Positions 1-64,000 of a DNA stretch of 64,000 nucleotides are shown piece by piece. This stretch comes from Sphingorhabdus sp. 109 (GTDB lineage Bacteria; Pseudomonadota; Alphaproteobacteria; Sphingomonadales; Sphingomonadaceae). The stretch covers positions 1,641,138 to 1,705,137 of the forward strand of contig NZ_LR732707.1 in assembly GCF_902506555.1 (NCBI RefSeq). The letters run 5' to 3'. The translations under genes and the position numbers were made by a program. Position 1 is the stretch's first letter. Every line of letters begins with the position of its first letter. The notes beneath the pieces are model-generated. The model was not told the origin of the DNA. It did not search any database and was given only the letters and a program-made list of their open reading frames with translations.

Positions 1-535
1 CATCAATCAAGGTCATGGCGGGGGTCAGGGAGATCAGCAGGCTCCCGCCCTCGAAATCTATCCGTCCGCTTTCGGCCTGCTCAATGGCTTCGTGCCAGCC
101 GTGCCTGGCCAGGACATCTTCTTCATGGGCATGAACCTGTTTGACGGGAATTCCGGTTGCTTTGATCTCGGCCAGCAGATCCGGTCCATCACCCAGAGGG
201 CTGTCCGGTTCCGCCGGGCGCGCCTTGGCCCGCTTCGTCTGCCCGCCGCGCTCTGTCATCGCTGCCCGGATAATCTCGACACGAACCGTCGCCCCTTCGG
301 TCAGGCCTTTGGGCAGAGGCTGCAGCAAGGCTTCCTGCCCGTCTGCCAAGGTCACAATCCCGGATTTTCCGGCAACCCATTGCTGTGAGAATTTTGCGTC
401 GACCACCGCGCCGGCCTTGGCGCTTGTGCCTGCCCGTTCGACCCGTATCTGTGCCAGATCACCATTGTCGAGCCGCAACGCCCGGTTTTCACCGATCCCG
501 GCTTCGTAAAGCCAGCCGTGGGCGAAATCAGCCAA
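1..535 (-). CDS. Ribonuclease E/G family protein, 3' part missing (off left edge)
   Basis: The minus strand is open from the maf stop codon to the window edge, about 178 codons. It begins LADFAHGWLYEAGIGENRAL and contains GKSGIVT, LPKGLTEGATVRVEIIRAAM and GGSLLISLTPAMTLID. This layout fits the short RNase E/G-like proteins encoded after infA and maf in Sphingomonadales, which act in RNA processing. The likely start is a TTG whose bases overlap the maf stop region (TTGGCTGA), so the two are probably translationally coupled. No ATG lies nearby. The C-terminus is off the window. Family assignment rests on gene order and partial sequence. Confidence 0.65.
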   Translation of the reverse strand, partial: MADFAHGWLYEAGIGENRALRLDNGDLAQIRVERAGTSAKAGAVVDAKFSQQWVAGKSGIVTLADGQEALLQPLPKGLTEGATVRVEIIRAAMTERGGQTKRAKARPAEPDSPLGDGPDLLAEIKATGIPVKQVHAHEEDVLARHGWHEAIEQAESGRIDFEGGSLLISLTPAMTLID

Positions 536-1097
536 GAGGATAGCCCGCGCTGATCAGCAGATTGCGGGTTTCGTACAAAGGCAGGCCCATGATGCCGCTA
601 TAGCTGCCCGACATCCAGGTGACGAAGGCTTCCGCCGTACCCTGTATCGCATAGCCGCCCGCCTTGCCCTGCCCTTCGCCACTGGCGATATAGGCTTCGA
701 TCTCGCTCGCCTCGAAGCGCTTGAACTTGACAATGCTGTCGGACAATTTGGTCCGCGCGGTGCCGTCGGCCGCGATCACGCAGACCGCCGACATCACATG
801 ATGCCGTCGCCCGCTGACCAGTTCCAGAAATTTGCGCTGTTCCGCCGCATGAGCGGCCTGGCCCAATATCCGGCGGCCCACCGCGACTGTGGTATCACCG
901 GCGAGCAGAATTTCATCCCCGCTCCGTTCAACGGCAGCAGCCTTTTCCTGCGCCATCCGCATGACATAATCGCGTGGTAGCTCGCCCTTGCACGGCGTCT
1001 CGTCAATATCGGGAGAGATGATCCGGTCCGGCGTGGCGCCCAGACGACCCAGCAATTCCAGACGGCGGGGGCTGGAGGAGGCGAGGACCAGTTTCAT
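528..1097 (-). CDS. maf: Maf family nucleoside triphosphate pyrophosphatase
   Basis: A 189-residue protein opening MKLVLASSSPRRLELL, the hallmark Maf N-terminus. AGDTT near residue 68 holds the conserved acidic residue, and QGTAEAFV/GSYSGIMGLPLYET is the typical C-terminal block. The family hydrolyses non-canonical or pyrimidine nucleoside triphosphates to monophosphates (house-cleaning); older names call it a septum formation inhibitor. I chose the start at 1097 because the family begins there; the frame stays open upstream. It lies between infA and the ribonuclease gene on the same strand. Whether it is the dTTP/UTP or the m7GTP subtype is not decided. Confidence 0.93.
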   Translation of the reverse strand: MKLVLASSSPRRLELLGRLGATPDRIISPDIDETPCKGELPRDYVMRMAQEKAAAVERSGDEILLAGDTTVAVGRRILGQAAHAAEQRKFLELVSGRRHHVMSAVCVIAADGTARTKLSDSIVKFKRFEASEIEAYIASGEGQGKAGGYAIQGTAEAFVTWMSGSYSGIMGLPLYETRNLLISAGYPLG

Positions 1098-1170
1098 AGG
1101 TTCACTTTCGTCATGCCGAACCCGGTTCAGCATCCAGAGCGTCAAATCGCAAGCGCAGTTTCAAGACAAG

Positions 1171-1200
1171 CCGGGATCCCGGAGCAGATCCGGGATGACG
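1171..1200. repeat. Palindromic intergenic repeat (REP-like)
   Basis: The 115-bp gap between maf and infA holds CCGGGATCCCGGAGCAGATC followed by CGGGATGACG. It contains an 8-bp perfect inverted repeat (1176-1183 with 1189-1196, loop GCAGA) and the 12-bp palindrome CCGGGATCCCGG. This type of short repeat is scattered between genes in many sphingomonads. A role in mRNA stability is inference. Confidence 0.6.
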
Positions 1201-1212
1201 AGCCGTGGCTCA

Positions 1213-1431
1213 TCATTTGAAACGATAGGTGATACGCCCCTTGGTCAGATCATAAGGAGTGAGCTCGACCAGCACTTCGTCGCCAACCAGCACACGAATA
1301 CGATTCTTGCGCATCTTGCCGGCGGTGTGGCCCAAAATTTCGTGGCCGTTTTCCAGTTCGACCCGGAACATGGCGTTGGGGAGCAGTTCGCGAACCATTC
1401 CCTTCATTTCTAGCAGTTCTTCTTTTGCCAT
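1213..1431 (-). CDS. infA: Translation initiation factor IF-1
   Basis: A 72-residue protein, [20 protein letters not shown] to KGRITYRFK, the full usual length of bacterial IF-1. It is a single S1/OB-fold domain that binds the 30S A-site and assists IF-2 and IF-3 during initiation. The open frame continues 47 codons upstream, but the conserved MAKEE start at 1431 is clearly the real one. It heads the infA-maf-ribonuclease group. Confidence 0.98.
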
Positions 1432-1540
1432 ATGGCGCTTTATATTCCCTGATGTTGCGGTAGAGCCGCGTGTTGCAGTGCGCCATAACGGCAAAAGTAG
1501 AAAAAGGGAAGGATTAGCTGCATCGGGCAACCGGATATTG

Positions 1541-1573
1541 ATTGTCGCATCGTGATGCGTCGACTGCGACAAT
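1541..1573. promoter_or_regulatory. Nested palindrome, possible operator
   Basis: In the divergent gap between infA and the TonB receptor, ATTGTCGCA (1541-1549) and TGCGACAAT (1565-1573) form a perfect 9-bp inverted repeat spaced by 15 bp. Inside it CGCATC-GT-GATGCG is a second perfect palindrome. The site is about 90 bp upstream of the receptor start. It could be a regulator binding site; the regulator is unknown. Confidence 0.4.
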
Positions 1574-1662
1574 TTAATACAAAGAAATTATACCATTAGC
1601 CGCAGCCTCATGGCAATTCGCACATATTCTTTCCACCTTCTGCAAGAGCCGAGAGCCACAAA

Positions 1663-4170
1663 ATGATCCCCTCCCCCAAATCCTTTCTCACCGCATCGCC
1701 GCTTGTTCTGGCCAGCCTGTTGCTGCCCAACCCCGCCAGTGCGCAAATCTCCGACACAGATTCGGAATATGCCGACGACGAGATTGTCGTCACCGCCGAG
1801 CGCCCGCGCGGCGCCGTCGTAACCGAGATCCCGCCGGTCGTCGAACTGAGCGAAGAGGATATCGCGAGCTATGGCGCCGCATCGGTAGAAGAACTGCTCG
1901 ACGCGATTTCCTCGCAGACCACCTCCAGCCGCGGCCGCAGCACCGGCCGCCCGATCATGCTGATCAACGGCCAGCGTACGTCCAGCTTCCGCGAAATCCG
2001 CGATCTGCCGCCCGAGGCCATCCGCACGGTGCAGGTCTTCCCCGAAGAACTGGCCTTGCAATATGGCTACCGCCCCGACCAGCGGGTGATCAACTTCGTG
2101 CTCAAGGACAATTATACCGGCGTCAGCGCCTCGGTGGAATATGGCGTCCCGACCCGGGGTGCGCAGGGCCAGTCAGAAATCGAAACCACGATCACCAAGA
2201 TCGGCGAGAACAGCCGGATCAATGTCAATCTGGAATGGCAGAACAACACGGCAATAACCGAGAGCGAACGGAATATCATTCAGGACACGGCCGGTGAACT
2301 GGTCAATCTCGGTGACTATCGCACATTGGTCGCGCCTTCGGACAATGTCGAACTCAACGCCAATTACAGCCGGAATTTCGGCAATGGCATGTCGCTGTCA
2401 CTGAATGCCGGCTATGTATACGAAAAATCGCGCGGCCTGCAGGGTCTGCCCGGCGGAACGCTGGATGTCGACGGTGACTCGATGTTCCGCTATTTCACCG
2501 AATATGGTCCGCTGCAAAAGGTGCAGGAGACCAATACCGCGCAGGCCGGCCTGACGCTGAACGGCCTGCTCGGTGACTGGCGCTGGTCGCTGACGAGCGA
2601 TTACACCCGCACACAAGTCAACACCGACACTGACCGGTCCGGCGACACCAGCGCGCTGCAGGCGGCGATCGATGCCGGGACGGTTGATCCGCTGGCGGTC
2701 AGCTTCGGCAGCCTGCTCGGTGCCCCGGTTACCGACCGGGCCAGGGTTGTCGACCAGACGATCGACAATCTCGCCACCCTGTCGGGCACCTTGCTGGTCC
2801 TCCCGTCCGGTGCTGTCACCACCACGTTGCGTGCCGGCTATAACCGCGAAGACCTGGACAGCCGGGAAACAAGCAGCGGGGTTCTGACCACCACCGATCT
2901 CAGCCGCGACGAATTCACCGCAGGGATCAATATCGACATCCCGCTGGCGGACGAAAATATCGATGTCGTGGAAGCAATCGGCAAATGGTCGGTCAACGGC
3001 AATATTGGCTATTCCGAACTGTCCGATTTCGGGGGTCTCGTGGAATTCGGCTTCGGCCTGAACTGGGAACCGCTGGACGGGCTGGTCTTTTCCGCCTCGG
3101 CCATTGGCGAGGACGCGGCACCGACCATTGCCCAGCTCGGCAATCCGCTGATCATCACCCCGAATGTCAGCGTATACGACTTCACCAACAATGAAACCGT
3201 GCTGGCTTCGATCACCACCGGCGGCAATCTGGCGCTGCCGGCGGAAAAGCAGCGGGATATCAAGCTCGCCGTCAACTATCGTCCGGAATGGCTGGACGGG
3301 TTCACCTTCCTCGGCGAATATTTCCGCAACAACAGCGATAATGTCGCCTCCAGCTTCCCGCTGCTGACACCGGAAATCGAAGCGGCCTTTCCCGACCGCG
3401 TGACCCGAGATGCCAGCGGTCGCCTGATCGCGATCGACCAGCGGCCGGTGACCTATGCCAATGTCTACAGCGAGCATATCCGCTATGGCATCGATTTTTC
3501 CAAACGCTTCGGCGAGCGGCGCGGCGGCGGACAGGGCCGACCGGACCGGGCAGCCCGTCCGGCAGGCGGCGGGGCACCCGACGGGGGGCCTCCGGGTGAC
3601 CGGCCGACCGAGGGCGGAACGCCCGAAGGCAATGCCGAAGCACGGCCGGCAGCGCCGCCCGCCGGCCCCGGCGCAGGCGGCCGTCCGAGCGGCGGACGCT
3701 GGCAGCTTTCGGCCTTTCACACCATTCGACTGGAAGACAGGATCAAGATCCGCGACGGGGTCGAGGAACTCGACTTGCTGAACGGTTCCGCTACCGGGTC
3801 AACCGGCGGCAGCCCGCGGCACAAGTTCGAGATCAACGGCGGCTGGTTCAACAACGGCATAGGCTTCCGCCTCAGCGGCGAGCACCAGACTGCGACCCGC
3901 GTCGACGGCGGTCTGACCGGATCAAATCTGCGCTTCTCTGACCTGACCACACTCAATCTGCGGATGTTCATCAACCTTGACGACCGCGGCAATCTGACGG
4001 AGAAAATCCCGTTTCTGAAGGGCAGTCGTATCGCCTTCAAGGTCGACAATATTTTCGATGATATCCAGACTGTCCGTGATGACAGCGGCCTGATCCCGCT
4101 AAGCTATCAGCAAGGCTATCTCGATCCGGTCGGACGCTATGTCGAGATTGATTTCCGCAAGCGGTTCTAG
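1663..4170 (+). CDS. TonB-dependent outer-membrane receptor
   Basis: An 835-residue protein with a signal peptide ending near residue 27 (PASA|Q). A TonB-box-like stretch EIVVTAERPRG follows, then a plug domain (about 60-170: VEELLDAISSQT, RPIMLINGQR, QYGYRPDQRVINFVLK), then a barrel ending in Phe (YVEIDFRKRF). Such receptors import scarce ligands using TonB energy. The ligand here is unknown, and the neighbours give no hint of siderophore or sugar use. About 63 residues (roughly 618-681) are a Gly/Pro/Arg-rich low-complexity insert just before a predicted strand (WQLSAFHTIRLE), probably a surface loop. Length and termini look intact. Confidence 0.88.
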   Translation: MIPSPKSFLTASPLVLASLLLPNPASAQISDTDSEYADDEIVVTAERPRGAVVTEIPPVVELSEEDIASYGAASVEELLDAISSQTTSSRGRSTGRPIMLINGQRTSSFREIRDLPPEAIRTVQVFPEELALQYGYRPDQRVINFVLKDNYTGVSASVEYGVPTRGAQGQSEIETTITKIGENSRINVNLEWQNNTAITESERNIIQDTAGELVNLGDYRTLVAPSDNVELNANYSRNFGNGMSLSLNAGYVYEKSRGLQGLPGGTLDVDGDSMFRYFTEYGPLQKVQETNTAQAGLTLNGLLGDWRWSLTSDYTRTQVNTDTDRSGDTSALQAAIDAGTVDPLAVSFGSLLGAPVTDRARVVDQTIDNLATLSGTLLVLPSGAVTTTLRAGYNREDLDSRETSSGVLTTTDLSRDEFTAGINIDIPLADENIDVVEAIGKWSVNGNIGYSELSDFGGLVEFGFGLNWEPLDGLVFSASAIGEDAAPTIAQLGNPLIITPNVSVYDFTNNETVLASITTGGNLALPAEKQRDIKLAVNYRPEWLDGFTFLGEYFRNNSDNVASSFPLLTPEIEAAFPDRVTRDASGRLIAIDQRPVTYANVYSEHIRYGIDFSKRFGERRGGGQGRPDRAARPAGGGAPDGGPPGDRPTEGGTPEGNAEARPAAPPAGPGAGGRPSGGRWQLSAFHTIRLEDRIKIRDGVEELDLLNGSATGSTGGSPRHKFEINGGWFNNGIGFRLSGEHQTATRVDGGLTGSNLRFSDLTTLNLRMFINLDDRGNLTEKIPFLKGSRIAFKVDNIFDDIQTVRDDSGLIPLSYQQGYLDPVGRYVEIDFRKRF

Positions 4171-4211
4171 AGGTCGCGGGAAGGCATATCGCGACCTGCC
4201 GCTGCTGGTAT

Positions 4212-4256
4212 GCTTGTCGAACCACGCCGGTCGTCATCGGGCGTGCTTCGACAAGC
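4212..4256. repeat. 17-bp inverted repeat with TTCGACAAGCTC core
   Basis: GCTTGTCGAACCACGCC (4212-4228) pairs with GGCGTGCTTCGACAAGC (4240-4256), 16 of 17 bases matching, loop 11. It lies between the convergent ends of the TonB receptor and the ABM-domain gene. It may serve as a bidirectional terminator-like hairpin, but there is no T-run. The TTCGACAAGCTC core recurs as an intergenic repeat in many proteobacteria. Confidence 0.6.
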
Positions 4257-4275
4257 TCGGCGCTGACAGATCTTT

Positions 4276-4587
4276 TTAGCTCAGGCCCGCCATTGAAGCC
4301 GGGTCGGCCCGATATATCCGTATCTTGGGCCGTTCGCCCACCAGTGCGGTCAGGCGCTTGACGAATTCCCTTGATTCGGCAACAGCGAAATGCACGGCAA
4401 CAGCAGCGTCATCCTGCCATTCCTCGTAGAAGAACAGCCGCGAGGGGTCTTCGCAATCGACGTGGATCCCGTGCGATATGCAGCCCGGCTCTGCGCGGGA
4501 ACGGACACTGTGCTCGGTGCATATCGCGATGATCTCGTCCGGACTGGCAGCAGAGGCGGTGGAGATGCTGGCGATGATGATGATCAT
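4276..4587 (-). CDS. Antibiotic biosynthesis monooxygenase (ABM) domain protein
   Basis: A 103-residue single-domain protein of the size of YgiN-type quinol monooxygenases. It has an initial hydrophobic strand (MIIIIASIS), the central GCISHGIHVDCEDPSRLFFY and EEWQDDAAVAVHF blocks, and ends after the strand KIRIYRA. Members are dimeric ferredoxin-like enzymes that oxidise quinols or small aromatics, or simply bind them. Its start overlaps the stop of the upstream membrane protein gene (ATGA at 4584-4587), so the two are co-translated. The substrate cannot be named. Confidence 0.75.
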   Translation of the reverse strand: MIIIIASISTASAASPDEIIAICTEHSVRSRAEPGCISHGIHVDCEDPSRLFFYEEWQDDAAVAVHFAVAESREFVKRLTALVGERPKIRIYRADPASMAGLS

Positions 4588-5087
4588 AGCTTCAGCGCCG
4601 CACGCGTCGTGCTTTTCGACATGAGATAGGCCAGCACTGCTGCGACAATCGTCACGACTGCGGTAAAAGCCATCGGCGTGAACCGCAGTTCCGGCCCCGC
4701 ACCCTGCAAGACCATCACGATCAGAAACGCCGGGATCAGCGTCATCGCCAGATGTTTTAATGCCAGAACAAAGGGCGCAAAACCGGCCCGGGAGTCAGCT
4801 GCCAGCCCGGGCGCGACTTTGCCCGATTTGCGCTGCGACACGGTGATCGCGTAGACGATCAACGTCAGCATCAGGCTCATCAGCACGGCAATGGCCACCA
4901 GCGTTCCACCCAGATTGGGCGCTGAATCGCCAAGGGCCAACGTCGCCGGAACAAAGGCCAGATCGCGGGTCAGCCAGTAATTGATCCCGCCGGCCAGTAA
5001 AATATTCACCACCGCATCGGTACGCGCCTGCTTCTCGATAAAGGCGTCCATGCTAATCGGTGCGGCTGCGGCGACATTGGTGGCCAT
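4584..5087 (-). CDS. Conserved membrane protein, about four transmembrane segments
   Basis: 167 residues from MATNVAAAAP. I chose this start because GGGAGAGA lies just upstream of the ATG at 5087; the frame stays open another 36 codons. Hydrophobic segments include LGGTLVAIAVLMSLMLTLIV, HLAMTLIPAFLIVMVLQ and FTAVVTIVAAVLAYLM, plus a weaker first one near ILLAGGINYWL. No catalytic motif is visible. It is translationally coupled to the ABM-domain gene downstream. Function unknown. Confidence 0.7.
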   Translation of the reverse strand: MATNVAAAAPISMDAFIEKQARTDAVVNILLAGGINYWLTRDLAFVPATLALGDSAPNLGGTLVAIAVLMSLMLTLIVYAITVSQRKSGKVAPGLAADSRAGFAPFVLALKHLAMTLIPAFLIVMVLQGAGPELRFTPMAFTAVVTIVAAVLAYLMSKSTTRAALKL

Positions 5088-5243
5088 ATTCTCTCTCCCT
5101 GTTTTTGGGAGGAGAGTGACGGTGACAGGGGGAATGTCAAGGGGGGAGGTTCGCGATACGGTGTGATCACCATTCGCGATAGTGACAAGCAGCACCGAAC
5201 CACCTTGCCCTCTCCTCTGATGACCAGAAGGCGAAAGCAGCCC

Positions 5244-6122
5244 TTATTGGCGCTGACCCGATATCTTCCTGAGCACCCGCCAGGCCAACGCCTTCGCCCT
5301 GCTCCGCGCCGGAAAGCGACCCGGTGCCTTGGGCGTCACGCCCCGCTTGCGCAGCCAGCCGTTAAACGCCCGCGCGTCCGCTTCTTCAAAACTCCAGTCG
5401 GAGCGCCAAGTGATCGACAGCGATATACTCGGTTCCGGTCCGTTCTGCACATGATGCGGTGCCATGACCGGAACGAAAATCGCCTTGCCCGGTGTCAGAT
5501 GGTGCCGCGTGCCTTCGGCTGCGAAATCATCCTGCCAGACCAGATTGCGGTGGCCGCCGGTGTGATAGCCCTCGTGGATTTCGTCGGCGGCAAAGCGGGC
5601 GTCGCCGGCGGGGAAGGTGGTCATCCACTTCTCGCCGCGCAGCTGCAGCAGGATATTATGCTCCGGGTCGAAATGATAGGGCGTCACCGCGCCAGGCGAG
5701 GACACGAAGACGAATCCCTGCGGCTTCAGCATCTGGCCGGTCTTATCCTCCAGTATCGGCCTGATTTCGGCGAGCAGTGAAAGCAGCAACGCTTCATATT
5801 CCGGCACCTGCTCGATATTCTTGAGCACCGCCCAGCTTGCCGACTGGTCGATCATCCGGATCGTGTCGCCAATCGCCATACCATTATCCGGCACATCCTC
5901 CGGCCTGATTCCGACCGGCAGATCGCCCGGATTATACTCGACGCTCGCTTGTGGCAGCGCCTCGCCGAGCTGCGCCAGCGCCTCCAGCGTCAGCAATGCG
6001 TGCGAACGCAAGTCATGGTCGAAAAGCTGTGCCTGTTCGGGATAACAGGCGTCAAACTGCCGCCGCATGTCCGCGCCGAAAACCGGCTGCCGGAAACTGT
6101 CCCTATGAGAAATCTGGTTCAT
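5244..6122 (-). CDS. JmjC/cupin-like Fe(II) 2-oxoglutarate-type oxygenase
   Basis: 292 residues. TPYHFDPEHNILLQLRGEKW (H150, D152) and VMAPHHVQNGP (H223/H224) give the HxD...H iron-binding triad of cupin-like JmjC hydroxylases. These usually hydroxylate protein side chains or small molecules using 2-oxoglutarate; substrate and cosubstrate are not shown here. The C-terminus is Arg/Lys-rich. The start is 2 bp after the stop of the acyltransferase gene, so the two form a pair. Confident in the fold, not in the substrate. Confidence 0.78.
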   Translation of the reverse strand: MNQISHRDSFRQPVFGADMRRQFDACYPEQAQLFDHDLRSHALLTLEALAQLGEALPQASVEYNPGDLPVGIRPEDVPDNGMAIGDTIRMIDQSASWAVLKNIEQVPEYEALLLSLLAEIRPILEDKTGQMLKPQGFVFVSSPGAVTPYHFDPEHNILLQLRGEKWMTTFPAGDARFAADEIHEGYHTGGHRNLVWQDDFAAEGTRHHLTPGKAIFVPVMAPHHVQNGPEPSISLSITWRSDWSFEEADARAFNGWLRKRGVTPKAPGRFPARSRAKALAWRVLRKISGQRQ

Positions 6123-6124
6123 GA

Positions 6125-7336
6125 CTACACCTCTGCCGGATCGAAAATTTTCCGCTTTCTGAGCTTGCCCATCCCCCGCTCGCCCAGCCGGACGCCTCGA
6201 AAGACAGCGCGGTCGGCGAGACGCTGCGGTTCGATCGAGAAGCGGCCTATATGGCGACGGCCGGACCAGAGATGGTCGATCATCGGGTGACCTTCAACCG
6301 CGCAACTGTCGACCCAGTCCACTGCATTCTTGTCGAGACAATCGAGATTTTCAATCTGCAGCTGCACGCCGGGTGAATAGCTTGCATAATCCTCATCAAA
6401 GGCGGTCTTGAATTCAAAACCGCCGCGACCCGAGCGGAAATTGACCAGCATCGCGACCGGCTGTCCGTCAAGACGCATGTCCCGCCGCTCCAGCTGTCCG
6501 CTTTGCGCCGCGCCGCGCACGGTCGCACGGAAAAATTCGCGGGTGGCGTCGGCGCAGTCCAGCGCCGAGCCGCTTTTGCCTTTCCATCCCTTGCGTTCAA
6601 GCGCCAGAAATTCGTCAATCCAGCTGTCCAGATTGGTCCGGTCCTGGAGGCAGGAAAATTGCAGCTCTCCGAGCTCTCCCAGCCGGCGTTTGATCCGCAG
6701 CAGTTCCTTGCGCTTCTTCTTGCGGATATTGGTCCGGTAATATTCGTCTGCCGTGCAATGCGCTTCCAGCAGCGCCCGGGCCTCGCTATGCACCAGATCG
6801 CAGCGGCGCTTCCGGTCTGCACACACCGCGCGCAAAGCCTGATCGAGCGGACCGGATATGGTCATAGCGTTGATATGCAGGAATCCCGGCCAATCGCGTT
6901 CGTCCAGTGCGGCGAGCAGCTTTTCCCAGAACATCGGTTCAAAGCCCTTGCGGACCAGCGGTGTGCCGAGAAAGCAATTGTGATGCATCCAGTTCTGGAC
7001 GTGGGGCACCGGCCAGCGCCCGAATTGCTGTTCCGGACCGACCGGCATCAGGCCGAGCAACGGGGAACGGTGCGGTTCGCCCGCCCAGAGCAAAAACAGT
7101 TGCAGGTCATCATGGTGGCGAAATTGCGCCAGCGCCGGAACCAGGAACCAGTGCTCGTAAAATATATTCGGCTCGCTGGCCTGTCCGGCGAGATCGCTCC
7201 AGGCCTCGACGAGCCTGGCATCGATCCTGGACGGGGGATGGAAATGTGCCGCGAACTGCCGTGCGGACCGGTCTCCGGCGAGACCATCAGCTCCGACATC
7301 CCTGCCCTGCATCGTCTGAAACCCGCTCAAATCCAT
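6125..7336 (-). CDS. CelD/BcsL (FemAB-like) GNAT-fold acyltransferase
   Basis: 403 residues. The central block (EYYRTNIRKKKRKELLRIKR, FLALERKGWKGKSGSAL, ATREFFRATVRGAAQSG, GGFEFKTAFDEDYASYSPG) matches the Acetyltransf_6 / CelD-BcsL group, which transfers acyl or aminoacyl groups, often in polysaccharide or envelope synthesis. I chose the ATG at 7336 (GGTGGAA upstream) over a much longer frame that would run through the hppA terminator. It lies 2 bp before the JmjC-like gene. Acceptor and donor are unknown. Confidence 0.75.
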   Translation of the reverse strand: MDLSGFQTMQGRDVGADGLAGDRSARQFAAHFHPPSRIDARLVEAWSDLAGQASEPNIFYEHWFLVPALAQFRHHDDLQLFLLWAGEPHRSPLLGLMPVGPEQQFGRWPVPHVQNWMHHNCFLGTPLVRKGFEPMFWEKLLAALDERDWPGFLHINAMTISGPLDQALRAVCADRKRRCDLVHSEARALLEAHCTADEYYRTNIRKKKRKELLRIKRRLGELGELQFSCLQDRTNLDSWIDEFLALERKGWKGKSGSALDCADATREFFRATVRGAAQSGQLERRDMRLDGQPVAMLVNFRSGRGGFEFKTAFDEDYASYSPGVQLQIENLDCLDKNAVDWVDSCAVEGHPMIDHLWSGRRHIGRFSIEPQRLADRAVFRGVRLGERGMGKLRKRKIFDPAEV

Positions 7337-7444
7337 CGAAATCGTTCCACCCGCATCATTGCCACCTTCGCCGGCCGGACTAGCGCAAAAGGGGTAAAAT
7401 CTTATTAACGCTGACGGCAGCGCGATCGGCGCGCCGGCACGAAC

Positions 7445-7474
7445 AAAAAACCCGCCGGAATCGCTTCCGGCGGG
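7445..7474 (-). terminator. Rho-independent terminator of hppA
   Basis: CCCGCCGGAA (7451-7460) and TTCCGGCGGG (7465-7474) form a perfect 10-bp stem with a 4-base loop. Read on the minus strand it is followed by six T (7450-7445). It sits about 30 bp after the hppA stop codon and ends the his-nusB-thiL-hppA direction. Confidence 0.92.
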
Positions 7475-7502
7475 GTTCTGATTGGACCGGTTTATGCGGG
7501 TG

Positions 7503-9629
7503 CTAGTGCACGCCGCCCTGCGCCGCATAAAGCGCTGCGAGCAGCAGCAATGCGACGATATTGGTGATCTTGATCATCGGGTTGACGGCGGGTCCTGCGG
7601 TATCCTTATAGGGGTCCCCGACAGTATCGCCGGTCACCGCAGCCTTGTGGGCTTCCGAGCCCTTGCCGCCGTGATTGCCATCCTCGATATATTTCTTGGC
7701 ATTGTCCCAGGCACCGCCACCCGCTGTCATCGACAGGGCAACAAACAGGCCGGAGACAATCACGCCGAGCAGCAACGCACCAAGAGCAGCAAAGCCATTG
7801 GCCTGACCGGCAACCGCGGTGATCACGAAATAGACCACGATCGGCGCGAGCACCGGCAGCAGCGACGGCAGGATCATTTCCTTGATCGCCGCCTTGGTCA
7901 CCAGATCCACGGTCCGGGCATAGTTGGGGCGTGACGTGCCATCCATGATGCCCTTGTCAGCGGCGAATTGTGCGCGCACGTCCTTCACCACGTCACCCGC
8001 AGCGCGCCCTACAGCGGTCATGCCCATGGCTCCGAAGAGATAGGGCAAGAGCGCGCCGAGCAGCAGACCGACAATGACATAGGGATTTTCCAGACTGAAG
8101 CTGACTTCGAGGTTCGGAAAGAACTCTTTCAGGTCAGCGGTATAGGCGGAGAACAGCACCAGCGCTGCCAGACCGGCCGAGCCGATGGCATAGCCCTTGG
8201 TGACAGCCTTGGTGGTGTTGCCAACCGCATCCAGCGCGTCGGTTTTCTCCCGGACGCTGTCATCGAGACCCGACATTTCGGCAATGCCGCCCGCGTTATC
8301 GGTGACCGGACCATAAGCATCCAGCGCCACGACCATACCGGCAAGCGCCAGCATCGACGTTGCCGCAAAGGCGATGCCGATCAGGCCGGCGAGCTGGTAA
8401 GCGACGACGATACCAACGACGATGACCAGAGTCGGCAGAGCCGTTGCTTCCATTGAAATGGCAAGGCCCTGGATCACGTTCGTGCCGTGGCCGGTTTCCG
8501 ACGATTTGGCGATCGACCGCACCGGACGATATTCCGTTCCGGTATAATATTCGGTGATCCAGATGATCAGACCGGTGACGGCCAGTCCCACCATCATCGA
8601 CCAGAACAGCGCCATGCCGGTGAATCCGCCACTGCCATCGAGCGCGGTGCCGATCGGCGTGTCCATGTCGCCGAGCGTGCGCATGGTGACATAATAGATG
8701 GCCGGGATCGAAAGGATCGCCGTGGTCAGGAAGCCCTTGTACAACGCGCCCATGATGTTCGTGCCACTGCCGAGGCGCACCATATAGGTGCCGATGATCG
8801 ACGTCAGGATGCAGACACCACCGACGATCAGCGGCAGGGACATCAGGTCATAGAGCATGGCGCTGCCGACAAGATCGCCGAACAGCAGGGCCAGCAGAAC
8901 CATGGTCGCACCAACGGTCACGACATAGGTTTCGAACAGGTCAGCCGCCATACCGGCGCAGTCGCCGACATTGTCGCCGACATTGTCCGCGATGGTAGCC
9001 GGATTGCGCGGATCATCCTCGGGGATGCCCGCTTCGACCTTGCCGACCAGATCGGCGCCGACGTCGGCAGCCTTGGTAAAGATACCGCCGCCCAGACGCG
9101 CGAAGATCGAAATCAGCGAAGCGCCAAAGGCCAGCGCGACCAGCGCGTCGATGACCGTGCGGTCATTGGCCGCCATGCCCATCTGGGTGGTCAGCACGTA
9201 GAAGAAGATCGAGATGGCCAGCAAAGCGAGGCCCGCCACCAGCATACCGGTCACGGCACCGGCACGAAATGCGACGGTGAGGCCGGTTTGCAGGCTTTCG
9301 CTGGCACCCTGCGCCGTGCGGACATTGGCGCGAACCGAAATGTTCATGCCGATATAGCCCGCGACGCCGGAAAGAATGGCACCAAGCAGAAAGCCGACTG
9401 TAGAAATGGGGCCGAGGAAGAGGAAGACCAGAACCGCGACGACAATGCCGACGAGGCCGATTGCGCGATATTGGCGGTTCAGATAGGCTTGTGCGCCTTC
9501 CTGGATCGCGCCGGCAATGGATTGCATTTTCTCGTTGCCGGCCGGTGCATTGAGCACCTGACGGCTGGTGATAAAGCCGTATAATATGGCTATCAGGCCA
9601 CATAAAATTGAAATGGTGACTACAGTCAT
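7503..9629 (-). CDS. hppA: Membrane-bound proton-pumping inorganic pyrophosphatase
   Basis: 708 residues with about 16 hydrophobic helices. The catalytic signature [20 protein letters not shown] begins at 189, followed by [28 protein letters not shown] second conserved block, [20 protein letters not shown], begins near 438. The enzyme hydrolyses pyrophosphate and pumps H+ across the cytoplasmic membrane. [11 protein letters not shown] places Lys at 474, where potassium-dependent family members have Ala, so this should be the K+-independent type. It has its own candidate promoter and a strong terminator. Confidence 0.97.
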
Positions 9630-9690
9630 TACTGAGCATCCCCCCCTATTTTTTTACGAGCACCCCATTGATCAGGGCGCTTTCGCGACA

Positions 9691-9720
9691 GGTATAGTGC
9701 GGGAAATGCGAAGGGTGCAA
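9691..9720 (-). promoter_or_regulatory. Candidate sigma-70 promoter of hppA
   Basis: On the minus strand TTGCAC (9720-9715) and TATACC (9696-9691) are spaced by 18 bp, about 60 bp upstream of the hppA ATG in the 156-bp gap after thiL. Predicted by similarity to the general -35/-10 consensus only. The rest of this gap shows no gene. Confidence 0.45.
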
Positions 9721-9785
9721 GCCCTGATTTACCGCGCCGGCGGGAACGCTTTTGAGCCTATTCAATTTGATAGAATTTGCCTGGA

Positions 9786-10721
9786 TCAGGCGTGCACAAA
9801 CCCCATAGCGTCGGGCAATTCCAGTCGTTCGCCGTGGCTGTGCAATGCGATACCGGACCCGGGTCGACAGATGCCCACGCACGTCAGCGGCACTGACAAT
9901 ACGGTTTCCGGGCTGGCGGTGAGCAACAGCTGGTAATCGTCGCCTCCGGTCGCTGCCTTCATCCGCGCATCCCGGTCAGTGCCCACCAAAGTCTGGAACG
10001 GTTTCGACAACGGCAGTTCCGCCAGATCGATTTCGATCTTCACGTCGCTGGCTGCCGCAATACGCGACGCATCGAGCAGCAGCCCGTCGGAGACATCCAT
10101 CATGCTGCTGACCAGATTGGACAATATCCGTCCCTCTTCCAGCCGGGGTGTCGGCCGGGTGTGCGCCTTCAACAGTGTTGCGCTAATGTCTATATCATCG
10201 GCCTGCAACGCACCGGATGCAATTTGCAGCCCCGCCCAGGCATCGCCGATGGTTCCGGTAACATATACAGCATGACCAGGCCGGGCGTTGCTGCGGGAGG
10301 GCACTATATGCCCCTTCGCTTCGCCAATGGCTGTCAGGCCGAATGTCCGCGGCGCATTGTCGCCCATCGCCACGGTATCGCCACCCAGCAGCGGAACAGA
10401 AAAGCGGTCGATCGCCTGCTTCAGCCCTTCGACGAAGGCGGCGTCCCAGGCGTCACCGGCGGTCCGGCCATAGCCGAGCAGCAAGCCGAGCGGCTTTGCC
10501 CCCTTGGCTGCCAGATCGGAAAGATTCACCGCAACCAGCTTCCAGGCGACATCCGCGGGATCGGCATCGCGCAGAAAATGCATGCCTTCGACCATCATGT
10601 CGTGGGTCATCACCAGCTTGTGTCGGCCGAACGGCATCATGGCGACATCGTCGGCCAGCCCGCGGGCTGCTGGATGCGTGGTGATCGCCTTGAGCCGGTC
10701 GATAAATTCCAGTTCGTTCAA
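9786..10721 (-). CDS. thiL: Thiamine-monophosphate kinase
   Basis: 311 residues of the usual length. It begins MNELEFIDRLKAI, with LADDVAMM as the nucleotide/Mg aspartate motif, MTHDMMVEGMHF, and WKLVAVNLSDLAAKGAKPLG, the typical ThiL core. MMDVSDGLLLDASRIA and TGGDDYQLLLT are the C-terminal motifs. It phosphorylates thiamine monophosphate to thiamine diphosphate in the cytoplasm. The start overlaps the stop of the esterase gene by 4 bp (ATGA). Proximity to nusB is common in proteobacteria. I see no TPP riboswitch. Confidence 0.95.
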   Translation of the reverse strand: MNELEFIDRLKAITTHPAARGLADDVAMMPFGRHKLVMTHDMMVEGMHFLRDADPADVAWKLVAVNLSDLAAKGAKPLGLLLGYGRTAGDAWDAAFVEGLKQAIDRFSVPLLGGDTVAMGDNAPRTFGLTAIGEAKGHIVPSRSNARPGHAVYVTGTIGDAWAGLQIASGALQADDIDISATLLKAHTRPTPRLEEGRILSNLVSSMMDVSDGLLLDASRIAAASDVKIEIDLAELPLSKPFQTLVGTDRDARMKAATGGDDYQLLLTASPETVLSVPLTCVGICRPGSGIALHSHGERLELPDAMGFVHA

Positions 10722-11641
10722 GAGAGTGCGTGCTCCAGTGCCATTCTGATGGAAGCGTTGGCGCGCTTGCTGACCGCTGCCTGTGGGGCAAATCCATTGA
10801 ATCCGTGCGGCGCGCCTGGGTAGATAGCAAGCTCAACCGGAACGCCGGATGAACGAAGACGATTGGCATAGGCAATATCTTCGTCGAGAAACAGATCGAG
10901 ATCGCCGCACATGATATAGGCGGGCGGCAGTCCGACGAGATCGGTAGCCCGCGCTGCCGCGGCATATGGGCTGGCACCGCCTTCCTCGGCATAGAGCGAC
11001 CAGGCATGTAGCGAGGTTTCCCGCGTCCAGCTGTTCGGCGGGATGTCCATATGACCGGAGGGCGTGTCGTGCTGATCATCGAGCATCGGGTAGATCAGCA
11101 GCTGGAAAGCGATATCGGGACCGCCCCGGTCGCGGTTCATCAGCGCCGCGCTCGCCGCCAGCCCGCCCCCGGCACTCGGTCCACCAAGCACGATTTTGCG
11201 CGGATTGCGGTTTTTCGCAACCCGCTCGATCACCGCGCATACATCGCGGGCGGCAGCGGGCGCGCGATGCTCCGGCGCCATCCGGTAATCGACCGAGACT
11301 ACCGGCGCGAGCGATGAAAAGCCCCGGGCCGACAAATCGTCGGCGCTGCCCATCACGTAACCACCGCCGTGCAGCCAGATGATGGTACAATCCGAGTAGA
11401 GCACATCCCGGGCGCGATATTCGATCACCGCAACATCGGGGTCGCCATCGAGTCCCGGCATATGATATTCGTCTTTCTGACCGTCATATTCCGGCAGGTC
11501 CGCGCTCATTTGGGCGAACATCGCATCCAGCGCGGCACGCGCCGCGGTCACATCGCTCTTCAATATATCGAACAGATAGGGTCCGTCGGCCGCAATGACG
11601 TCTCGAAAAGCCGGATCCAGGCGGTCTAGAAAGTCGGACAT
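10718..11641 (-). CDS. Alpha/beta hydrolase, hormone-sensitive-lipase family
   Basis: 307 residues. HGGGY at 91-95 forms the oxyanion hole, GGPSAGGG holds the nucleophile Ser156, and YPGAPHGFNGF near the C-terminus gives the His; an Asp is expected in CGDLDLFLDED. This is the type IV esterase/lipase arrangement, usually acting on short acyl esters. The ATG at 11641 has a strong GGGGGAG upstream; the frame is open further up but into the nusB 3' flank. It overlaps thiL by 4 bp and follows nusB by 31 bp. Substrate unknown. Confidence 0.88.
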   Translation of the reverse strand: MSDFLDRLDPAFRDVIAADGPYLFDILKSDVTAARAALDAMFAQMSADLPEYDGQKDEYHMPGLDGDPDVAVIEYRARDVLYSDCTIIWLHGGGYVMGSADDLSARGFSSLAPVVSVDYRMAPEHRAPAAARDVCAVIERVAKNRNPRKIVLGGPSAGGGLAASAALMNRDRGGPDIAFQLLIYPMLDDQHDTPSGHMDIPPNSWTRETSLHAWSLYAEEGGASPYAAAARATDLVGLPPAYIMCGDLDLFLDEDIAYANRLRSSGVPVELAIYPGAPHGFNGFAPQAAVSKRANASIRMALEHALS

Positions 11642-11672
11642 TATTCTCCCCCGTGTTGGCGGGGAAGATTGT

Positions 11673-12119
11673 TCAGCCCCGCACCTGCTTGGCGATGCTA
11701 TCCAGAAGCCCGTTGACGAAACCGGCGTCCTTCTTGTTGAAGAAGGCATGGGCGACGTCCAGATATTCGTCAATTACCGTTGCGATCGGTACGTCTTCCT
11801 GTGCGACCAGTTCAAATGTGCCACAGCGCAGGATCTGGACCATCGTCTTGTCGAGCCGTCCCAGCGTCCAGCCGGCGGCCAGTTTCGAAGCAACCAGCTG
11901 GTCGATTTCTTCCATCCGCGAGGTCACGCCGATGACCAGATCGTCAAAGAAGTCGCGTTCGGCCGGATGATATTGGTCATCCTCGATTTCCTTGCCGAGC
12001 CGGTGGTCGTGAAATTCCTTGAGCAGCTTGGGTACCGGCGTCTTTTCCATCTGATGCTGGAACAGCGCCTGGACCGCAGCCAGCCGGGCAGCGGATCGGG
12101 AGGTGGATTTTGCGGTCAT
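11673..12119 (-). CDS. nusB: Transcription antitermination factor NusB
   Basis: 148 residues. Conserved blocks are SRSAARLAAVQALFQHQM, HPAERDFFDDLVIGV, and the C-terminal VPIATVIDEYLDVAHAFFNK followed by KDAGFVNGLLDSIAKQ. NusB binds boxA RNA with NusE in rRNA antitermination complexes. Its start overlaps the stop of the DUF1993 gene by 4 bp (12116-12119), and an esterase gene follows 31 bp after its stop. ribH, a frequent partner elsewhere, is absent here. Confidence 0.96.
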   Translation of the reverse strand: MTAKSTSRSAARLAAVQALFQHQMEKTPVPKLLKEFHDHRLGKEIEDDQYHPAERDFFDDLVIGVTSRMEEIDQLVASKLAAGWTLGRLDKTMVQILRCGTFELVAQEDVPIATVIDEYLDVAHAFFNKKDAGFVNGLLDSIAKQVRG

Positions 12120-12640
12120 GTCCTTTTCATCCGCGGAACGCCGAGAAAATCGCCCTTGCCGATCGGGAATCCGCGCTGGCGGAGCAGGTCATAAGCGGTT
12201 GTCGCGTGAAAATAGAAATTCGGCTGAGCAAAGCTCAGCAGGAAATTTTCAGCGGTGAAGGGCATGACTCGATCCTTGAAGCGGAACTCCATATGCTGGC
12301 CAGCAAAGCCTTCCATCTCGGCTTCGCTAATCGCTTCGAGCCCGGCCTTTGCTTCATCAAGCTTTTCATAGAGGCCGGCCCAATCTTCGGGCGGCGGGGC
12401 CAGACTGGGTATAAACACGCCCTCCCTGACGCCTTCAATGGCGCCGAGCGAATGTTCGCGGCAGCATTTTACCTGATAGGAAAAGGGCAGCATATCCTCG
12501 ATCAGTCGCGCGCCGATAATCTCTTCCGGTGCGGTGCCATTGTCTTCGCAATGGGCCTTGGCCTTGTCGACAAGCTTGCGAACCGCCGCGATGATCTGCA
12601 GCTGGGTCGGGATTATGGCGTCATATAGGGAAATGGTCAT
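12116..12640 (-). CDS. DUF1993 family protein
   Basis: 174 residues. MTISLYDAIIPTQLQIIAAV, EEIIGARLIEDMLPFSYQV and LLSFAQPNFYFHATTAYDLL are the conserved blocks of this all-helical family, which resembles DinB-like four-helix bundles. PNFYFHATTAYDLLR includes a conserved His. Biochemical function is not known. It lies 23 bp after hisD and overlaps nusB by 4 bp. Confidence 0.82.
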   Translation of the reverse strand: MTISLYDAIIPTQLQIIAAVRKLVDKAKAHCEDNGTAPEEIIGARLIEDMLPFSYQVKCCREHSLGAIEGVREGVFIPSLAPPPEDWAGLYEKLDEAKAGLEAISEAEMEGFAGQHMEFRFKDRVMPFTAENFLLSFAQPNFYFHATTAYDLLRQRGFPIGKGDFLGVPRMKRT

Positions 12641-12663
12641 GGACTTTTCTCTCTCTTTGGATG

Positions 12664-13959
12664 TCAGATCCGGTCGAGCCGTTTTTGCACGCTGGCAGCA
12701 TGGGCTGGCAGGCCCTCCGTTTCAGCCAGCGCGACCGCGGCCGGGCCGATATTGTGCAGGGCCTGCTCGTCGCAGTGGATGAAGCTGGTACGCTTCATGA
12801 AATCCGTCACCGACAGACCGGACGAGAAACGCGCCCGTCGCCCGGTCGGCAATACATGATTGGGGCCGGCGACATAATCACCGACGGCTTCGGGCGTATG
12901 CCGGCCGAGGAACACCGATCCGGCGTGGCGGATCTTGCGGAATAGCGCATCGGGATCATCGACCGCCAGTTCCAGATGTTCGGCTGCCAGCCGGTCGACC
13001 AGCGGCACCGCCTGATCCAGCCGGTCGACGATTATGATCGCGCCATTGTCGTTCCAGCTGGTAGTGGCGGTTTCGGACGTTGCGAGGACACCGAGCTGTT
13101 CACCCACTTTAACAGAAACTTGTTCAGCAAATTTAGCATCATCTGTGAACAGGATGGACTGGCTGGTCGGATCATGTTCCGCCTGGCTGAGCAGATCGGC
13201 GGCGATCCAGTCCGGATCATTCTTGCCATCGGCCACCACAACGATTTCCGAAGGGCCGGCAACCATATCGATACCGACAACACCGAACACCTGCCGCTTG
13301 GCTTCGGCCACCCAGGCATTGCCGGGACCGGTAATGACGTCGACCGGTTTGATCTTTTCCGTGCCATAAGCGAGCGCGGCCACCGCCTGTGCGCCGCCGA
13401 TCCGCCAGATCTCGTCCACCCCTGCCAGTTCGGCCGCAGCCAGCACCAGCGGATTGATATAGCCGCCGGGCGCCGGGGTCACCATGATGATATGCTCGAC
13501 ACCGGCGACCTTGGCCGGAATCGCGTTCATCAGCACCGAAGACGGATAGGCCGCGCGGCCACCGGGAATATAGATGCCCGCCCGCTCGACCGCGCCCCAG
13601 CGCGCACCGATGCGCACGCCAGCATCGTCCATATAGTCCCTGTTATCAGGGAGTTGCCCGTCATGATAATCACGAATTCTCAAGGCCGCCAGCTCCAGCG
13701 CAACCCGCAAGGATGCTTCCAATCCTTCCAGTGCCGCTTCGGATTCCGCCTTGTCGACGCGCCAGCCGGTCTGCTCCAGATCATGCTGGTCAAACTTGCC
13801 GGTCAGCCGCGCAACAGCTTCATCGCCGTGATCTCGAACATCCTGAATGATCGCCCGAACATCCGCCGAAACATCCGCATCCGCTTCGCGCCGGGCATTG
13901 ACCAGCGCGTCAAAGGCGGCATCGAAATCCGGATCAGAAATGGAGAGTCGAAGAACCAT
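12664..13959 (-). CDS. hisD: Histidinol dehydrogenase
   Basis: 431 residues, full length. GIYIPGGRAAYPSSVLMN, ITGPGNAWVAEAKRQVFG, IDMVAGPSE and the zinc-ligand block LLSQAEHDPTSQ are diagnostic. It converts L-histidinol to L-histidine in two NAD-dependent oxidations. Its ATG overlaps the TGA of hisG by one base (TGATG), so the two are coupled. Confidence 0.97.
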   Translation of the reverse strand: MVLRLSISDPDFDAAFDALVNARREADADVSADVRAIIQDVRDHGDEAVARLTGKFDQHDLEQTGWRVDKAESEAALEGLEASLRVALELAALRIRDYHDGQLPDNRDYMDDAGVRIGARWGAVERAGIYIPGGRAAYPSSVLMNAIPAKVAGVEHIIMVTPAPGGYINPLVLAAAELAGVDEIWRIGGAQAVAALAYGTEKIKPVDVITGPGNAWVAEAKRQVFGVVGIDMVAGPSEIVVVADGKNDPDWIAADLLSQAEHDPTSQSILFTDDAKFAEQVSVKVGEQLGVLATSETATTSWNDNGAIIIVDRLDQAVPLVDRLAAEHLELAVDDPDALFRKIRHAGSVFLGRHTPEAVGDYVAGPNHVLPTGRRARFSSGLSVTDFMKRTSFIHCDEQALHNIGPAAVALAETEGLPAHAASVQKRLDRI

Positions 13960-14609
13960 CAGACCTGCCCCGCCAGCTCGCGGAATTTCTGTACCAGCGG
14001 GGTCAGCTCGGCGCTGCGCATCTTGTAAGCCGCACGATTGACCACCAGCCGTCCGGAGATGTCCAATATCCGGTCGGTCTCGACCAGAGCATTGGCTTTC
14101 AGCGTGCTGCCGGATTCGACCAGATCGACGATATGCCGCGACAGGCCGAGCGAGGGTGCCAGTTCCATTGCGCCATTAAGTTTCACGCATTCGGCCTGAA
14201 TGCCCTTGCTCTCGAAATAGCGGCTGGTGAGATTGGGATATTTGGTCGCGACCCGCAAATGCGAGATATTCCCGACCTCCTCGGCATCGTCCTTTGGTTG
14301 CGCCACCGACAGACGACAGCGACCGATTCCGAGATCGACCGGCGCGTATAATTCGCTATAGCCGAATTCCTCGATCACGTCGGACCCGACGATGCCGATC
14401 TGCGCCGCGCCATGGGCGACAAAGGTCGCCACATCAAACGCCCGTACCCGGATGATCGACATATGCGGCAGATTCGTCGCGAATTGCAGACTGCGGTTGG
14501 ACTTGTCAAAAAAGGCGTCTTCTGGCACGATCCCCGCCTGCTCCAGGAGCGGCAAGGCATCGTCGAGAATCCTCCCTTTCGGAATCGCAAAGATTAGTGG
14601 TTTGGCCAT
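13959..14609 (-). CDS. hisG: ATP phosphoribosyltransferase, short form
   Basis: 216 residues, [20 protein letters not shown] to [10 protein letters not shown]-like end, the first enzyme of histidine synthesis. [14 protein letters not shown] and [13 protein letters not shown] are typical. It lacks the C-terminal regulatory ACT-like domain, so it is the short form, which is known to need the HisZ subunit; hisZ is not in this window. The start at 14609 is the family-typical MAKPL. It diverges from the DUF2332 gene with only about 45 bp between starts, so promoters must overlap. Confidence 0.95.
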
Positions 14610-14654
14610 GATGGCCGCGGCTTTACGGCTTCGCAGATGAAAGGGCAACGAGTT

Positions 14655-15710
14655 ATGGATATTTTGGACGTCGAAGATATCGCGCAGGGAATGCGCGGCC
14701 AGGCGGAACATTGCCGGCGCAACGATGCCCCGGTAACAGCCTCGATCATCATCGCCCAGTTGGCTCTGATCAACGGCCCGACAGCCTGCGGGCAAAAGAT
14801 CGCGCAGTGGCCGGGAAAACCGCTGGAAGACGCGATGCCGCTGCGCCTCACCGGCGGCCTGCATCATCTCTATCTCAGCGGCAAGGAACCCCGGCTGGCG
14901 GATATTTACGAGGGAAGGATCACCAATCAGGATACGATTGATCATCTGGTGGGACAGGTTGTCGCCGACCATGATGCCGATCTCCTGCCCTGGTTCGACA
15001 GCCCGCCGCAGACCAACGAATCCGGACGGTCAGCGAGTTTCATGGCGGGCCTGCTCTGGCTGTCCGGGCGTATCGGTCCGCGATTCGAACTGCTCGAACT
15101 GGGCGCCAGCGCCGGGGTGAATACGATGATGGGCCGCTATCATTATGATCTGAACGGCGTTCAGGCGGGGCCGGAGGATTCGCCGATGCGGATCAGGCCC
15201 GAGTGGCGGGGACCGCCTCCCCCGCAGGCCCCGGTCGAGATTGACAGCGCCCGCGGCTGCGACCAGAATCCGATCGATCTCACCGACGACGAAACCGCCG
15301 CCCGGCTCAAGGGCTATATCTGGCCCGAAATGCCCGCCCGCTTCGAACGGATGGAAGCCTCGATCGCGCTGGCCAAGCAGGATCCACCCGATATCGCCAA
15401 AGCCGATGGCGCCGACTGGGTCGAAGAACAGCTAACCCTGCCCCAAGAAGCCGGCGTCACGCGGGTGCTGATGCATTCGATTGTTTGGCAATATCTGCCG
15501 CAGGCGTCCAAGGACCGGATTACAGCGGCGATGGAGATGGCCGGCAAAGCGGCGACCCCGGACAGGCCCATTGCCTGGATGTCGCTGGAAACCAACCGCA
15601 AGACCTTCAGCCACGAGCTGATCATCCGCCATTGGCCGGGCGGCGAACAACCGGCACTGCTAGGGCGGGCTCACGCCCATGGCGCGTGGGTGGAATGGTT
15701 TGAGGAATAG
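14655..15710 (+). CDS. DUF2332 family protein
   Basis: 351 residues from [10 protein letters not shown], with AAAGGGCAACGAG upstream. Blocks typical of DUF2332 are [38 protein letters not shown] and [20 protein letters not shown]. The last (E-x-GASAG-x-N) looks like a methyltransferase-type nucleotide-binding loop, so an SAM-dependent role is possible but unproven. It ends before a long perfect inverted repeat shared with the convergent pirin gene. Confidence 0.8.
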
Positions 15711-15716
15711 AGACTA

Positions 15717-15793
15717 TGTGCTCCGCACTTGATGCGGAGCTCTGGCGTCGTCAGCGCATGCCTCCCGGGGCTCCGCATCAAGTGCGGAGCACA
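15717..15793. repeat. Perfect 24-bp inverted repeat between convergent genes
   Basis: TGTGCTCCGCACTTGATGCG plus GAGC (15717-15740) is exactly complementary to 15770-15793, with a 29-base loop. It fills the gap between the DUF2332 and pirin stops and could fold on either transcript as a bidirectional terminator-like hairpin. No T-run follows. It may also be a REP-type element. Confidence 0.75.
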
Positions 15794-15796
15794 GCC

Positions 15797-16690
15797 CTAA
15801 TCCGTAATCGTCTTTGGCTTGCCATCCGGCAGCGGAATATATTCATCGGGATCGCCCGGAACCTCGGGAAATCGGCCTTCAATCCAGTCGGCCTTGGCCT
15901 GCTCGATCCGCTCCTTGCTCGACGAAACAAAATTCCACCAGACATGGCGTTCGGTGGCAAAAGCCTCGCCACCGAGCAACATCGCACGGCCGCCCGACAG
16001 AGATGAAAGCGAGACCTTCGCCCTCGGCGCGATTACATAGAGCATATATTTTTCCAGCGGCACGCCATCCAGCGCACCATCACCGTCGACCAGCATCACC
16101 GCCCGTTCGTCGGCCTCCGCATCAATCGGGATCGCGCCTCCGGCGCAGAGCAGGATATCGGCATACATTGTCTCGGCATGACAGGTGGTCGGCGCCGTCT
16201 GCCCCCAGAGGCTCCCCATGATGATCCGGGCTTTTGCGCCACTATCATCGACCAGCGGCAAATCATTCACTCCGACATTCTCGAACGCCGGATCGATCTC
16301 TTCCTTGCCATCGGGGAGTGCCAACCAGGTTTGCATCCCGAACATCGGTTTCTTCTCGTCCTGCGTTTCCACCGGCGAGCGTTCCGAATGGACAATCCCC
16401 CTGCCCGCGGTCATCAGATTGACTTCGCCCGGCCGGATTGTCTGGTGCGTGCCCAGACTGTCGCGATGATCGATTGCGCCTTCGAACAAATAGGTTACCG
16501 TTGCCAGATTGATATGCGGATGCGGACGGACGCCCATGCCCGGCCCTTCCGGCAATACCGCCGGACCAAATTCATCGACAAAGATAAACGGCCCCACCAT
16601 CCGCCGATGCCGAGATGGCAGAACCCGGCGGACCTGAAACTCGCCGAGATCATGCGTGGTGGGGGTGATGGTCTGCAGGATGCCGAACAT
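15797..16690 (-). CDS. Pirin family protein
   Basis: 297 residues, a two-cupin protein. The metal site is visible: RPHPHINLATVTYLFEG (H57, H59) and AGRGIVHSE (H101, E103). Pirins bind Fe or other divalent metals; some have quercetinase activity and others act as redox-linked regulators. The C-terminus carries MLLGGEAFATERHVWWNFVS, conserved in bacterial pirins. It begins immediately before the bolA stop on the same strand. Role here not resolved. Confidence 0.9.
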   Translation of the reverse strand: MFGILQTITPTTHDLGEFQVRRVLPSRHRRMVGPFIFVDEFGPAVLPEGPGMGVRPHPHINLATVTYLFEGAIDHRDSLGTHQTIRPGEVNLMTAGRGIVHSERSPVETQDEKKPMFGMQTWLALPDGKEEIDPAFENVGVNDLPLVDDSGAKARIIMGSLWGQTAPTTCHAETMYADILLCAGGAIPIDAEADERAVMLVDGDGALDGVPLEKYMLYVIAPRAKVSLSSLSGGRAMLLGGEAFATERHVWWNFVSSSKERIEQAKADWIEGRFPEVPGDPDEYIPLPDGKPKTITD

Positions 16691-16966
16691 TTACTCCCCC
16701 GGTGCCCTCGCCTTGATCACCATCGCGTGAACCTTGTCGCGCATCAGGTCGCCCAGCGCCTTGTTCACCATCCGCTGGCGATTAAGCCGGGACTGGCCTT
16801 CAAACGCCGCGCATTGGATTTCGACGGTAAAATGCGATTCCCCGCTGCCATCGTCGCCGGCATGGCCATGATGGCTGGCGCTGTCGTTGGTCACGACGAG
16901 CGATATCGGCGCGAGTTCGGCGGTGAGCCTTTTTTCTATCTCGCTGTGGACTGGACCTTTGGGCAT
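16691..16966 (-). CDS. BolA family protein
   Basis: 91 residues from MPKGPVHSEIEKRL, chosen because GGAG lies just upstream of the ATG at 16966; the frame is open 8 codons further. SHFTVEIQCAAFEGQSRLNR, then QRMVNKALGDLM and KVHAMVIKA, is the class II KH-like BolA fold. BolA proteins bind monothiol glutaredoxins and take part in Fe-S handling. It diverges from the J-domain gene, an arrangement common in alphaproteobacteria. Confidence 0.9.
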   Translation of the reverse strand: MPKGPVHSEIEKRLTAELAPISLVVTNDSASHHGHAGDDGSGESHFTVEIQCAAFEGQSRLNRQRMVNKALGDLMRDKVHAMVIKARAPGE

Positions 16967-17081
16967 CGAATCTCCATATTGCTTTTTCACTCACCATATT
17001 AGCCGTTTGCACCGCCCTTGTCGAAGCGCGTTTGCGGCTTTCAGACCGTCCGGCGAACCGCGCGGGACCAACGGAGCAATA

Positions 17082-17690
17082 TTGACTGTTTCCCCCAAGA
17101 GAAAAGCCAACCGCTTCCACGGACGCGTGGAAACCGAAGGCCAGCCCTGCGCGATTGACGGCTGCGCGGAATCCGGCGAATTTCGCGCGCCGCCCATCTA
17201 TGGCCGTGGCCGCAGTCACGATGGCCCCGGCGAATATCGCTGGCTCTGCCTCGACCATGTCCGCGAGTTCAATCAGGGCTATGACTATTTCGCCGGCATG
17301 GATTCCGAGGAGATTTTCGAAGCCCAGCATCCGGTCAGAGGATGGGATTCATCGCGCCGAATCTATGACGGCGGCGCCGGCGCGCAACCGGCCTGGGCCG
17401 ATTTCACCGATCCGCTGGATGCGATCGGCGCGCGCTTTGCCAGCCTCAAGACAGCCGCTAATAGACATGGACGTTCGATATCGAAAGCAGACCAGAATGC
17501 GCTCAGGACGCTAGGGCTTGGCGACAGTGACGCAAAATCCATTGTCCGCAGTGATATCCGCAGCGCCTATTCCGCGCTGGTGCGCAAATATCATCCCGAT
17601 CGCAACGGTGGCGACCGCAGCCACGAGAAACAGTTGGCAAAAGTGATCGAGGCCTATACGCAGCTTAAGGAATCACCGGATTTTAGATAG
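17082..17690 (+). CDS. J-domain co-chaperone with N-terminal CX4C/CX2H motif
   Basis: 202 residues. The C-terminal J domain (about 145-202) has the HPD motif at 171-173 (KYHPDRNGG), which stimulates DnaK ATPase. The N-terminus has C23-x4-C28 and C56-x2-H59, a possible zinc site, then FNQGYDYFAGMD. I chose the TTG at 17082 because ACGGAG precedes it by about 7 bases and the homologous part begins there; the frame is open upstream into the divergent bolA gene. It precedes cobS by about 50 bp. Substrate unknown. Confidence 0.82.
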   Translation: MTVSPKRKANRFHGRVETEGQPCAIDGCAESGEFRAPPIYGRGRSHDGPGEYRWLCLDHVREFNQGYDYFAGMDSEEIFEAQHPVRGWDSSRRIYDGGAGAQPAWADFTDPLDAIGARFASLKTAANRHGRSISKADQNALRTLGLGDSDAKSIVRSDIRSAYSALVRKYHPDRNGGDRSHEKQLAKVIEAYTQLKESPDFR

Positions 17691-17741
17691 TGGCTCGCCC
17701 TTTTCCCATTTCCTAGGGCGGCAAAGATTTTTCGAAGGACT

Positions 17742-18734
17742 ATGATGACCGACATACCCGATATCACCCCAGACGCCAGCGACGAAACCATATTGGCCGC
17801 GCCCGACATCACCGTCGATGCCCGCGAAGTGTTCGGTGTGGACGTGGATATGCAGGTTCCGGCGTTCAGTCTGAAGGACGAACGGGTTCCCGATCTCGAT
17901 CCGTCCTATGTGTTTGATCCGGAAACCACGATCGCGATCCTTGCCGGCTTCGCCTTCAATCGCCGGGTGATGGTGCAGGGCTATCACGGCACCGGAAAAT
18001 CGACCCATATCGAACAGGTCGCCGCACGGCTCAACTGGCCCTGCATCCGGATCAACCTCGACGCGCATATCAGCCGTATCGATCTGGTCGGTCGCGACGC
18101 GATTGTCCTGAAGGACGGCCAGCAGGTTACCGAATTCCGCGAAGGTCTTTTGCCCTGGGCGTTGCAGACGCCGACCGCCCTGGTGTTTGACGAATATGAC
18201 GCCGGTCGCCCGGATGTGATGTTCGTAATCCAGCGCATTCTGGAAGCGGAAGGCAAGCTGACCCTGCTCGACCAGAACAGGGTGATCCGGCCCGACCCCT
18301 ATTTCCGCCTGTTCGCCACCGCCAACACGGTCGGCCTCGGCGACACCAGCGGGCTGTATCATGGCACGCAGCAGATCAACCAGGGCCAGATGGACCGCTG
18401 GAATATCGTGGTGACGCTGAACTATCTGCCGGCCGAAACCGAATCCAAAGTGATCCTGTCGAAAGTGCCCGAAGCCGGTGACGAGACGGTGGAAAATATG
18501 ATCAAGGTTGCGGATCTGACCCGTCAGGGATTCATCAACGGCGATATTTCCACCGTGATGAGCCCGCGAACGGTGATCAGCTGGGCACAAAATGCCGCGA
18601 TTTTCAAAAATGTCGGCTTCGCCTTCCGCCTCTCCTTCCTCAACAAATGCGACGAAGCGGAGCGGATGCTGGTAGCGGAATATTATCAGCGGGTATTTGG
18701 TGAGGATCTGCCGGAAAGCGTGATGGGCGGTTAG
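17742..18734 (+). CDS. cobS: Cobaltochelatase subunit CobS (AAA+ ATPase)
   Basis: 330 residues. Walker [10 protein letters not shown] is at 80-88, Walker [14 protein letters not shown] with D150/E151, and the sensor region [11 protein letters not shown]. CobS with CobT and CobN inserts cobalt in the aerobic cobalamin pathway. CobN is not in the window, so the cofactor role here is inferred from the family. CobT lies 2.5 kb downstream, separated by a penicillin-binding protein gene. Confidence 0.93.
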
Positions 18735-18823
18735 GCTGTCGACGCCGGCTTTACGGGTTCGATAAACGAGCTATATTCACGGGCGAGGAAGCCCATGAAC
18801 CGAGCTGAAAATTCGAATATCAA

Positions 18824-18952
18824 ATGGGAGTAGTTCGTAAGGCCATGCGAGAGGACCGCAGGATTCTAGCGGCCTTGGCGGAATTTGACAAGACCGGAAA
18901 ATACCCCGATCGGGTCGAAACCGAACTGAAACAGCAAAAGTCAAAAGAATGA
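18824..18952 (+). CDS. Possible 42-residue basic peptide
   Basis: In the roughly 290-bp gap between cobS and the PBP gene, an ATG opens a 42-codon frame starting MGVVRKAMREDRRILAALAE and ending QQKSKE. An inner ATG would give 35 residues. It is highly charged, has a plausible helix, and shows no signal or membrane segment. No clear ribosome binding site is seen. Existence as a gene is uncertain; the rest of the gap shows nothing. Confidence 0.3.
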   Translation: MGVVRKAMREDRRILAALAEFDKTGKYPDRVETELKQQKSKE

Positions 18953-19028
18953 TGTTCATCGGCGGGCAATCGCCGTTCGACTATTTCCGCTCGCATATGG
19001 CGTATTATTTTTGCAATACAGTAAATTG

Positions 19029-21140
19029 ATGCACGATCTTACCTCTTCTGATCCCGGACGCAAGCGCTGGTACTGGCCGTTTGTCCGGCGAAAGACCGCT
19101 GAATCCACTTACTACGAGCCCTATGGCGATGCCATCCCGCCACGCATTGAGGAACCGGTTGCGCCGCTCAAGAAGCCGCGCGGCAAATGGTGGTGGTTCA
19201 GCCGCGCGGTAGCGGCCGGGCTTTTGCTGTTCATCCTGCTCATTGCCTATCTCGCCATCACCGCGCCCCTGTCCAAATCGCTGCAACCGATTGCCCCGCC
19301 GCAAATCACGCTGCTGACATCGGACGGGCAGCCGTTCGCTCGCAACGGCGCGGTGGTCGATGATCCGGTCGAGGTGGCGAAACTGCCCGACCATGTGCGC
19401 GAAGCCTTCATGGCGATCGAGGACCGGCGTTTCTATTCGCACTGGGGCGTCGATCCGCGCGGCCTGGCACGGGCGCTGTGGAGCAATATCTCGGGCAGCG
19501 GCATGACCCAGGGCGGCAGCACGATCACCCAGCAGCTCGCCAAGACGACCTTCCTGACACCGGAACGCAGCCTCACCCGCAAGGCGCGGGAAATGCTGAT
19601 CGCCTTCTGGCTGGAGGCCTGGCTGACCAAGGACGAGATACTCGAGCGTTACCTGTCCAATGTCTATTTCGGTGACAATGTCTACGGCTTGCGCGCCGCT
19701 TCGCTGCATTATTATTATCGCCAGCCGGAAAATCTCAAGCTGGAGCAGGCGATCATGCTTGCCGGTCTGGTGCAGGCCCCGTCGCGCCTCGCCCCGACGC
19801 GCAATCCCGATCTGGCCGCCAAGCGGGCCAATCTGGTCAAGTCCGCAATGGTCAGCGCCGGCTATCTGAGCCAGCAGCAAGCCGATGGACTGGGCATCGC
19901 GAGACTGGACGTCCGGGCGAAAAACATCCTGCCCACGGGGACCTATTTTGCCGACTGGGCGATGCCGCAGGCCCGCGCTCTGACCGATCTGAGCTATGAA
20001 CGCCTTGCCCTGACCACGACGCTGGATGCCAGAATGCAGGAAATCGCCCGCCGGACGATTGCTCGCGCGCCGCTCGGCCAGGCGCAGGTCGCGCTGGTCG
20101 CGATGCGGCCCGACGGCGAAGTCGTGGCGATGATCGGCGGCAAGGATTATGCAAAATCCGCCTTCAACCGCGTTACCCAGGCGCAGCGGCAACCGGGTTC
20201 CACCTTCAAGCTGTTCGTCTGGCTGGCGGCCCTGCGCTCCGGCATGAGTCCGGATGCTATGGTCGACGACAGCCCGATTACGAAGGGTGGCTATCTGCCG
20301 AAAAATGCCGGCGAGAAATATCGCGGAGAAATAAGTCTGCAGGAAGCCTTTGCCCGTTCGAGCAATGTCGCGGCCGTACGGCTTTTTGGCCAGATCGGCG
20401 ACAAGGCGGTCATTCGGGAGGCCCGCAATCTCGGCGTCAAGTCCCCGCTGGCCGAGGATGATCCCAGCCTGGCGCTCGGCACATCGACGATGAATCTGAT
20501 GGAGTTGACCGCGGCTTATGCCGGCGTTGCCGGCAATCGCTGGCCGGTCGTTCCCTATGCCTTCAAGAAGGAAGAGCAGAGCTGGACCGAGTGGCTGTTC
20601 GACTGGCCCGGCCGCTATAACGCCAGGACCCATGCCGATATGGAAAAATTGCTGCGGGCGGCGGTCAATAATGGCACCGGACGGCGGGCAATGCTGACCA
20701 TCCCCAATTATGGCAAGACCGGCACTAGCCAGAATAATCGCGACGCACTGTTCGTCGGCTATGCCGGCGAAGGCGAGGACCGGCTGGTGGTGGGCGTGTG
20801 GATCGGCAATGATGACAATTCACCGCTGAAAGGGATCAGCGGCGGTAGCCTGCCGGCGCGCATCTGGAAGGATTTCATGCAGCAGGCCCTGCAGTCCAAA
20901 AAACCCGCCGGCAGCACCAAACCGCAGGACAAGCCGGATCCCGAAGGGCCGGTCACGCCGCTCGACCTGCCGGAGATCCCGGAAATTCCTGTAGAAATCG
21001 GCGATGCGGAGGTCCGGATAAACGGCGACAGCGGCGTCCGCGTGGGCACGGAAATAGGCGGTGTGCCGGTGGATTTGCGGATTGACGGCGAGGGTGTGGC
21101 GATCGAACGGCGCCAGGCGGAAACCCCGCCGGGACAGTAA
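19029..21140 (+). CDS. Class A penicillin-binding protein (PBP1 type)
   Basis: 703 residues from MHDLTSSDPG; a TTG 18 bp upstream is the alternative. A cytoplasmic tail and one membrane anchor (about 58-80) come first. Then the glycosyltransferase GT51 domain with catalytic Glu131 in EDRRFYSHWG and QGGSTITQQLAK, and the transpeptidase domain with STFK (S391, K394), SSN (444-446) and KTGT (563-566). All catalytic motifs are present, so it should polymerise and cross-link peptidoglycan. The C-terminal tail is Pro/acidic. It sits between cobS and cobT on the same strand. Confidence 0.94.
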   Translation: MHDLTSSDPGRKRWYWPFVRRKTAESTYYEPYGDAIPPRIEEPVAPLKKPRGKWWWFSRAVAAGLLLFILLIAYLAITAPLSKSLQPIAPPQITLLTSDGQPFARNGAVVDDPVEVAKLPDHVREAFMAIEDRRFYSHWGVDPRGLARALWSNISGSGMTQGGSTITQQLAKTTFLTPERSLTRKAREMLIAFWLEAWLTKDEILERYLSNVYFGDNVYGLRAASLHYYYRQPENLKLEQAIMLAGLVQAPSRLAPTRNPDLAAKRANLVKSAMVSAGYLSQQQADGLGIARLDVRAKNILPTGTYFADWAMPQARALTDLSYERLALTTTLDARMQEIARRTIARAPLGQAQVALVAMRPDGEVVAMIGGKDYAKSAFNRVTQAQRQPGSTFKLFVWLAALRSGMSPDAMVDDSPITKGGYLPKNAGEKYRGEISLQEAFARSSNVAAVRLFGQIGDKAVIREARNLGVKSPLAEDDPSLALGTSTMNLMELTAAYAGVAGNRWPVVPYAFKKEEQSWTEWLFDWPGRYNARTHADMEKLLRAAVNNGTGRRAMLTIPNYGKTGTSQNNRDALFVGYAGEGEDRLVVGVWIGNDDNSPLKGISGGSLPARIWKDFMQQALQSKKPAGSTKPQDKPDPEGPVTPLDLPEIPEIPVEIGDAEVRINGDSGVRVGTEIGGVPVDLRIDGEGVAIERRQAETPPGQ

Positions 21141-21227
21141 ACCCGCGCGGGGGATCCCGCCTAACAAAAAAGCAGGAAATTAGGCCTTTGATTCCCCTCG
21201 CCTTTCCGCCTAAAGCTGTTCGCTTCT

Positions 21228-23051
21228 ATGGCTGACCGTTCCAAACTTGATGATCTCAAAGACGTGCTGGGCGGTGCTGCGCGCGCAATCGCCCGCGAGC
21301 CCGATCTGGAGCTGGCCTATACCGCCGAAGCGCCTTCGCAGGCCGGCCATCATCTCAAGGTGCCAATGCCCGCGCGCGATCTGCCACCGGCGCAAGTCGC
21401 GGAAGCGCGGGGCTTTGCCGACAGTTTCTCGCTGAAATTACGGCATCATGACGAAGCGACCCATCGCAGGAATGCGCCGCAGGAAGCCTTGGCGCGCGCC
21501 TGTTTTGACGCGCTCGAACAGGTCCGCACCGACGCGCTGGGCTCCCGCAACATGTCGGGTGCCAAGGACAATCTGAATGCGGCGCTGGAAATGCGCATGC
21601 GCTCCGACCCGATCGCGCGGGCACAGAATCGCGACGAGGTTCCGATTTCCACGGCCCTCGCCCTGCTGGCGCGGGAGAAGCTGACCGGACAGGCGCCACC
21701 GCAAGGCACCCTCAAAGGCCTCGACATGCTGCGCGAGTGGATCGAGGAAAGCGCCGGTGCCGATCTCGACGGCCTCAACCTGACGCTCGACGACCAGAGC
21801 AGTTTCGCAAAATTGTCGACACAGTTGCTACAGCATCTCGACCTGATCAAGAGCGACGAGCAATCCGAAGCCGACGACAACGACGACGAGGATAGTGACG
21901 AAGACAGCGACGACAGCCAGGATGACGGTGCCGACGAGGAAGCCACCGGCGATCAGGGCGAGTCCGAAATGCGCTCCGAACCATCGGACGACGACAGCCA
22001 GGATGGCGAAAGCGATCAGAATGCCGAGGAACTGGAAGAAGGCGCCGAAGAGGAAATGGGAGACGCCGGCGACGATGGCATGATGCCGGTCCGTCCCAAC
22101 CGGGCGATGTCCGACCTGCCTCCTGGATTCAACTATGCGCCGTGGACCGAAAAATATGACGAAGTGGTCAGCGCCACCGAGCTTTGCGACGAAGAGGAAC
22201 TGACTCGGCTGCGCGCCTTCCTCGACCAGCAGCTGACCAATTTGCAGGGCGCGGTGACGAAACTCGCCAACCGCCTGCAACGCCGCCTGATGGCACAACA
22301 GAACCGCAGCTGGGATTTTGATCAGGAAGAGGGCATGCTCGACGCTGCCCGCCTCGCTCGCGTGGTCAGCAATCCCTCGCACAGCCTGTCCTACAAGATC
22401 GAGCGCGAGACCGATTTCCGCGACACGGTGGTGACCCTGCTGATCGACAACAGCGGTTCGATGCGCGGCCGGCCGATTTCTATTGCTGCCATCTCTGCCG
22501 ATATCATGGCGCGCACTCTGGAGCGTTGCGGCGTCAAGACCGAAATCCTTGGCTTCACCACCCGCGCCTGGAAAGGCGGCCAGACCCGCGAGGACTGGCT
22601 GGCTGCGAATCGCCCGGCCAACCCCGGACGGCTCAACGACCTGCGCCATATCGTCTACAAGAAAGCCGACGAACCCTGGCGCCATGCCAAGAAAAATCTC
22701 GGGCTGATGATGCGCGAAGGGCTGCTCAAGGAAAATATCGACGGCGAGGCCCTGCTCTGGGCGCACAGTCGGCTGATCGCTCGCCCCGAAGAACGCCGTA
22801 TATTGATGGTGATCTCCGATGGCGCGCCGGTCGACGACAGCACATTGTCGGTCAACCATGGCGCCTATCTGGAAAATCACCTCCGCAAGGTGATCGAATG
22901 GATCGAAAGCCGCTCGCCGGTGCAGCTGGTCGCCATCGGCATCGGCCATGACGTGACCCGCTATTACAAGAAAGCCGTGACGATCATGGATGCCGAGCAA
23001 CTGGGCGGAACCATGGTCGAGCAGCTGGCCGGTCTCTTTGACGAGGATTGA
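21228..23051 (+). CDS. cobT: Cobaltochelatase subunit CobT
   Basis: 607 residues. An N-terminal helical part is followed by a highly acidic Asp/Glu/Ser stretch (about 208-285) and a C-terminal von Willebrand A domain with the MIDAS motif DNSGSMRG at Asp407. This architecture is diagnostic of CobT, partner of the AAA+ subunit CobS. The nitroreductase gene follows after 4 bp. As with cobS, whether it serves B12 synthesis or another metal/ATPase role cannot be told without cobN. Confidence 0.93.
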
Positions 23052-23055
23052 TTGA

Positions 23056-23727
23056 ATGAACGTAACCGAAGCCGTCACCTCCCGCCGGTCCGTCCGCCAG
23101 TTTCTCGACAAGCCGGTTGACCAGTCGACGCTCGAACGCGTTCTTGAAACCGCCCAGCGCGCTCCTTCCGGCGGCAATACCCAGCCGTGGAGCGCGGTTG
23201 TCGTTGGCGGCGATGCGCTCAAGGACATTACCGCCAAGATCAAGGCAAAGGCCGCGGCCGCGCCGATGGGCGAAGGCATGGAATATGACATTTACCCCAA
23301 GGATCTAGACGGCCGCTACGAAGAACAGCGCCGCGCGGTCGGCAAGGGGATGTTCGATGCGGTCGGTCTGGAACGGGGCGACACCGCCGGACGGGTCGCA
23401 CAGATGGCAAAAAACTGGGACAGTTTCGGCGCACCGGTGCAATTGTTCACCTATACCAGAAAATATATGGGCCCACCGCAATGGTCGGACATGGGCATGT
23501 GGCTGCAGACCGTCATGCTGTTGCTGCGCGAGCAGGGACTCGACAGTTGCCCGCAGGAAATCTGGGCGATGTACGGTACCTATATGCGCGAATTGCTCGG
23601 CATCGATGACGAGCACATCTTCTTTTGCGGCATGGCGATCGGCTATCGCGATCCCGATGCACCGATCAACACGTTCGATGTGCCCCGGATCCCGATCGGC
23701 GACGCCATAGAGTTTCGCGGCTTTTAA
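23056..23727 (+). CDS. Nitroreductase family flavoprotein
   Basis: 223 residues. It begins MNVTEAVTSRRSVRQFLDKP, with RAPSGGNTQPWSAVVV as the FMN-binding block and CPQEIWAMYG and FFCGMAIGYRDPDAP at the C-terminus. Members reduce nitro compounds, quinones or flavins with NAD(P)H. It is 4 bp downstream of cobT. A role in B12-related flavin chemistry (compare BluB, same fold) is only a thought: it lacks the clear BluB context. Confidence 0.88.
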   Translation: MNVTEAVTSRRSVRQFLDKPVDQSTLERVLETAQRAPSGGNTQPWSAVVVGGDALKDITAKIKAKAAAAPMGEGMEYDIYPKDLDGRYEEQRRAVGKGMFDAVGLERGDTAGRVAQMAKNWDSFGAPVQLFTYTRKYMGPPQWSDMGMWLQTVMLLLREQGLDSCPQEIWAMYGTYMRELLGIDDEHIFFCGMAIGYRDPDAPINTFDVPRIPIGDAIEFRGF

Positions 23728-23779
23728 CCAGTCTCGACGGCGGTTTTCCGCGATTGCCACGGGTAAAATAACCCTGCTT

Positions 23780-23795
23780 TGTGACGATGGTCACT
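23780..23795 (+). promoter_or_regulatory. cAMP-CRP-type binding site
   Basis: TGTGACGATGGTCACT matches the CRP consensus TGTGA-N6-TCACA at 9 of 10 defined bases. It lies about 160 bp upstream of the CHAT gene that heads the operon containing an adenylate cyclase. The regulator itself is outside the window. Identified by eye against the enterobacterial consensus. Confidence 0.55.
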
Positions 23796-23940
23796 TAATT
23801 TCGCCACGATGTCGATATTCTCCAATCCAAGACTCGGATTTTGAAGCTAACTAGTGTAGTTATAACAATATTCTGGGTCGCGATTTATATTGTCAAAGTC
23901 TGAGGGGGCTTTGCAATACACAAAATTGTGGGAGAATATC

Positions 23941-26900
23941 GTGCACCGGACGAGGATCGGCACAATAATATCGACGATGGGCTTGCTCGCAAGTCCAGCG
24001 CCCGCGCTTGCGCAAGGCACTCCGGTGTCCATGCGCGACAGTTTTCCGATCGGAAGCAGCGAGGGCATTCTGTGCCAAGTGCAGGATCGCAGCATCGAAA
24101 GCAAAGCGAAAGCGGATATGTTCGACCGCAGCTGGGCTGTGGTCTGTCGCGATTCGGCAAGACCGGTCGGCTTTGTCTATTCGTCCCGATCGACCGAACA
24201 GGATTTACTGGCCCGGATCGCGCCCCATCGCAGCGAACCGGTGACCTGCCTTGATAACCAGTCACAGGCAGTGGTCGACGGTTTTCGCCACAGGGAATGC
24301 CGTCTGGCCGCAGAACCGGTCGCCTATTCGCTGATGCTCGGCGAACAAGATGGTACGACCTATGTCGCGGAGGGACTGGCGGCCTATGACAGTGCCACCT
24401 TGCTCGCGCTCAAGTCGATATTGAACGACTCCATCGTCGAGGGCAAAATCGACGTCGCGTCGACATCGATCGAGGACCCCTTTGCCTTTGCCCGTGTGCA
24501 GGCTGCAACGCTCAAACCCTTTCAGGCGCTCTCGGAAGGCTATCGCAGAAATCTCAGCGGCGACTATGCGGAGGCCGCGGCCTTTTTCGAAACGCTGCAG
24601 CAGCGCACTTCCGGCATGGAAGGGGAAGATATCAATCCCCGCGAATATCTGATCAACCGGGCGTTGCAAAAATCCAATCTGGGGGAATTTGGCGAAGCAA
24701 AAAATCTGTTCGAGCAAGCCGACGCAATCGGCGACAGCGACCCGATAACCGAGCGTCTTCAACGCAATTTCGAGACCATTGACCTGCTCAACCAGGGTCG
24801 CTTCGACGCAGCGATCACGCGAATCAATACCCCGCTCGAAACCACCAGGGCGGAACAAGCTGCATTGGCCGAACGGCTCGAGATAACCGTTCCGGTTTCC
24901 TCCCGCATCAACGGCAGCGCGCAGACCCGCAGCCTGCTCGGTTTTGTTGACGAAACCAGACTGAGCCCGCAGGAGCGCGCCGAGATTATCGATGCTCAGG
25001 CCTTGCAGCTGCTAGGCACGGCACAGCGTTTGAACGGCGAATCCGACGCCGCCCGGACATCCTTCATCTCGGCTTATAACCGCGCCATTGCCGTGCGCGA
25101 CGGACGAGTGACATCGATCACCCGCCTGAGGGCCCAGACACTGGCAGAATTGTCGCTGATTGCGGAAGCCGACGGTAACATCGGTCAGGCGCGGGACTAT
25201 TTGCGCGACGGCCTCGATTTGCTCAGCGTCCAATATCCCGAAACGCGGGCAGTCAATGCCGCCAAGGCGCGTCTTGCGGCCTTCCTGTTGCGCAACGACA
25301 GTGAATCCGAAGCCCGCACTTTATATGAGGAAGTGGTCGACAGCTCGCTCGGCAAGCAGAGAGCGATTACCGGCATGTCGAACCAGCTTGCCCCCTATTT
25401 CGCGCTCCTGGCCAAAGACGGGGCAGCAACCGATCAGTTTTTCAAAGCCTCGCAGATACTGGTTCGCCCCGGTGTCGCCGAAACCCAGGCGGTCCTGTCG
25501 CGCGAGCTCAGCGGCGGCACCGATGAAGCGGCGCGGCTGTTCCGCCAATCCACCAATCTGACCCGCAGCATCGAAAAACTGCGCATTCGCTTCTCGGCGC
25601 TGGGCCGGGTCGAACAGACAGCGCAGATCCGCGCACAACGCGCGACGCTCGCGGACGAAATCGAGGCACTGGAACGCAACCAGCAACTGACACAGGTCCG
25701 GCTTTCGGAATTTCCGCAATATCGGGCGATATCCGACCGTTTTCTCAGTCTCGATGATCTGCGCGCGACCATGCAGCCGTCCGAGTCCTATATGCGCATG
25801 TCGATAATCGGTGGCGATATATTCATGTTCTACGCCGATCAGTCGGCGGCAGAAATCTACCCGGTGGCGCTCGACGACGCCGCGCTTGGCGCAAAGGTCG
25901 ACACGATCCGCGATTCCATCTCGGTGCTGGAAAATGGCCAATATGTAACCTATCCGTTCGACATTGAAACAGCGCGGAGCCTGTTTGTCGATCTGTTCGG
26001 ACCGGTCGCAGACCGGCTTGCCGGGAAGACCCATCTGATTTTCGAACCCGATGGCGCGATGCTTCGGCTGCCGATCAATTTGCTGGTCGCCGACGATGCG
26101 TCGGTTGAGACCTATCTTGCCAGAACCGAAACGATTGATGGCGACCCCTTTGATTTTGCCGGGGTCAAATGGCTCGGCAAGGGACTTGATATCAGCACCG
26201 CCGTATCCGCGCGGGCCTTTGCCGATGCGCGCAAGGCACCGCAATCCGATGCCGGGCGTCAATATCTCGGCATGGGCCGGAACGAACCGGTGCTGGCCAA
26301 TACCAAGGTAGCCAGCGTCCGCGGCGCGGCGCCGAATGGCAGTGCCCAGTGCCAATGGCCCCTCGGCCAGTGGAACAGCCCGATTTCCGATCGCGAGCTG
26401 AAAATGGCCCGGACCCTCATCGGCACAGATAGCTCCGCGCTGCTGACCGGTGCGGCGTTCACCGACAATGCCATCCTGTCGAACGAGAATATCAGCGACT
26501 ATCGTATCCTGCATTTTGCCACCCATGGCCTGGTCACCCCGCCCAGCCCGTCCTGCCCGGCCAAACCTGCGCTGCTTACGTCCTTTGGTGAAGGGGAATC
26601 GGATGGTCTGCTTGCGTTTGACGAAATTTTCGATCTGAAACTGGACGCCGATGTGATCATTCTTTCGGCTTGTGACACGGCCGGGAAAGCCAGTATCGCG
26701 GCAACCCGGGAAGCCGGTATCAGCAGCGGTGGCGGTACAGCTCTCGACGGTCTGGTACGCTCCTTCATCGGCGCCGGCGGCCGTTCCGTTCTCGCCAGCC
26801 ACTGGCCAGCCCCGGATGATTTCCGGGCAACGGAACGGCTGATAAACGGCCTGTTCAGCGATGGCCGCGGCCGCTCGATCACCGAAGCCCTGCGACTGTC

Positions 26901-27060
26901 CCAGACGGAACTGATGGATGATCCCGTCACATCCCATCCTTTCTATTGGGCCGGTTTTGCGCTGATCGGCGATGGCGCCCGGCTGTTCCTGCCCGGGGAG
27001 AACAATGCATCTGTCAGCCTTGAAATATCACCAGCCCCCGCGAGAACGGCGCTCAAATAG
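23941..27060 (+). CDS. Secreted TPR-CHAT domain protein
   Basis: 1,039 residues from the GTG at 23941, which has GGGAG about 6 bases upstream; a TTG 51 bp earlier is less likely because a signal peptide (IGTIISTMGLLASPAPALAQ) directly follows the GTG. The middle (about 180-560) is helical and TPR-like. The C-terminal CHAT domain holds HFATHG with His862 and IILSACDTAG with Cys911, the caspase-like dyad, so catalysis looks possible. Its TAG overlaps the GTG of the cyclase gene by one base. A role in processing or sensing the co-encoded exoprotein is inference. Confidence 0.85.
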   Translation: MHRTRIGTIISTMGLLASPAPALAQGTPVSMRDSFPIGSSEGILCQVQDRSIESKAKADMFDRSWAVVCRDSARPVGFVYSSRSTEQDLLARIAPHRSEPVTCLDNQSQAVVDGFRHRECRLAAEPVAYSLMLGEQDGTTYVAEGLAAYDSATLLALKSILNDSIVEGKIDVASTSIEDPFAFARVQAATLKPFQALSEGYRRNLSGDYAEAAAFFETLQQRTSGMEGEDINPREYLINRALQKSNLGEFGEAKNLFEQADAIGDSDPITERLQRNFETIDLLNQGRFDAAITRINTPLETTRAEQAALAERLEITVPVSSRINGSAQTRSLLGFVDETRLSPQERAEIIDAQALQLLGTAQRLNGESDAARTSFISAYNRAIAVRDGRVTSITRLRAQTLAELSLIAEADGNIGQARDYLRDGLDLLSVQYPETRAVNAAKARLAAFLLRNDSESEARTLYEEVVDSSLGKQRAITGMSNQLAPYFALLAKDGAATDQFFKASQILVRPGVAETQAVLSRELSGGTDEAARLFRQSTNLTRSIEKLRIRFSALGRVEQTAQIRAQRATLADEIEALERNQQLTQVRLSEFPQYRAISDRFLSLDDLRATMQPSESYMRMSIIGGDIFMFYADQSAAEIYPVALDDAALGAKVDTIRDSISVLENGQYVTYPFDIETARSLFVDLFGPVADRLAGKTHLIFEPDGAMLRLPINLLVADDASVETYLARTETIDGDPFDFAGVKWLGKGLDISTAVSARAFADARKAPQSDAGRQYLGMGRNEPVLANTKVASVRGAAPNGSAQCQWPLGQWNSPISDRELKMARTLIGTDSSALLTGAAFTDNAILSNENISDYRILHFATHGLVTPPSPSCPAKPALLTSFGEGESDGLLAFDEIFDLKLDADVIILSACDTAGKASIAATREAGISSGGGTALDGLVRSFIGAGGRSVLASHWPAPDDFRATERLINGLFSDGRGRSITEALRLSQTELMDDPVTSHPFYWAGFALIGDGARLFLPGENNASVSLEISPAPARTALK

Positions 27061-29114
27061 TGGCAACCGAAACCGCCCCAACGGACCCGGTTGCCAATAA
27101 TCGCGATGTCAAGGAAGGCGCCAGGGGCGTCCTGCAATCCCTGCGCCGGCTCTTCGACCAGCTCGGTCCGATCCGGCTGGCTTCGACGATATTGTTCATG
27201 ATCCTGGCGCTGCTGGTCGCCCGTTACAGCTGGACAACACCGCTGATCCAGGAAGCCGAACGGGCGTTATATGACTTGCGCGCATCGGTTTTCGCGCCGG
27301 AGGTCGACAAGGACGAGAATATCGTCATGGTCGTGTATAATGAAGACACGCTGAAATTGACCGGTCAGCGGTCCCCGGTCGACCGGACCATATTGGCGCA
27401 AGCGCTCGAGACCATCGATGCGGCCAATCCGAAGTCGATCGGCATCGATATTCTGTTCACAATGCCGCAGGATGATGACGCCCTTCTGATCTCCACATTC
27501 AAGGAGATGAAGACGCCGACTTTCCTTGCCTATGCCGACCCGAAGGAAAATCCGGAAATCACCTTCGCCGAGCATGAATTCCTGCAGCAGTTTTTCGACG
27601 AGGTCCGCACCGAGAATGTGAAGCCTACCGATATCAAGCTGGAAACCGACAGCGACGGGGTGCAGCGCCGGTGGACGCCGCACCGGCCCGGCGCGCCGCC
27701 GTTCATGGCCATTGCCCTGACCGGGCCGAACCCCAAATTCGCCGCTAATGACGGGGCCATCCGCTATCATGTGCCGACATCGACCGACATGCCGGTATTC
27801 GACAAATTTCCGATCGAAAGCTTCGCCGATCCGGCCATCTCCGAGATGCTGGGATCGTTCATAGCCGGCAAACATGTGCTGATCGGTGGCGACTTTATCG
27901 ATCGCGACCGTTTTGAAACCCCGGTCGGCGGATTGGCCGATGTGCAGGGCGATGACGGCAAGATGATCGGGCTGGAAGTCCACGCCCATATGCTGGCACA
28001 GTTGATCAGCGATGATCTGCCCGCTCCCATTCCGGCGTGGTCGCTGTGGCTGGGCGCGCTGATCGTGGCCATTTGCGGCGGCCTGTCCGCTCTCATCGTG
28101 GGCGATGCCCTGAAAGTGGCCTTCATTCTCATGTGCCAGTTCGTGTTCTTCCTGACCTTCCCCTTCCTGCTGCAGAATATGGGTGTCGATACGCTCACGC
28201 TACCGGCTTTTGGCTGGGGTTTCGGCTGGTTGCTGGGCTATGCATCGGTTGGATCCGCCGCCCGTACCATCAATTCCAAGCAGCGCGCCTTTGCACAGAG
28301 CGCGCTCGGCAAATATCTGCCAAAATCAATCGCCACGGAAATCCTGAAGGACCCGGAGAAGCTCGCCCTGCATGGCGAAAAGCGAAAGATATTCGCGGTT
28401 TTCACCGATCTCGAAGGTTTTACCAAATTGACCCACGCGATCGAACCGGAAATGGTCGCCTATCTGCTCAACGACTATCTCGACCGGCTGAGCGAGGTGG
28501 CGCTGGAATATGGCGGCACGATCGACAAGTTCGTCGGCGATGCGCTGGTCACCTTCTGGGGCGCTCCTATCTCCTATCCCGACGACGGCGAACGAGCGGC
28601 CAAGGCGGCTTATGCGCTCTACCAGGCCGGCGAGGAATTTCGCAAAAATGTCCCCGAAGGCGTACCGCCGATCGGCCGGACGCGGGTCGGCATGCATTAT
28701 GGCGATGCGATTGTCGGGAATTTCGGCGGCGAGGGCCGCATTCAATATACTGCGCTGGGCGATGCGATGAATACGGCAGCCCGCCTGGAGGCAGCCAACA
28801 AGGCGCTCGATACCAAGATATTGGTGAGTCAGGAAGCGATGGAACGGACCGGTCTCGACTGGTTCCGCCCGATGGGACGGATCACATTGCGCGGCCGTTC
28901 GACGCCGGTAGACGTGTTCGAGCCGGTGCCGGAATGGGAAGAAAAAGACCGCGCCACAGTGACCGCTGTCATAGCGGCCCACGCGAAGGGTGATAATGAC
29001 TCGATCCAGGCACTGGGTGCCATGATCAAGCGATATGGTGAGGATCTCGGCCTCGCCAATCTGCTCAAACGACTGAAAAAGACCAAGAATGGAGAAAGCT
29101 ATGCACTTGGATAA
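27060..29114 (+). CDS. CHASE2-domain class III adenylate cyclase
   Basis: 684 residues, GTG start in TAGTG overlap with the CHAT gene. An N-terminal membrane helix (about 37-58) is followed by an extracytoplasmic CHASE2 sensor (about 65-310, SPVDRTILAQALETIDAANP, KSIGIDILF), three membrane helices (about 325-400) and the cyclase domain. Metal-binding Asp450 (FTDLEGFT) and Asp494 (KFVGDALVTFWG) and Lys490 are present, as is GRIQYTALGDAMNTAARLE, so it should make cAMP. The CHASE2 ligand is unknown. Confidence 0.92.
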   Translation: MATETAPTDPVANNRDVKEGARGVLQSLRRLFDQLGPIRLASTILFMILALLVARYSWTTPLIQEAERALYDLRASVFAPEVDKDENIVMVVYNEDTLKLTGQRSPVDRTILAQALETIDAANPKSIGIDILFTMPQDDDALLISTFKEMKTPTFLAYADPKENPEITFAEHEFLQQFFDEVRTENVKPTDIKLETDSDGVQRRWTPHRPGAPPFMAIALTGPNPKFAANDGAIRYHVPTSTDMPVFDKFPIESFADPAISEMLGSFIAGKHVLIGGDFIDRDRFETPVGGLADVQGDDGKMIGLEVHAHMLAQLISDDLPAPIPAWSLWLGALIVAICGGLSALIVGDALKVAFILMCQFVFFLTFPFLLQNMGVDTLTLPAFGWGFGWLLGYASVGSAARTINSKQRAFAQSALGKYLPKSIATEILKDPEKLALHGEKRKIFAVFTDLEGFTKLTHAIEPEMVAYLLNDYLDRLSEVALEYGGTIDKFVGDALVTFWGAPISYPDDGERAAKAAYALYQAGEEFRKNVPEGVPPIGRTRVGMHYGDAIVGNFGGEGRIQYTALGDAMNTAARLEAANKALDTKILVSQEAMERTGLDWFRPMGRITLRGRSTPVDVFEPVPEWEEKDRATVTAVIAAHAKGDNDSIQALGAMIKRYGEDLGLANLLKRLKKTKNGESYALG

Positions 29115-29901
29115 AAATGTTCTGGCATCGACCGGACGAATTCTTCCCGGCTTTGCGAAAGCGGCTCTCGGTACGGTTCTGCTGTTCGGCGCCGGTAGCG
29201 TCGCACTGGCCCAAAATATGATTGTGCGCTCGACCGGACCTTCCGCCAGCGCCTATCCGGCGGGCAAGAAAATGGGCAATAACGCGAAAATCACGCTGAA
29301 GGCCCAGGACAAGGTCACGATTTTGACCCAGTCGGGAACGCGCGTCCTGTCCGGTCCCGGCACCTATTCGCTGGCCAAGGGAAGCGGCTCGACATCAAGC
29401 GCCTCAACCCGGCTGTCCAGCTTCATCAACAATCGCGGCAGCCGCCGGGCCAGAACCGGAGCGGTTCGCGGCGACAGCAGCGCTGCGGTGATCACGCCGA
29501 ACAATCCCAATCTCTGGTTTCTCGACGTGACCAAGGGCGGGAAATTCTGTGTTACCAATCCGAACGGCCTGGTGGTCTGGCGGCCGGACTATACCGGCTC
29601 GGCAACCGCCTCGATCGTCGAACCGACGACCGGCAACGTGACCGAGATCGCCTGGCGTAAAGGCAATCCGCTGAAGGCCTGGCCGAAGGATGTTCTGCCG
29701 GTGACCAACGGTGCGAGCTATCGTCTGCTCGGTTCGAACGTACCACAATCGGTCGAGGTGGATTTCGTGGTTCTGGAGACGGAGCCGGCTGATCTTGACG
29801 ACACGGCCGCTGTGCTGATCGAGAAAGGCTGCACCGGCCAGCTGGATCTGCTGGTCGAGACGCTCAATGCAAATAACGAGGAACCGGCTGAACAGGGCTA
29901 G
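29101..29901 (+). CDS. Exported FecR-like domain protein
   Basis: 266 residues from MHLDKNVLAS; the ATG at 29101 has GGAGAAAGC upstream, and the frame also allows an ATG at 29089. A signal peptide ends near VALAQ. KKMGNNAKITLKAQDKVTIL, then SGTRVLSGPGTYSL, is the FecR-type beta block. A Ser/Arg-rich linker follows, then a second beta-rich part with two Cys. It overlaps the cyclase 3' end by 14 bp. FecR-like proteins of this kind are periplasmic and lack the anti-sigma helix. It might sense or scaffold the secreted protein. Confidence 0.7.
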   Translation: MHLDKNVLASTGRILPGFAKAALGTVLLFGAGSVALAQNMIVRSTGPSASAYPAGKKMGNNAKITLKAQDKVTILTQSGTRVLSGPGTYSLAKGSGSTSSASTRLSSFINNRGSRRARTGAVRGDSSAAVITPNNPNLWFLDVTKGGKFCVTNPNGLVVWRPDYTGSATASIVEPTTGNVTEIAWRKGNPLKAWPKDVLPVTNGASYRLLGSNVPQSVEVDFVVLETEPADLDDTAAVLIEKGCTGQLDLLVETLNANNEEPAEQG

Positions 29902-29914
29902 GCTCTGGGTGTAT

Positions 29915-29946
29915 TCTGCCGATCCGGCCGACCGCCGGACGGCAGA
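29915..29946 (+). promoter_or_regulatory. Intra-operon hairpin before tpsB
   Basis: TCTGCCG (29915-29921) pairs with CGGCAGA (29940-29946), and inside, TCCGG (29923-29927) pairs with CCGGA (29935-29939), with one bulged A and a 7-base loop: 12 GC-rich pairs. It sits in the only sizeable gap of the operon, 100 bp between the FecR-like gene and tpsB. No T-run follows, so it is more likely an mRNA stability or attenuation element than a terminator. Confidence 0.5.
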
Positions 29947-30001
29947 GCCGCTCTGGTGGTTCCAGGGGCCACACCGGGATTGCCAAAAAACGGGGACATA
30001 T

Positions 30002-31795
30002 ATGACGCGCTCGCGCACTACGCTTAACACAACTGCCCTGACGGCAGCGCTTTCCATTTTCATGTCCGGCATGCCGGCCTGGGGGCAGTCTTCTGTCGCG
30101 GCACCGACACGAGAGGAAATCCAGCGGGGAGCCGTCGACGAAGCGCTGAAGGGCCAGGCCCAGCCGCTGGGTCTGGATGGTGCAGTGGAACGATCCGCCT
30201 GCCCGCTGGCCGGACCGGAATTTGCCGACGTCCGGTTCACGCTGAAAGCGGTTGATTTCACCGGTCTGATCTCGGTCGATCCCGTTTCGCTAAGCGAGTC
30301 CTACGCCGGCTATATCGGTCAGGATGTACCGGTTTCGGTGGTCTGCGACATCCGCGACCGGGCTGCGACCATTCTGCGTAGCAACGGCTATCTGGCGGCC
30401 GTACAGGTCCCGCCCCAGACAATTGATGACGGCAGTGTCCGCTTCGATGTGCTGATGGCCCGGATGACCGCGGTGCAGGTGCGCGGCAATGCCGGTCCGT
30501 CCGAAGCCCTTCTCCAGAAATATATCGAGAAACTGGCCGCCCAGCCAGTCTTCAACATCGACACAGCGGACCGCTATCTGCTCCTCGCCCGTGACATACC
30601 GGGACTGGACGTGCGCCTGTCGCTGCGGCCGGTCTCGGCAGAATCCGGCGGGCAGCCAGGCGAGGTTGTCGGCGAGTTCAACGTGATCCGTACACCGGTC
30701 TATGCCGATATCAATATCCAGAACTTCGGCTCCAAGGCGGTCGGCCGGTTCGGCGGGCTGGCGCGGGTGCGGTTCAACGGGTTGACCGGTCTGGGCGACG
30801 AAACCGTGATTAGCGGCTATTCGACAGCGGACTTCAAGGAGCAGCAGGTTCTGCAACTCGGGCACGAATTCACTGTCGGGGGCGAAGGCCTGAAATTCGG
30901 TGGCAATTTCACTTATGCCTGGACCAAGCCCGAGCTGGCTGGTGGTCTGGATGTTGAATCGCAGACTCTGGTGGCCAGCGCCTATGCAAGCTTTCCCTTC
31001 GTTCGCAAGCAATCACGCAATATATTCGGCACGATCGGTCTCGACTATATTGACCAGCGCACCGACCTTCTGGGCGTCCGCACCAACGAAGACCGGCTGA
31101 GCGTCGCCTTCGCCCGGCTCGACTTCAACCAGATCGATCCAGACAGTATTTCCGGCCACGGCGGCTATTCCGCCTACGAACCCAGATGGGGCATCGGCGG
31201 TTCGCTGGAAATCCGGCAGGGGCTGGACATATTGGGTGCCAGCGAGGGCTGCGGCCCGGCTTTTGTCAATTGCATCGGCCAGACCGTGTTGCCGACCCGC
31301 GCGGATGGCGATCCGACGGCATTTGTCATCAGGGGACAGGCCAAGATCGACTTCCGGCCAACGCCGTTACTGGCCCTGACGTTGAAGCCCCGCCTGCAAT
31401 ATTCGCCCGACGCGCTCTTCTCCTATGAAGAGATCTCCGGCGGCAATTACACTACCGGTCGCGGCTATGATCCCGGAACGATCATCGGCGACAGCGGCTA
31501 TGGCCTGCAGACGGAAGTCAGCTACGGATCGCTGATCCCCGAGACACCGGAGAGCATCGCGCTCCAGCCTTATATGTTTTTCGACTTGATGAGCGTCTGG
31601 AACAGGAATGTGCCGGGCGGTCCCCAGAAACTCTATTCCGCCGGTGGCGGGCTGCGCATGACGATCGGCCAGCAGGCCAGCCTGGATCTGACCGGTGTCG
31701 TGCCGCTGAAACGGGCGCCGTTCGCAACCCGCCGACAGGACGCGCGGGCATTGCTGACGCTGACCGTCCAGCTTGCCCCCTGGAAACGCAGATGA
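30002..31795 (+). CDS. Two-partner secretion outer-membrane transporter (TpsB, ShlB/FhaC type)
   Basis: 597 residues from MTRSRTTLNTT with a signal peptide to PAWGQ. Then a linker helix region, POTRA domains (about 75-240: VRFTLKAVDFTGL, RAATILRSNGYLAAVQVPPQ, then DDGSVRFDVL) and a 16-strand-type barrel (NIQNFGSKAVGRFGGLARVR onward) ending RALLTLTVQLAPWKRR. It should export the TpsA protein encoded 49 bp downstream. The frame is open 45 codons upstream of the chosen ATG, but the signal peptide fixes the start. Confidence 0.92.
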   Translation: MTRSRTTLNTTALTAALSIFMSGMPAWGQSSVAAPTREEIQRGAVDEALKGQAQPLGLDGAVERSACPLAGPEFADVRFTLKAVDFTGLISVDPVSLSESYAGYIGQDVPVSVVCDIRDRAATILRSNGYLAAVQVPPQTIDDGSVRFDVLMARMTAVQVRGNAGPSEALLQKYIEKLAAQPVFNIDTADRYLLLARDIPGLDVRLSLRPVSAESGGQPGEVVGEFNVIRTPVYADINIQNFGSKAVGRFGGLARVRFNGLTGLGDETVISGYSTADFKEQQVLQLGHEFTVGGEGLKFGGNFTYAWTKPELAGGLDVESQTLVASAYASFPFVRKQSRNIFGTIGLDYIDQRTDLLGVRTNEDRLSVAFARLDFNQIDPDSISGHGGYSAYEPRWGIGGSLEIRQGLDILGASEGCGPAFVNCIGQTVLPTRADGDPTAFVIRGQAKIDFRPTPLLALTLKPRLQYSPDALFSYEEISGGNYTTGRGYDPGTIIGDSGYGLQTEVSYGSLIPETPESIALQPYMFFDLMSVWNRNVPGGPQKLYSAGGGLRMTIGQQASLDLTGVVPLKRAPFATRRQDARALLTLTVQLAPWKRR

Positions 31796-31844
31796 CGCCG
31801 ATTTTCAACATTAGACCAGCCGCAATGCAAACGAGGACAGGATC

Positions 31845-34800
31845 ATGAGCAAGCGATCACAGAGCAACAGCAGCCGAACCGACGTTCGCGCCGTGGGCAA
31901 AATGCGCTGGCTGTCGGGCAGTTCGATGGCAGCGGCGGCGTTTCTGCTGGCATCCGCTCCGCAACCTGCGCAAGCCCAGTCGGCCTTGCAGGCCCCGAAT
32001 TTCAGTCCCCGTGACGTCAGAATTTCGGCCCCGCTGTCGCCGCTGCCGGTCAATGATGTCAAAATCAGCGCTCCGATCACACCGTTGCCTGACGCGAATA
32101 TCCGCATTTCGGCCCCGCTGTCGCCCGTTTCTGTCAATAATATCCGGATCAGTGCACCGGTCACGCCCCTGCCCGACACCAATATCCGCATTTCGGCACC
32201 GATCGTGCCCCCGGCTGACACCGATATCCGAATTTCTGCCCCTGCCCCAGCCAATTTCGATCCTGTCAGCATCAGCGCGCCGGTTCCCGGACTGGACGAA
32301 GCGCAGGCCTTCACGCCTGTCAGCGGCCAGGCGTTTCAGGCAAGTGCCAGTTTCCCTACGGGCGGCGTGCTATTTCTGGGTGCCCGTAAAACCAATCTGG
32401 ATCAGCTCCAGATCACCCAGAGCGAAGCGGTGATCAACTGGACGCCGTTGGACACCGACGCGCCTACTTTCGGCAGCGATGGGCTGGTCAACAACCCGAT
32501 CGACATCTTGCCCGCCGGCAGAACCCTCCGCTTTGTCTCCAACGGCCTCGACTATACGGTTCTGAACCGCATATTGCCGGTGGCGACCGCAGACGGCAGG
32601 CCGGTGCAGTTCAATGGTATTGTTGAAAGCTTTGTCGACACTGCCGCAACCGCGCCCGGCGGAAATATCTGGTTCTACAGCCCGGGCGGAATCATCGCCG
32701 GTGCCACGAGCCGGTTCGACGTCGGCAGCCTGGTGCTGACGACCAATGATATCGACATGACCGGTGGCCTTTACGGTTCCAGCGGAGAAATGCGCTTTGC
32801 CGGTGTTGCCGACAGTCAGTCGAGCATCCAGATCAACGCTGGCGCGCAGATAAACGCGCTGAATGACGGCAGCAGCTATGTCGCCATGGTTGCGCCACGT
32901 ATCGTCCAGGGCGGGACTGTAACGGCAGACGGCTCGGTTGCCTATGTCGCGGCAGAACAAGCCGAATTGACGATCAACAACGGGCTGTTTGATATCTCGA
33001 TCGGCGTGGGCACGTCCGATGCCAATGGCGTGGTTCATACTGGTACGACCACCGGTCCGGCATCAAGCCCGATAGTCGGCCAGAGCGGTGTAATCGATGC
33101 CGATGCGCAGGCCATATATATGGTCGCCGTTCCGAAGAATGATGCGCTGACCATGCTGGTCGGAGGCGCCGTCGGTTATCTTGCGGCTTCCTCCGCAACC
33201 ATCGATGGCGGAAAAATCATCCTTAGTGCGGGCGGAAATGTTACGGCATCCGGATCGCCGGACGCACCGGTCAATGCGATCGAGGAAAATGTAACGTCGA
33301 CCGCTGCTGCCAATATCGCGATCGGCGGTACGTCTACGACCACATTCGGCTCCACGCTCGAAACATTTGCATCAAACGACATCTCAATTTCTTCGCAGTC
33401 AGCAGCCGACCGGGTGCTGATCAGCAATACCGTCGGAACGCAAGACCTGAATCTGACCGCGGGTAACGAGATCAATCTCGACATATCGGGCGGTGGCCAG
33501 ATATTGGTCAACGGCGATGTGAATTTGACCGCCAGAACCGACGCTACCGGCGGTAACATAAATCTGAATATAAATCGTACCGGCTTCGGAACTGAAATCG
33601 ATACCGGTCTCCGGGTGAGCGGCAACCTGACCGCCGACAGCAGCGCAACCGGCGCCGATGATTTCTTTATCGTCAGGGACAATGGCGGCACCGGGATCGG
33701 ACAGGACGCTATTGGCGGCGACATCGCCATCAATATCACCGACGGCGGCGTGTTGGATGTCGGCGGCAACACAAGATTCCAGACCGGCGCCCAGGGCGGG
33801 AAAGGCGAAATTCAGAATGGCTTCGGCCAGGCTGGCAATATCGTCTTCAACATGGACAGCGGCATCGCGGCGTTCGGAAGCGATGTCTCCTTCGAAGCCA
33901 ATGTTCGGAACACCGGTGACGGAAAGATCGGTGGTAGCGGTGTCGGCCTGTTGGGCAGCAACAGCACCGCCGGGGATGTCGACCTGATCCTGACCGGCGG
34001 CGAGTTGACCGTGAACGGCAATCTCGGATTCACGACTTATGCCTTGGGAACCAGCGGTAGTGACGACGCGACCGCCCAGAATAATGCCGCTGTGGCAGGC
34101 TCGGTCAATTTCGCTGTTTCAGACGGAAGCCATAATTTCGGAAGTGTGAATATTGCCGCCTATGCGAGTGGTGGAAGCTCATATGATGCAAGCGGCAACA
34201 GCTTTGTGGGAGATGTCACCCGCGCATCGGTCAATCTCGCGCTCAGCAACAGTGGTACCGAAGTGTCGATTACAGACAGAATTGTCATCGATACTTCGAC
34301 AAACGGAAATGTCCTGAACGATCCAGCCGCCGACGCAGTGACCATCAGTGTTATAAATACCGGTGGGGATTCAGGGCTGGTCGTGTCCAATGGTGTCGAC
34401 GTTTATACCTATGCCTCCAACGGCGGACCTGGGGAAACCCTGACCGCCGGATCGGTATCGGTACTTGCTGACAATGGCCAGTTCGATTTCGGAGATTTAT
34501 ATATCGATGCCAGCATAGACCTCTTTTCCATTGGCGAAAGGAGCGCGCTTGCGAACGCCGGTAATATAGATCTGGTTGCACAAAATGGCGGCGTGATTTC
34601 CGGCGACACAGCGAACCTTTATGCCTATGCCAACACCGAGAGTACCTATGGCATCAATGCACAGGGCGGAGATATCCTGATTCATGCCAATGACGGGGCC
34701 ATCGTTTTTACTGGAGACCTTGATGCAACCGCCAGCGCACGGGGTGGAGTCAAAGATTCTACAACTGTAGAGACGACAAGCGCTCAAGGTGGATCCATCA

Positions 34801-37800
34801 GATTATTGCTGGAGGGCAGCTCGCCTTCCAGCAGCCGCATCAGCGCCGCGGACATGTATCTCGACGCTGATGGTTCGATCGCCGGGGGCGTGGAGATCAC
34901 GCCGATTTTTGAAGGCGGCGGAGGCAGCGGTTTTGGCGGCGAAATAATCTTCGATCTTCTCGGCGGAACATTTATCGCAAATGACATCGAAGTCAGCGCT
35001 GATGGCGCAGGCGGCCAAGGCGGAACCGAACCACCGCAACAAGCTCCGGGCATTTCATCGATACCCGAAACCTCTGCACTGGCTATGCCTACGGACCTTA
35101 CCGTGATTGACGCGCCTATGGCAGGTGGCATTTCTGCCGGTGATGGCGGCGACGGTCAGGGCGGCGACGTCACCTTCAATCTCAACGGTGGCGACGCGAC
35201 CGTCACCAACCTGACGATCTCGGCCAACGGATTCGGCGGCAATGGTTCCTATGGCGATACCTATAATGGTACCGCCGGTGGAGCTGGCGGACGCGGGATT
35301 GGCGGCAACGCGGTTTTCAATGGCCAGTCGGGAAACTTGACCATCACCAGCACACTCACGGTGTCAGCGGATGGCAATAACCAGAACCTCGCCCCCTATG
35401 CCGCAAATGGTGCGGGTGGCTTTGGCTTTGGCACAGATGGCGGTAATGGCGGCGACGGAATCGGAGGCACCGCTACCTTCAACCTTGATGGCAGCGCGAC
35501 AATCAACGCCAACGATATTGTTATTTCGACCAGCGCTGATGGCGGAAATGGTGGCGGCAGCAGCAGCGCGGGCAGCGGTACCATTCAGGCCGGGACAGGC
35601 GGAAATGGTGGCAATGCGACTGGTGGCAGTGCCACATTCAACAATAATGCCGGGACGCTCGGCTTTAGCCAGCTTTCGGTCACATCGGTCGGGGCGGGCG
35701 GAAATGGCGGCGACGTCTTTGGCTTTTCAACCGGTGAAGCGGATAATATCGCCGGCGATGGCGGCACCGGAACTGGTGGCAATGCGATCATCAATATCAA
35801 TCAGGATGACCTCAACAGCCCGGTCTACATCGTCGATGCCAGCGGTTTCGGGGGTGATGGCGGCGACGGGCTGGATGGCGGGAACGGCGGCGCTGCCTTT
35901 GGCGGGGTCGCGGCGATCAATATCAATGATGCAACCGCCGATCCGGATGACCCCACCATCATCGCCAATGCGAGAGGCGGGGACGGCGGCGCCGGACTGC
36001 TCGATGCGGCCAATAATATCACGGGCAACAGCGGCTCGGGCGGCGCCGCGACCGGCGGTACGGCTCGTCTGGAAGTTACCGGAGCCGGCGGAAATATCGA
36101 CCTCGGATTTCTCATCCTGGAAGCCAATGCAACCGGCGGCAGCGGCAGAGACGGCTTCTATCAGTTCGGCGGCGGCATGGACGGCGGCGATGGCGGAGCG
36201 GGCGGCGACGCGACGGGCGGCACGGTCGAACTGATCGCGCGGACGGGCGGAACGATAAATTTGACCTCTTCCGATTTTACCATGAGCAGCACCGGCACCG
36301 GCGGAGCTGGCGGATACGGAGGCAACTCTTATGACAGTGTCGCCGGCGACGGCGGCGATGGTGGCGACGGAACGGGCGGCACCGGTCGACTGCTCGCACA
36401 AGGCGGCACGATTTCAGGGAATAATCTCAATATAACAACAGCCGGCATCGGGGGAGACGCCGGAGACGGCGGCTCTTATGGCGCATTCGGAACCGACGGG
36501 ACCCCTGGTTATGGCGGCATCGGAACCGGTGGTACCGGGATTGTCGAGATTCAGGAAGGCAGTCCCGGAATAGTGGCATTCGCCGACGTAACCATAGATT
36601 CCAGCGGCACGGGTGGCGACGGCATCCTTGGCCGCTTCGGCGCGGGTGGCCGCATCGAGATCACCGACGGTTCGACCGATCCTGCGGGACTGATCAGCTT
36701 CGGTAGCCTGACAGCCACCGCTTTCGATACCGCAATCGGAACCGGGACCGGCTCGGGTTCGGCCCTGTCGGGCGGCTTTTTCATGACCGGCGATAGCGGA
36801 GCTGTATCGATTCTCGGCGATCTGGACGTCAACGTGGCCGGCAATATCCAATATAGCCTGGACGGCGATGCGCAGATGACCGTTGGCGGCAATGCCACGC
36901 TGATCAGTGGCCAGAATATCTTCGTCGATCACAGCAATAACGGAACGCCGGTCAACAGCATCGATGTGTCCGGCAATTTCGCGGCCACGGCGCAGGGCGA
37001 TTTCATCAGCACCACCGGCTCGCGGATCAATGCCGCAGGCAGCGCCTCGGTTCGCACGGGTCAGAATGCTACGGTTGCCGATATTGCCGGCGTCGGACTG
37101 GTCGATATATCGGCTATGTGGAATGCCAATGTCACCAATGCGGCTGTCACCGGAACCGTGACGACCGTGACCCTTGGCGCAGGAACCATCGTCCTCGGGC
37201 CGCAGATGCTCATCCAGGCCGGGCATGATCCCGCAGGCACGCCAAGCGCGACCTTCGATCCAAGCTATAATGCCACGATAGACGGCGATGTCACATCTGC
37301 CGGTTTCATCACGGTAAACGCTGGCGGCAATGCATTGTTCCAGAGCGGCAGCAATACGGTTTCGGACAATGGCCTGACCGTGCAGACCGGCGATGATATC
37401 ATCATCCAGACCGGTGCAAGTCTGGTAGCGGGCAATAATGCCGTCACATCGCCAAACACCGCCAATCCGTTCCCCGACACTAACAACCTGATCCTCCAGG
37501 CCGGAGCGCTAACGCCCCTGATCAGCACGACCTTTACACCGATTGCATCCATTGTCGCCGCCGGTGATCTGGATGCCAATGATTTCGCTGTGGTCATGTC
37601 GGCCAACTCGATCGACGGTCTGGGCGGCTCGATTACCGCCAGTTCGATTTCCGCCGATATCAATAATGCACCTTCCAACGCCCTGATCACCGCGATCGGA
37701 CAATCGGACGACAATGGCCTGCTCAGCAGCCTTTGTGTCGAAGGCAATGTCTGTCTCGGCACGTTGGCTGCCGACAATCTGGTCTACATCGGACAGGCCA

Positions 37801-40800
37801 GCAACAATGACGTGGTCCAGGGCATCATCGAGGCCGGCACGGTGTCGGCCACCGACATTCTGGTCACCACTCGCCGCGACATCATCATGGGTACCGACGG
37901 CATTGCCACCGTCCTTGATGCATCGAACCAGTTCCTCGTGGAAAGCACCGAAGGCGACGTCGACCTGCGCGACGCCTCGGTCGGCAGCGCAAGCATCATG
38001 GTCAGCGCAGTAAACGGCAGCCTTCTCGGCTCCGCTTCGCTGAACAGCATCAATGACATCGGCATCACGGTGGGGGCTGACATTACGGCTGCATCTATCG
38101 CGACCGGCGGGCAGTTGACCACCGTTGCGCTGGTCGGCGGCGGATCGGAAAATCTCTATACCGTCCCCGGCAGCATCACGGTCGATAGCTATAGCCAGGG
38201 CACCGCGCAACGCTTCCGCGTGGAAGCCGGCAATGACATCAGCTTTGGCCAGATTACGGTTCCCGATCGCGCCATCGAACTGTTTGCCGCGCAAAGCGGG
38301 CCGGGCGATATATTCCTCGGCACCACCAGCGGTGCCAGCAGCATCGTCCTGCAGGGAGAAAATGTCAGCTTTATCGATCTCGACGCGACGGTGTCGGTGA
38401 CCAGCGGCATCACCATATTGGCAACAAACGGGAATATTACCGGCGGCGATGCCCTTGCCAATTCCATCACCGATCTCGAAGCGGTGGGCGGCGACATCAT
38501 TATCGGCAATCTGACCGGCGGTGCCAGCGGCGGCACCAGTCTGGACGCCAGCGGCGCGATCTCCGTTGGTGCGGTGAGCGGCGGTGCCGTTCTCACCGTT
38601 AACGCCGGAGCGGATTTTGACTTCGATACGGCAGAAGCCTTCCGAACCAATATCAGCGCCGCAAATATCACCGGCAATACGATCCGGACGCTCGGCGTCA
38701 CCGGGGGTGCACCCAATACGCTGGCGATGACCGCCAGCGGCGACATCACTCTGGGCACAGCCACCGCAACCGACACGCTCGACCTGACCGCCGGCGGCAA
38801 TCTGACCGCCGACTTGCTGGATGGCAATTTTCTGGTCGACATCACGGCTGGCGCGGTAGACGTGACCACGCTCAACGCGGCCCAGATCGGGAATGTCACA
38901 GCGACGAGCGGTGATCTGGATATCGGCGCGATCATCGGCGGCAGTTCAATAAGTCTGGAATCACAAGCCGGCAACGTGAGCCTGGGTACGGCAAGCGCGA
39001 CCAACGGTTTTACCGCTGTGGCCGATAACGGTTCGATCGCCTTTACCGATATAACAGCGCAAGGCATCAGCCTGACCGCGGGCGGAGATATCAGCGGTAC
39101 ATCGCTCTCCGCTATCAACGCGGGCGCCAACCAGAGCATCAATCTCGATGCCGGAGGAACCGCATCCGTCGGCACATTGTTCGCCAATGAGATCGTTGAT
39201 GTCGATGCGATTACGGCCGACTTCGGATCGGTTACCGGAACCCTGCTGGTACGCATCGAAGCAGATGATATCACCACTGGCGACGTGACATCCGATGGCC
39301 AGATGTTCCTGACCGCCGCGAACGGCAATATATCGAGCGCCAATCTGTCCGGCACGTCGGTTCAGACACAGGCAACCGGCGGCAACATCACCACCGGCAA
39401 TATCGACGGCACATCCATTCTGGTGCGCGCGGTCGACGGCAATATCTCGACCGGCGATTTGACCGCCACCGGCGGCGGCGCGAGCGACATCACTATGAAC
39501 GCCGGCGGAACCGCCACCTTTGGTTCGGTGACGGCGGACCGTCTGGTGGATATCATCGGCACGACAATTTCCGGCGGCACCATCGACGCAGGGGCATTTG
39601 TCGATATCGACGGCACGGATATTGCCTTGGGCGATGTGACCGCAGGCGATAATCTGACCATCGATGCCACCGCAGGGGATGTGACGACCGGCGCGCTGGA
39701 TGCCGGCCTGAGCATCGTCGTAAACGCCAGCGACAGCTTCGACATTGCATCCGCAACCAATGGCAATACGACCGCTCTGCGTCTCACCGCGACCAATGGT
39801 TCGGGCACGCTCGGAAATGTCACTTCGCTGGGATCCATCGCCATTGTGACCGGTACCGATCTGGTGGCCGGCATTCTTGACGCAGCAACAGACATTACCG
39901 TGACCTCAGGCGGCACCCCCGCGATTGCCAGCGTCATCAGCGGCAATAACACGACCATCACCGGTCAGTCGGTCACCCTGAACAACGGCAGCATCGGCGG
40001 AGATCTGACGCTCGATGCGACCGCCGGCGATATCGACGGAACCGGCACGGTCACCGTCGCTGGCGGCATCGATCTCGATGCCACCGGCAATGTCGGATTT
40101 GGCGATCTCGAAGCGCAGGGCGGCACGTTCACCGTCGACGCCGGCAATGACATCGACTTCGCCGGTGCAACCAGCAGCGATGCCATCAGCATGACCGCCG
40201 GCGGCAGCATCAACGGCGGTGATCTGAACGCCGTCAATGCGCTCAATCTGGACGGCGGCAATATTGCGATCGGCAATGCAAGTGCCGCCAATATCAGCTT
40301 CAACAGCGCCGCGAATATCCTGTTCGACAGCATCAGTTCGCCCAATGGCGTCACCTTGACCGCTTCCACCGGGACGATCGGCGTGAACAGCACCGGCGGC
40401 GATATAACGGTGACGGGTGCGGGAGCCAGTATCAATCTGTTCGCCGACAATGTCGACGTCGGCGCGCTGACCACCAATAGCGGCGACATTCTGATATCGG
40501 CGGCACAGGACATTGCGATCGGTTCGGCGGCAACGGCAACCGGCACTCCGACAGCGGCCTCCATCGGTCTGCTGGCGGGCGGCAATATTGTCACAGGTGC
40601 GCTCAGCGCCGGCGAGGATGTATCGATCCGGTCACTGGGTGACGTTGCTCTGGCCAATGTTTCGGCCGGCGATGATTTTATCGTTCTGGCAGACGGCGCG
40701 ATCACGCTGGCCGGTGCGACGACCAGCGGCGCGGGCATCGACCTGTTCGCGCTGTCGTTCGACACCGCCAATGCCGGTCAGGCCGGATCCATTGTCTTTG

Positions 40801-43574
40801 CTTCCGAATCCGCCACCGGCTCGAATATATTGCTGACCAGCGGCGGCGATATGACCGCCACCGGCGCCCTGAACGCCAGCGACGACATCACCATTGTCGC
40901 AGGTGGCACGCCATCGCTGGTCAATGCGATCAGCGGCGGCAACACCAGAATCACCGGTACAAGCGTGACGCTGAACAACGGCACCATTGGCGGTGATCTG
41001 GCGCTCGATGCGACTGCCGGCGATATCGACGGAACCGGTACCATCACTGTCGCTGGCGGCATCGATCTCGATGCCACCGGCAATGTCGGATTTGGCGATC
41101 TCGAAGCGCAGGGCGGCACGTTCACCGTCGACGCCGGCGGCAATATCATCTTCGACAACGCGACAAGCAGTGATGACATGGCACTCGACGCGGGTGGCAA
41201 CATCAATGGCGGATCCCTGACCTCGACCGGCAATATTTCTGGCGACGCTGCTGGTGATTTCGGATTTACCAATGCCAGTGGCCAGAATATCAGCCTGACT
41301 GCAGGCGGCGATATAACCGGAAATTCCGCAACGGCAGCGATATCGCTGACAATGGATGCCGCTGGCCTGATCAGTCTTGATAATGCTGCCAGCAGCGAAG
41401 CGCTGTTCATATCTGGAAGCGAAATTGCCATCTCCGATACCGACGGCGGTTCCGTGCTTCTGAACGCCGGTTCGGGCGCGATCACCCTGGATACCATTGC
41501 CGGTTCCTCATCGGTCGAACTGACTGGTGGCGCAATCGACTTCACCAGTGCGACAGGCGGCAATATCGTAATGAACGGCACCGACATTGCATTCATGAAT
41601 GCAAGCGGGGTGGATGTCGACATCACCAGCAATGGAACCATCGATTTCGGCTCGATTGATGGTACCGGCACCGTCACAATTGACAGCAATTTCGGACTGC
41701 TGACCGGCGGCACGATAGACGCCGGCGGGGCCGTCATTATCGATGCCAATCGCGACGCCAGCTTCGATACGATCAACGGCGGTGCCAATGTATCGATCAG
41801 CATGAACAGCAACAGCGATCTGACTGCCAATGCCATCGCCAGCGCGACCAATGTCAACGCGACCCTGCAAGGAGGGAGCTTTACCGTCGGTTCGGTCAGC
41901 GCGGACAAGACTGGTCAGGGAACGGTAAATATCAGAGCCGACAACGGCATTGAAATCGCTGACATATCAGGCAACGAGGCATTTCTGACCGCCTCTGCCG
42001 GGTTGGTCAACGTAGCCAACAATATCGATCTCACCACTATCATTGTCGCGTCCGGCGAAGCCGTGTCCCTCGTTTCGCAACAGGACATGGTCGTTCAGGC
42101 TGAAGCCACCAATGGCGATATCGCTCTGTCATCTGCTGGCGATCTGCTGGTGCAAAGCGCACAAGCAACAGGGGATATCATTATATCTGCCGGCGGCTCG
42201 GCCAGCATAGATGACATGTTTGACGTCTCTGACAATTCGCCGCTGGATCCCGATTTCCCTCTATCGGTTGCATCATCGGGCGGTGACGTCGTCATCAGCG
42301 CGGTCGACACCGTATCGATCATCAATTCAGTGAGCGCGGCGAATGACCTGCAGATAACAGCCGGAAATCTGATCGACATACAGGCAGCCACTGTTGGCAC
42401 CAACATTCTAACGGTTAGCGCCGATATGAATATCGGATCGGCAGGCAGCCTGGGACAGAATGATCTGACCGCTGACATCCAGATATTCACCGATGGTTCC
42501 AGCCAGATGTTACTCGGCGGTGATGGTACCGGTTCGAGTGGGAAATTCACGTTGGATAATGACGAATTCTCTCGCATTCATTCCGGAGGAGACCTCAGCA
42601 TTTATGCCGTCGAGACCGGAATTGGCGGATTTGACCTGACAATCGAAAATCTGCAGCCATCGGCATTTTCCGACGGCAATTTTGGCAGAGATGCAAATTT
42701 CAATATTTCCGCCGACCAGTCGATCAGGGTGGACGGCAGGCTATCGGTGCAAGGCGATTTCCAGACAACCCTGAATTTGGTTGCTGGCGAGGATATTTTC
42801 ATCAACGCCGAAACGGGCTCTATCGGAATAGCAAATGACGGCAGCTTGTCCGGCAATCTCGCTTTCACCGCCCGCAACATATATGCGATGACGGACCAGG
42901 CCTTTGACGATATTCAGGGCATGAGCACCGCCGAAATCGATGCCCGCCTTGCCGAGAATGACGGCATTGTAAGGGATGAGGGTTTCATCTTCGCCGATCT
43001 GATTGACGTCACTTTGCTGGCCAGTCAGTTCTATGTCCAGAATACGGGAAGCGGCACGGATTTTGACGCTCGGCGGGGCTTCGCGGTCGGGTCTGGTGGC
43101 TTCACGATCAATACCGGCCCAAGTGGTTCGACCCCGATCGTTATCAATGGCACCATCGATGACGCCATCGGTGTCGCGGTCATTCCCGCCACAACGATTA
43201 CCGGCGGTGGCTTCGACCAACTGTCTACGATCAACGGTTGTCTGATCGCCAATCCTGCCAGTTGCGCGCCTACTCCAACGCCAACTCCAACGCCCACTCC
43301 TACTCCGACGCCGGACACGCCGCAAACCAATGAACCGGTGCAGGATATCATTGAAGAAGAAGTGACTCCGGAGAAATACGCAGCAGATCCGTTTGCGAAC
43401 AATCTTATCGAGATCAAGAAAAACGACGATATGGCAGAAGATCCGTTGATTGACGAGCCGGTCACAGGTGCAGGCAATGAAGATCTTTGGGTTGGCGGCT
43501 CCGAGTGCGAAGCCGATACCAGCGGGACATGCCTGGTTGAGGAAGATGAGGACGCGCGCGAACCGGCGGAATGA
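31845..43574 (+). CDS. Giant two-partner secretion exoprotein (TpsA, filamentous hemagglutinin type)
   Basis: 3,909 residues, start ATG preceded by AGGACAGGATC. A signal peptide (to about PAQAQ, 45) is followed by seven ISAP repeats (57-148). The TPS secretion domain (about 180-330) has LDQLQITQSEAVINW, VLNRILPVATADGRP, GGNIWFYSPGGIIAG and FDVGSLVLTTNDIDM. Then a long beta-helix, a very Gly/Asp-rich section (about 1,018-1,605), many T-A-G-G-D/N-I beta-coils with an internal duplication, a Pro-Thr hinge (about 3,807-3,823) and an acidic tail with C3888 and C3896. It is probably a surface filament or adhesin. Ligand unknown. Confidence 0.93.
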   Translation: MSKRSQSNSSRTDVRAVGKMRWLSGSSMAAAAFLLASAPQPAQAQSALQAPNFSPRDVRISAPLSPLPVNDVKISAPITPLPDANIRISAPLSPVSVNNIRISAPVTPLPDTNIRISAPIVPPADTDIRISAPAPANFDPVSISAPVPGLDEAQAFTPVSGQAFQASASFPTGGVLFLGARKTNLDQLQITQSEAVINWTPLDTDAPTFGSDGLVNNPIDILPAGRTLRFVSNGLDYTVLNRILPVATADGRPVQFNGIVESFVDTAATAPGGNIWFYSPGGIIAGATSRFDVGSLVLTTNDIDMTGGLYGSSGEMRFAGVADSQSSIQINAGAQINALNDGSSYVAMVAPRIVQGGTVTADGSVAYVAAEQAELTINNGLFDISIGVGTSDANGVVHTGTTTGPASSPIVGQSGVIDADAQAIYMVAVPKNDALTMLVGGAVGYLAASSATIDGGKIILSAGGNVTASGSPDAPVNAIEENVTSTAAANIAIGGTSTTTFGSTLETFASNDISISSQSAADRVLISNTVGTQDLNLTAGNEINLDISGGGQILVNGDVNLTARTDATGGNINLNINRTGFGTEIDTGLRVSGNLTADSSATGADDFFIVRDNGGTGIGQDAIGGDIAINITDGGVLDVGGNTRFQTGAQGGKGEIQNGFGQAGNIVFNMDSGIAAFGSDVSFEANVRNTGDGKIGGSGVGLLGSNSTAGDVDLILTGGELTVNGNLGFTTYALGTSGSDDATAQNNAAVAGSVNFAVSDGSHNFGSVNIAAYASGGSSYDASGNSFVGDVTRASVNLALSNSGTEVSITDRIVIDTSTNGNVLNDPAADAVTISVINTGGDSGLVVSNGVDVYTYASNGGPGETLTAGSVSVLADNGQFDFGDLYIDASIDLFSIGERSALANAGNIDLVAQNGGVISGDTANLYAYANTESTYGINAQGGDILIHANDGAIVFTGDLDATASARGGVKDSTTVETTSAQGGSIRLLLEGSSPSSSRISAADMYLDADGSIAGGVEITPIFEGGGGSGFGGEIIFDLLGGTFIANDIEVSADGAGGQGGTEPPQQAPGISSIPETSALAMPTDLTVIDAPMAGGISAGDGGDGQGGDVTFNLNGGDATVTNLTISANGFGGNGSYGDTYNGTAGGAGGRGIGGNAVFNGQSGNLTITSTLTVSADGNNQNLAPYAANGAGGFGFGTDGGNGGDGIGGTATFNLDGSATINANDIVISTSADGGNGGGSSSAGSGTIQAGTGGNGGNATGGSATFNNNAGTLGFSQLSVTSVGAGGNGGDVFGFSTGEADNIAGDGGTGTGGNAIININQDDLNSPVYIVDASGFGGDGGDGLDGGNGGAAFGGVAAININDATADPDDPTIIANARGGDGGAGLLDAANNITGNSGSGGAATGGTARLEVTGAGGNIDLGFLILEANATGGSGRDGFYQFGGGMDGGDGGAGGDATGGTVELIARTGGTINLTSSDFTMSSTGTGGAGGYGGNSYDSVAGDGGDGGDGTGGTGRLLAQGGTISGNNLNITTAGIGGDAGDGGSYGAFGTDGTPGYGGIGTGGTGIVEIQEGSPGIVAFADVTIDSSGTGGDGILGRFGAGGRIEITDGSTDPAGLISFGSLTATAFDTAIGTGTGSGSALSGGFFMTGDSGAVSILGDLDVNVAGNIQYSLDGDAQMTVGGNATLISGQNIFVDHSNNGTPVNSIDVSGNFAATAQGDFISTTGSRINAAGSASVRTGQNATVADIAGVGLVDISAMWNANVTNAAVTGTVTTVTLGAGTIVLGPQMLIQAGHDPAGTPSATFDPSYNATIDGDVTSAGFITVNAGGNALFQSGSNTVSDNGLTVQTGDDIIIQTGASLVAGNNAVTSPNTANPFPDTNNLILQAGALTPLISTTFTPIASIVAAGDLDANDFAVVMSANSIDGLGGSITASSISADINNAPSNALITAIGQSDDNGLLSSLCVEGNVCLGTLAADNLVYIGQASNNDVVQGIIEAGTVSATDILVTTRRDIIMGTDGIATVLDASNQFLVESTEGDVDLRDASVGSASIMVSAVNGSLLGSASLNSINDIGITVGADITAASIATGGQLTTVALVGGGSENLYTVPGSITVDSYSQGTAQRFRVEAGNDISFGQITVPDRAIELFAAQSGPGDIFLGTTSGASSIVLQGENVSFIDLDATVSVTSGITILATNGNITGGDALANSITDLEAVGGDIIIGNLTGGASGGTSLDASGAISVGAVSGGAVLTVNAGADFDFDTAEAFRTNISAANITGNTIRTLGVTGGAPNTLAMTASGDITLGTATATDTLDLTAGGNLTADLLDGNFLVDITAGAVDVTTLNAAQIGNVTATSGDLDIGAIIGGSSISLESQAGNVSLGTASATNGFTAVADNGSIAFTDITAQGISLTAGGDISGTSLSAINAGANQSINLDAGGTASVGTLFANEIVDVDAITADFGSVTGTLLVRIEADDITTGDVTSDGQMFLTAANGNISSANLSGTSVQTQATGGNITTGNIDGTSILVRAVDGNISTGDLTATGGGASDITMNAGGTATFGSVTADRLVDIIGTTISGGTIDAGAFVDIDGTDIALGDVTAGDNLTIDATAGDVTTGALDAGLSIVVNASDSFDIASATNGNTTALRLTATNGSGTLGNVTSLGSIAIVTGTDLVAGILDAATDITVTSGGTPAIASVISGNNTTITGQSVTLNNGSIGGDLTLDATAGDIDGTGTVTVAGGIDLDATGNVGFGDLEAQGGTFTVDAGNDIDFAGATSSDAISMTAGGSINGGDLNAVNALNLDGGNIAIGNASAANISFNSAANILFDSISSPNGVTLTASTGTIGVNSTGGDITVTGAGASINLFADNVDVGALTTNSGDILISAAQDIAIGSAATATGTPTAASIGLLAGGNIVTGALSAGEDVSIRSLGDVALANVSAGDDFIVLADGAITLAGATTSGAGIDLFALSFDTANAGQAGSIVFASESATGSNILLTSGGDMTATGALNASDDITIVAGGTPSLVNAISGGNTRITGTSVTLNNGTIGGDLALDATAGDIDGTGTITVAGGIDLDATGNVGFGDLEAQGGTFTVDAGGNIIFDNATSSDDMALDAGGNINGGSLTSTGNISGDAAGDFGFTNASGQNISLTAGGDITGNSATAAISLTMDAAGLISLDNAASSEALFISGSEIAISDTDGGSVLLNAGSGAITLDTIAGSSSVELTGGAIDFTSATGGNIVMNGTDIAFMNASGVDVDITSNGTIDFGSIDGTGTVTIDSNFGLLTGGTIDAGGAVIIDANRDASFDTINGGANVSISMNSNSDLTANAIASATNVNATLQGGSFTVGSVSADKTGQGTVNIRADNGIEIADISGNEAFLTASAGLVNVANNIDLTTIIVASGEAVSLVSQQDMVVQAEATNGDIALSSAGDLLVQSAQATGDIIISAGGSASIDDMFDVSDNSPLDPDFPLSVASSGGDVVISAVDTVSIINSVSAANDLQITAGNLIDIQAATVGTNILTVSADMNIGSAGSLGQNDLTADIQIFTDGSSQMLLGGDGTGSSGKFTLDNDEFSRIHSGGDLSIYAVETGIGGFDLTIENLQPSAFSDGNFGRDANFNISADQSIRVDGRLSVQGDFQTTLNLVAGEDIFINAETGSIGIANDGSLSGNLAFTARNIYAMTDQAFDDIQGMSTAEIDARLAENDGIVRDEGFIFADLIDVTLLASQFYVQNTGSGTDFDARRGFAVGSGGFTINTGPSGSTPIVINGTIDDAIGVAVIPATTITGGGFDQLSTINGCLIANPASCAPTPTPTPTPTPTPTPDTPQTNEPVQDIIEEEVTPEKYAADPFANNLIEIKKNDDMAEDPLIDEPVTGAGNEDLWVGGSECEADTSGTCLVEEDEDAREPAE
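32013..32285 (+). repeat. 42-bp tandem repeat (14-residue ISAP repeat) in tpsA
   Basis: The motif (D/N)-(I/V)-(R/K)-ISAP-x-(S/T)-P-x-x starts anew every 14 residues. ISAP falls at residues 60, 74, 88, 102, 116, 130 and, 13 on, at 143. In DNA this is a degenerate 42-bp tandem repeat between the signal peptide and the TPS domain. Copy-number variation between strains is possible. Confidence 0.85.
39905..40160 (+). repeat. Direct repeat copy 1 inside tpsA
   Basis: The stretch from about 40011 (CTCGATGCGACCGCCGGCGA) to about 40145 recurs with a few base changes 993 bp (331 codons) downstream. Both encode GDIDGTGT(V/I)TVAGGIDLD followed by ATGNVGFGDLEAQGGTFTVD. The similarity extends weaker on both sides, so a module of about 330 residues was duplicated. 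Confidence 0.8.
40898..41153 (+). repeat. Direct repeat copy 2 inside tpsA
   Basis: Second copy of the module, with the core at about 41004-41138. The longest exactly shared stretch, roughly 85 bp, runs through GGCGGCATCGATCTCGATGC to ACCGTCGACGCCGGC. Near-identity at the DNA level suggests recent duplication or gene conversion. Confidence 0.8.
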
Positions 43575-43632
43575 TGCCACCACGCAATTGATCGGTTGAC
43601 CTTTTGCGCGGAAAGCCATTAGGCGATGGCTG

Positions 43633-45084
43633 ATGAATGACACTGCCGCGCAACCGCTGAAACTGTTCAACAGCCTGACTCGCCAGATGGAAGAGTTCGT
43701 GCCCGTCCACCCGGGCGAGGCGCGCGTCTACACCTGCGGACCAACGGTCTATAATTATCCCCATATCGGGAATATGCGCGCCTATGTGTTCGCCGATCTA
43801 CTTGGCCGCACTTTGAGCTGGAAGGGCTACAGGCTCACCCATGTCATCAATATCACCGATGTCGGCCATCTGACCGACGATGCGGATGAGGGCGAAGACA
43901 AGCTGGAGAAGATGGCGGCGGAAAAAGCCCAGTCGATCTGGGATATCGCGAAACATTATACCGAGGCTTACTGGCAGGATATTAAGGCACTCAATATCCG
44001 GCAGCCGGCCCACTGGTCGATCGCCACCGACTATGTTCCGGCGATGATCGAATATGCCAAGGGCATCGCCGACAAACATTGCTACGAACTGGAAAGCGGC
44101 CTCTATTTCGATGTGTCGACCGTGGCAAATTATGGCACGCTCGCCCGCGCATCGACCGAAGACGGTGAAGGACGGATCGACACGGTAGAGGGCAAACGCA
44201 ACGCCGCCGATTTCGCTATCTGGCGCAAGACACCGCCGGGAGAGACACGGCAGATGGAATGGGACAGTCCCTGGGGCAAGGGCGCGCCGGGCTGGCATCT
44301 GGAATGTTCGGTGATGTCGGAAGCGCTGCTTGGCCTGCCGTTCGATATTCACACTGGCGGCATCGATCATCGCGAGATTCACCATCCCAACGAGATTGCC
44401 CAGAACCAGGCGCATAGTTGTTCCGACCACAGCGGCGCGAAAATCTGGATGCACAATAATTTCCTGATCGACCGGACCGGAAAAATGTCCAAGTCGTCGG
44501 GCGAATTCTTGCGGGTGCAACTGCTGGTCGACAAGGGCTTTCATCCCCTCGCCTATCGCCTGATGTGTCTGCAGGCTCATTATCGCAGCGAGTTGGAGTT
44601 CAGCTGGGAAAATCTGGCGGCGGCGCTGACCCGGCTGAAGCGTATCATCATGGGCGTTGAACGGCTGCGCGACAAGGCAGACGGACAGACGGCGGCGATA
44701 GACCATCCCGCACTGGTGCAGTTGCGCGACAAATTTGACGCTGCGCTGAGCGAGGATCTGAACAGTTCAAAAGGCCTGCCGCTGCTCGAAGAACTGCTCT
44801 CGCTGAAGAAACTGCCGGCCGGGCAAAGGCTCGCGCTGCTGACCGAAATGGAATCGGTCTTGGGGCTGGAACTGACCGGCCTGACGCGCGATCAATTGCG
44901 GGTGCGGCCGACCGCGGCGGAACTGGACGAACGCGATATCGAGGCAAAGCTCGACCAGCGCCAGCAAGCGAAAGCGGCGAAAGATTTTGCCGCCGCAGAC
45001 ACAATCCGCGACGAGCTGACCGCAAAAGGCGTGGAGCTTATGGACGGCGACCCATTGCGCTGGGACTGGGCATTAACGGTTTAG
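43633..45084 (+). CDS. cysS: Cysteinyl-tRNA synthetase
   Basis: 483 residues. CGPTVYNYPHIGNMR holds zinc ligand Cys35 and the HIGH-type motif HIGN (44-47). WHLECSVMSEALLG supplies a second zinc Cys. KMSKS lies at 284-288. It charges tRNA-Cys with cysteine in the cytoplasm. Length is close to the family norm. It lies 58 bp after the end of the TPS operon; a separate promoter is likely because it is a housekeeping gene. Confidence 0.98.
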   Translation: MNDTAAQPLKLFNSLTRQMEEFVPVHPGEARVYTCGPTVYNYPHIGNMRAYVFADLLGRTLSWKGYRLTHVINITDVGHLTDDADEGEDKLEKMAAEKAQSIWDIAKHYTEAYWQDIKALNIRQPAHWSIATDYVPAMIEYAKGIADKHCYELESGLYFDVSTVANYGTLARASTEDGEGRIDTVEGKRNAADFAIWRKTPPGETRQMEWDSPWGKGAPGWHLECSVMSEALLGLPFDIHTGGIDHREIHHPNEIAQNQAHSCSDHSGAKIWMHNNFLIDRTGKMSKSSGEFLRVQLLVDKGFHPLAYRLMCLQAHYRSELEFSWENLAAALTRLKRIIMGVERLRDKADGQTAAIDHPALVQLRDKFDAALSEDLNSSKGLPLLEELLSLKKLPAGQRLALLTEMESVLGLELTGLTRDQLRVRPTAAELDERDIEAKLDQRQQAKAAKDFAAADTIRDELTAKGVELMDGDPLRWDWALTV

Positions 45085-45188
45085 ACTTTTCCCCGGATGC
45101 CTGCGCGCAATCGGGACCATTCACGCAGGGACAGGAGGGAACGTCAGATTCCCCCCTTGCACAAACAGATTTTAGGAGGCGATATATT

Positions 45189-46139
45189 ATGACTGCCAAA
45201 CCCAAAGCCGCCATGGCTTCCCTTGTTCGGCCGATGATCGAACCGCATTGCGGCGACCTCGACGTCACCTGGTTCACCAGCACCGAAGAAGCCATGGAAG
45301 TTGCCCCGCATGCCGAAATCGGCTGGTTTGATATGTATGACAAAGACAAGATGGCCGCAATCATCTCCGCCGCGACCAATCTCAAATGGCTCAACAGCAT
45401 CTATGCCGGGGTTGAACATTTCCCGCTCGAGCAGCTCAAGTCCCAGGGCACGATCCTGACCAACGGAGCCGGGCTGAACAGCGCGCCGATCGCAGAATTC
45501 GCCATCATGCTGATGCTCTCTGCCGCCAAGCGCAGCGATGTAATATTTGACAACCAGCGCCAGCACAACTGGCTCGAAACCGCTCCGGGCACGGTGGAGA
45601 TTGACGACAGCAAGGCGCTGATCATCGGCTATGGCGGGATCGGCCAGCAGATCGCGAAAAAGCTCTCCGGCTTTGACGTCGACGTGACCGCCGTCCGCCG
45701 CACCGCGACCGGCGAGTCCCATGTCATCGGGCTCGATGACTGGCGCGACCGGCTCGGCGAGTTCGACTGGGTGTTTGTGTCCGCCCCGGCGACCAGCGAC
45801 ACCCGGCATATGTTCGGCGCGGACGAATTTGCCGCGATGAAATCTTCCGCCTGGCTGGTCAATGTCGCGCGCGGGTCGCTGGTCGATCAGGAGGCACTGA
45901 TCAAGGCCCTCAACGACAAGGCGATCGGCGGAGCCGCGCTCGATGTCGCCGATCCGGAACCGCTACCCGCCGACCATCCCTTGTGGGACGCGCCCAACTG
46001 TCTCATCAGCATGCATCTGTCCGGGGTCGCGCAAACGCGGATGTTCCAGCGCGCCGCCGCCCGCTTTGTTGAAAATCTCAAACGCTATCGCGGCGGCGAA
46101 GAGATGATCGCCGTCGCCGACTTCGACCGGGGATATTGA
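45189..46139 (+). CDS. D-2-hydroxyacid dehydrogenase family protein
   Basis: 316 residues, preceded by a perfect AGGAGG. The NAD-binding loop is GYGGIGQQIAKKLSGFDVDV, the catalytic Arg lies in NVARGSLVDQEAL, the Glu in DVADPEPLP and the His in LISMHLSGV. Members interconvert 2-oxo and D-2-hydroxy acids. The substrate is not evident. It precedes a ThDP enzyme and an aldehyde dehydrogenase, but the 144-bp gap makes operon membership uncertain. Confidence 0.9.
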   Translation: MTAKPKAAMASLVRPMIEPHCGDLDVTWFTSTEEAMEVAPHAEIGWFDMYDKDKMAAIISAATNLKWLNSIYAGVEHFPLEQLKSQGTILTNGAGLNSAPIAEFAIMLMLSAAKRSDVIFDNQRQHNWLETAPGTVEIDDSKALIIGYGGIGQQIAKKLSGFDVDVTAVRRTATGESHVIGLDDWRDRLGEFDWVFVSAPATSDTRHMFGADEFAAMKSSAWLVNVARGSLVDQEALIKALNDKAIGGAALDVADPEPLPADHPLWDAPNCLISMHLSGVAQTRMFQRAAARFVENLKRYRGGEEMIAVADFDRGY

Positions 46140-46283
46140 GGGGGTGACTCCCCGGGGTTTTTGACTTACCATCCAATTAGATAGGGGTAGAGTGAGTCTC
46201 ATTTCTGAGGGGGATTGGGGGTCATTGGGGTCGTTGCCATTACTCGCACTCAAGCTGGTCGTCACGACCAGGGAAGGACCCAC

Positions 46284-47930
46284 ATGACCAAAGCATCCGA
46301 TCTGTTCGTAGAATGTCTCGAGAATGAAGGCGTTGAGTATCTGTTCGGCGTTCCCGGTGAAGAAAATCTCGACATGCTCGACAGCCTGTCGCGCTCCAAG
46401 AAAATCAAGCTCATTCTTACCCGGCACGAACAGGGCGCCGGCTTCATGGCAGCGACCTACGGCCGCCACACCGGCAAGACCGGCGTCTGCATGGCAACGC
46501 TCGGCCCCGGCGCGACCAATCTGGTCACCGCCGCGGCTTATGCCCAGCTCGGTGGCATGCCGATCCTGATGGTCACCGGCCAGAAGCCGATCAAGAAATC
46601 CAAACAGGGCCGCTTCCAGATTCTCGACGTCGTCGACATGATGGGGCCGATCACCAAATTCACCCACCAGCTGGCTTCGGCCGACAATATTCCGAGCCGC
46701 GTCCGCGAAGCGATCCGGCTGGCCGAGGAGGAGAAGCCCGGCGCTACCCATATCGAGTTCCCCGAGGATATTGCCGACGAGGAAACCGATTCCACCCCGA
46801 TCGCGCCCAGCCTGACCCGCCGTCCGGTGGCCGAGGCAAAGGCGGTTCGGGCCGCGACCAAGAAGATTGAAAATGCCAAATCACCGATCATTGTTGTTGG
46901 TGGCGGCGCCAACCGGACCACCACCGGCCGCATGCTGACGCAATTTATCGAGAAGACCGGTATTCCGTTCGTCACCACCCAGCTCGGGAAGGGCGTGGTC
47001 GATGAAACCAACAAGGAATTCATGGGTTGCGCGGCACTATCGGCGAATGACTTCGTCCATCGCGCGATCGAGGCCGCCGACCTGATCATCAACGTCGGCC
47101 ATGACGTGATCGAAAAACCACCTTTCTTCATGGCCCCCGGCAGCACCGAAGTGATCCACGTGTCGATGAACAGCGCCGAGGTTGATCCGGTCTATTTCCC
47201 GCAGATCGAGGTAATCGGCGATATCGGCAACGCCATCTGGCAAATGAAGGAAGATATTGTTCCGTCCGGCAGCTGGAATTTCGACGCCATGTACAACGCA
47301 CGTCGCGCCGAGGAAGAACATACGGACTCGATGGACGATGATCTGCGCTGCCCGATCTATCCACCGCATCTGGTCAAGGTCGTCCGCGAGGCGATGCCCG
47401 CCGATGGCATCATCTGCCTCGATAACGGCGTTTATAAAATCTGGTTTGCCCGCAATTACAAGGCGCGTCAGGCCAATACGGTGCTGCTCGACAACGCGCT
47501 GGCGACCATGGGTGCCGGCCTGCCCTCTGCCATGGCATCGGCGATGGTCTATCCCGACCGCAAGGTCATGGCGATCTGCGGCGATGGCGGCTTCATGATG
47601 AACAGCCAGGAGATGGAAACCGCTGTCCGGTTAAAGCTCAACATCACCGTGCTGGTTCTCAACGATAGCAGCTACGGCATGATCCGGTGGAAACAAGCCA
47701 ATATGGGCTTTGATGACTGGGGACTGACTTATGGCAATCCGGATTTCGTAAAATATGCGGAAAGCTACGGGGCCAATGGCTACCGGATCAGCAGCGCCAA
47801 GAATCTGCAGGAAACGATTGATCATTGCCTTGGCACCGACGGCGTCCATCTGATCGACTGTCCGGTTGATTATTCGGACAATGATCGCATCCTGAACCAC
47901 GAAATCAAGGAACTCAGCGCGAAGGTTTGA
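46284..47930 (+). CDS. Acetolactate-synthase-like thiamine diphosphate enzyme
   Basis: 548 residues from MTKASDLFVECLENEG, AGGGAAGG upstream. The catalytic Glu49 is in TRHEQGAGFMA and the ThDP-Mg motif starts GDGG at 433 and runs to LNDSSYG. Overall it matches the large subunit of acetolactate synthase. No small regulatory subunit (ilvN) follows; an aldehyde dehydrogenase does. It may therefore be a catabolic synthase or a different 2-oxoacid decarboxylase/carboligase rather than the branched-chain amino acid enzyme. Confidence 0.85.
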   Translation: MTKASDLFVECLENEGVEYLFGVPGEENLDMLDSLSRSKKIKLILTRHEQGAGFMAATYGRHTGKTGVCMATLGPGATNLVTAAAYAQLGGMPILMVTGQKPIKKSKQGRFQILDVVDMMGPITKFTHQLASADNIPSRVREAIRLAEEEKPGATHIEFPEDIADEETDSTPIAPSLTRRPVAEAKAVRAATKKIENAKSPIIVVGGGANRTTTGRMLTQFIEKTGIPFVTTQLGKGVVDETNKEFMGCAALSANDFVHRAIEAADLIINVGHDVIEKPPFFMAPGSTEVIHVSMNSAEVDPVYFPQIEVIGDIGNAIWQMKEDIVPSGSWNFDAMYNARRAEEEHTDSMDDDLRCPIYPPHLVKVVREAMPADGIICLDNGVYKIWFARNYKARQANTVLLDNALATMGAGLPSAMASAMVYPDRKVMAICGDGGFMMNSQEMETAVRLKLNITVLVLNDSSYGMIRWKQANMGFDDWGLTYGNPDFVKYAESYGANGYRISSAKNLQETIDHCLGTDGVHLIDCPVDYSDNDRILNHEIKELSAKV

Positions 47931-47941
47931 ACGATATACCT

Positions 47942-49381
47942 ATGACCAAATTGAAAGATGTCTATCCGCTCTATCTCAACAATGAAGCGGTGCAACCCAA
48001 TAGCGACCTGGAAGTCACCGACAAATATACCAATGAAGTGGCGTTCCGGACCGCCTTGGCAACACCCGAGGTCATCGACGAAGCAATCGCGGGGGCGGTA
48101 GCCGCCACCGAACCGATGGCAAAATTGGCCAGTTACGAGCGGCAGAACGTGCTGCAGCATTGCGTCGACCGGTTCACGGAGCGCTATGACGAGCTGGCCT
48201 ATTCCCTGTGCGTAGAAGCGGGCAAGCCGATCAAGGATGCAGAAGGGGAAGTGGGGCGTCTGATTGATACTTTCCGCATCGCTGCAGAGGAATCCGTCCG
48301 CAATTATGGCGAAGTGCAACCGCTCGATATATCGCCGCGCGCCAAAGGCTATATGGGCATGTGGAAACGGGTACCGATCGGCCCCTGCAGTTTCATTTCA
48401 CCGTTCAACTTCCCGCTCAATCTGGCCGCACATAAAGTTGCCCCGGCGATAGCCGCGGGCTGTCCGTTCGTGATGAAGCCGGCCAGCAAGACACCGCTGG
48501 GCGCCATCATCATGGGCGAAATATTGGCAGAAACCGATCTGCCGAAAGGCGCCTTCTCGATTCTGCCCGCTAGTCGAGATGGCGCCGACCTCTTCACCAC
48601 CGACGAACGGCTGAAACTGCTGTCCTTCACCGGATCGCCGGGCGTCGGCTGGGACCTGAAGGCCAAGGCCGGCAAGAAACCGGTCATACTGGAGCTCGGC
48701 GGCAATGCCGCCGTCGTCGTCGATCATGATGCCGATCTGGAAGATGCGCTCGAGCGAATTGTCTTCGGCGCCTTTTACCAGTCGGGCCAGAGCTGCATCG
48801 GCGTGCAGCGCATCATCATCCACGAAAGCATCTACAACAGGTTCAGGGACATGCTGGTTGCGAAGACCAAAACGCTGATCGCGGGGGATCCGAAGGACCG
48901 CGATACGTTCATCGGCCCGATGATTTCCGAAGGCGAAGCCAGCCGCCTGCATGGCTGGATCGAGAGCGCCGTGGCCGGTGGCGCAACGCTGCTGTGCGGC
49001 GGCAAGCGCGAGGGCAATATGCTCGAGGCGACACTGTTGGAAAATGTCGACACCAGCGCCGATGCCTATCGCGAGGAAGCCTTCGGTCCACTCGCCCTGC
49101 TCTCCAGTTTCAGCGATTTCGGTACCGCGATGGACGAGGTCAACGACAGCAAATTCGGACTGCAGGCCGGCATCTTCACCCGCGATATCTTCAAGTCGCT
49201 GGATGCCTGGGATCGGCTTGATGTCGGTGGCGTCGTGATTAATGACGTGCCGTCCTACCGGGTCGACAATATGCCCTATGGCGGGGTCAAGGACAGCGGT
49301 CTCGGCCGCGAGGGCATTAGATTCGCGATCGAGGACATGACAGAAATCCGCAATCTGGTGATCCGGCGCAAACCTGACTAG
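47942..49381 (+). CDS. NAD(P)-dependent aldehyde dehydrogenase
   Basis: 479 residues from MTKLKDVYPLYLNN; a TTG at 47927 overlapping the previous stop is the alternative start. General-base Glu251 lies in LELGGNAAVV and the nucleophile Cys285 in GQSCIGVQR; ISPFNFPLNL and FTGSPGVGWDL form the cofactor site. NVPSYR/MPYGGVKDSGLGREG-type C-terminus resembles the lactaldehyde/phosphonoacetaldehyde/non-phosphorylating GAPDH group. It is the immediate partner of the ThDP enzyme, so it may oxidise that enzyme's aldehyde product (inference). Confidence 0.88.
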   Translation: MTKLKDVYPLYLNNEAVQPNSDLEVTDKYTNEVAFRTALATPEVIDEAIAGAVAATEPMAKLASYERQNVLQHCVDRFTERYDELAYSLCVEAGKPIKDAEGEVGRLIDTFRIAAEESVRNYGEVQPLDISPRAKGYMGMWKRVPIGPCSFISPFNFPLNLAAHKVAPAIAAGCPFVMKPASKTPLGAIIMGEILAETDLPKGAFSILPASRDGADLFTTDERLKLLSFTGSPGVGWDLKAKAGKKPVILELGGNAAVVVDHDADLEDALERIVFGAFYQSGQSCIGVQRIIIHESIYNRFRDMLVAKTKTLIAGDPKDRDTFIGPMISEGEASRLHGWIESAVAGGATLLCGGKREGNMLEATLLENVDTSADAYREEAFGPLALLSSFSDFGTAMDEVNDSKFGLQAGIFTRDIFKSLDAWDRLDVGGVVINDVPSYRVDNMPYGGVKDSGLGREGIRFAIEDMTEIRNLVIRRKPD

Positions 49382-49504
49382 ACGACTGGTGGACAAGCGT
49401 TGCCAATGTGCCACACCAAGCTTCCGGTGCGGTGCGATTCTCTTGTCAAGACCTTAGAAAGTAGAAGAAATCGGTCGTTTTTCTTTGCATTAGGGAGCGG
49501 ATGG

Positions 49505-49523
49505 CGGATAGATAATCTGTCCG
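49505..49523. promoter_or_regulatory. 19-bp near-perfect palindrome, candidate operator of the cytochrome operon
   Basis: CGGATAGATAATCTGTCCG is palindromic except for one base pair, centred about 78 bp upstream of the first multiheme cytochrome start. The 210-bp gap after the aldehyde dehydrogenase gene contains no gene. Further down, GGTTTGAAAACC with flanking GCC/GGC (about 49565-49580) can form a small hairpin next to the start. The binding protein is unknown. Confidence 0.45.
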
Positions 49524-49591
49524 TTATGATAAACGGCGAGGGTCGCGTCGCGCTGAACGAGGGGCCGGTTTGAAAACCGGATTGGCCAACG

Positions 49592-50998
49592 ATGCACATG
49601 GGGGAAAAATTTTCGAGGATGCCCGGCTGGTCTGTACTGGCCGCTGGTCTGTTCTGTTCGGCCCTGGTCGCAACGGCATTATTTGTCTCGACCATGGCCA
49701 GCCCCGAACCAGTGGAAGCCGCCAGCGATCTCGCCCGCGGCACCCATCTCGGCGTGGCGACCTGCGGCGGGTCGACCTGTCACGGGCGACAGGAAGCCGA
49801 TGGCGAAATCGTCCGGCAGGACGAAATCATGCGCTGGCAGGAAGAATCCACCCCCGGCGGCGCGCATAGCCGCGCTTTCCGCGTCCTGCGCGAACCGCGC
49901 AGCATCGCAATCGCCCAGCGACTCGGTATCAAGGACGCGGCATCCTCGGCCGAATGTCTCGGCTGTCACAGCACTGCGGCGGCCAGCAAGGGCCCGCGCT
50001 TCCAGCTGAACGACGGAGTCGGTTGCGAATCCTGTCACGGAGCATCCTCCGGCTGGCTCTCCAGCCATTATGCGGTCGGCGCTAGCCACGCCCGCAATGT
50101 ATCGCAGGGCCTGATCCCGCTCGACAATCCCAAGGCCCGCGCCAGCGTCTGCCTGGACTGCCATTTTGGCAGCGCCAAGCAAGGCCAGTTCGTCGACCAC
50201 CGGATCATGGCCGCCGGACACCCCCGCATCTCGTTCGAAATGGACCTGTTCTCCACCCTGCAGCAGCATCATGACGAGGATATCGACTATATCCGCCGCA
50301 AGGGCCGGACCAACAGCGTCCAGTTCTGGGCGGTCGGCCAGGCGATGGCGCTGGAGCGTTCGCTCAACCTTTTCACCAAGCCGGCCATTGCCACCGAAGG
50401 CATTTTCCCGGAATTCTATTTCTACGACTGCCACAGCTGTCACCGCCGTATCTATGACAGTGCCTCCGCGCGTCCGAGCTCGGTCGACAATCCCGGACGC
50501 CCGATCCCCGAAGGCATGCCGCCCTATAACGACGAGAATATGATCATGCTGAGCGCCGCAATCAAAGTCGCTGCGCCGGACATTGCGGATGAGTTCGACA
50601 GCCGCTCCAGAGCCTTTCACGCCGCCATGGCCCAAGGCCGTGGTCCGGCGGTCGCAGAAGCCGCCCGCTTGCGGCAATATGCGGCGCAGCTCGCCGACCG
50701 CTTCTCCCGCGCCAGCTTTGGCCGCGACCAGACCTTCCGGATCATGGAGACCATTGCCGGGCAGGCAATCTCGCCCCGCTTCACCGATTATGAGGGCAGC
50801 GTGCAGGCGGTCATGGCAATCGACACCTTGCTCAATGGTCTGGTCAATGGAGGCCAGGTCAGTGAATCCGCCGCCACCAGTCTGCGCGGACAGATTAATG
50901 TCGCTTATGCAGCGGTTGCCGAGCCCAATAGCTACGAGCCGCTGAAATTCCGCCGCGCCTTGGGTAGCGCGGTCCGCACGATCCGGTCGCTGAGATAG
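49592..50998 (+). CDS. Pentaheme cytochrome c, cytochrome c554-like
   Basis: 468 residues with an N-terminal signal anchor/peptide (about 12-44). Heme motifs: CX4CH at 58-64 (CGGSTCH) and CXXCH at 122, 145, 187 and 280, five in all. HRIMAAGHPRISFEMDLFST between the fourth and fifth is the typical c554-family block with an axial-ligand His. The C-terminal third is helical without hemes. It is periplasmic or membrane-tethered. Alternative ATGs at 49598 and 49619 would only shorten the n-region. It heads a four-gene operon. Confidence 0.88.
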   Translation: MHMGEKFSRMPGWSVLAAGLFCSALVATALFVSTMASPEPVEAASDLARGTHLGVATCGGSTCHGRQEADGEIVRQDEIMRWQEESTPGGAHSRAFRVLREPRSIAIAQRLGIKDAASSAECLGCHSTAAASKGPRFQLNDGVGCESCHGASSGWLSSHYAVGASHARNVSQGLIPLDNPKARASVCLDCHFGSAKQGQFVDHRIMAAGHPRISFEMDLFSTLQQHHDEDIDYIRRKGRTNSVQFWAVGQAMALERSLNLFTKPAIATEGIFPEFYFYDCHSCHRRIYDSASARPSSVDNPGRPIPEGMPPYNDENMIMLSAAIKVAAPDIADEFDSRSRAFHAAMAQGRGPAVAEAARLRQYAAQLADRFSRASFGRDQTFRIMETIAGQAISPRFTDYEGSVQAVMAIDTLLNGLVNGGQVSESAATSLRGQINVAYAAVAEPNSYEPLKFRRALGSAVRTIRSLR

Positions 50999-51009
50999 GA
51001 GACCCGGTG

Positions 51010-53049
51010 ATGCGCAAACCCTTTTTCACCTCTGCCCTTTCCGCCGCTGCGTTGGTTTTGACGTCCTGTGGTGGCGGCGGAGACAGCAATGATTTTGGCG
51101 GCACGCCTTCACCCGCACCGTCGCCGACGCCCGCGCCCACTCCGCCGGCAACCGGAACCGGCGGCCTGTTCGCGGCACCGGCACAGCGGTCTCTGACTGT
51201 TGCCGATGTGCAGACAATCATCGCCCAGGCCGTTGGCGAAGCGCAGGCCCGCAACCTGCCCTCGGTGATCGCCGTGGTCGACCGCGTCGGCAATGTTCTG
51301 GCCGTGTTCGACATGAACGGGTCGAACGGCGGGTCGTCGGAGATCACGATCAGCAACCGGCAGATTGGCGGCCTTGCCGGTCCGGCCGATCTGGTCGGGC
51401 TGCAGGGCCAGCAGGTCCCGGCTGCGGCTGCGGCGATCGCCAAGGCGGTAACCGGAGCCTATCTGTCGAGCAGCGGCAACGCCTTCTCCTCGCGGACCGC
51501 CAGCCAGATCGCCCAGGAACATTTCCCGCCTGCACCGACGACTGTCGGGCTGGAAAGCGGCCCGCTTTTCGGTGTCCAGTTCAGCCAGCTGCCCTGCTCC
51601 GACCTCTCCCAGCGTTTCAACGCAATGGGCGGCACGGGTGCGCTGATCGGTCCGAAACGGTCGCCGCTCGGCCTCGCCGCCGACCCTGGCGGGATGCCGC
51701 TTTACAAGGACGGCGTTGTTGTCGGCGGGATCGGTGTCATGGGCGATGGCAACTATGGTTTCGATCCCAATATTCTCGATGTCGACAATGATGACGAGGA
51801 AGCCATTGCGCTGGCCGGCATACAAGGTTTTGCGCCGCCCGCCTCGATCGCTGCCAACCGGATTTCGGTCGACGGCACATCCTTGCGGTTCAGCGATATG
51901 GTGGTCTCCGACCTGTCACCGCTGCAGAATAATTTTGCCGCTATCAATACAGCCGCAGTCGGCCAGCTGATCACGGTAACGGGCTATACCAATGGTACGA
52001 TCATTGCCGGCACCGCTTACGGAACGGAAGCCTCCGGCATCCGGGCGTCGAAAACCACAGAGTTCAGCAATAGCGATGCCTTTGTCCTGACCGATGGCAG
52101 TGGCGCCAACCGCTATCCGATCCGTGGCGGTACCGATGCCGCGGCAGTGACCACCCCGCTGACCGCAAGCGAAGTGCGGGCGATACTTGAGGAAGCCTTT
52201 CTCGTGATCAGCCGCGCGAGAGCGCAAATCCGCCAGCCGCTCGACAGCCGCATGCAGGCGACCGTCAGCGTGGTTGATACCCGCGGCCAGATATTGGGCA
52301 TCGTCCGCACACCGGACGGTCCTGTTTTCGGCACCGATGTGTCCCTGCAAAAGGCGCGAACGGCGGCCTTTTTCTCCGGCGCAGTCGCCGGCCAGGAATT
52401 GCTCGCCACACCGGTATTTGCGCCCTTTGCCAATGTGCCGGCCCATGTTCAGCGGGTACGCGATTTTCTTGGCGATCCCAATGCCCTGACCGGCACGGTC
52501 GCCTTTGCCGACCGCTCGGGCGGCAATCTGGCCCGCCCCTATTTTCCGGACGGTGAAATCGGGCGCCCGCCCGGACCGCTGTCGATCGAACAATCTTCGC
52601 GCTTCAGCCCGTTCGCGGTTGGCCTGCAGCTTGATCTGGTCTTTCCCAATATTGTTCAGCATGTCGGCTTTGTCCGCTCCGGAGGCGTCAGCGCCGACAC
52701 TGACCAGCGCTGCACCCAGTTGCCGGCGATAGCGGGAACCGGCGGCCAGAACCGCCTTTCCAACGGCATGCAGATTTTTCCGGGCAGCGTCCCGATTTAT
52801 CGCGGTAACACGCTCATCGGCGGCATCGGTGTTTCCGGTGACGGCATCGACCAGGATGACATGGCGAGTTTCCTCGGCCTTCACAATGCGGGGGTGCGAC
52901 TGGGTACGATTGGCAACGCGCCGAAAGCGATCCGTGCCGACAATGTCGTTGTCGATCTCGGCAATGCCAACGTCCGGCTGCGCTATGTGAACTGTCCCTT
53001 CGCGCCGTTCCTGGACACCAGCGAACAAAATGTCTGCGAGGGATTATAG
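51010..53049 (+). CDS. Lipoprotein with two HbpS/GlcG-like domains
   Basis: 679 residues. Start ATG with AGGAG 8 bases upstream; a GTG 3 bp earlier also fits. The lipobox LTSC is at about residues 16-19, followed by Gly and a Pro-Ser-Thr linker. Two HbpS/GlcG-like (heme- or ligand-binding) domains are seen: about 60-160 (VADVQTIIAQAVGEAQARNL, VIAVVDRVGNVLAVF) and about 385-500 (ASEVRAILEEAF, TVSVVDTRGQILGIV). Each is followed by a stretch ending in GGIGV-GDG. It contains no CXXCH. The next gene overlaps its 3' end by 20 bp. Confidence 0.75.
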   Translation: MRKPFFTSALSAAALVLTSCGGGGDSNDFGGTPSPAPSPTPAPTPPATGTGGLFAAPAQRSLTVADVQTIIAQAVGEAQARNLPSVIAVVDRVGNVLAVFDMNGSNGGSSEITISNRQIGGLAGPADLVGLQGQQVPAAAAAIAKAVTGAYLSSSGNAFSSRTASQIAQEHFPPAPTTVGLESGPLFGVQFSQLPCSDLSQRFNAMGGTGALIGPKRSPLGLAADPGGMPLYKDGVVVGGIGVMGDGNYGFDPNILDVDNDDEEAIALAGIQGFAPPASIAANRISVDGTSLRFSDMVVSDLSPLQNNFAAINTAAVGQLITVTGYTNGTIIAGTAYGTEASGIRASKTTEFSNSDAFVLTDGSGANRYPIRGGTDAAAVTTPLTASEVRAILEEAFLVISRARAQIRQPLDSRMQATVSVVDTRGQILGIVRTPDGPVFGTDVSLQKARTAAFFSGAVAGQELLATPVFAPFANVPAHVQRVRDFLGDPNALTGTVAFADRSGGNLARPYFPDGEIGRPPGPLSIEQSSRFSPFAVGLQLDLVFPNIVQHVGFVRSGGVSADTDQRCTQLPAIAGTGGQNRLSNGMQIFPGSVPIYRGNTLIGGIGVSGDGIDQDDMASFLGLHNAGVRLGTIGNAPKAIRADNVVVDLGNANVRLRYVNCPFAPFLDTSEQNVCEGL

Positions 53050-55159
53050 GGTAATGGCGGGACTTTCAGCCTCCTTTGTACCGATCCTGGCGGTGATGTC
53101 TGGCCAGGCCGAACAAATGGAACAGGAGCGCGCCTCGGTCGAGCAGATGGAAGCGTCGCTGACCGCCCTTCTTGCCGGAGAAGATTTCGCCTGGTTGCGC
53201 ACGGATTCGACCGGAATTGGTACAGAAATGGCCATGGGAGGCCCCGATCCGGCCGAAGAAGAGGCAGAAAAGAACGAAAAATCTGCGGCCGAACCCGCGA
53301 CCGCGAAAGATGCTTCCAATTCTTCCATTGTGGCGCCACCCGGCACTCCCGATCCGCTCGACACAGACATTGAAAGCCTGACCGCTGACGATGCCCTGAT
53401 CGACGGCCGCCGCCGGCCTGGCGTGCAGAAAAGACTGCCCGACCGGGTGACCCAGAATAACCCCGGCGCGGTCAACGCCCCGCCGCCGGAAGCCTTTCCA
53501 ACCGACGAATTTCCGGTCCCCGACCGCTGGCGTATTCTGCAGAGCCTTTGCCCAGCGAAAGGCGGCGATGAATCGATCTACACATTGTTCGGGGCGCTGC
53601 GGAACAACTGCCACAGCACGCTCAACCCCTATAACCAGAATGTGCTGAAAGGCGACAAGCCGATCCCGGCCGACAAAAAACCCGGCTTTCTCAAGGGTGA
53701 CGATTGGTTCTTCGTCGCCAATGCAATTTCCGATACGGTAATCGAACCCCGCAGTTTTCCGATCCCCGTCGGCGTCCAGACCACCGAACGACCAAATAGC
53801 ATCGACGTGTTCGGCCGCTCCGGTTCGGAAGTCTATGCCCAGACGTTCATCACCGGCTTTGCCCTGATCAAGGGCTCCACCGCCTACAAGCCACCTGATG
53901 TGGAATATCGCCTGACTTTGGCGACCCAGGTCAATCATGTGAATGTCCCGGAACGCCGGGTTCTGTTCGTAGAACCATCCAAATCCTCGCACCGCACCGA
54001 CTGGTTTGTCGGCGTGCAGGAGGCGTTTTTCGACTATCATATCCGCAACACTTCGGCGCGCTATGACTTTGACAGTTTTCGCATCGGTATCCAGCCGATG
54101 CAGGCCGATTTCCGCGGTTTCCTGTTCCAGGACAACCAGCTCGGTTTCCGCTTGTTTGGAACCCGCGACAACAACCGGATCCAGTACAATCTCGGCGCCT
54201 TTGTCCAGCTGGAAAAAGATACCAATTCCGGTTTCAACGATATCACCCAGACCCCGCGCGAAAGCTATATTTTCTTCGCCAATCTCTATCGCCAGGATCT
54301 GCCCTTCGTCGGTCTGACGAGCCAGTTCAGCGTGACCTATAATATGAACCGCGAAAAGTCCGATATCGAGATTGACGACAACGGTTTTCCGGTCCGCCCT
54401 GCCCTGCTCGGCGATCTCCGGGGCCGCGCCTATGACGTCGTCTATCCCGGCTATGCCTTTGACGGGCGGATCGGGCGGATCAATCTGACGGGTCAGGTTT
54501 ACGGCGCCTTTGGCGAGGACCGGAACAGCTTCTTCACCAGCGAACCGGCAAAAATCGAAGCCTATTTCGGCGCGCTGGAAGCGAGCTATGACGTCGACTT
54601 CCTGCGCTTCCGCGCCTCCGGCCTGTTCGCCAGCGGTGACGGCAATCCCTATAATAATACCGAAGCCGGCTTTGATGCAATCTTCGAAAATCCGATTTTT
54701 GCCGGCGCCGACACCAGCTACTGGATCCGCCAGACCATCCCGTTTGCCGGCGGCGGCAGGGTGATCTCGATTAACGGCCGCAACGGTATCCTAAACTCGC
54801 TCCGTTCGTCCAAGGAACAGGGCCAGAGCAATTTCAACAATCCCGGCACGATACTGGCGGGCGTCGGCGTCGACGCTGATCTGACGCCCGATTTCCGGCT
54901 GTCTGGCAACGCCAACCATCTCTGGTTTCACAAGACCGAGAGTCTCGAAGCCCTGCGCGTCGAGGGTTCTATTCCAAAGGACATCGGCTGGGATCTCTCG
55001 TTAGCTGCCATTTACCGCCCGAAAGCCACGCAGAATATGGTATTCCGCCTCTCGGGCGCTGCTTTGATACCCGGAAAAGGATTCAAGGATTTGTTTGACC
55101 AGACCGACAAACGCGACTTCCACTATTCGATCCTGCTCAATGCGATATTGGCTTTCTGA
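53030..55159 (+). CDS. Outer-membrane beta-barrel protein of the cytochrome operon
   Basis: 709 residues. I keep the ATG at 53030 because it supplies a basic n-region to the signal peptide (VMAGLSASFVPILAVMSGQA); an ATG at 53054 is possible. A charged, coil-like and acidic segment (about 28-100) leads to a barrel of alternating strands (RLTLATQVNHVNV, YDFDSFRIGIQPMQADFRGF, YIFFANLYRQDLPF, AYFGALEASYDVDFLRFRA) ending in Phe (LLNAILAF). No plug domain and no heme motif. Its TGA overlaps the ATG of the decaheme gene. A pore for a cytochrome is inferred from context. Confidence 0.75.
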   Translation: MSARDYRVMAGLSASFVPILAVMSGQAEQMEQERASVEQMEASLTALLAGEDFAWLRTDSTGIGTEMAMGGPDPAEEEAEKNEKSAAEPATAKDASNSSIVAPPGTPDPLDTDIESLTADDALIDGRRRPGVQKRLPDRVTQNNPGAVNAPPPEAFPTDEFPVPDRWRILQSLCPAKGGDESIYTLFGALRNNCHSTLNPYNQNVLKGDKPIPADKKPGFLKGDDWFFVANAISDTVIEPRSFPIPVGVQTTERPNSIDVFGRSGSEVYAQTFITGFALIKGSTAYKPPDVEYRLTLATQVNHVNVPERRVLFVEPSKSSHRTDWFVGVQEAFFDYHIRNTSARYDFDSFRIGIQPMQADFRGFLFQDNQLGFRLFGTRDNNRIQYNLGAFVQLEKDTNSGFNDITQTPRESYIFFANLYRQDLPFVGLTSQFSVTYNMNREKSDIEIDDNGFPVRPALLGDLRGRAYDVVYPGYAFDGRIGRINLTGQVYGAFGEDRNSFFTSEPAKIEAYFGALEASYDVDFLRFRASGLFASGDGNPYNNTEAGFDAIFENPIFAGADTSYWIRQTIPFAGGGRVISINGRNGILNSLRSSKEQGQSNFNNPGTILAGVGVDADLTPDFRLSGNANHLWFHKTESLEALRVEGSIPKDIGWDLSLAAIYRPKATQNMVFRLSGAALIPGKGFKDLFDQTDKRDFHYSILLNAILAF

Positions 55160-58100
55160 TGCGCTGGCGGAACCGTTTGACCGGCAATAGCAAATTGTTC
55201 CTCGCGGGTCTGGGCGCGCTGGCCTTGACCGTCACTCCTGCCTCGCTGCTGCTCGCCGCAGGCAAGGAAAAGCCACAAAAGGTCGATTACAGCTTTACGC
55301 CTCCCGCCCCGCAAAACCAGACCTGGGACGAGGCGCAAGCCAAGAGCAGCGGCTGCCAGAGCTGTCACACCGACAGTGACCAGAAAACCATGCATGAAAC
55401 GCCCGCAGTGGTTCTCGGCTGTGTCGATTGTCACGGCGGTGACGCGTCGGTCATGGGCGATAACAATTGGGGCAAGAACAGCCTCGCCTATATGGACGCG
55501 CTGACCAAGGCCCACGTCCTGCCCAAATATCCCGAAAGCTGGCACTGGCCCTCCTCCGCCAATCCCAAGCGCAGCTATGGTCTGCTCAACAAGGAATCGC
55601 CCGAATTCGTCCGGTTCGTCAATCCGTCGGACTATCGCGTGGCCCGCGAATCCTGTGGCGCCTGCCATATGGAAATCATCGAGGCCTCGGAGCGGTCGCT
55701 GATGGCCACCGGTGCCATGCTGTGGGGCGGAGCCGCTTATAACAACGGCATTGTACCATTCAAAAATTACATCTTCGGCGAGGCCTATACCCGCAAGGGC
55801 GAGCCGGCGACGATCAAGTCACCCGGCAACCCGCACGGCACCGTGACAGAAGCCGAAAAGAAACGCGGCGCGCTGCCGATCCTCTACCCGCTCCCGACCT
55901 GGCACACGGTTCCACCAGGCGATATCTTCCGCGTGTTCGAGCGCGGTGGCCGCAATATCAATACACAGTTCCCGGAAATCGGACTGCCCAATATCGGCGG
56001 CATCATCCAGCGCCTCGAAGAGCCGGGACGGCCCGACCTCAAGCAATCCAATCGTGGCCCGGGAACCGGCCTGCGCGTGGCCATTCCGGTTCTCAATATC
56101 CACAAGACCCGGCTCAACGACCCGTTCATGTGGTTCATGGGCACCAATGACCAGCCCGGCGACTATCGCCAGTCCGGCTGTGCCGGCTGCCACGTCGTCT
56201 ATGCCAATGACCGCGAACCGCGACACAGCTCGATCTGGGCCAAATATGGCCGCGACGGACAGACCCAGACGGTTGACCCGACAATCCGCAATCTGAAAGA
56301 GGGCGAGCATCGTATTGGCGGCTACGGCAGCTATGATGCGGCTCACGGTGCCGAGGACTACCATGGCGAAGACGCCGCCCATGGCGACGATCATGGCGGC
56401 GACACGGATCCTGCCAAGCGCGAAAAAGGCCATCCGATACAACATGCCTTCACCCGAGCCATCCCGACCGCCCAGTGCATGAACTGCCACATGCACCAGC
56501 CGAATATATTCCTGAACAGCTATCTCGGCTACACGATGTGGGACTATGAATCCGACGCGCCCTATATGTGGCCCGGTCCGGACAACAAGACGCCCAAGCC
56601 CGAAGGCATGAGCGACGAGGAGTATCAGAAGACCTACAAGCAGCAGAAATATCCGGATGCGGAGGAAGTCCGCAAAGTGCTCGACCGCAATCCGGAAGGT
56701 GCCGCGCCCAAAGGTCTCTGGGCTGACATTGATTTCCTGCGCAATGTCTACGACGTCAATGACGACGCCAAGGACACGCAATTTGCCGACTATCACGGCC
56801 ATGGCTGGAATTTCCGGGCGATCCTGAAACGGGACCGCGACGGCAATCTGCTCGATGCCGAGGGCAATCAGGCAAGCTACAGCACCGATACCGACAATAT
56901 CGTCGCCCATGACGATCCGGAGAAATTCCGCAAGGACGGCGAAGGGAAATTTGTCGAACCGGGTATAAATCCGGGAAAATCGGTCCACATGATGAGCATC
57001 CATGCCGAAGTCGGCATGCAGTGTGCCGATTGCCATTTTGGTCAGGACAGTCACGGCAATGGCCTGATATACGGCGAGGTTGCCAATGCGGTGGAAATCA
57101 GCTGCAAGGACTGCCACGGCACCGCCGATGCCTATCCGACACTATTGACCAGCAATCTCGCGGCACGGCCAAAAGGCAGCAATCTTGGTCTTCTGCGCAA
57201 CGCCAATGGCGAGCGGCGCTTCGAATGGTTCGAGAACCCTGCAGGCAAGCGCGTTCTGATCCAGCGGTCCATCGTCGACCCCGACCTTCGCTGGCAGGTC
57301 AGTCTGGTCAAGGATAGTGTCGACCGGTCGCATCCCGACTTCAATCTCAAGGCCGCGCGGGCGAAGCTGATGTCGAAAAGCGGAGCAGAAACGGGGAAAT
57401 ATGCATTCGGAAGCGGCGTTCCGAAGGAAGAACGGGCGCACAAAAACGAGAATATGGTCTGTTTCACCTGTCATCTCAGCTGGACGACAAGCTGTGGTGG
57501 CTGCCATCTGCCAATCGAGGCCAACTGGCAGGCCGACAGCCATAAATATGAGGGTGGCACGACCAGAAACTATGCGACCTATAATCCCCAGGTCGCCCGC
57601 GACCAGATGTTCCAGCTCGGCCGTCACCAGACCAGCAAGGGCAATGTCATCGCTCCGGTCCGCTCCACGTCGGCCCTGATCCTGTCCTCGACCAATATCA
57701 ACCGCGAACGCATCTACGTCCAGCAGCCCCCGATTTCCGGGATCGGTTTCTCCTCGCAAGCTTTTGCTCCACATTTCCCCCATACGGTGCGCAAGACCGA
57801 GACAAAGCAATGTTCGGATTGTCACGTCAGCGAAGCCAATGACAATAATGCGATCATGGCCCAGACGCTGCTGCAGGGTACAAATTTCGTCAATTTCATC
57901 GGCCTCCACGCCTGGGTCGGTCTTGAGAAAGGGTTTGAAGCGGTGCGGGTTACCGAATGGGACGAGCCGCAGGCTGTCATCGGCTCCTATCTGCAGAAAT
58001 ATGCCTATCCAGATTACTGGCGGATGCATGTCGAAAATAACAACCGCGAACTGATCGACTGGGTCCGCGGCGAGAGGCTCGACAAGAATCTTTCTGGAGA

Positions 58101-59322
58101 AACCAAAGCGCTCGAAGAGTTCAAGAATGTCGTCCAGGGTACCAAGGATGCCGTCCGGTGTCTGCAGTTGCGCGGTGAATATATGTTCGTCGCCGAGGGA
58201 AAAGGCGGCTTCCGTGCCTATGACGTAGCCTCGATCGGAAACAAGGGATTCTCCGAGCGCATCGTCAAAGCGCCATTTTCCTCCCTGGGTCATGACACGC
58301 ATGTCGATACCAAGAACGCGACCTGCATGGCGCTGGCCACCAACCAGCCGATTGCACCAACCCGCAACACTGAAGAACTGCGGGAGATCAACGAAGAACA
58401 GGCGTTTCATCCGATATATAATTATGCGGTCATCACCGACAGCGAAGAAGGACTCATTCTGGTCGACGTCAATACGCTGGCCGATGGCGAGTTCCGCAAT
58501 AATTTCTTCAAGCGCAGCCTGACGTGGAACGAGGACGGGGTGCTCGACGGCGCGCAGCACATTACGCTGGCCGGCCATTATGCCTATATCACAACCACTG
58601 CCGGCCTGACGCTGATCGATCTCAATGAACCGCTTAAACCGCGCCATGTCATCACTATTCCGATGACCGATGCCAGAGCCTCGGCCTTGCAATTCCGTTA
58701 TCTCTGGGTAACCGATAGCGATGGCGTGAAACTGTTCAATGTGACCGACATGGAAAACCCGGTCGCCGTGCCATCCGGTACGATCCCTTTGCGCGATGCC
58801 CGGCGTATCTATCTCGCCCGGACTTATGCCTATATCGCCGCCAAGGACGAAGGTCTGGTGATTGCCAATATAACGCGGCCCGAAACGCCGACCGTCTACC
58901 TGAAGGAGACTTTCGGCGGGACGATGAACGATGCAGAGGATGTCATAGTCGGCTCGACCAATGCCACATTATTTGCCTATGTCGCCGACGGCCGTAACGG
59001 CCTGAAGGTGATCCAGTTGACCACGCCCGACAGCCAGAAAAACTATTATGGTTTTTCGCCCGCGCCGAAGCCGGAACTCATCGCCTTTGCCCGCACGCCG
59101 AAACCGGCTCTGGCCCTGTCCAAGGGACTGGATCGCGATCGTGCGGTCGATGAAACCGGCGGACAGATGGCGGTATTCGGACGACTCGGTTCCCGCCCCT
59201 TCACCCGCAGCGAGATGCAGCGTTTTTACCTCAACAGCAGAGGCGAGACCTATTTCGTCAGGGACGAGCCGGATATTGCCGACTGGATCGGGCCCGTACC
59301 GGAGCTGCTTGCGAACCGCTGA
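55159..59322 (+). CDS. Decaheme cytochrome c fused to LVIVD-type beta-propeller
   Basis: 1,387 residues with a signal peptide to about residue 34. Ten CXXCH motifs start at residues 66, 88, 166, 341, 440, 622, 649, 768, 779 and 885. A His-rich stretch (396-412, AHGAEDYHGEDAAHGDD) lies between the fourth and fifth. From about 1,030 to 1,330, LVIVD-like blades follow (GLILVDVNTLADGEF, AYITTTAGLTLIDLNEPLKP, LWVTDSDGVKLFNVTDMENP, AYIAAKDEGLVIANITRPE, VADGRNGLKVIQL). It is exported, probably to the cell surface. ATG overlaps the barrel stop. Confidence 0.9.
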   Translation: MRWRNRLTGNSKLFLAGLGALALTVTPASLLLAAGKEKPQKVDYSFTPPAPQNQTWDEAQAKSSGCQSCHTDSDQKTMHETPAVVLGCVDCHGGDASVMGDNNWGKNSLAYMDALTKAHVLPKYPESWHWPSSANPKRSYGLLNKESPEFVRFVNPSDYRVARESCGACHMEIIEASERSLMATGAMLWGGAAYNNGIVPFKNYIFGEAYTRKGEPATIKSPGNPHGTVTEAEKKRGALPILYPLPTWHTVPPGDIFRVFERGGRNINTQFPEIGLPNIGGIIQRLEEPGRPDLKQSNRGPGTGLRVAIPVLNIHKTRLNDPFMWFMGTNDQPGDYRQSGCAGCHVVYANDREPRHSSIWAKYGRDGQTQTVDPTIRNLKEGEHRIGGYGSYDAAHGAEDYHGEDAAHGDDHGGDTDPAKREKGHPIQHAFTRAIPTAQCMNCHMHQPNIFLNSYLGYTMWDYESDAPYMWPGPDNKTPKPEGMSDEEYQKTYKQQKYPDAEEVRKVLDRNPEGAAPKGLWADIDFLRNVYDVNDDAKDTQFADYHGHGWNFRAILKRDRDGNLLDAEGNQASYSTDTDNIVAHDDPEKFRKDGEGKFVEPGINPGKSVHMMSIHAEVGMQCADCHFGQDSHGNGLIYGEVANAVEISCKDCHGTADAYPTLLTSNLAARPKGSNLGLLRNANGERRFEWFENPAGKRVLIQRSIVDPDLRWQVSLVKDSVDRSHPDFNLKAARAKLMSKSGAETGKYAFGSGVPKEERAHKNENMVCFTCHLSWTTSCGGCHLPIEANWQADSHKYEGGTTRNYATYNPQVARDQMFQLGRHQTSKGNVIAPVRSTSALILSSTNINRERIYVQQPPISGIGFSSQAFAPHFPHTVRKTETKQCSDCHVSEANDNNAIMAQTLLQGTNFVNFIGLHAWVGLEKGFEAVRVTEWDEPQAVIGSYLQKYAYPDYWRMHVENNNRELIDWVRGERLDKNLSGETKALEEFKNVVQGTKDAVRCLQLRGEYMFVAEGKGGFRAYDVASIGNKGFSERIVKAPFSSLGHDTHVDTKNATCMALATNQPIAPTRNTEELREINEEQAFHPIYNYAVITDSEEGLILVDVNTLADGEFRNNFFKRSLTWNEDGVLDGAQHITLAGHYAYITTTAGLTLIDLNEPLKPRHVITIPMTDARASALQFRYLWVTDSDGVKLFNVTDMENPVAVPSGTIPLRDARRIYLARTYAYIAAKDEGLVIANITRPETPTVYLKETFGGTMNDAEDVIVGSTNATLFAYVADGRNGLKVIQLTTPDSQKNYYGFSPAPKPELIAFARTPKPALALSKGLDRDRAVDETGGQMAVFGRLGSRPFTRSEMQRFYLNSRGETYFVRDEPDIADWIGPVPELLANR

Positions 59323-59330
59323 ACAGCGTC

Positions 59331-59361
59331 GGGGGCCGAACGAAACAACGCCGCGGCCCCC
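59331..59361 (+). terminator. GC-rich hairpin after the cytochrome operon
   Basis: GGGGGCCG (59331-59338) and CGGCCCCC (59354-59361) form an 8-bp stem with a 15-base loop, 9 bp after the decaheme stop codon. There is no T-run, so intrinsic termination is doubtful; it may still protect the mRNA end. Confidence 0.4.
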
Positions 59362-59442
59362 TGCCCCCGTTACGCAACTCGGGGAATGATGTTTCCACAA
59401 AGTGTCGTGGAATTGGATTAATCTGCCAGATCGGCGAATTGA

Positions 59443-59847
59443 TCAGCAGTTGCCGTCAATTGCACGACCGGCCAGTGCGCCAACGGCCCCGCCGATGATC
59501 GTACCCTCGGTCTTGTCACCCCGGCCGGCGAGCTCATTACCCAGCAAGCCGCCTGCTATCGCGCCAATAATCGTTCCGCCGGTTCCACGGTCGCAGCCGC
59601 GATACCGCCGATTGCTGGAATAGCGGTTGTCCCGATAGCGGCGCTGGTCCCGATAGTCGCGACGATCGCGATAACGATTGCCACGATAGGTATCGCCACG
59701 CCGATATTCACGATAGCCGTCACCACGGACCTGTTCGTAATAGCCGCCGCCATAATAGCCGCCGCGCGCTTCGGCGGGCGATGCCATGGCCATGGTGGCG
59801 AGGGCTGCGGTTGAGATTGCGAGACTGCCGATAATCTTGTTGATCAT
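59443..59847 (-). CDS. Glycine-zipper 2TM domain exported protein
   Basis: 134 residues from MINKIIGSLA (GGAG 8 bases upstream; a GTG 9 bp earlier is possible). A signal peptide ends near PAEA. A Tyr/Arg/Asp-rich low-complexity middle (about 30-80) precedes the glycine zipper GGTIIGAIAGGLLGNELAGR ... GTIIGGAVGALAGRAID. Related SlyB/Rick-17-like proteins sit in the outer membrane and respond to envelope stress. It is on the opposite strand to both flanking genes. Confidence 0.82.
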   Translation of the reverse strand: MINKIIGSLAISTAALATMAMASPAEARGGYYGGGYYEQVRGDGYREYRRGDTYRGNRYRDRRDYRDQRRYRDNRYSSNRRYRGCDRGTGGTIIGAIAGGLLGNELAGRGDKTEGTIIGGAVGALAGRAIDGNC

Positions 59848-60079
59848 GTTCTTCACTCCAAAAGGGTTCTTCCGGAACCCGAATCAATTACTGCCTGACA
59901 GATATGCTTCTAAGGGAACGGCGTTGACCGGTTGCTGAATGCTGACTTTATCTAAGGTTCATATTCAAAGCACTTTATCTGAACGAAATAGGCAAGAGCA
60001 TCAGGACTAGCTTTTTAACCCATTGTCGATCGGCACCCTCTCCGATAGCAAACTCGCAACATAACAAAGAGGAAGAGCG

Positions 60080-60856
60080 ATGAAATTGCAGGGCAGGACA
60101 GCGGCGATCACGGGTGGAACGGCGGGCATTGGTCGCGGGATTGCCGAGGCGTTTCTGGCAGAGGGCGCTAATGTCGCCCTGATGGCGCGCAATCCGGACA
60201 AGGGCGCCAAGGTCATTGCCGATCTGGACGTCGGCGATCGGGCAATCTTCATCCCCGGCGACGTGATGGAGCAGGATCAGGTCGAGGGCTTTATCGACCA
60301 GACAGCCGCCCATTTCGGTGCGATCGATATCCTCGTCAACAATGCGGGCGGCGCAGGCGATCTGGCGCCATTGGTCGACCTCACGGACGAAGCCTTTGAC
60401 CAGGCGATGAAGTGGAACATCTATTCCACATTCTGGGCCACCCGCCGGGCGCTCAAGCCGATGATCGCGCAGAAATGGGGCCGCGTCATCAATATCAGCT
60501 CCACCGAAGGCAAGATGGGCAAGCCGACCTTCGCATCCTATACGATCGCCAAGCATGGCATCAACGGCATGACCAAAGCCGTGGCACAGGAGGTCGGCAC
60601 ATCGGGTGTCACCGTCAATTCCATCTGCCCGGGTCTGATCCTGACCGACCTGATCATGGAGACCGGGCCGGCGACGGCTGAGGGCATGGGCATGTCCTTC
60701 GACGAGATGATCGACATGTTCTCGCAGGAAAGCGCGCTCAAGCGCCCCGGCAAAGTCGAGGAAGTTGCTGCGATGGCGGTCCTGCTGGCGTCCGAGGCTG
60801 GCGGCGGCATCACCGGCGGGACGCTGAGCGTCGACGGCGGAACCGCGCAATATTGA
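60080..60856 (+). CDS. Short-chain dehydrogenase/reductase
   Basis: 258 residues. TGGTAGIGRG (11-20) is the NAD(P) loop, NNAG follows at about 86-89, and the catalytic Ser (NISSTEG) and Tyr154-x3-Lys158 (YTIAK) are present. The protein ends with GGTLSVDGGTAQY. It is similar to 3-oxoacyl-ACP reductase-type SDRs, but the substrate cannot be told. GAGGAAGAGCG lies upstream of the ATG. It stands alone. Confidence 0.9.
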   Translation: MKLQGRTAAITGGTAGIGRGIAEAFLAEGANVALMARNPDKGAKVIADLDVGDRAIFIPGDVMEQDQVEGFIDQTAAHFGAIDILVNNAGGAGDLAPLVDLTDEAFDQAMKWNIYSTFWATRRALKPMIAQKWGRVINISSTEGKMGKPTFASYTIAKHGINGMTKAVAQEVGTSGVTVNSICPGLILTDLIMETGPATAEGMGMSFDEMIDMFSQESALKRPGKVEEVAAMAVLLASEAGGGITGGTLSVDGGTAQY

Positions 60857-61123
60857 ACCACTTTTCGCCGCCCCGCGGACGTAGCTCGAAAGATCTGGCG
60901 AACCGCTAGAGCCGGCATATTTCCCTGACAATCGTCCTTGCGGTCGGTCGCAGGGCGCTGCTTTGTATCCTCTGCACACCGGCGTGAACAGCGATGCCAA
61001 ATATTAGCATATTCTGCTATTATTCAGCTTCTGTTCATTTCACGCTTGCGGCCATATTTCGCTATGCCTTTGATATATATTGACTTTCCTAAACTGGCAC
61101 GGCCTGTGCAATGCTATTGGCAT
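60857..61123. other. Gene-free stretch, 267 bp
   Basis: No supported frame on either strand. The part from about 61000 to 61090 is AT-rich (ATATTAGCATATTCTGCTAT, TTTGATATATATTGACTTTC) and probably holds the promoter of the two small peptide genes downstream. No tRNA-like fold was found by eye. Confidence 0.5.
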
Positions 61124-61145
61124 CTTCGCAAAATGGTTTGCGAAG
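61124..61145 (+). promoter_or_regulatory. Leader hairpin before small peptide genes
   Basis: CTTCGCAAA (61124-61132) and TTTGCGAAG (61137-61145) form a perfect 9-bp stem with loop ATGG, ending about 29 bases before the first small ATG. It could be an operator or an RNA leader element. No T-run. Confidence 0.5.
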
Positions 61146-61174
61146 CAACAGATTGAACCAAAAAGGAAGCCAAT

Positions 61175-61297
61175 ATGACCAATAGCAATATCCAGAACCA
61201 GATCGCCGCTGCCGTTGCCGCCATCTTCACCGCCGCAATCTTTGTCAGCGCGTCGATTACCCCCGCCATGAACAACGCCGCCGCTCTGGTCGCCTGA
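61175..61297 (+). CDS. 40-residue hydrophobic peptide, copy 1
   Basis: MTNSNIQNQIAAAVAAIFTA, then AIFVSASITPAMNNAAALVA, with AAAAGGAAG as a ribosome binding site. One membrane-spanning segment or an uncleaved signal is likely. It aligns without gaps to the next small gene (19 of 40 residues identical, sharing SASI-x-PA-x-NN-x-A-x-LV). The paralogue and the two good ribosome sites support it as a real gene. Function unknown; a membrane-acting peptide is one possibility. Confidence 0.65.
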   Translation: MTNSNIQNQIAAAVAAIFTAAIFVSASITPAMNNAAALVA

Positions 61298-61335
61298 GCC
61301 GTTTCGCCCACCCCGTTTACAAAGGAACCCAAGAC

Positions 61336-61458
61336 ATGTTGTCATCCAAACTCCATAGCCGCCTCGCCGCAGCCTTTGCCTCTTTCGTCTCGGCTGCCGT
61401 GCTGCTGAGCGCCTCTATCGGCCCGGCCGTCAACAACAGCGCATCTTTGGTGATCTGA
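61336..61458 (+). CDS. 40-residue hydrophobic peptide, copy 2
   Basis: MLSSKLHSRLAAAFASFVSA, then AVLLSASIGPAVNNSASLVI, with AAAGGAACCC upstream. Same length and same C-terminal motif as copy 1, 38 bp after its stop. The stop codon lies at the centre of a perfect palindrome (61441-61471). The more basic N-terminus fits an inside-positive membrane helix. Confidence 0.65.
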   Translation: MLSSKLHSRLAAAFASFVSAAVLLSASIGPAVNNSASLVI

Positions 61459-61471
61459 TCACCAAAGATGC
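61441..61471. terminator. Perfect 15-bp inverted repeat over the stop codon of the second small gene
   Basis: GCATCTTTGGTGATC (61441-61455) is exactly complementary to GATCACCAAAGATGC (61457-61471) around a single central T that begins the TGA. As RNA it would form a long hairpin that includes the last five codons. No T-run follows; it may block exonucleases or limit read-through, or be a protein binding site on DNA. Confidence 0.6.
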
Positions 61472-61553
61472 CATGGCGGGACGGAACCGCCTGCCCCTTA
61501 ACTTCGCCCCCTGATTTAACTCCTTTTAACAACTCCCCGCTATCGTCCAGCCG

Positions 61554-62024
61554 GTGAACATATACCGCTGGCCCCATTTCATCATTCTCACCGTCGCCCT
61601 GTGCGCGGCACTGTTTCTGGCGATTTTCCTCAGCGGCGGTCCGGCCAGCACGACCGCAGCCGTCCGCATCGATCCGTATCGCGCCAGCTTCGGCATCTGC
61701 TTTGGCCCCGACCGCGTGACCTGCGTCGTCGACGGCGACACGATCTGGTTCGAGGGCCGCAAGATCCGCATCGCCGATATCAACACACCGGAAATCTCCA
61801 GCCCCGGCTGCGCCGCCGAAGAGCGGCTGGGCCAGCAAGCCAAGATCCGGCTGCAGGCCTTGCTCAATCAGGGGGCTTTCTCGCTGCAATCGATCGACCG
61901 CGACCAGGACCAATATGGCCGCGACCTGCGTATCATCACCCGCGACGGGAAAAGCCTGGGCGAGATACTCGTCGCCGAGGGCCTCGCCGAACGCTGGCAG
62001 GGTTACCGCCGCAACTGGTGCTAG
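61554..62024 (+). CDS. Membrane-anchored thermonuclease-family nuclease
   Basis: 156 residues, GTG start. An N-terminal membrane helix (about 8-27) precedes the SNase-like OB fold: VVDGDTIWFEGRKIRIADIN, TPEISSPGCAAEERLG, YGRDLRII and LVAEGLAERW. The Arg-Glu-Arg catalytic pattern of the family appears kept (R in KIRIADINTPE, E in EERLG, R in YGRDLR). It cleaves DNA/RNA outside the cytoplasm if active. Its TAG shares the bases CTAG with the stop of the convergent gene. Confidence 0.85.
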   Translation: MNIYRWPHFIILTVALCAALFLAIFLSGGPASTTAAVRIDPYRASFGICFGPDRVTCVVDGDTIWFEGRKIRIADINTPEISSPGCAAEERLGQQAKIRLQALLNQGAFSLQSIDRDQDQYGRDLRIITRDGKSLGEILVAEGLAERWQGYRRNWC

Positions 62025-62377
62025 ACCACCTGCCCCGCCTTGCGTGACAGCAACCACGCAATCGCGAACAACAGCATGAACAGGCCGTCGACCATGGCGC
62101 CGGCAAACACCGGCCCCGCCGCCACGCGCCCCTGCGCGGAGAGGATGGTCACCGGCAGGAAGAAGGACAGTTTTTCCAGTATCGCAATCGGGATTAGCGC
62201 GCGATAGCGGGCCGGGTCCGTCGCGATCAGGATGAAGATCAGCTGGAACACCAGCGCGATGCCGATAAAGCCGTAATAATATTCCGGTCGCGGACCGGCT
62301 TCGCCGAACAGTCCGGGGACCAGCGCGAGAAAGCCCCAGGCGGCGGCGAGAGCAAATATGATTCGGATATATTTCAC
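62021..62377 (-). CDS. Small four-helix membrane protein
   Basis: 118 residues with a GTG start (GGAG 6 bases upstream). Hydrophobic segments: IRIIFALAAAWGFLALVPGL, FIGIALVFQLIFILIA, LEKLSFFLPVTILSA and GLFMLLFAIAWLLSR. No known motif. Convergent with the nuclease gene; stops overlap by 4 bp in CTAG. Function unknown. Confidence 0.6.
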   Translation of the reverse strand: MKYIRIIFALAAAWGFLALVPGLFGEAGPRPEYYYGFIGIALVFQLIFILIATDPARYRALIPIAILEKLSFFLPVTILSAQGRVAAGPVFAGAMVDGLFMLLFAIAWLLSRKAGQVV

Positions 62378-62600
62378 GGCGACTCCGGGTCGAACTTTAC
62401 AAACTTTACAGTGTTAAGAGAAAAAATAATTGCTGTCCCCGAAATCACGAATTTCCGCATTTTATCAGAATGTTGAACAGATTTTCCGGCATAGTCTCTC
62501 ATGTTCCGGTCTATAGCATAAGGCGGGCCTGTAGGACAGAGGCGCGGCCGTAAGATGCCGCCGCTATGGCAAATCCCGCGCGCCATGATATGGACCGGTC

Positions 62601-62963
62601 ATGGAACAATATCGTCATATCGTCGGCTGGGGCGCGATCGCCGTCGCCGCAATCACCTTTCTCCCGCTGCCCCTGCCCGCCTTGCCACCGATGCTCACCG
62701 CATCAATGGTGATGCTGGTCCCCGGCCTCGGACCGGTGCTGATGATGCTGATGCCGATGCTGCTCTTTGCCGCCGGTATCGGCCTGCTCAAAGGCTGGGA
62801 CGGCGGGCGCAAGCTGTTTGTCGTCTGGGCGGTGATTGCCGGGCTGGCGGCGGTAGCGGGGCTCGACTATCTGCCGGTCGCGGCGATGGTCGATCTGACG
62901 GTGATCGGGGCTTCGCTCGCGGTGGTTCTGTGGGGGGACTGGCAGCGGTTGTTGCCGCGTTGA
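62601..62963 (+). CDS. Small membrane protein
   Basis: 120 residues from MEQYRHIVGWGAIA with three to four hydrophobic segments (AIAVAAITFLPLPLPALPP, LVPGLGPVLMMLMPMLLFAA, VVWAVIAGLAAVAGL, VIGASLAVVLWG). No motif recognised. It is a short frame, but the run of membrane segments and the following repeat-marked intergenic space support it as a gene. The 223 bp upstream hold the direct repeat AACTTTACAAACTTTACA at about 62394-62411 and no gene. Confidence 0.55.
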   Translation: MEQYRHIVGWGAIAVAAITFLPLPLPALPPMLTASMVMLVPGLGPVLMMLMPMLLFAAGIGLLKGWDGGRKLFVVWAVIAGLAAVAGLDYLPVAAMVDLTVIGASLAVVLWGDWQRLLPR

Positions 62964-62992
62964 GGGGCACTCGTCATGTCGCAACAGCTTAA

Positions 62993-63070
62993 GTCATCCT
63001 GAACTCGTTTCAGGACCTCCATCGGCAGCGCGCGAACCTTGAGGGGATCCTGAAACAAATTCAGGATGAC
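62993..63070. repeat. Inverted pair of a dispersed 25-bp repeat
   Basis: GTCATCCTGAACTCGTTTCA plus GGACC (62993-63017) faces GGATCCTGAAACAAATTCAG plus GATGAC (63045-63070), with about 22 of 24 bases complementary. A third copy lies at 63715. It sits between the membrane protein gene and the DUF1294 gene and can fold as a hairpin with a 27-base loop. Confidence 0.75.
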
Positions 63071-63110
63071 GAGGGATGGTGTGATGAAGCATGGGATGAC
63101 AAACTTGAGA

Positions 63111-63593
63111 TCACCGCCCGCGATAGGGTTCGCACGCAATGCCGTCATTATCCCGGTCGAGCGGCGACCGGTAGCCCGGATCGCCCCGATAGAGCGGCGC
63201 GACACCGGCGCTGCGAGCAGTAGAGCAATTGGGATAATAAGCGTGTGATTGCGGCCGCTGCGCAAAGGTCTGCACCTCTTCCGCCTGCACCGGCGTGGAC
63301 AGACCGCCCGGCTCGTAAAAATAGACCCCGCAGAAAGTCAGCGCGACCAGCTGGAAAAATCCGATATATTGCAGGGCATTGCTAAAACTCTTCTTGCGTG
63401 TCTTGTGCCGGAAAACGGCCCGGCCCGCATATGCGCCGCCTATGCCGCCGATCAGCGCAAGACTCAGCAGACTGGCCTCGCTAACCCGCCAGCCACCCTG
63501 TTCTGCCTGCATCTTGTCCCAGGCAAACAGCACGAACGTCCACAAGTTCAATACCACGAGAGCGAGCATCAAGGAGAGTATAAATGCCATCAT
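63111..63593 (-). CDS. DUF1294 membrane protein with excalibur domain
   Basis: 160 residues from MMAFILSLMLALVVLNLWTF; the frame is open to a TTG at 63608 but the ATG with AGG upstream is better. The DUF1294 part (about 1-90) has FVLFAWDKMQAEQGGWRVSE, SLALIGGIGGAYAGRAVFRH and KTRKKSF. The C-terminal excalibur calcium-binding-like motif is YPNCSTARSAGVAPLYRGDP ... LDRDNDGIACE. An extracytoplasmic excalibur domain on a DUF1294 anchor is a known but uncommon combination. Function unknown. Confidence 0.8.
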   Translation of the reverse strand: MMAFILSLMLALVVLNLWTFVLFAWDKMQAEQGGWRVSEASLLSLALIGGIGGAYAGRAVFRHKTRKKSFSNALQYIGFFQLVALTFCGVYFYEPGGLSTPVQAEEVQTFAQRPQSHAYYPNCSTARSAGVAPLYRGDPGYRSPLDRDNDGIACEPYRGR

Positions 63594-63714
63594 GCACCTG
63601 TACGGCAACAGACTTAAGAACCGGTGAAACGGGGCTTAATGCCGGTGATCAATCGTGAACCAACGCTCGCCGTCCCGAAATTGTTTCGCTTCGCTGTCGA
63701 GCGCAATCATCAAG

Positions 63715-63740
63715 GGGTCCTGAAACGAGTTCAGGATGAC
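63715..63740. repeat. Third copy of the dispersed 25-bp repeat
   Basis: GGTCCTGAAACGAGTTCAGG plus ATGAC is exactly the reverse complement of 62993-63017. It lies between the DUF1294 gene and the gene at the right edge. Confidence 0.8.
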
Positions 63741-63762
63741 GATGGGAGGGGATGACGAAGTC

Positions 63763-64000
63763 CTAGTCGCCGTAAGCCAGCAACAGCGACAATGTCCAGA
63801 TTCCGCGGTCCTCGCCATAGCCGATGACATCATCCAGCTTCCAGCCGCTGCGCTCCCGGACCCAATAATATCGGATCATTGTCGGGCTGTCGAAATTCTT
63901 GAAAGAGGCGGTCACGATTTTGCGATCAAACTGGTCGACCGCCTCATCGCCATAATCGCGTATCGGCACCTCCATGGTCTCGATGGCCAGTTCCGTGATC
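63763..64000 (-). CDS. Protein with DUF3828-like C-terminus, 5' part off the right edge
   Basis: The minus frame is open from the edge to a stop at 63763; about 78 codons are seen. An in-frame ATG at 63975 exists, but the frame continues upstream (ITELAIETMEVPIRDYG), so the start is probably outside. VTASFKNFDSPTMIRYYWVR and SGWKLDDVIGYGEDRGIWTL resemble the end of DUF3828 proteins, small exported proteins of unknown function. Confidence 0.5.
   Translation of the reverse strand, partial: ITELAIETMEVPIRDYGDEAVDQFDRKIVTASFKNFDSPTMIRYYWVRERSGWKLDDVIGYGEDRGIWTLSLLLAYGD

Follow-up and report, generated by a model that had tools for sequence, protein, structure and literature searches.

The four-gene locus

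The window analysed here is a stretch of 64,000 nucleotides from Sphingorhabdus sp. 109. Four of its genes, mhc5, glcG2, barrel and mhc10, lie together on the forward strand, with open reading frames placed as in the initial annotation:

49592-50998, forward strand: mhc5, an exported c-type cytochrome, predicted pentaheme and cytochrome c554-like; CXXCH at residues 122, 145, 187 and 280 and CX4CH at residue 58
51007-53049, forward strand: glcG2, a lipoprotein with a double HbpS/GlcG-like region and lipobox Cys21 (51067-51069)
53030-55159, forward strand: barrel, a predicted outer-membrane beta-barrel (18-strand model of residues 226-708, with a low-confidence N-terminus)
54632-54847, forward strand: longest loop of the barrel (residues 535-606), extracellular if the termini are periplasmic
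55159-59322, forward strand: mhc10, an exported decaheme cytochrome; CXXCH at residues 66, 88, 166, 341, 440, 622, 649, 768, 779 and 885, C-terminal LVIVD repeats and no lipobox

mhc5 and glcG2 are separated by 8 nt, glcG2 and barrel overlap by 20 nt and barrel and mhc10 overlap by 1 nt. The open reading frames, motifs and domains agree with the first description of this locus as four coupled genes for a pentaheme cytochrome, a double HbpS-like lipoprotein, an outer-membrane barrel and an exported decaheme cytochrome. A survey of operon conservation, suggested at the same time, recovered the full set in the same order in 60 of the 62 sphingomonad loci examined, the exceptions being a locus that starts at a contig end near the glcG2 start (L050) and one without glcG2 (L086). 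These genes are the outer-membrane half of a larger system, and the set as first described is incomplete because its partner genes sit outside the window.

The barrel

Searches of the barrel against Pfam and NCBIfam, and of a barrel profile against PDB sequences, gave no match at E ≤ 1. The AlphaFold model, which is of moderate confidence (pLDDT 64, pTM 0.63), has 18 strands and is closest in structure to AlgE and the Occ/OprD channels; MtrB is absent from the best 50 of its 837 structural matches. Based on this strand number, the likeness to AlgE and Occ/OprD and the absence of MtrB from these matches, a cytochrome wire within the lumen appears unlikely, and a lumen-threaded copy of MtrAB is weakened as a candidate. 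Of the porin-cytochrome conduit that was originally proposed, the coupling of exported multiheme proteins to an outer-membrane barrel stands, while the MtrAB-style lumen cytochrome is unsupported. Because the modelled barrel is narrow, the passage of electrons across the outer membrane is left unexplained by the chain proposed below. The longest loop has a conservation of 0.80, compared with 0.70 for residues 226-709.

The window cytochromes and the lipoprotein

mhc5 (468 aa) has four CXXCH motifs and one CX4CH motif and is therefore predicted to be a pentaheme protein, and mhc10 (1387 aa) has ten CXXCH motifs and an N-terminal hydrophobic signal lacking a lipobox cysteine. Shuffled sequences contain a mean of 0.008 (mhc5) and 0.009 (mhc10) CXXCH motifs. 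The 4+1 motifs of mhc5 are present in 60 of the 61 loci holding this gene (in the exception, L089, it is split by an apparent frameshift) and the ten motifs of mhc10 in all 62 sphingomonad loci. A profile of mhc5 matches cytochrome c-554 (1bvb, E-value: 3e-7); against the MtrA/DmsE model TIGR03508 it scores 21 bits, with a cut-off of 192. Outside the family, mhc5 was found within the fetched stretch in just 16 of 28 distant loci. Although a lipobox pattern was seen in mhc5 in 38 of 61 loci, these counts were discarded, since the first heme motif of mhc5 satisfies the pattern as well. No lipobox or other surface signal was recognised on mhc10 or mhc5, and thus nothing puts either cytochrome on the cell surface.

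mhc10 is the most conserved part of the system in the distant loci (median 58%). Its best NCBIfam match is ExtM (E-value: 5.8e-17), at 61 bits far under the cut-off of 800; its profile has no match among PDB sequences at E ≤ 0.01, and the AlphaFold model of residues 37-996 (pLDDT 39.6) is too low in confidence to interpret. The protein has 139 residues per heme, with 17 invariant histidines outside the motifs for its ten hemes, and mhc5 has 94 residues per heme; the values given by He et al. 2017 (PMC5566968, main text) are 22-39 for PCC3 and about 33 for MtrA. As its ratio is far above those of wire-like cytochromes and its conservation is the highest, mhc10 appears more enzyme-like than wire-like.

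These properties are consistent with a dedicated reductase, a reading that we regard as plausible but doubtful. Here mhc10 and the HbpS-like lipoprotein would form an outer-membrane or periplasmic enzyme on the inner-membrane chain described below, the barrel would admit or release a compound, and no electrons would exit the cell. The 18-strand barrel with its AlgE and Occ/OprD matches and the lack of a recognised surface signal on both cytochromes point the same way as the heme spacing, invariant histidines and conservation of mhc10. Against this, the PDB and NCBIfam searches place mhc10 in no known catalytic family, and the lipoprotein and barrel are kept with mhc10 in nearly all loci.

In glcG2, the lipobox cysteine (C21) is invariant across 26 aligned sequences and four stretches match the Pfam HbpS-like family. 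The PDB profile matches include EfgA, a chain named as a cobalamin adenosyltransferase and an extracellular heme-binding protein. These matches and the Pfam annotation would suit a role in surface heme or iron handling, with the lipoprotein binding or degrading heme while the cytochromes supply the reducing power to cleave heme or release Fe(III). Such a role is highly improbable in our view: the HbpS-like family has further roles (EfgA is a formaldehyde sensor), and the annotations of stretches L031 and L032 include neither a TonB receptor nor an iron gene.

A distant inner-membrane module

On contig C2 of the same genome (C2:3345613-3351773), 1.65 Mb from the window genes, lie cNMPox, cytb and mhcX, in the gene order cNMPox-cytb-mhcX-phosphoesterase. 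cNMPox is a flavin/Fe-S protein without a TM helix that has sites for FAD and NAD(P) and two cyclic-nucleotide-binding domains, and is predicted to have four [4Fe-4S] sites; 16 cysteines and two phosphate-binding cassettes are invariant in 16 sequences. PF13247 is found at residues 675-731, and the gene adjoins cytb. The cytb product is a b-type-cytochrome-like membrane protein that is expected to carry two b hemes, with two WX3HX13H motifs in all 60 orthologues that are 240 aa or longer and SGXXG in 56 of the 60. mhcX consists of an FHA-like region, a TM segment and a decaheme region with 60 residues per heme; ten histidines beyond the ten CXXCH motifs are invariant in 20 aligned sequences, and all ten hemes can be bis-histidine ligated.

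Of the 28 loci that belong to other families, 24 have cNMPox, cytb and mhcX on one stretch with the barrel. They also stay together in each of 20 other genomes in which the two halves are separated, accompanied by the phosphoesterase gene in 19. The pentaheme cytochrome, initially assigned as the periplasmic partner of the barrel, thus remains one candidate for that role but not the sole one, as mhcX, cytb and cNMPox also belong to the system.

Co-occurrence of the two modules

The barrel was used as the marker of the outer module and the mhcX decaheme anchor as that of the inner module. Both occur in an identical 75 of the 296 genomes of the order (Fisher p = 3e-72, uncorrected for phylogeny), in just 40 of which they are 15 kb or less apart. 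Because the two lists of 75 genomes are identical, chance co-occurrence was rejected, with the same reservation as to phylogeny. With 20 of the 221 negatives considered, six genera or more (g2, g3, g4, g6, g7 and g16) include both genomes with the two markers and genomes with neither. At class level, each of the 29 genomes (of 385) with the barrel is among the 37 that have mhcX, leaving eight mhcX genomes with no barrel match, and a draw of 398 genomes from the phylum includes 2 barrel genomes outside the class. The mirror-tree correlation is r = 0.77 over 53 genomes; the 22 genomes whose halves are separated give 0.84 (Mantel p = 0.0005) and the 31 whose halves are linked give 0.85. A shared species tree alone would suffice for such values.

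A separate scan names Sphingobium, Sphingopyxis and Novosphingobium among the carriers, genera that are known mainly as aerobic degraders. The genes had been ascribed at the outset to a group not known for extracellular electron transfer. This holds in that, within the literature searched, the sole related statement on sphingomonads is that of PCC3 in Erythrobacter sp. (PMC5566968), but the barrel reaches beyond one group, as its distribution in the class and phylum indicates.

Cyclic-nucleotide genes near the locus

Further genes upstream in the window are as follows:

23890-27060, forward strand: CHAT-domain protein; 7 of 62 sphingomonad loci have a homologue within the fetched stretch
27060-29114, forward strand: CHASE2 and class III nucleotide cyclase, a candidate source of cyclic nucleotide
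29089-29901, forward strand: small protein, probably exported, usually beside the CHASE2 gene and with no Pfam match
29867-31795, forward strand: ShlB/FhaC-type two-partner secretion transporter
31845-43574, forward strand: giant protein of 3909 aa with 6 Cys and no CXXCH, presumed cargo of the ShlB/FhaC-type transporter

A homologue of the CHASE2 cyclase (E ≤ 1e-80) was found in 43 of 49 barrel-positive genomes versus 8 of 177 barrel-negative genomes, denominators that assume the composition of the draw, and in 34 of the 43 it lies 30 kb or less from one half of the system. An SpdA/CpdA-like phosphodiesterase gene accompanies the system in sphingomonads, and the phosphoesterase is found in just 1 of 28 distant loci. 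Given this single distant locus and the eight barrel-negative genomes with CHASE2, the pair of cyclase and phosphodiesterase seen locally is at most something added to the system at the level of the family. A functional tie of the CHAT-domain protein to the system we can only infer.

Proposed electron transport chain

From the observed gene content, domains, invariant candidate ligands and co-occurrence, we propose a trans-envelope chain of two modules, regulated by a cyclic nucleotide, of which the window contains the outer-membrane one. The chain would run from NAD(P)H through an outer-membrane multiheme complex to an acceptor on the cell surface or outside it. We put the chances of this reading at about even; it presumes contacts between the parts, an order of relay, electron flow that is outward and gated, exposure at the surface and the existence of an acceptor. 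Specifically, cNMPox would take electrons from NAD(P)H and pass them to cytb in the inner membrane, cytb would reduce the mhcX decaheme, and periplasmic mhc5 would relay electrons from mhcX to the outer membrane. There, the barrel, the HbpS-like lipoprotein and mhc10 would form a terminal complex that delivers them to an acceptor at or beyond the surface. A cyclic nucleotide would set the activity of the chain; in sphingomonads, the CHASE2 cyclase would produce this nucleotide and the SpdA/CpdA-like phosphodiesterase would remove it.

A more specific version is only tentatively advanced: the cyclic nucleotide may directly open cNMPox, with electrons moving via cytb and mhcX to an independently evolved complex of barrel, HbpS-like lipoprotein and LVIVD decaheme. 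Such a conduit would occur both within the aerobic alphaproteobacteria and outside them, with sphingomonads having their own cyclase and phosphodiesterase genes.

Electron flow is probably outward. In the opposite case, mhc10 would oxidise an extracellular donor (e.g. Fe(II), Mn(II) or a cathode) and electrons would enter the quinone pool or reach NAD(P)+. We judge this unlikely, as the named hosts are chiefly genera of aerobic heterotrophs and an NAD(P)H-type flavo-Fe/S entry protein with nucleotide-binding domains would seem more natural on the donor side. Inward flow does, however, have a precedent in the direction proposed for PCC3 and PCC4 (He et al. 2017, PMC5566968, main text), whose inner-membrane protein is of the same type, and one relative is a MAG titled Biocath_Alpha_32.

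If the outward chain is real, then a quarter of the sampled genomes of the order (75/296) hold an undescribed route by which electrons from NAD(P)H reach the outer membrane. Within the literature searched, it would also be the first such chain recognised with cyclic-nucleotide-binding domains in its electron-entry protein. The system is directly testable because Sphingobium herbicidovorans carries the genes on a megaplasmid and other carriers are cultured strains.

Comparison with known systems

A literature search with most subscription papers and all preprints outside its scope found no description of the gene set beyond PMC5566968. The words cyclic, NMP and GlcG are absent from the main text of that paper, whose supplementary domain figure may show cNMP domains.

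Like MtrCAB, PioAB and MtoAB, the proposed chain has an inner-membrane donor, a periplasmic multiheme relay, an outer-membrane barrel and a terminal multiheme protein; it differs in its 18-strand AlgE-like barrel model and in a terminal cytochrome that is not a lipoprotein. Membership in MtrB/PioB or MtrA/DmsE was rejected, as neither MtrB_PioB (PF11854) nor MtrA/DmsE (TIGR03508) has a match in the Sphingorhabdus genome at E ≤ 0.001, although the 14 control genomes included no strong positive (matches in 1 and 2 of them, respectively, none over cut-off). The Geobacter Omb-Oma-Omc and Ext systems likewise combine a barrel with multiheme proteins, and mhc10 is similar to ExtM, far under the family cut-off. 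In contrast, none of the Pfam or NCBIfam models recognises the present barrel at E ≤ 1, a comparison made with these models rather than with OmbB and ExtI themselves.

PCC3, whose hosts include Erythrobacter sp., has a barrel, extracellular and periplasmic multiheme proteins and an inner-membrane protein of about 300 aa. However, a PCC3 barrel can have as many as 42 transmembrane regions, and the median heme numbers of the PCC3 cytochromes are 34 and 21 (PMC5566968, main text), compared with 18 predicted strands and with 10, 10 and 5 hemes (139, 60 and 94 residues per heme) here.

The closest likeness is to PCC4, described in the main text of the same paper as having a porin, three multiheme proteins that carry 4, 5 and 10 hemes, an inner-membrane protein of about 300 aa in which SGXXG and WX3HX13H (twice) occur and, in Subgroup II, a pfam13247 Fe-S gene (He et al. 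2017, PMC5566968). The inner half of the present system matches this published candidate: cytb has both WX3HX13H motifs in all 60 orthologues, and cNMPox has PF13247 and lies next to cytb. The pentaheme protein also corresponds, and loci L162-L164, which fit the PCC4 description, have cNMPox, cytb, mhcX and mhc5 in common with the present system. The heme sets are different, with 4, 5 and 10 (periplasmic) in PCC4 and 4+1 (mhc5), 10 (mhcX) and 10 (mhc10) here. The outer modules differ as well: PCC4 has a 5-heme protein and a porin of about 535 aa, whereas the present system has glcG2, another barrel and the LVIVD decaheme, and the 5-heme protein of L162-L164 (604-641 aa) is not part of it. No kinship of the two barrels was found in a profile comparison (probability 0.2%) with the porins of L162, L163, L164 and L168, taken as PCC4 porins by gene content rather than by the accessions of the paper. 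If the proposed chain is correct, an inner module of the PCC4 type, as described in that text, would here be joined to an outer module of a second kind, and such chains would therefore be modular.

Outer module genes

The four genes of the outer module lie on the + strand with almost no spacing between ORFs:

mhc5, 49592-50998, + strand: ORF with four CXXCH motifs and one CX4CH motif
glcG2, 51007-53049, + strand: ORF with HbpS-like stretches and a lipobox Cys
barrel, 53030-55159, + strand: ORF for an outer-membrane barrel, based on an AlphaFold model
mhc10, 55159-59322, + strand: ORF with ten CXXCH motifs and LVIVD repeats

These ORFs bear out the initial annotation, which had described four coupled genes including pentaheme and decaheme cytochromes and an HbpS/GlcG-like lipoprotein. 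Shuffled mhc5 and mhc10 sequences contain approximately 0.01 CXXCH motifs, compared to the four and ten observed, and the glcG2 lipobox Cys is invariant in aligned sequences. At its N-terminus, mhc10 has a hydrophobic signal but no lipobox. Mhc5 is a distant relative of cytochrome c-554 by domain and profile matches and has six invariant His outside of its motifs (plus one at 96%) for five hemes; mhc10 has 17 in alignment (plus one at 96%). That such a gene set serves heme handling is highly improbable.

Conservation in sphingomonads

The barrel query matched 75 of 296 genomes of the order, all within the window's own family, which appears from the labels of a named contig scan to be the Sphingomonadaceae in the broad sense. 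That scan, with the barrel as query, confirmed 523 matches and retained the best 80 of them; the retained records carry either sphingomonad names or less specific MAG designations, the nearest being Parasphingorhabdus flavimaris (94%). Operon conservation was surveyed in 62 loci: two on plasmids, and the gene neighbourhoods of 60 among the 74 further barrel-positive genomes. The four genes were found in identical order in 60 of these; the exceptions are L050, which starts at a contig end close to the glcG2 start, and L086, which is without glcG2. Mhc10 has ten motifs in 62/62 loci and mhc5 has 4+1 motifs in 60 of the 61 loci holding it. In L089 (12570-13960), mhc5 is split over two frames, an apparent frameshift or sequencing error. 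Extra genes sit between glcG2 and the barrel in L068 (7117-8521) and L072 (5726-8603); these inserts are opposite-strand ORFs, one of them lipoprotein-like (~245 aa).

A second, inner module

Searched across the class, the barrel profile was positive in 29 of 385 genomes; a phylum-wide draw gave 12 of 398, two of those 12 being outside the class. In 28 loci fetched from outside the family, glcG2 was always present, mhc10 was present in 27 (L155 ends at a contig end) and mhc5 was inside the fetched stretch in only 16. Upstream of glcG2 in 24 of the 28 is mhcX (547-689 aa, ten CXXCH). Its N-terminal domain matches FHA and YscD weakly, FHA scoring close to the cut-off; besides this domain it has a single TM segment and, at the C-terminus, a decaheme region. 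The same 24 stretches hold cytb (a b-type-like membrane protein) and cNMPox (a flavin/Fe-S protein). L138, L141 and L159 are truncated by contig ends and have mhcX on another contig of each genome; in L153, mhcX is absent from the 19.5 kb fetched. The window's own genome encodes this inner module 1.65 Mb away from the outer genes:

C2:3345613-3351773: cNMPox (816 aa), cytb (293 aa), mhcX (601 aa) and a calcineurin-like phosphoesterase (282 aa)

Within the order, the 75 of 296 genomes that have mhcX are exactly those that have the barrel. The two genes are no more than 15 kb apart in 40 of them; the gap is 15-50 kb in 3 and larger, though still within a single contig, in 13, and the remaining 19 have the two genes on separate contigs. 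The inner module was fetched from 20 of 35 separated genomes, plus the window's own genome and G254; cNMPox, cytb and mhcX were together in 22/22, with the phosphoesterase in 21/22. Barrel and mhcX tree distances correlate, which a shared species tree would also yield. In the class, 29/29 barrel genomes have mhcX. The four window genes appear to be part of a larger system, of which the inner module is the missing half. Both modules lie within 22 kb in L202, a relative whose MAG record, "uncultured Parasphingopyxis sp. isolate Biocath_Alpha_32", hints at a biocathode by its title.

Eight more genomes of the class have mhcX with no barrel match, and seven were inspected (G517 was left out). Besides cNMPox, cytb, mhcX and mhc5, loci L162, L163 and L164 contain a 5-heme protein of 604-641 aa and a porin-like protein of ~535 aa; L168 is similar but without cNMPox in the stretch (porin-like proteins of all four: 526-538 aa). 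In L165 and L166, the fetched stretch includes mhc5 and the inner module but not this 5-heme/porin-like set. Because L167 ends at a contig end beside a glcG2 gene, its barrel may be missing only from the assembly.

Inner module proteins and cyclic nucleotides

The Rossmann motifs of cNMPox are of the FAD and NAD(P) types. In 16 sequences, its two cNMP-binding domains keep the Gly-Glu and Arg of both cassettes without exception, and 16 Cys, arranged in four groups, are likewise invariant; we take the motifs to be nucleotide sites and the Cys groups to be four clusters. MhcX has ten invariant His besides its ten motifs (20 aligned sequences), as would be expected if all hemes were bis-His. Among cytb orthologues no shorter than 240 aa, 60/60 have two WX3HX13H motifs and 56/60 have SGXXG, a pattern read by He et al. 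2017 (PMC5566968) as two b-type hemes. The phosphoesterase best matches SpdA (E=1.8e-41), then CpdA (1.3e-23), both under curated cut-offs.

The window also carries the following:

27060-29114: CHASE2–class III cyclase
23890-43574: block of CHAT, CHASE2-cyclase, small protein, ShlB transporter and 3909 aa giant protein

A cyclase homologue (E≤1e-80) was found in 51 of 226 genomes: 43/49 barrel-positive versus 8/177 barrel-negative, with denominators that assume which 226 were drawn. It is at most 30 kb from the barrel in 28 genomes and only near mhcX in 6 more. Of the 28 distant loci, one has the phosphoesterase, so a local cyclase/phosphodiesterase pair appears to have been added in sphingomonads; the cNMP domains, unlike these, are core to the system.

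In the window, the interval between the giant gene and the outer module (43633-49381) is occupied by genes for cysS, a hydroxyacid dehydrogenase, a TPP enzyme and an aldehyde dehydrogenase; in L258 and L260, the giant protein, cysS and dehydrogenase adjoin the inner module instead. Genes for CobS-like (17742-18734) and CobT-like (21228-23051) cobaltochelatase subunits around a penicillin-binding protein gene (19011-21140) are ordinary. In L031 (Sphingobium, NZ_CP020539.1), the CHAT-to-giant-protein block adjoins the candidate conduit genes. Both modules and most of the block (the CHAT gene is cut by the fetched stretch) lie within 32 kb on one conjugative-typed megaplasmid of Sphingobium herbicidovorans. 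Among plasmid records, the barrel is on 13 and mhcX on 12, both on the same 12, all Sphingobium; on Sphingopyxis indica pMC4, the outer module is present without the inner one.

Barrel structure and proposed electron transfer

The AlphaFold model (50 sequences, pLDDT 64, pTM 0.63) has 18 strands within residues 226-708, with low confidence for residues 1-166 and 568-600. AlgE chains rank first among its structural matches (E about 1e-15, TM about 0.6 by target), followed by Occ/OprD channels; MtrB is absent among the 50 of 837 matches listed. The longest loop (535-606) has a conservation of 0.80 versus 0.70 for residues 226-709 (40 sequences), and in the model would be extracellular if the termini are periplasmic. 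On the same side, short loop 359-366 reaches 0.93 (other outer loops: 0.46-0.76). Loop 535-606 may either fold into the lumen or else bind a conserved partner. For mhc10 residues 37-996, structure prediction gave no usable model.

Electrons would pass from NAD(P)H through the inner module to the outer membrane. The initial annotation's proposal of an electron conduit is borne out in part: it is strengthened because this predicted path is complete, and weakened because the barrel does not resemble a sheath for a cytochrome. A dedicated outer reductase is a possible but rather unlikely reading of the same genes, and a conduit carrying electrons inward is less probable again. An outward conduit, the reading that we prefer, has about an even chance of being correct.

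Comparison with known systems

The tested MtrAB features (an MtrB_PioB barrel and an MtrA/DmsE-family partner) were not found in the window's genome, using controls that themselves held no positive over the cut-off. The system also differs from PCC3 in heme number. PCC4 is described by He et al. (PMC5566968) as including a porin, 4-, 5- and 10-heme proteins, an inner-membrane protein with WX3HX13H/SGXXG motifs and other redox genes, with a pfam13247 Fe-S gene in addition in Subgroup II. L162-L164 match this description and are probably PCC4; L168, with no cNMPox in its stretch, fits the description as well. Profile comparison of the window barrel with the porin-like proteins of L162-L164 and L168 (taken as PCC4-type) found no relation. 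As the inner part and mhc5 are common to both systems while the outer part differs, the window system is a sister variant of PCC4 rather than a member.
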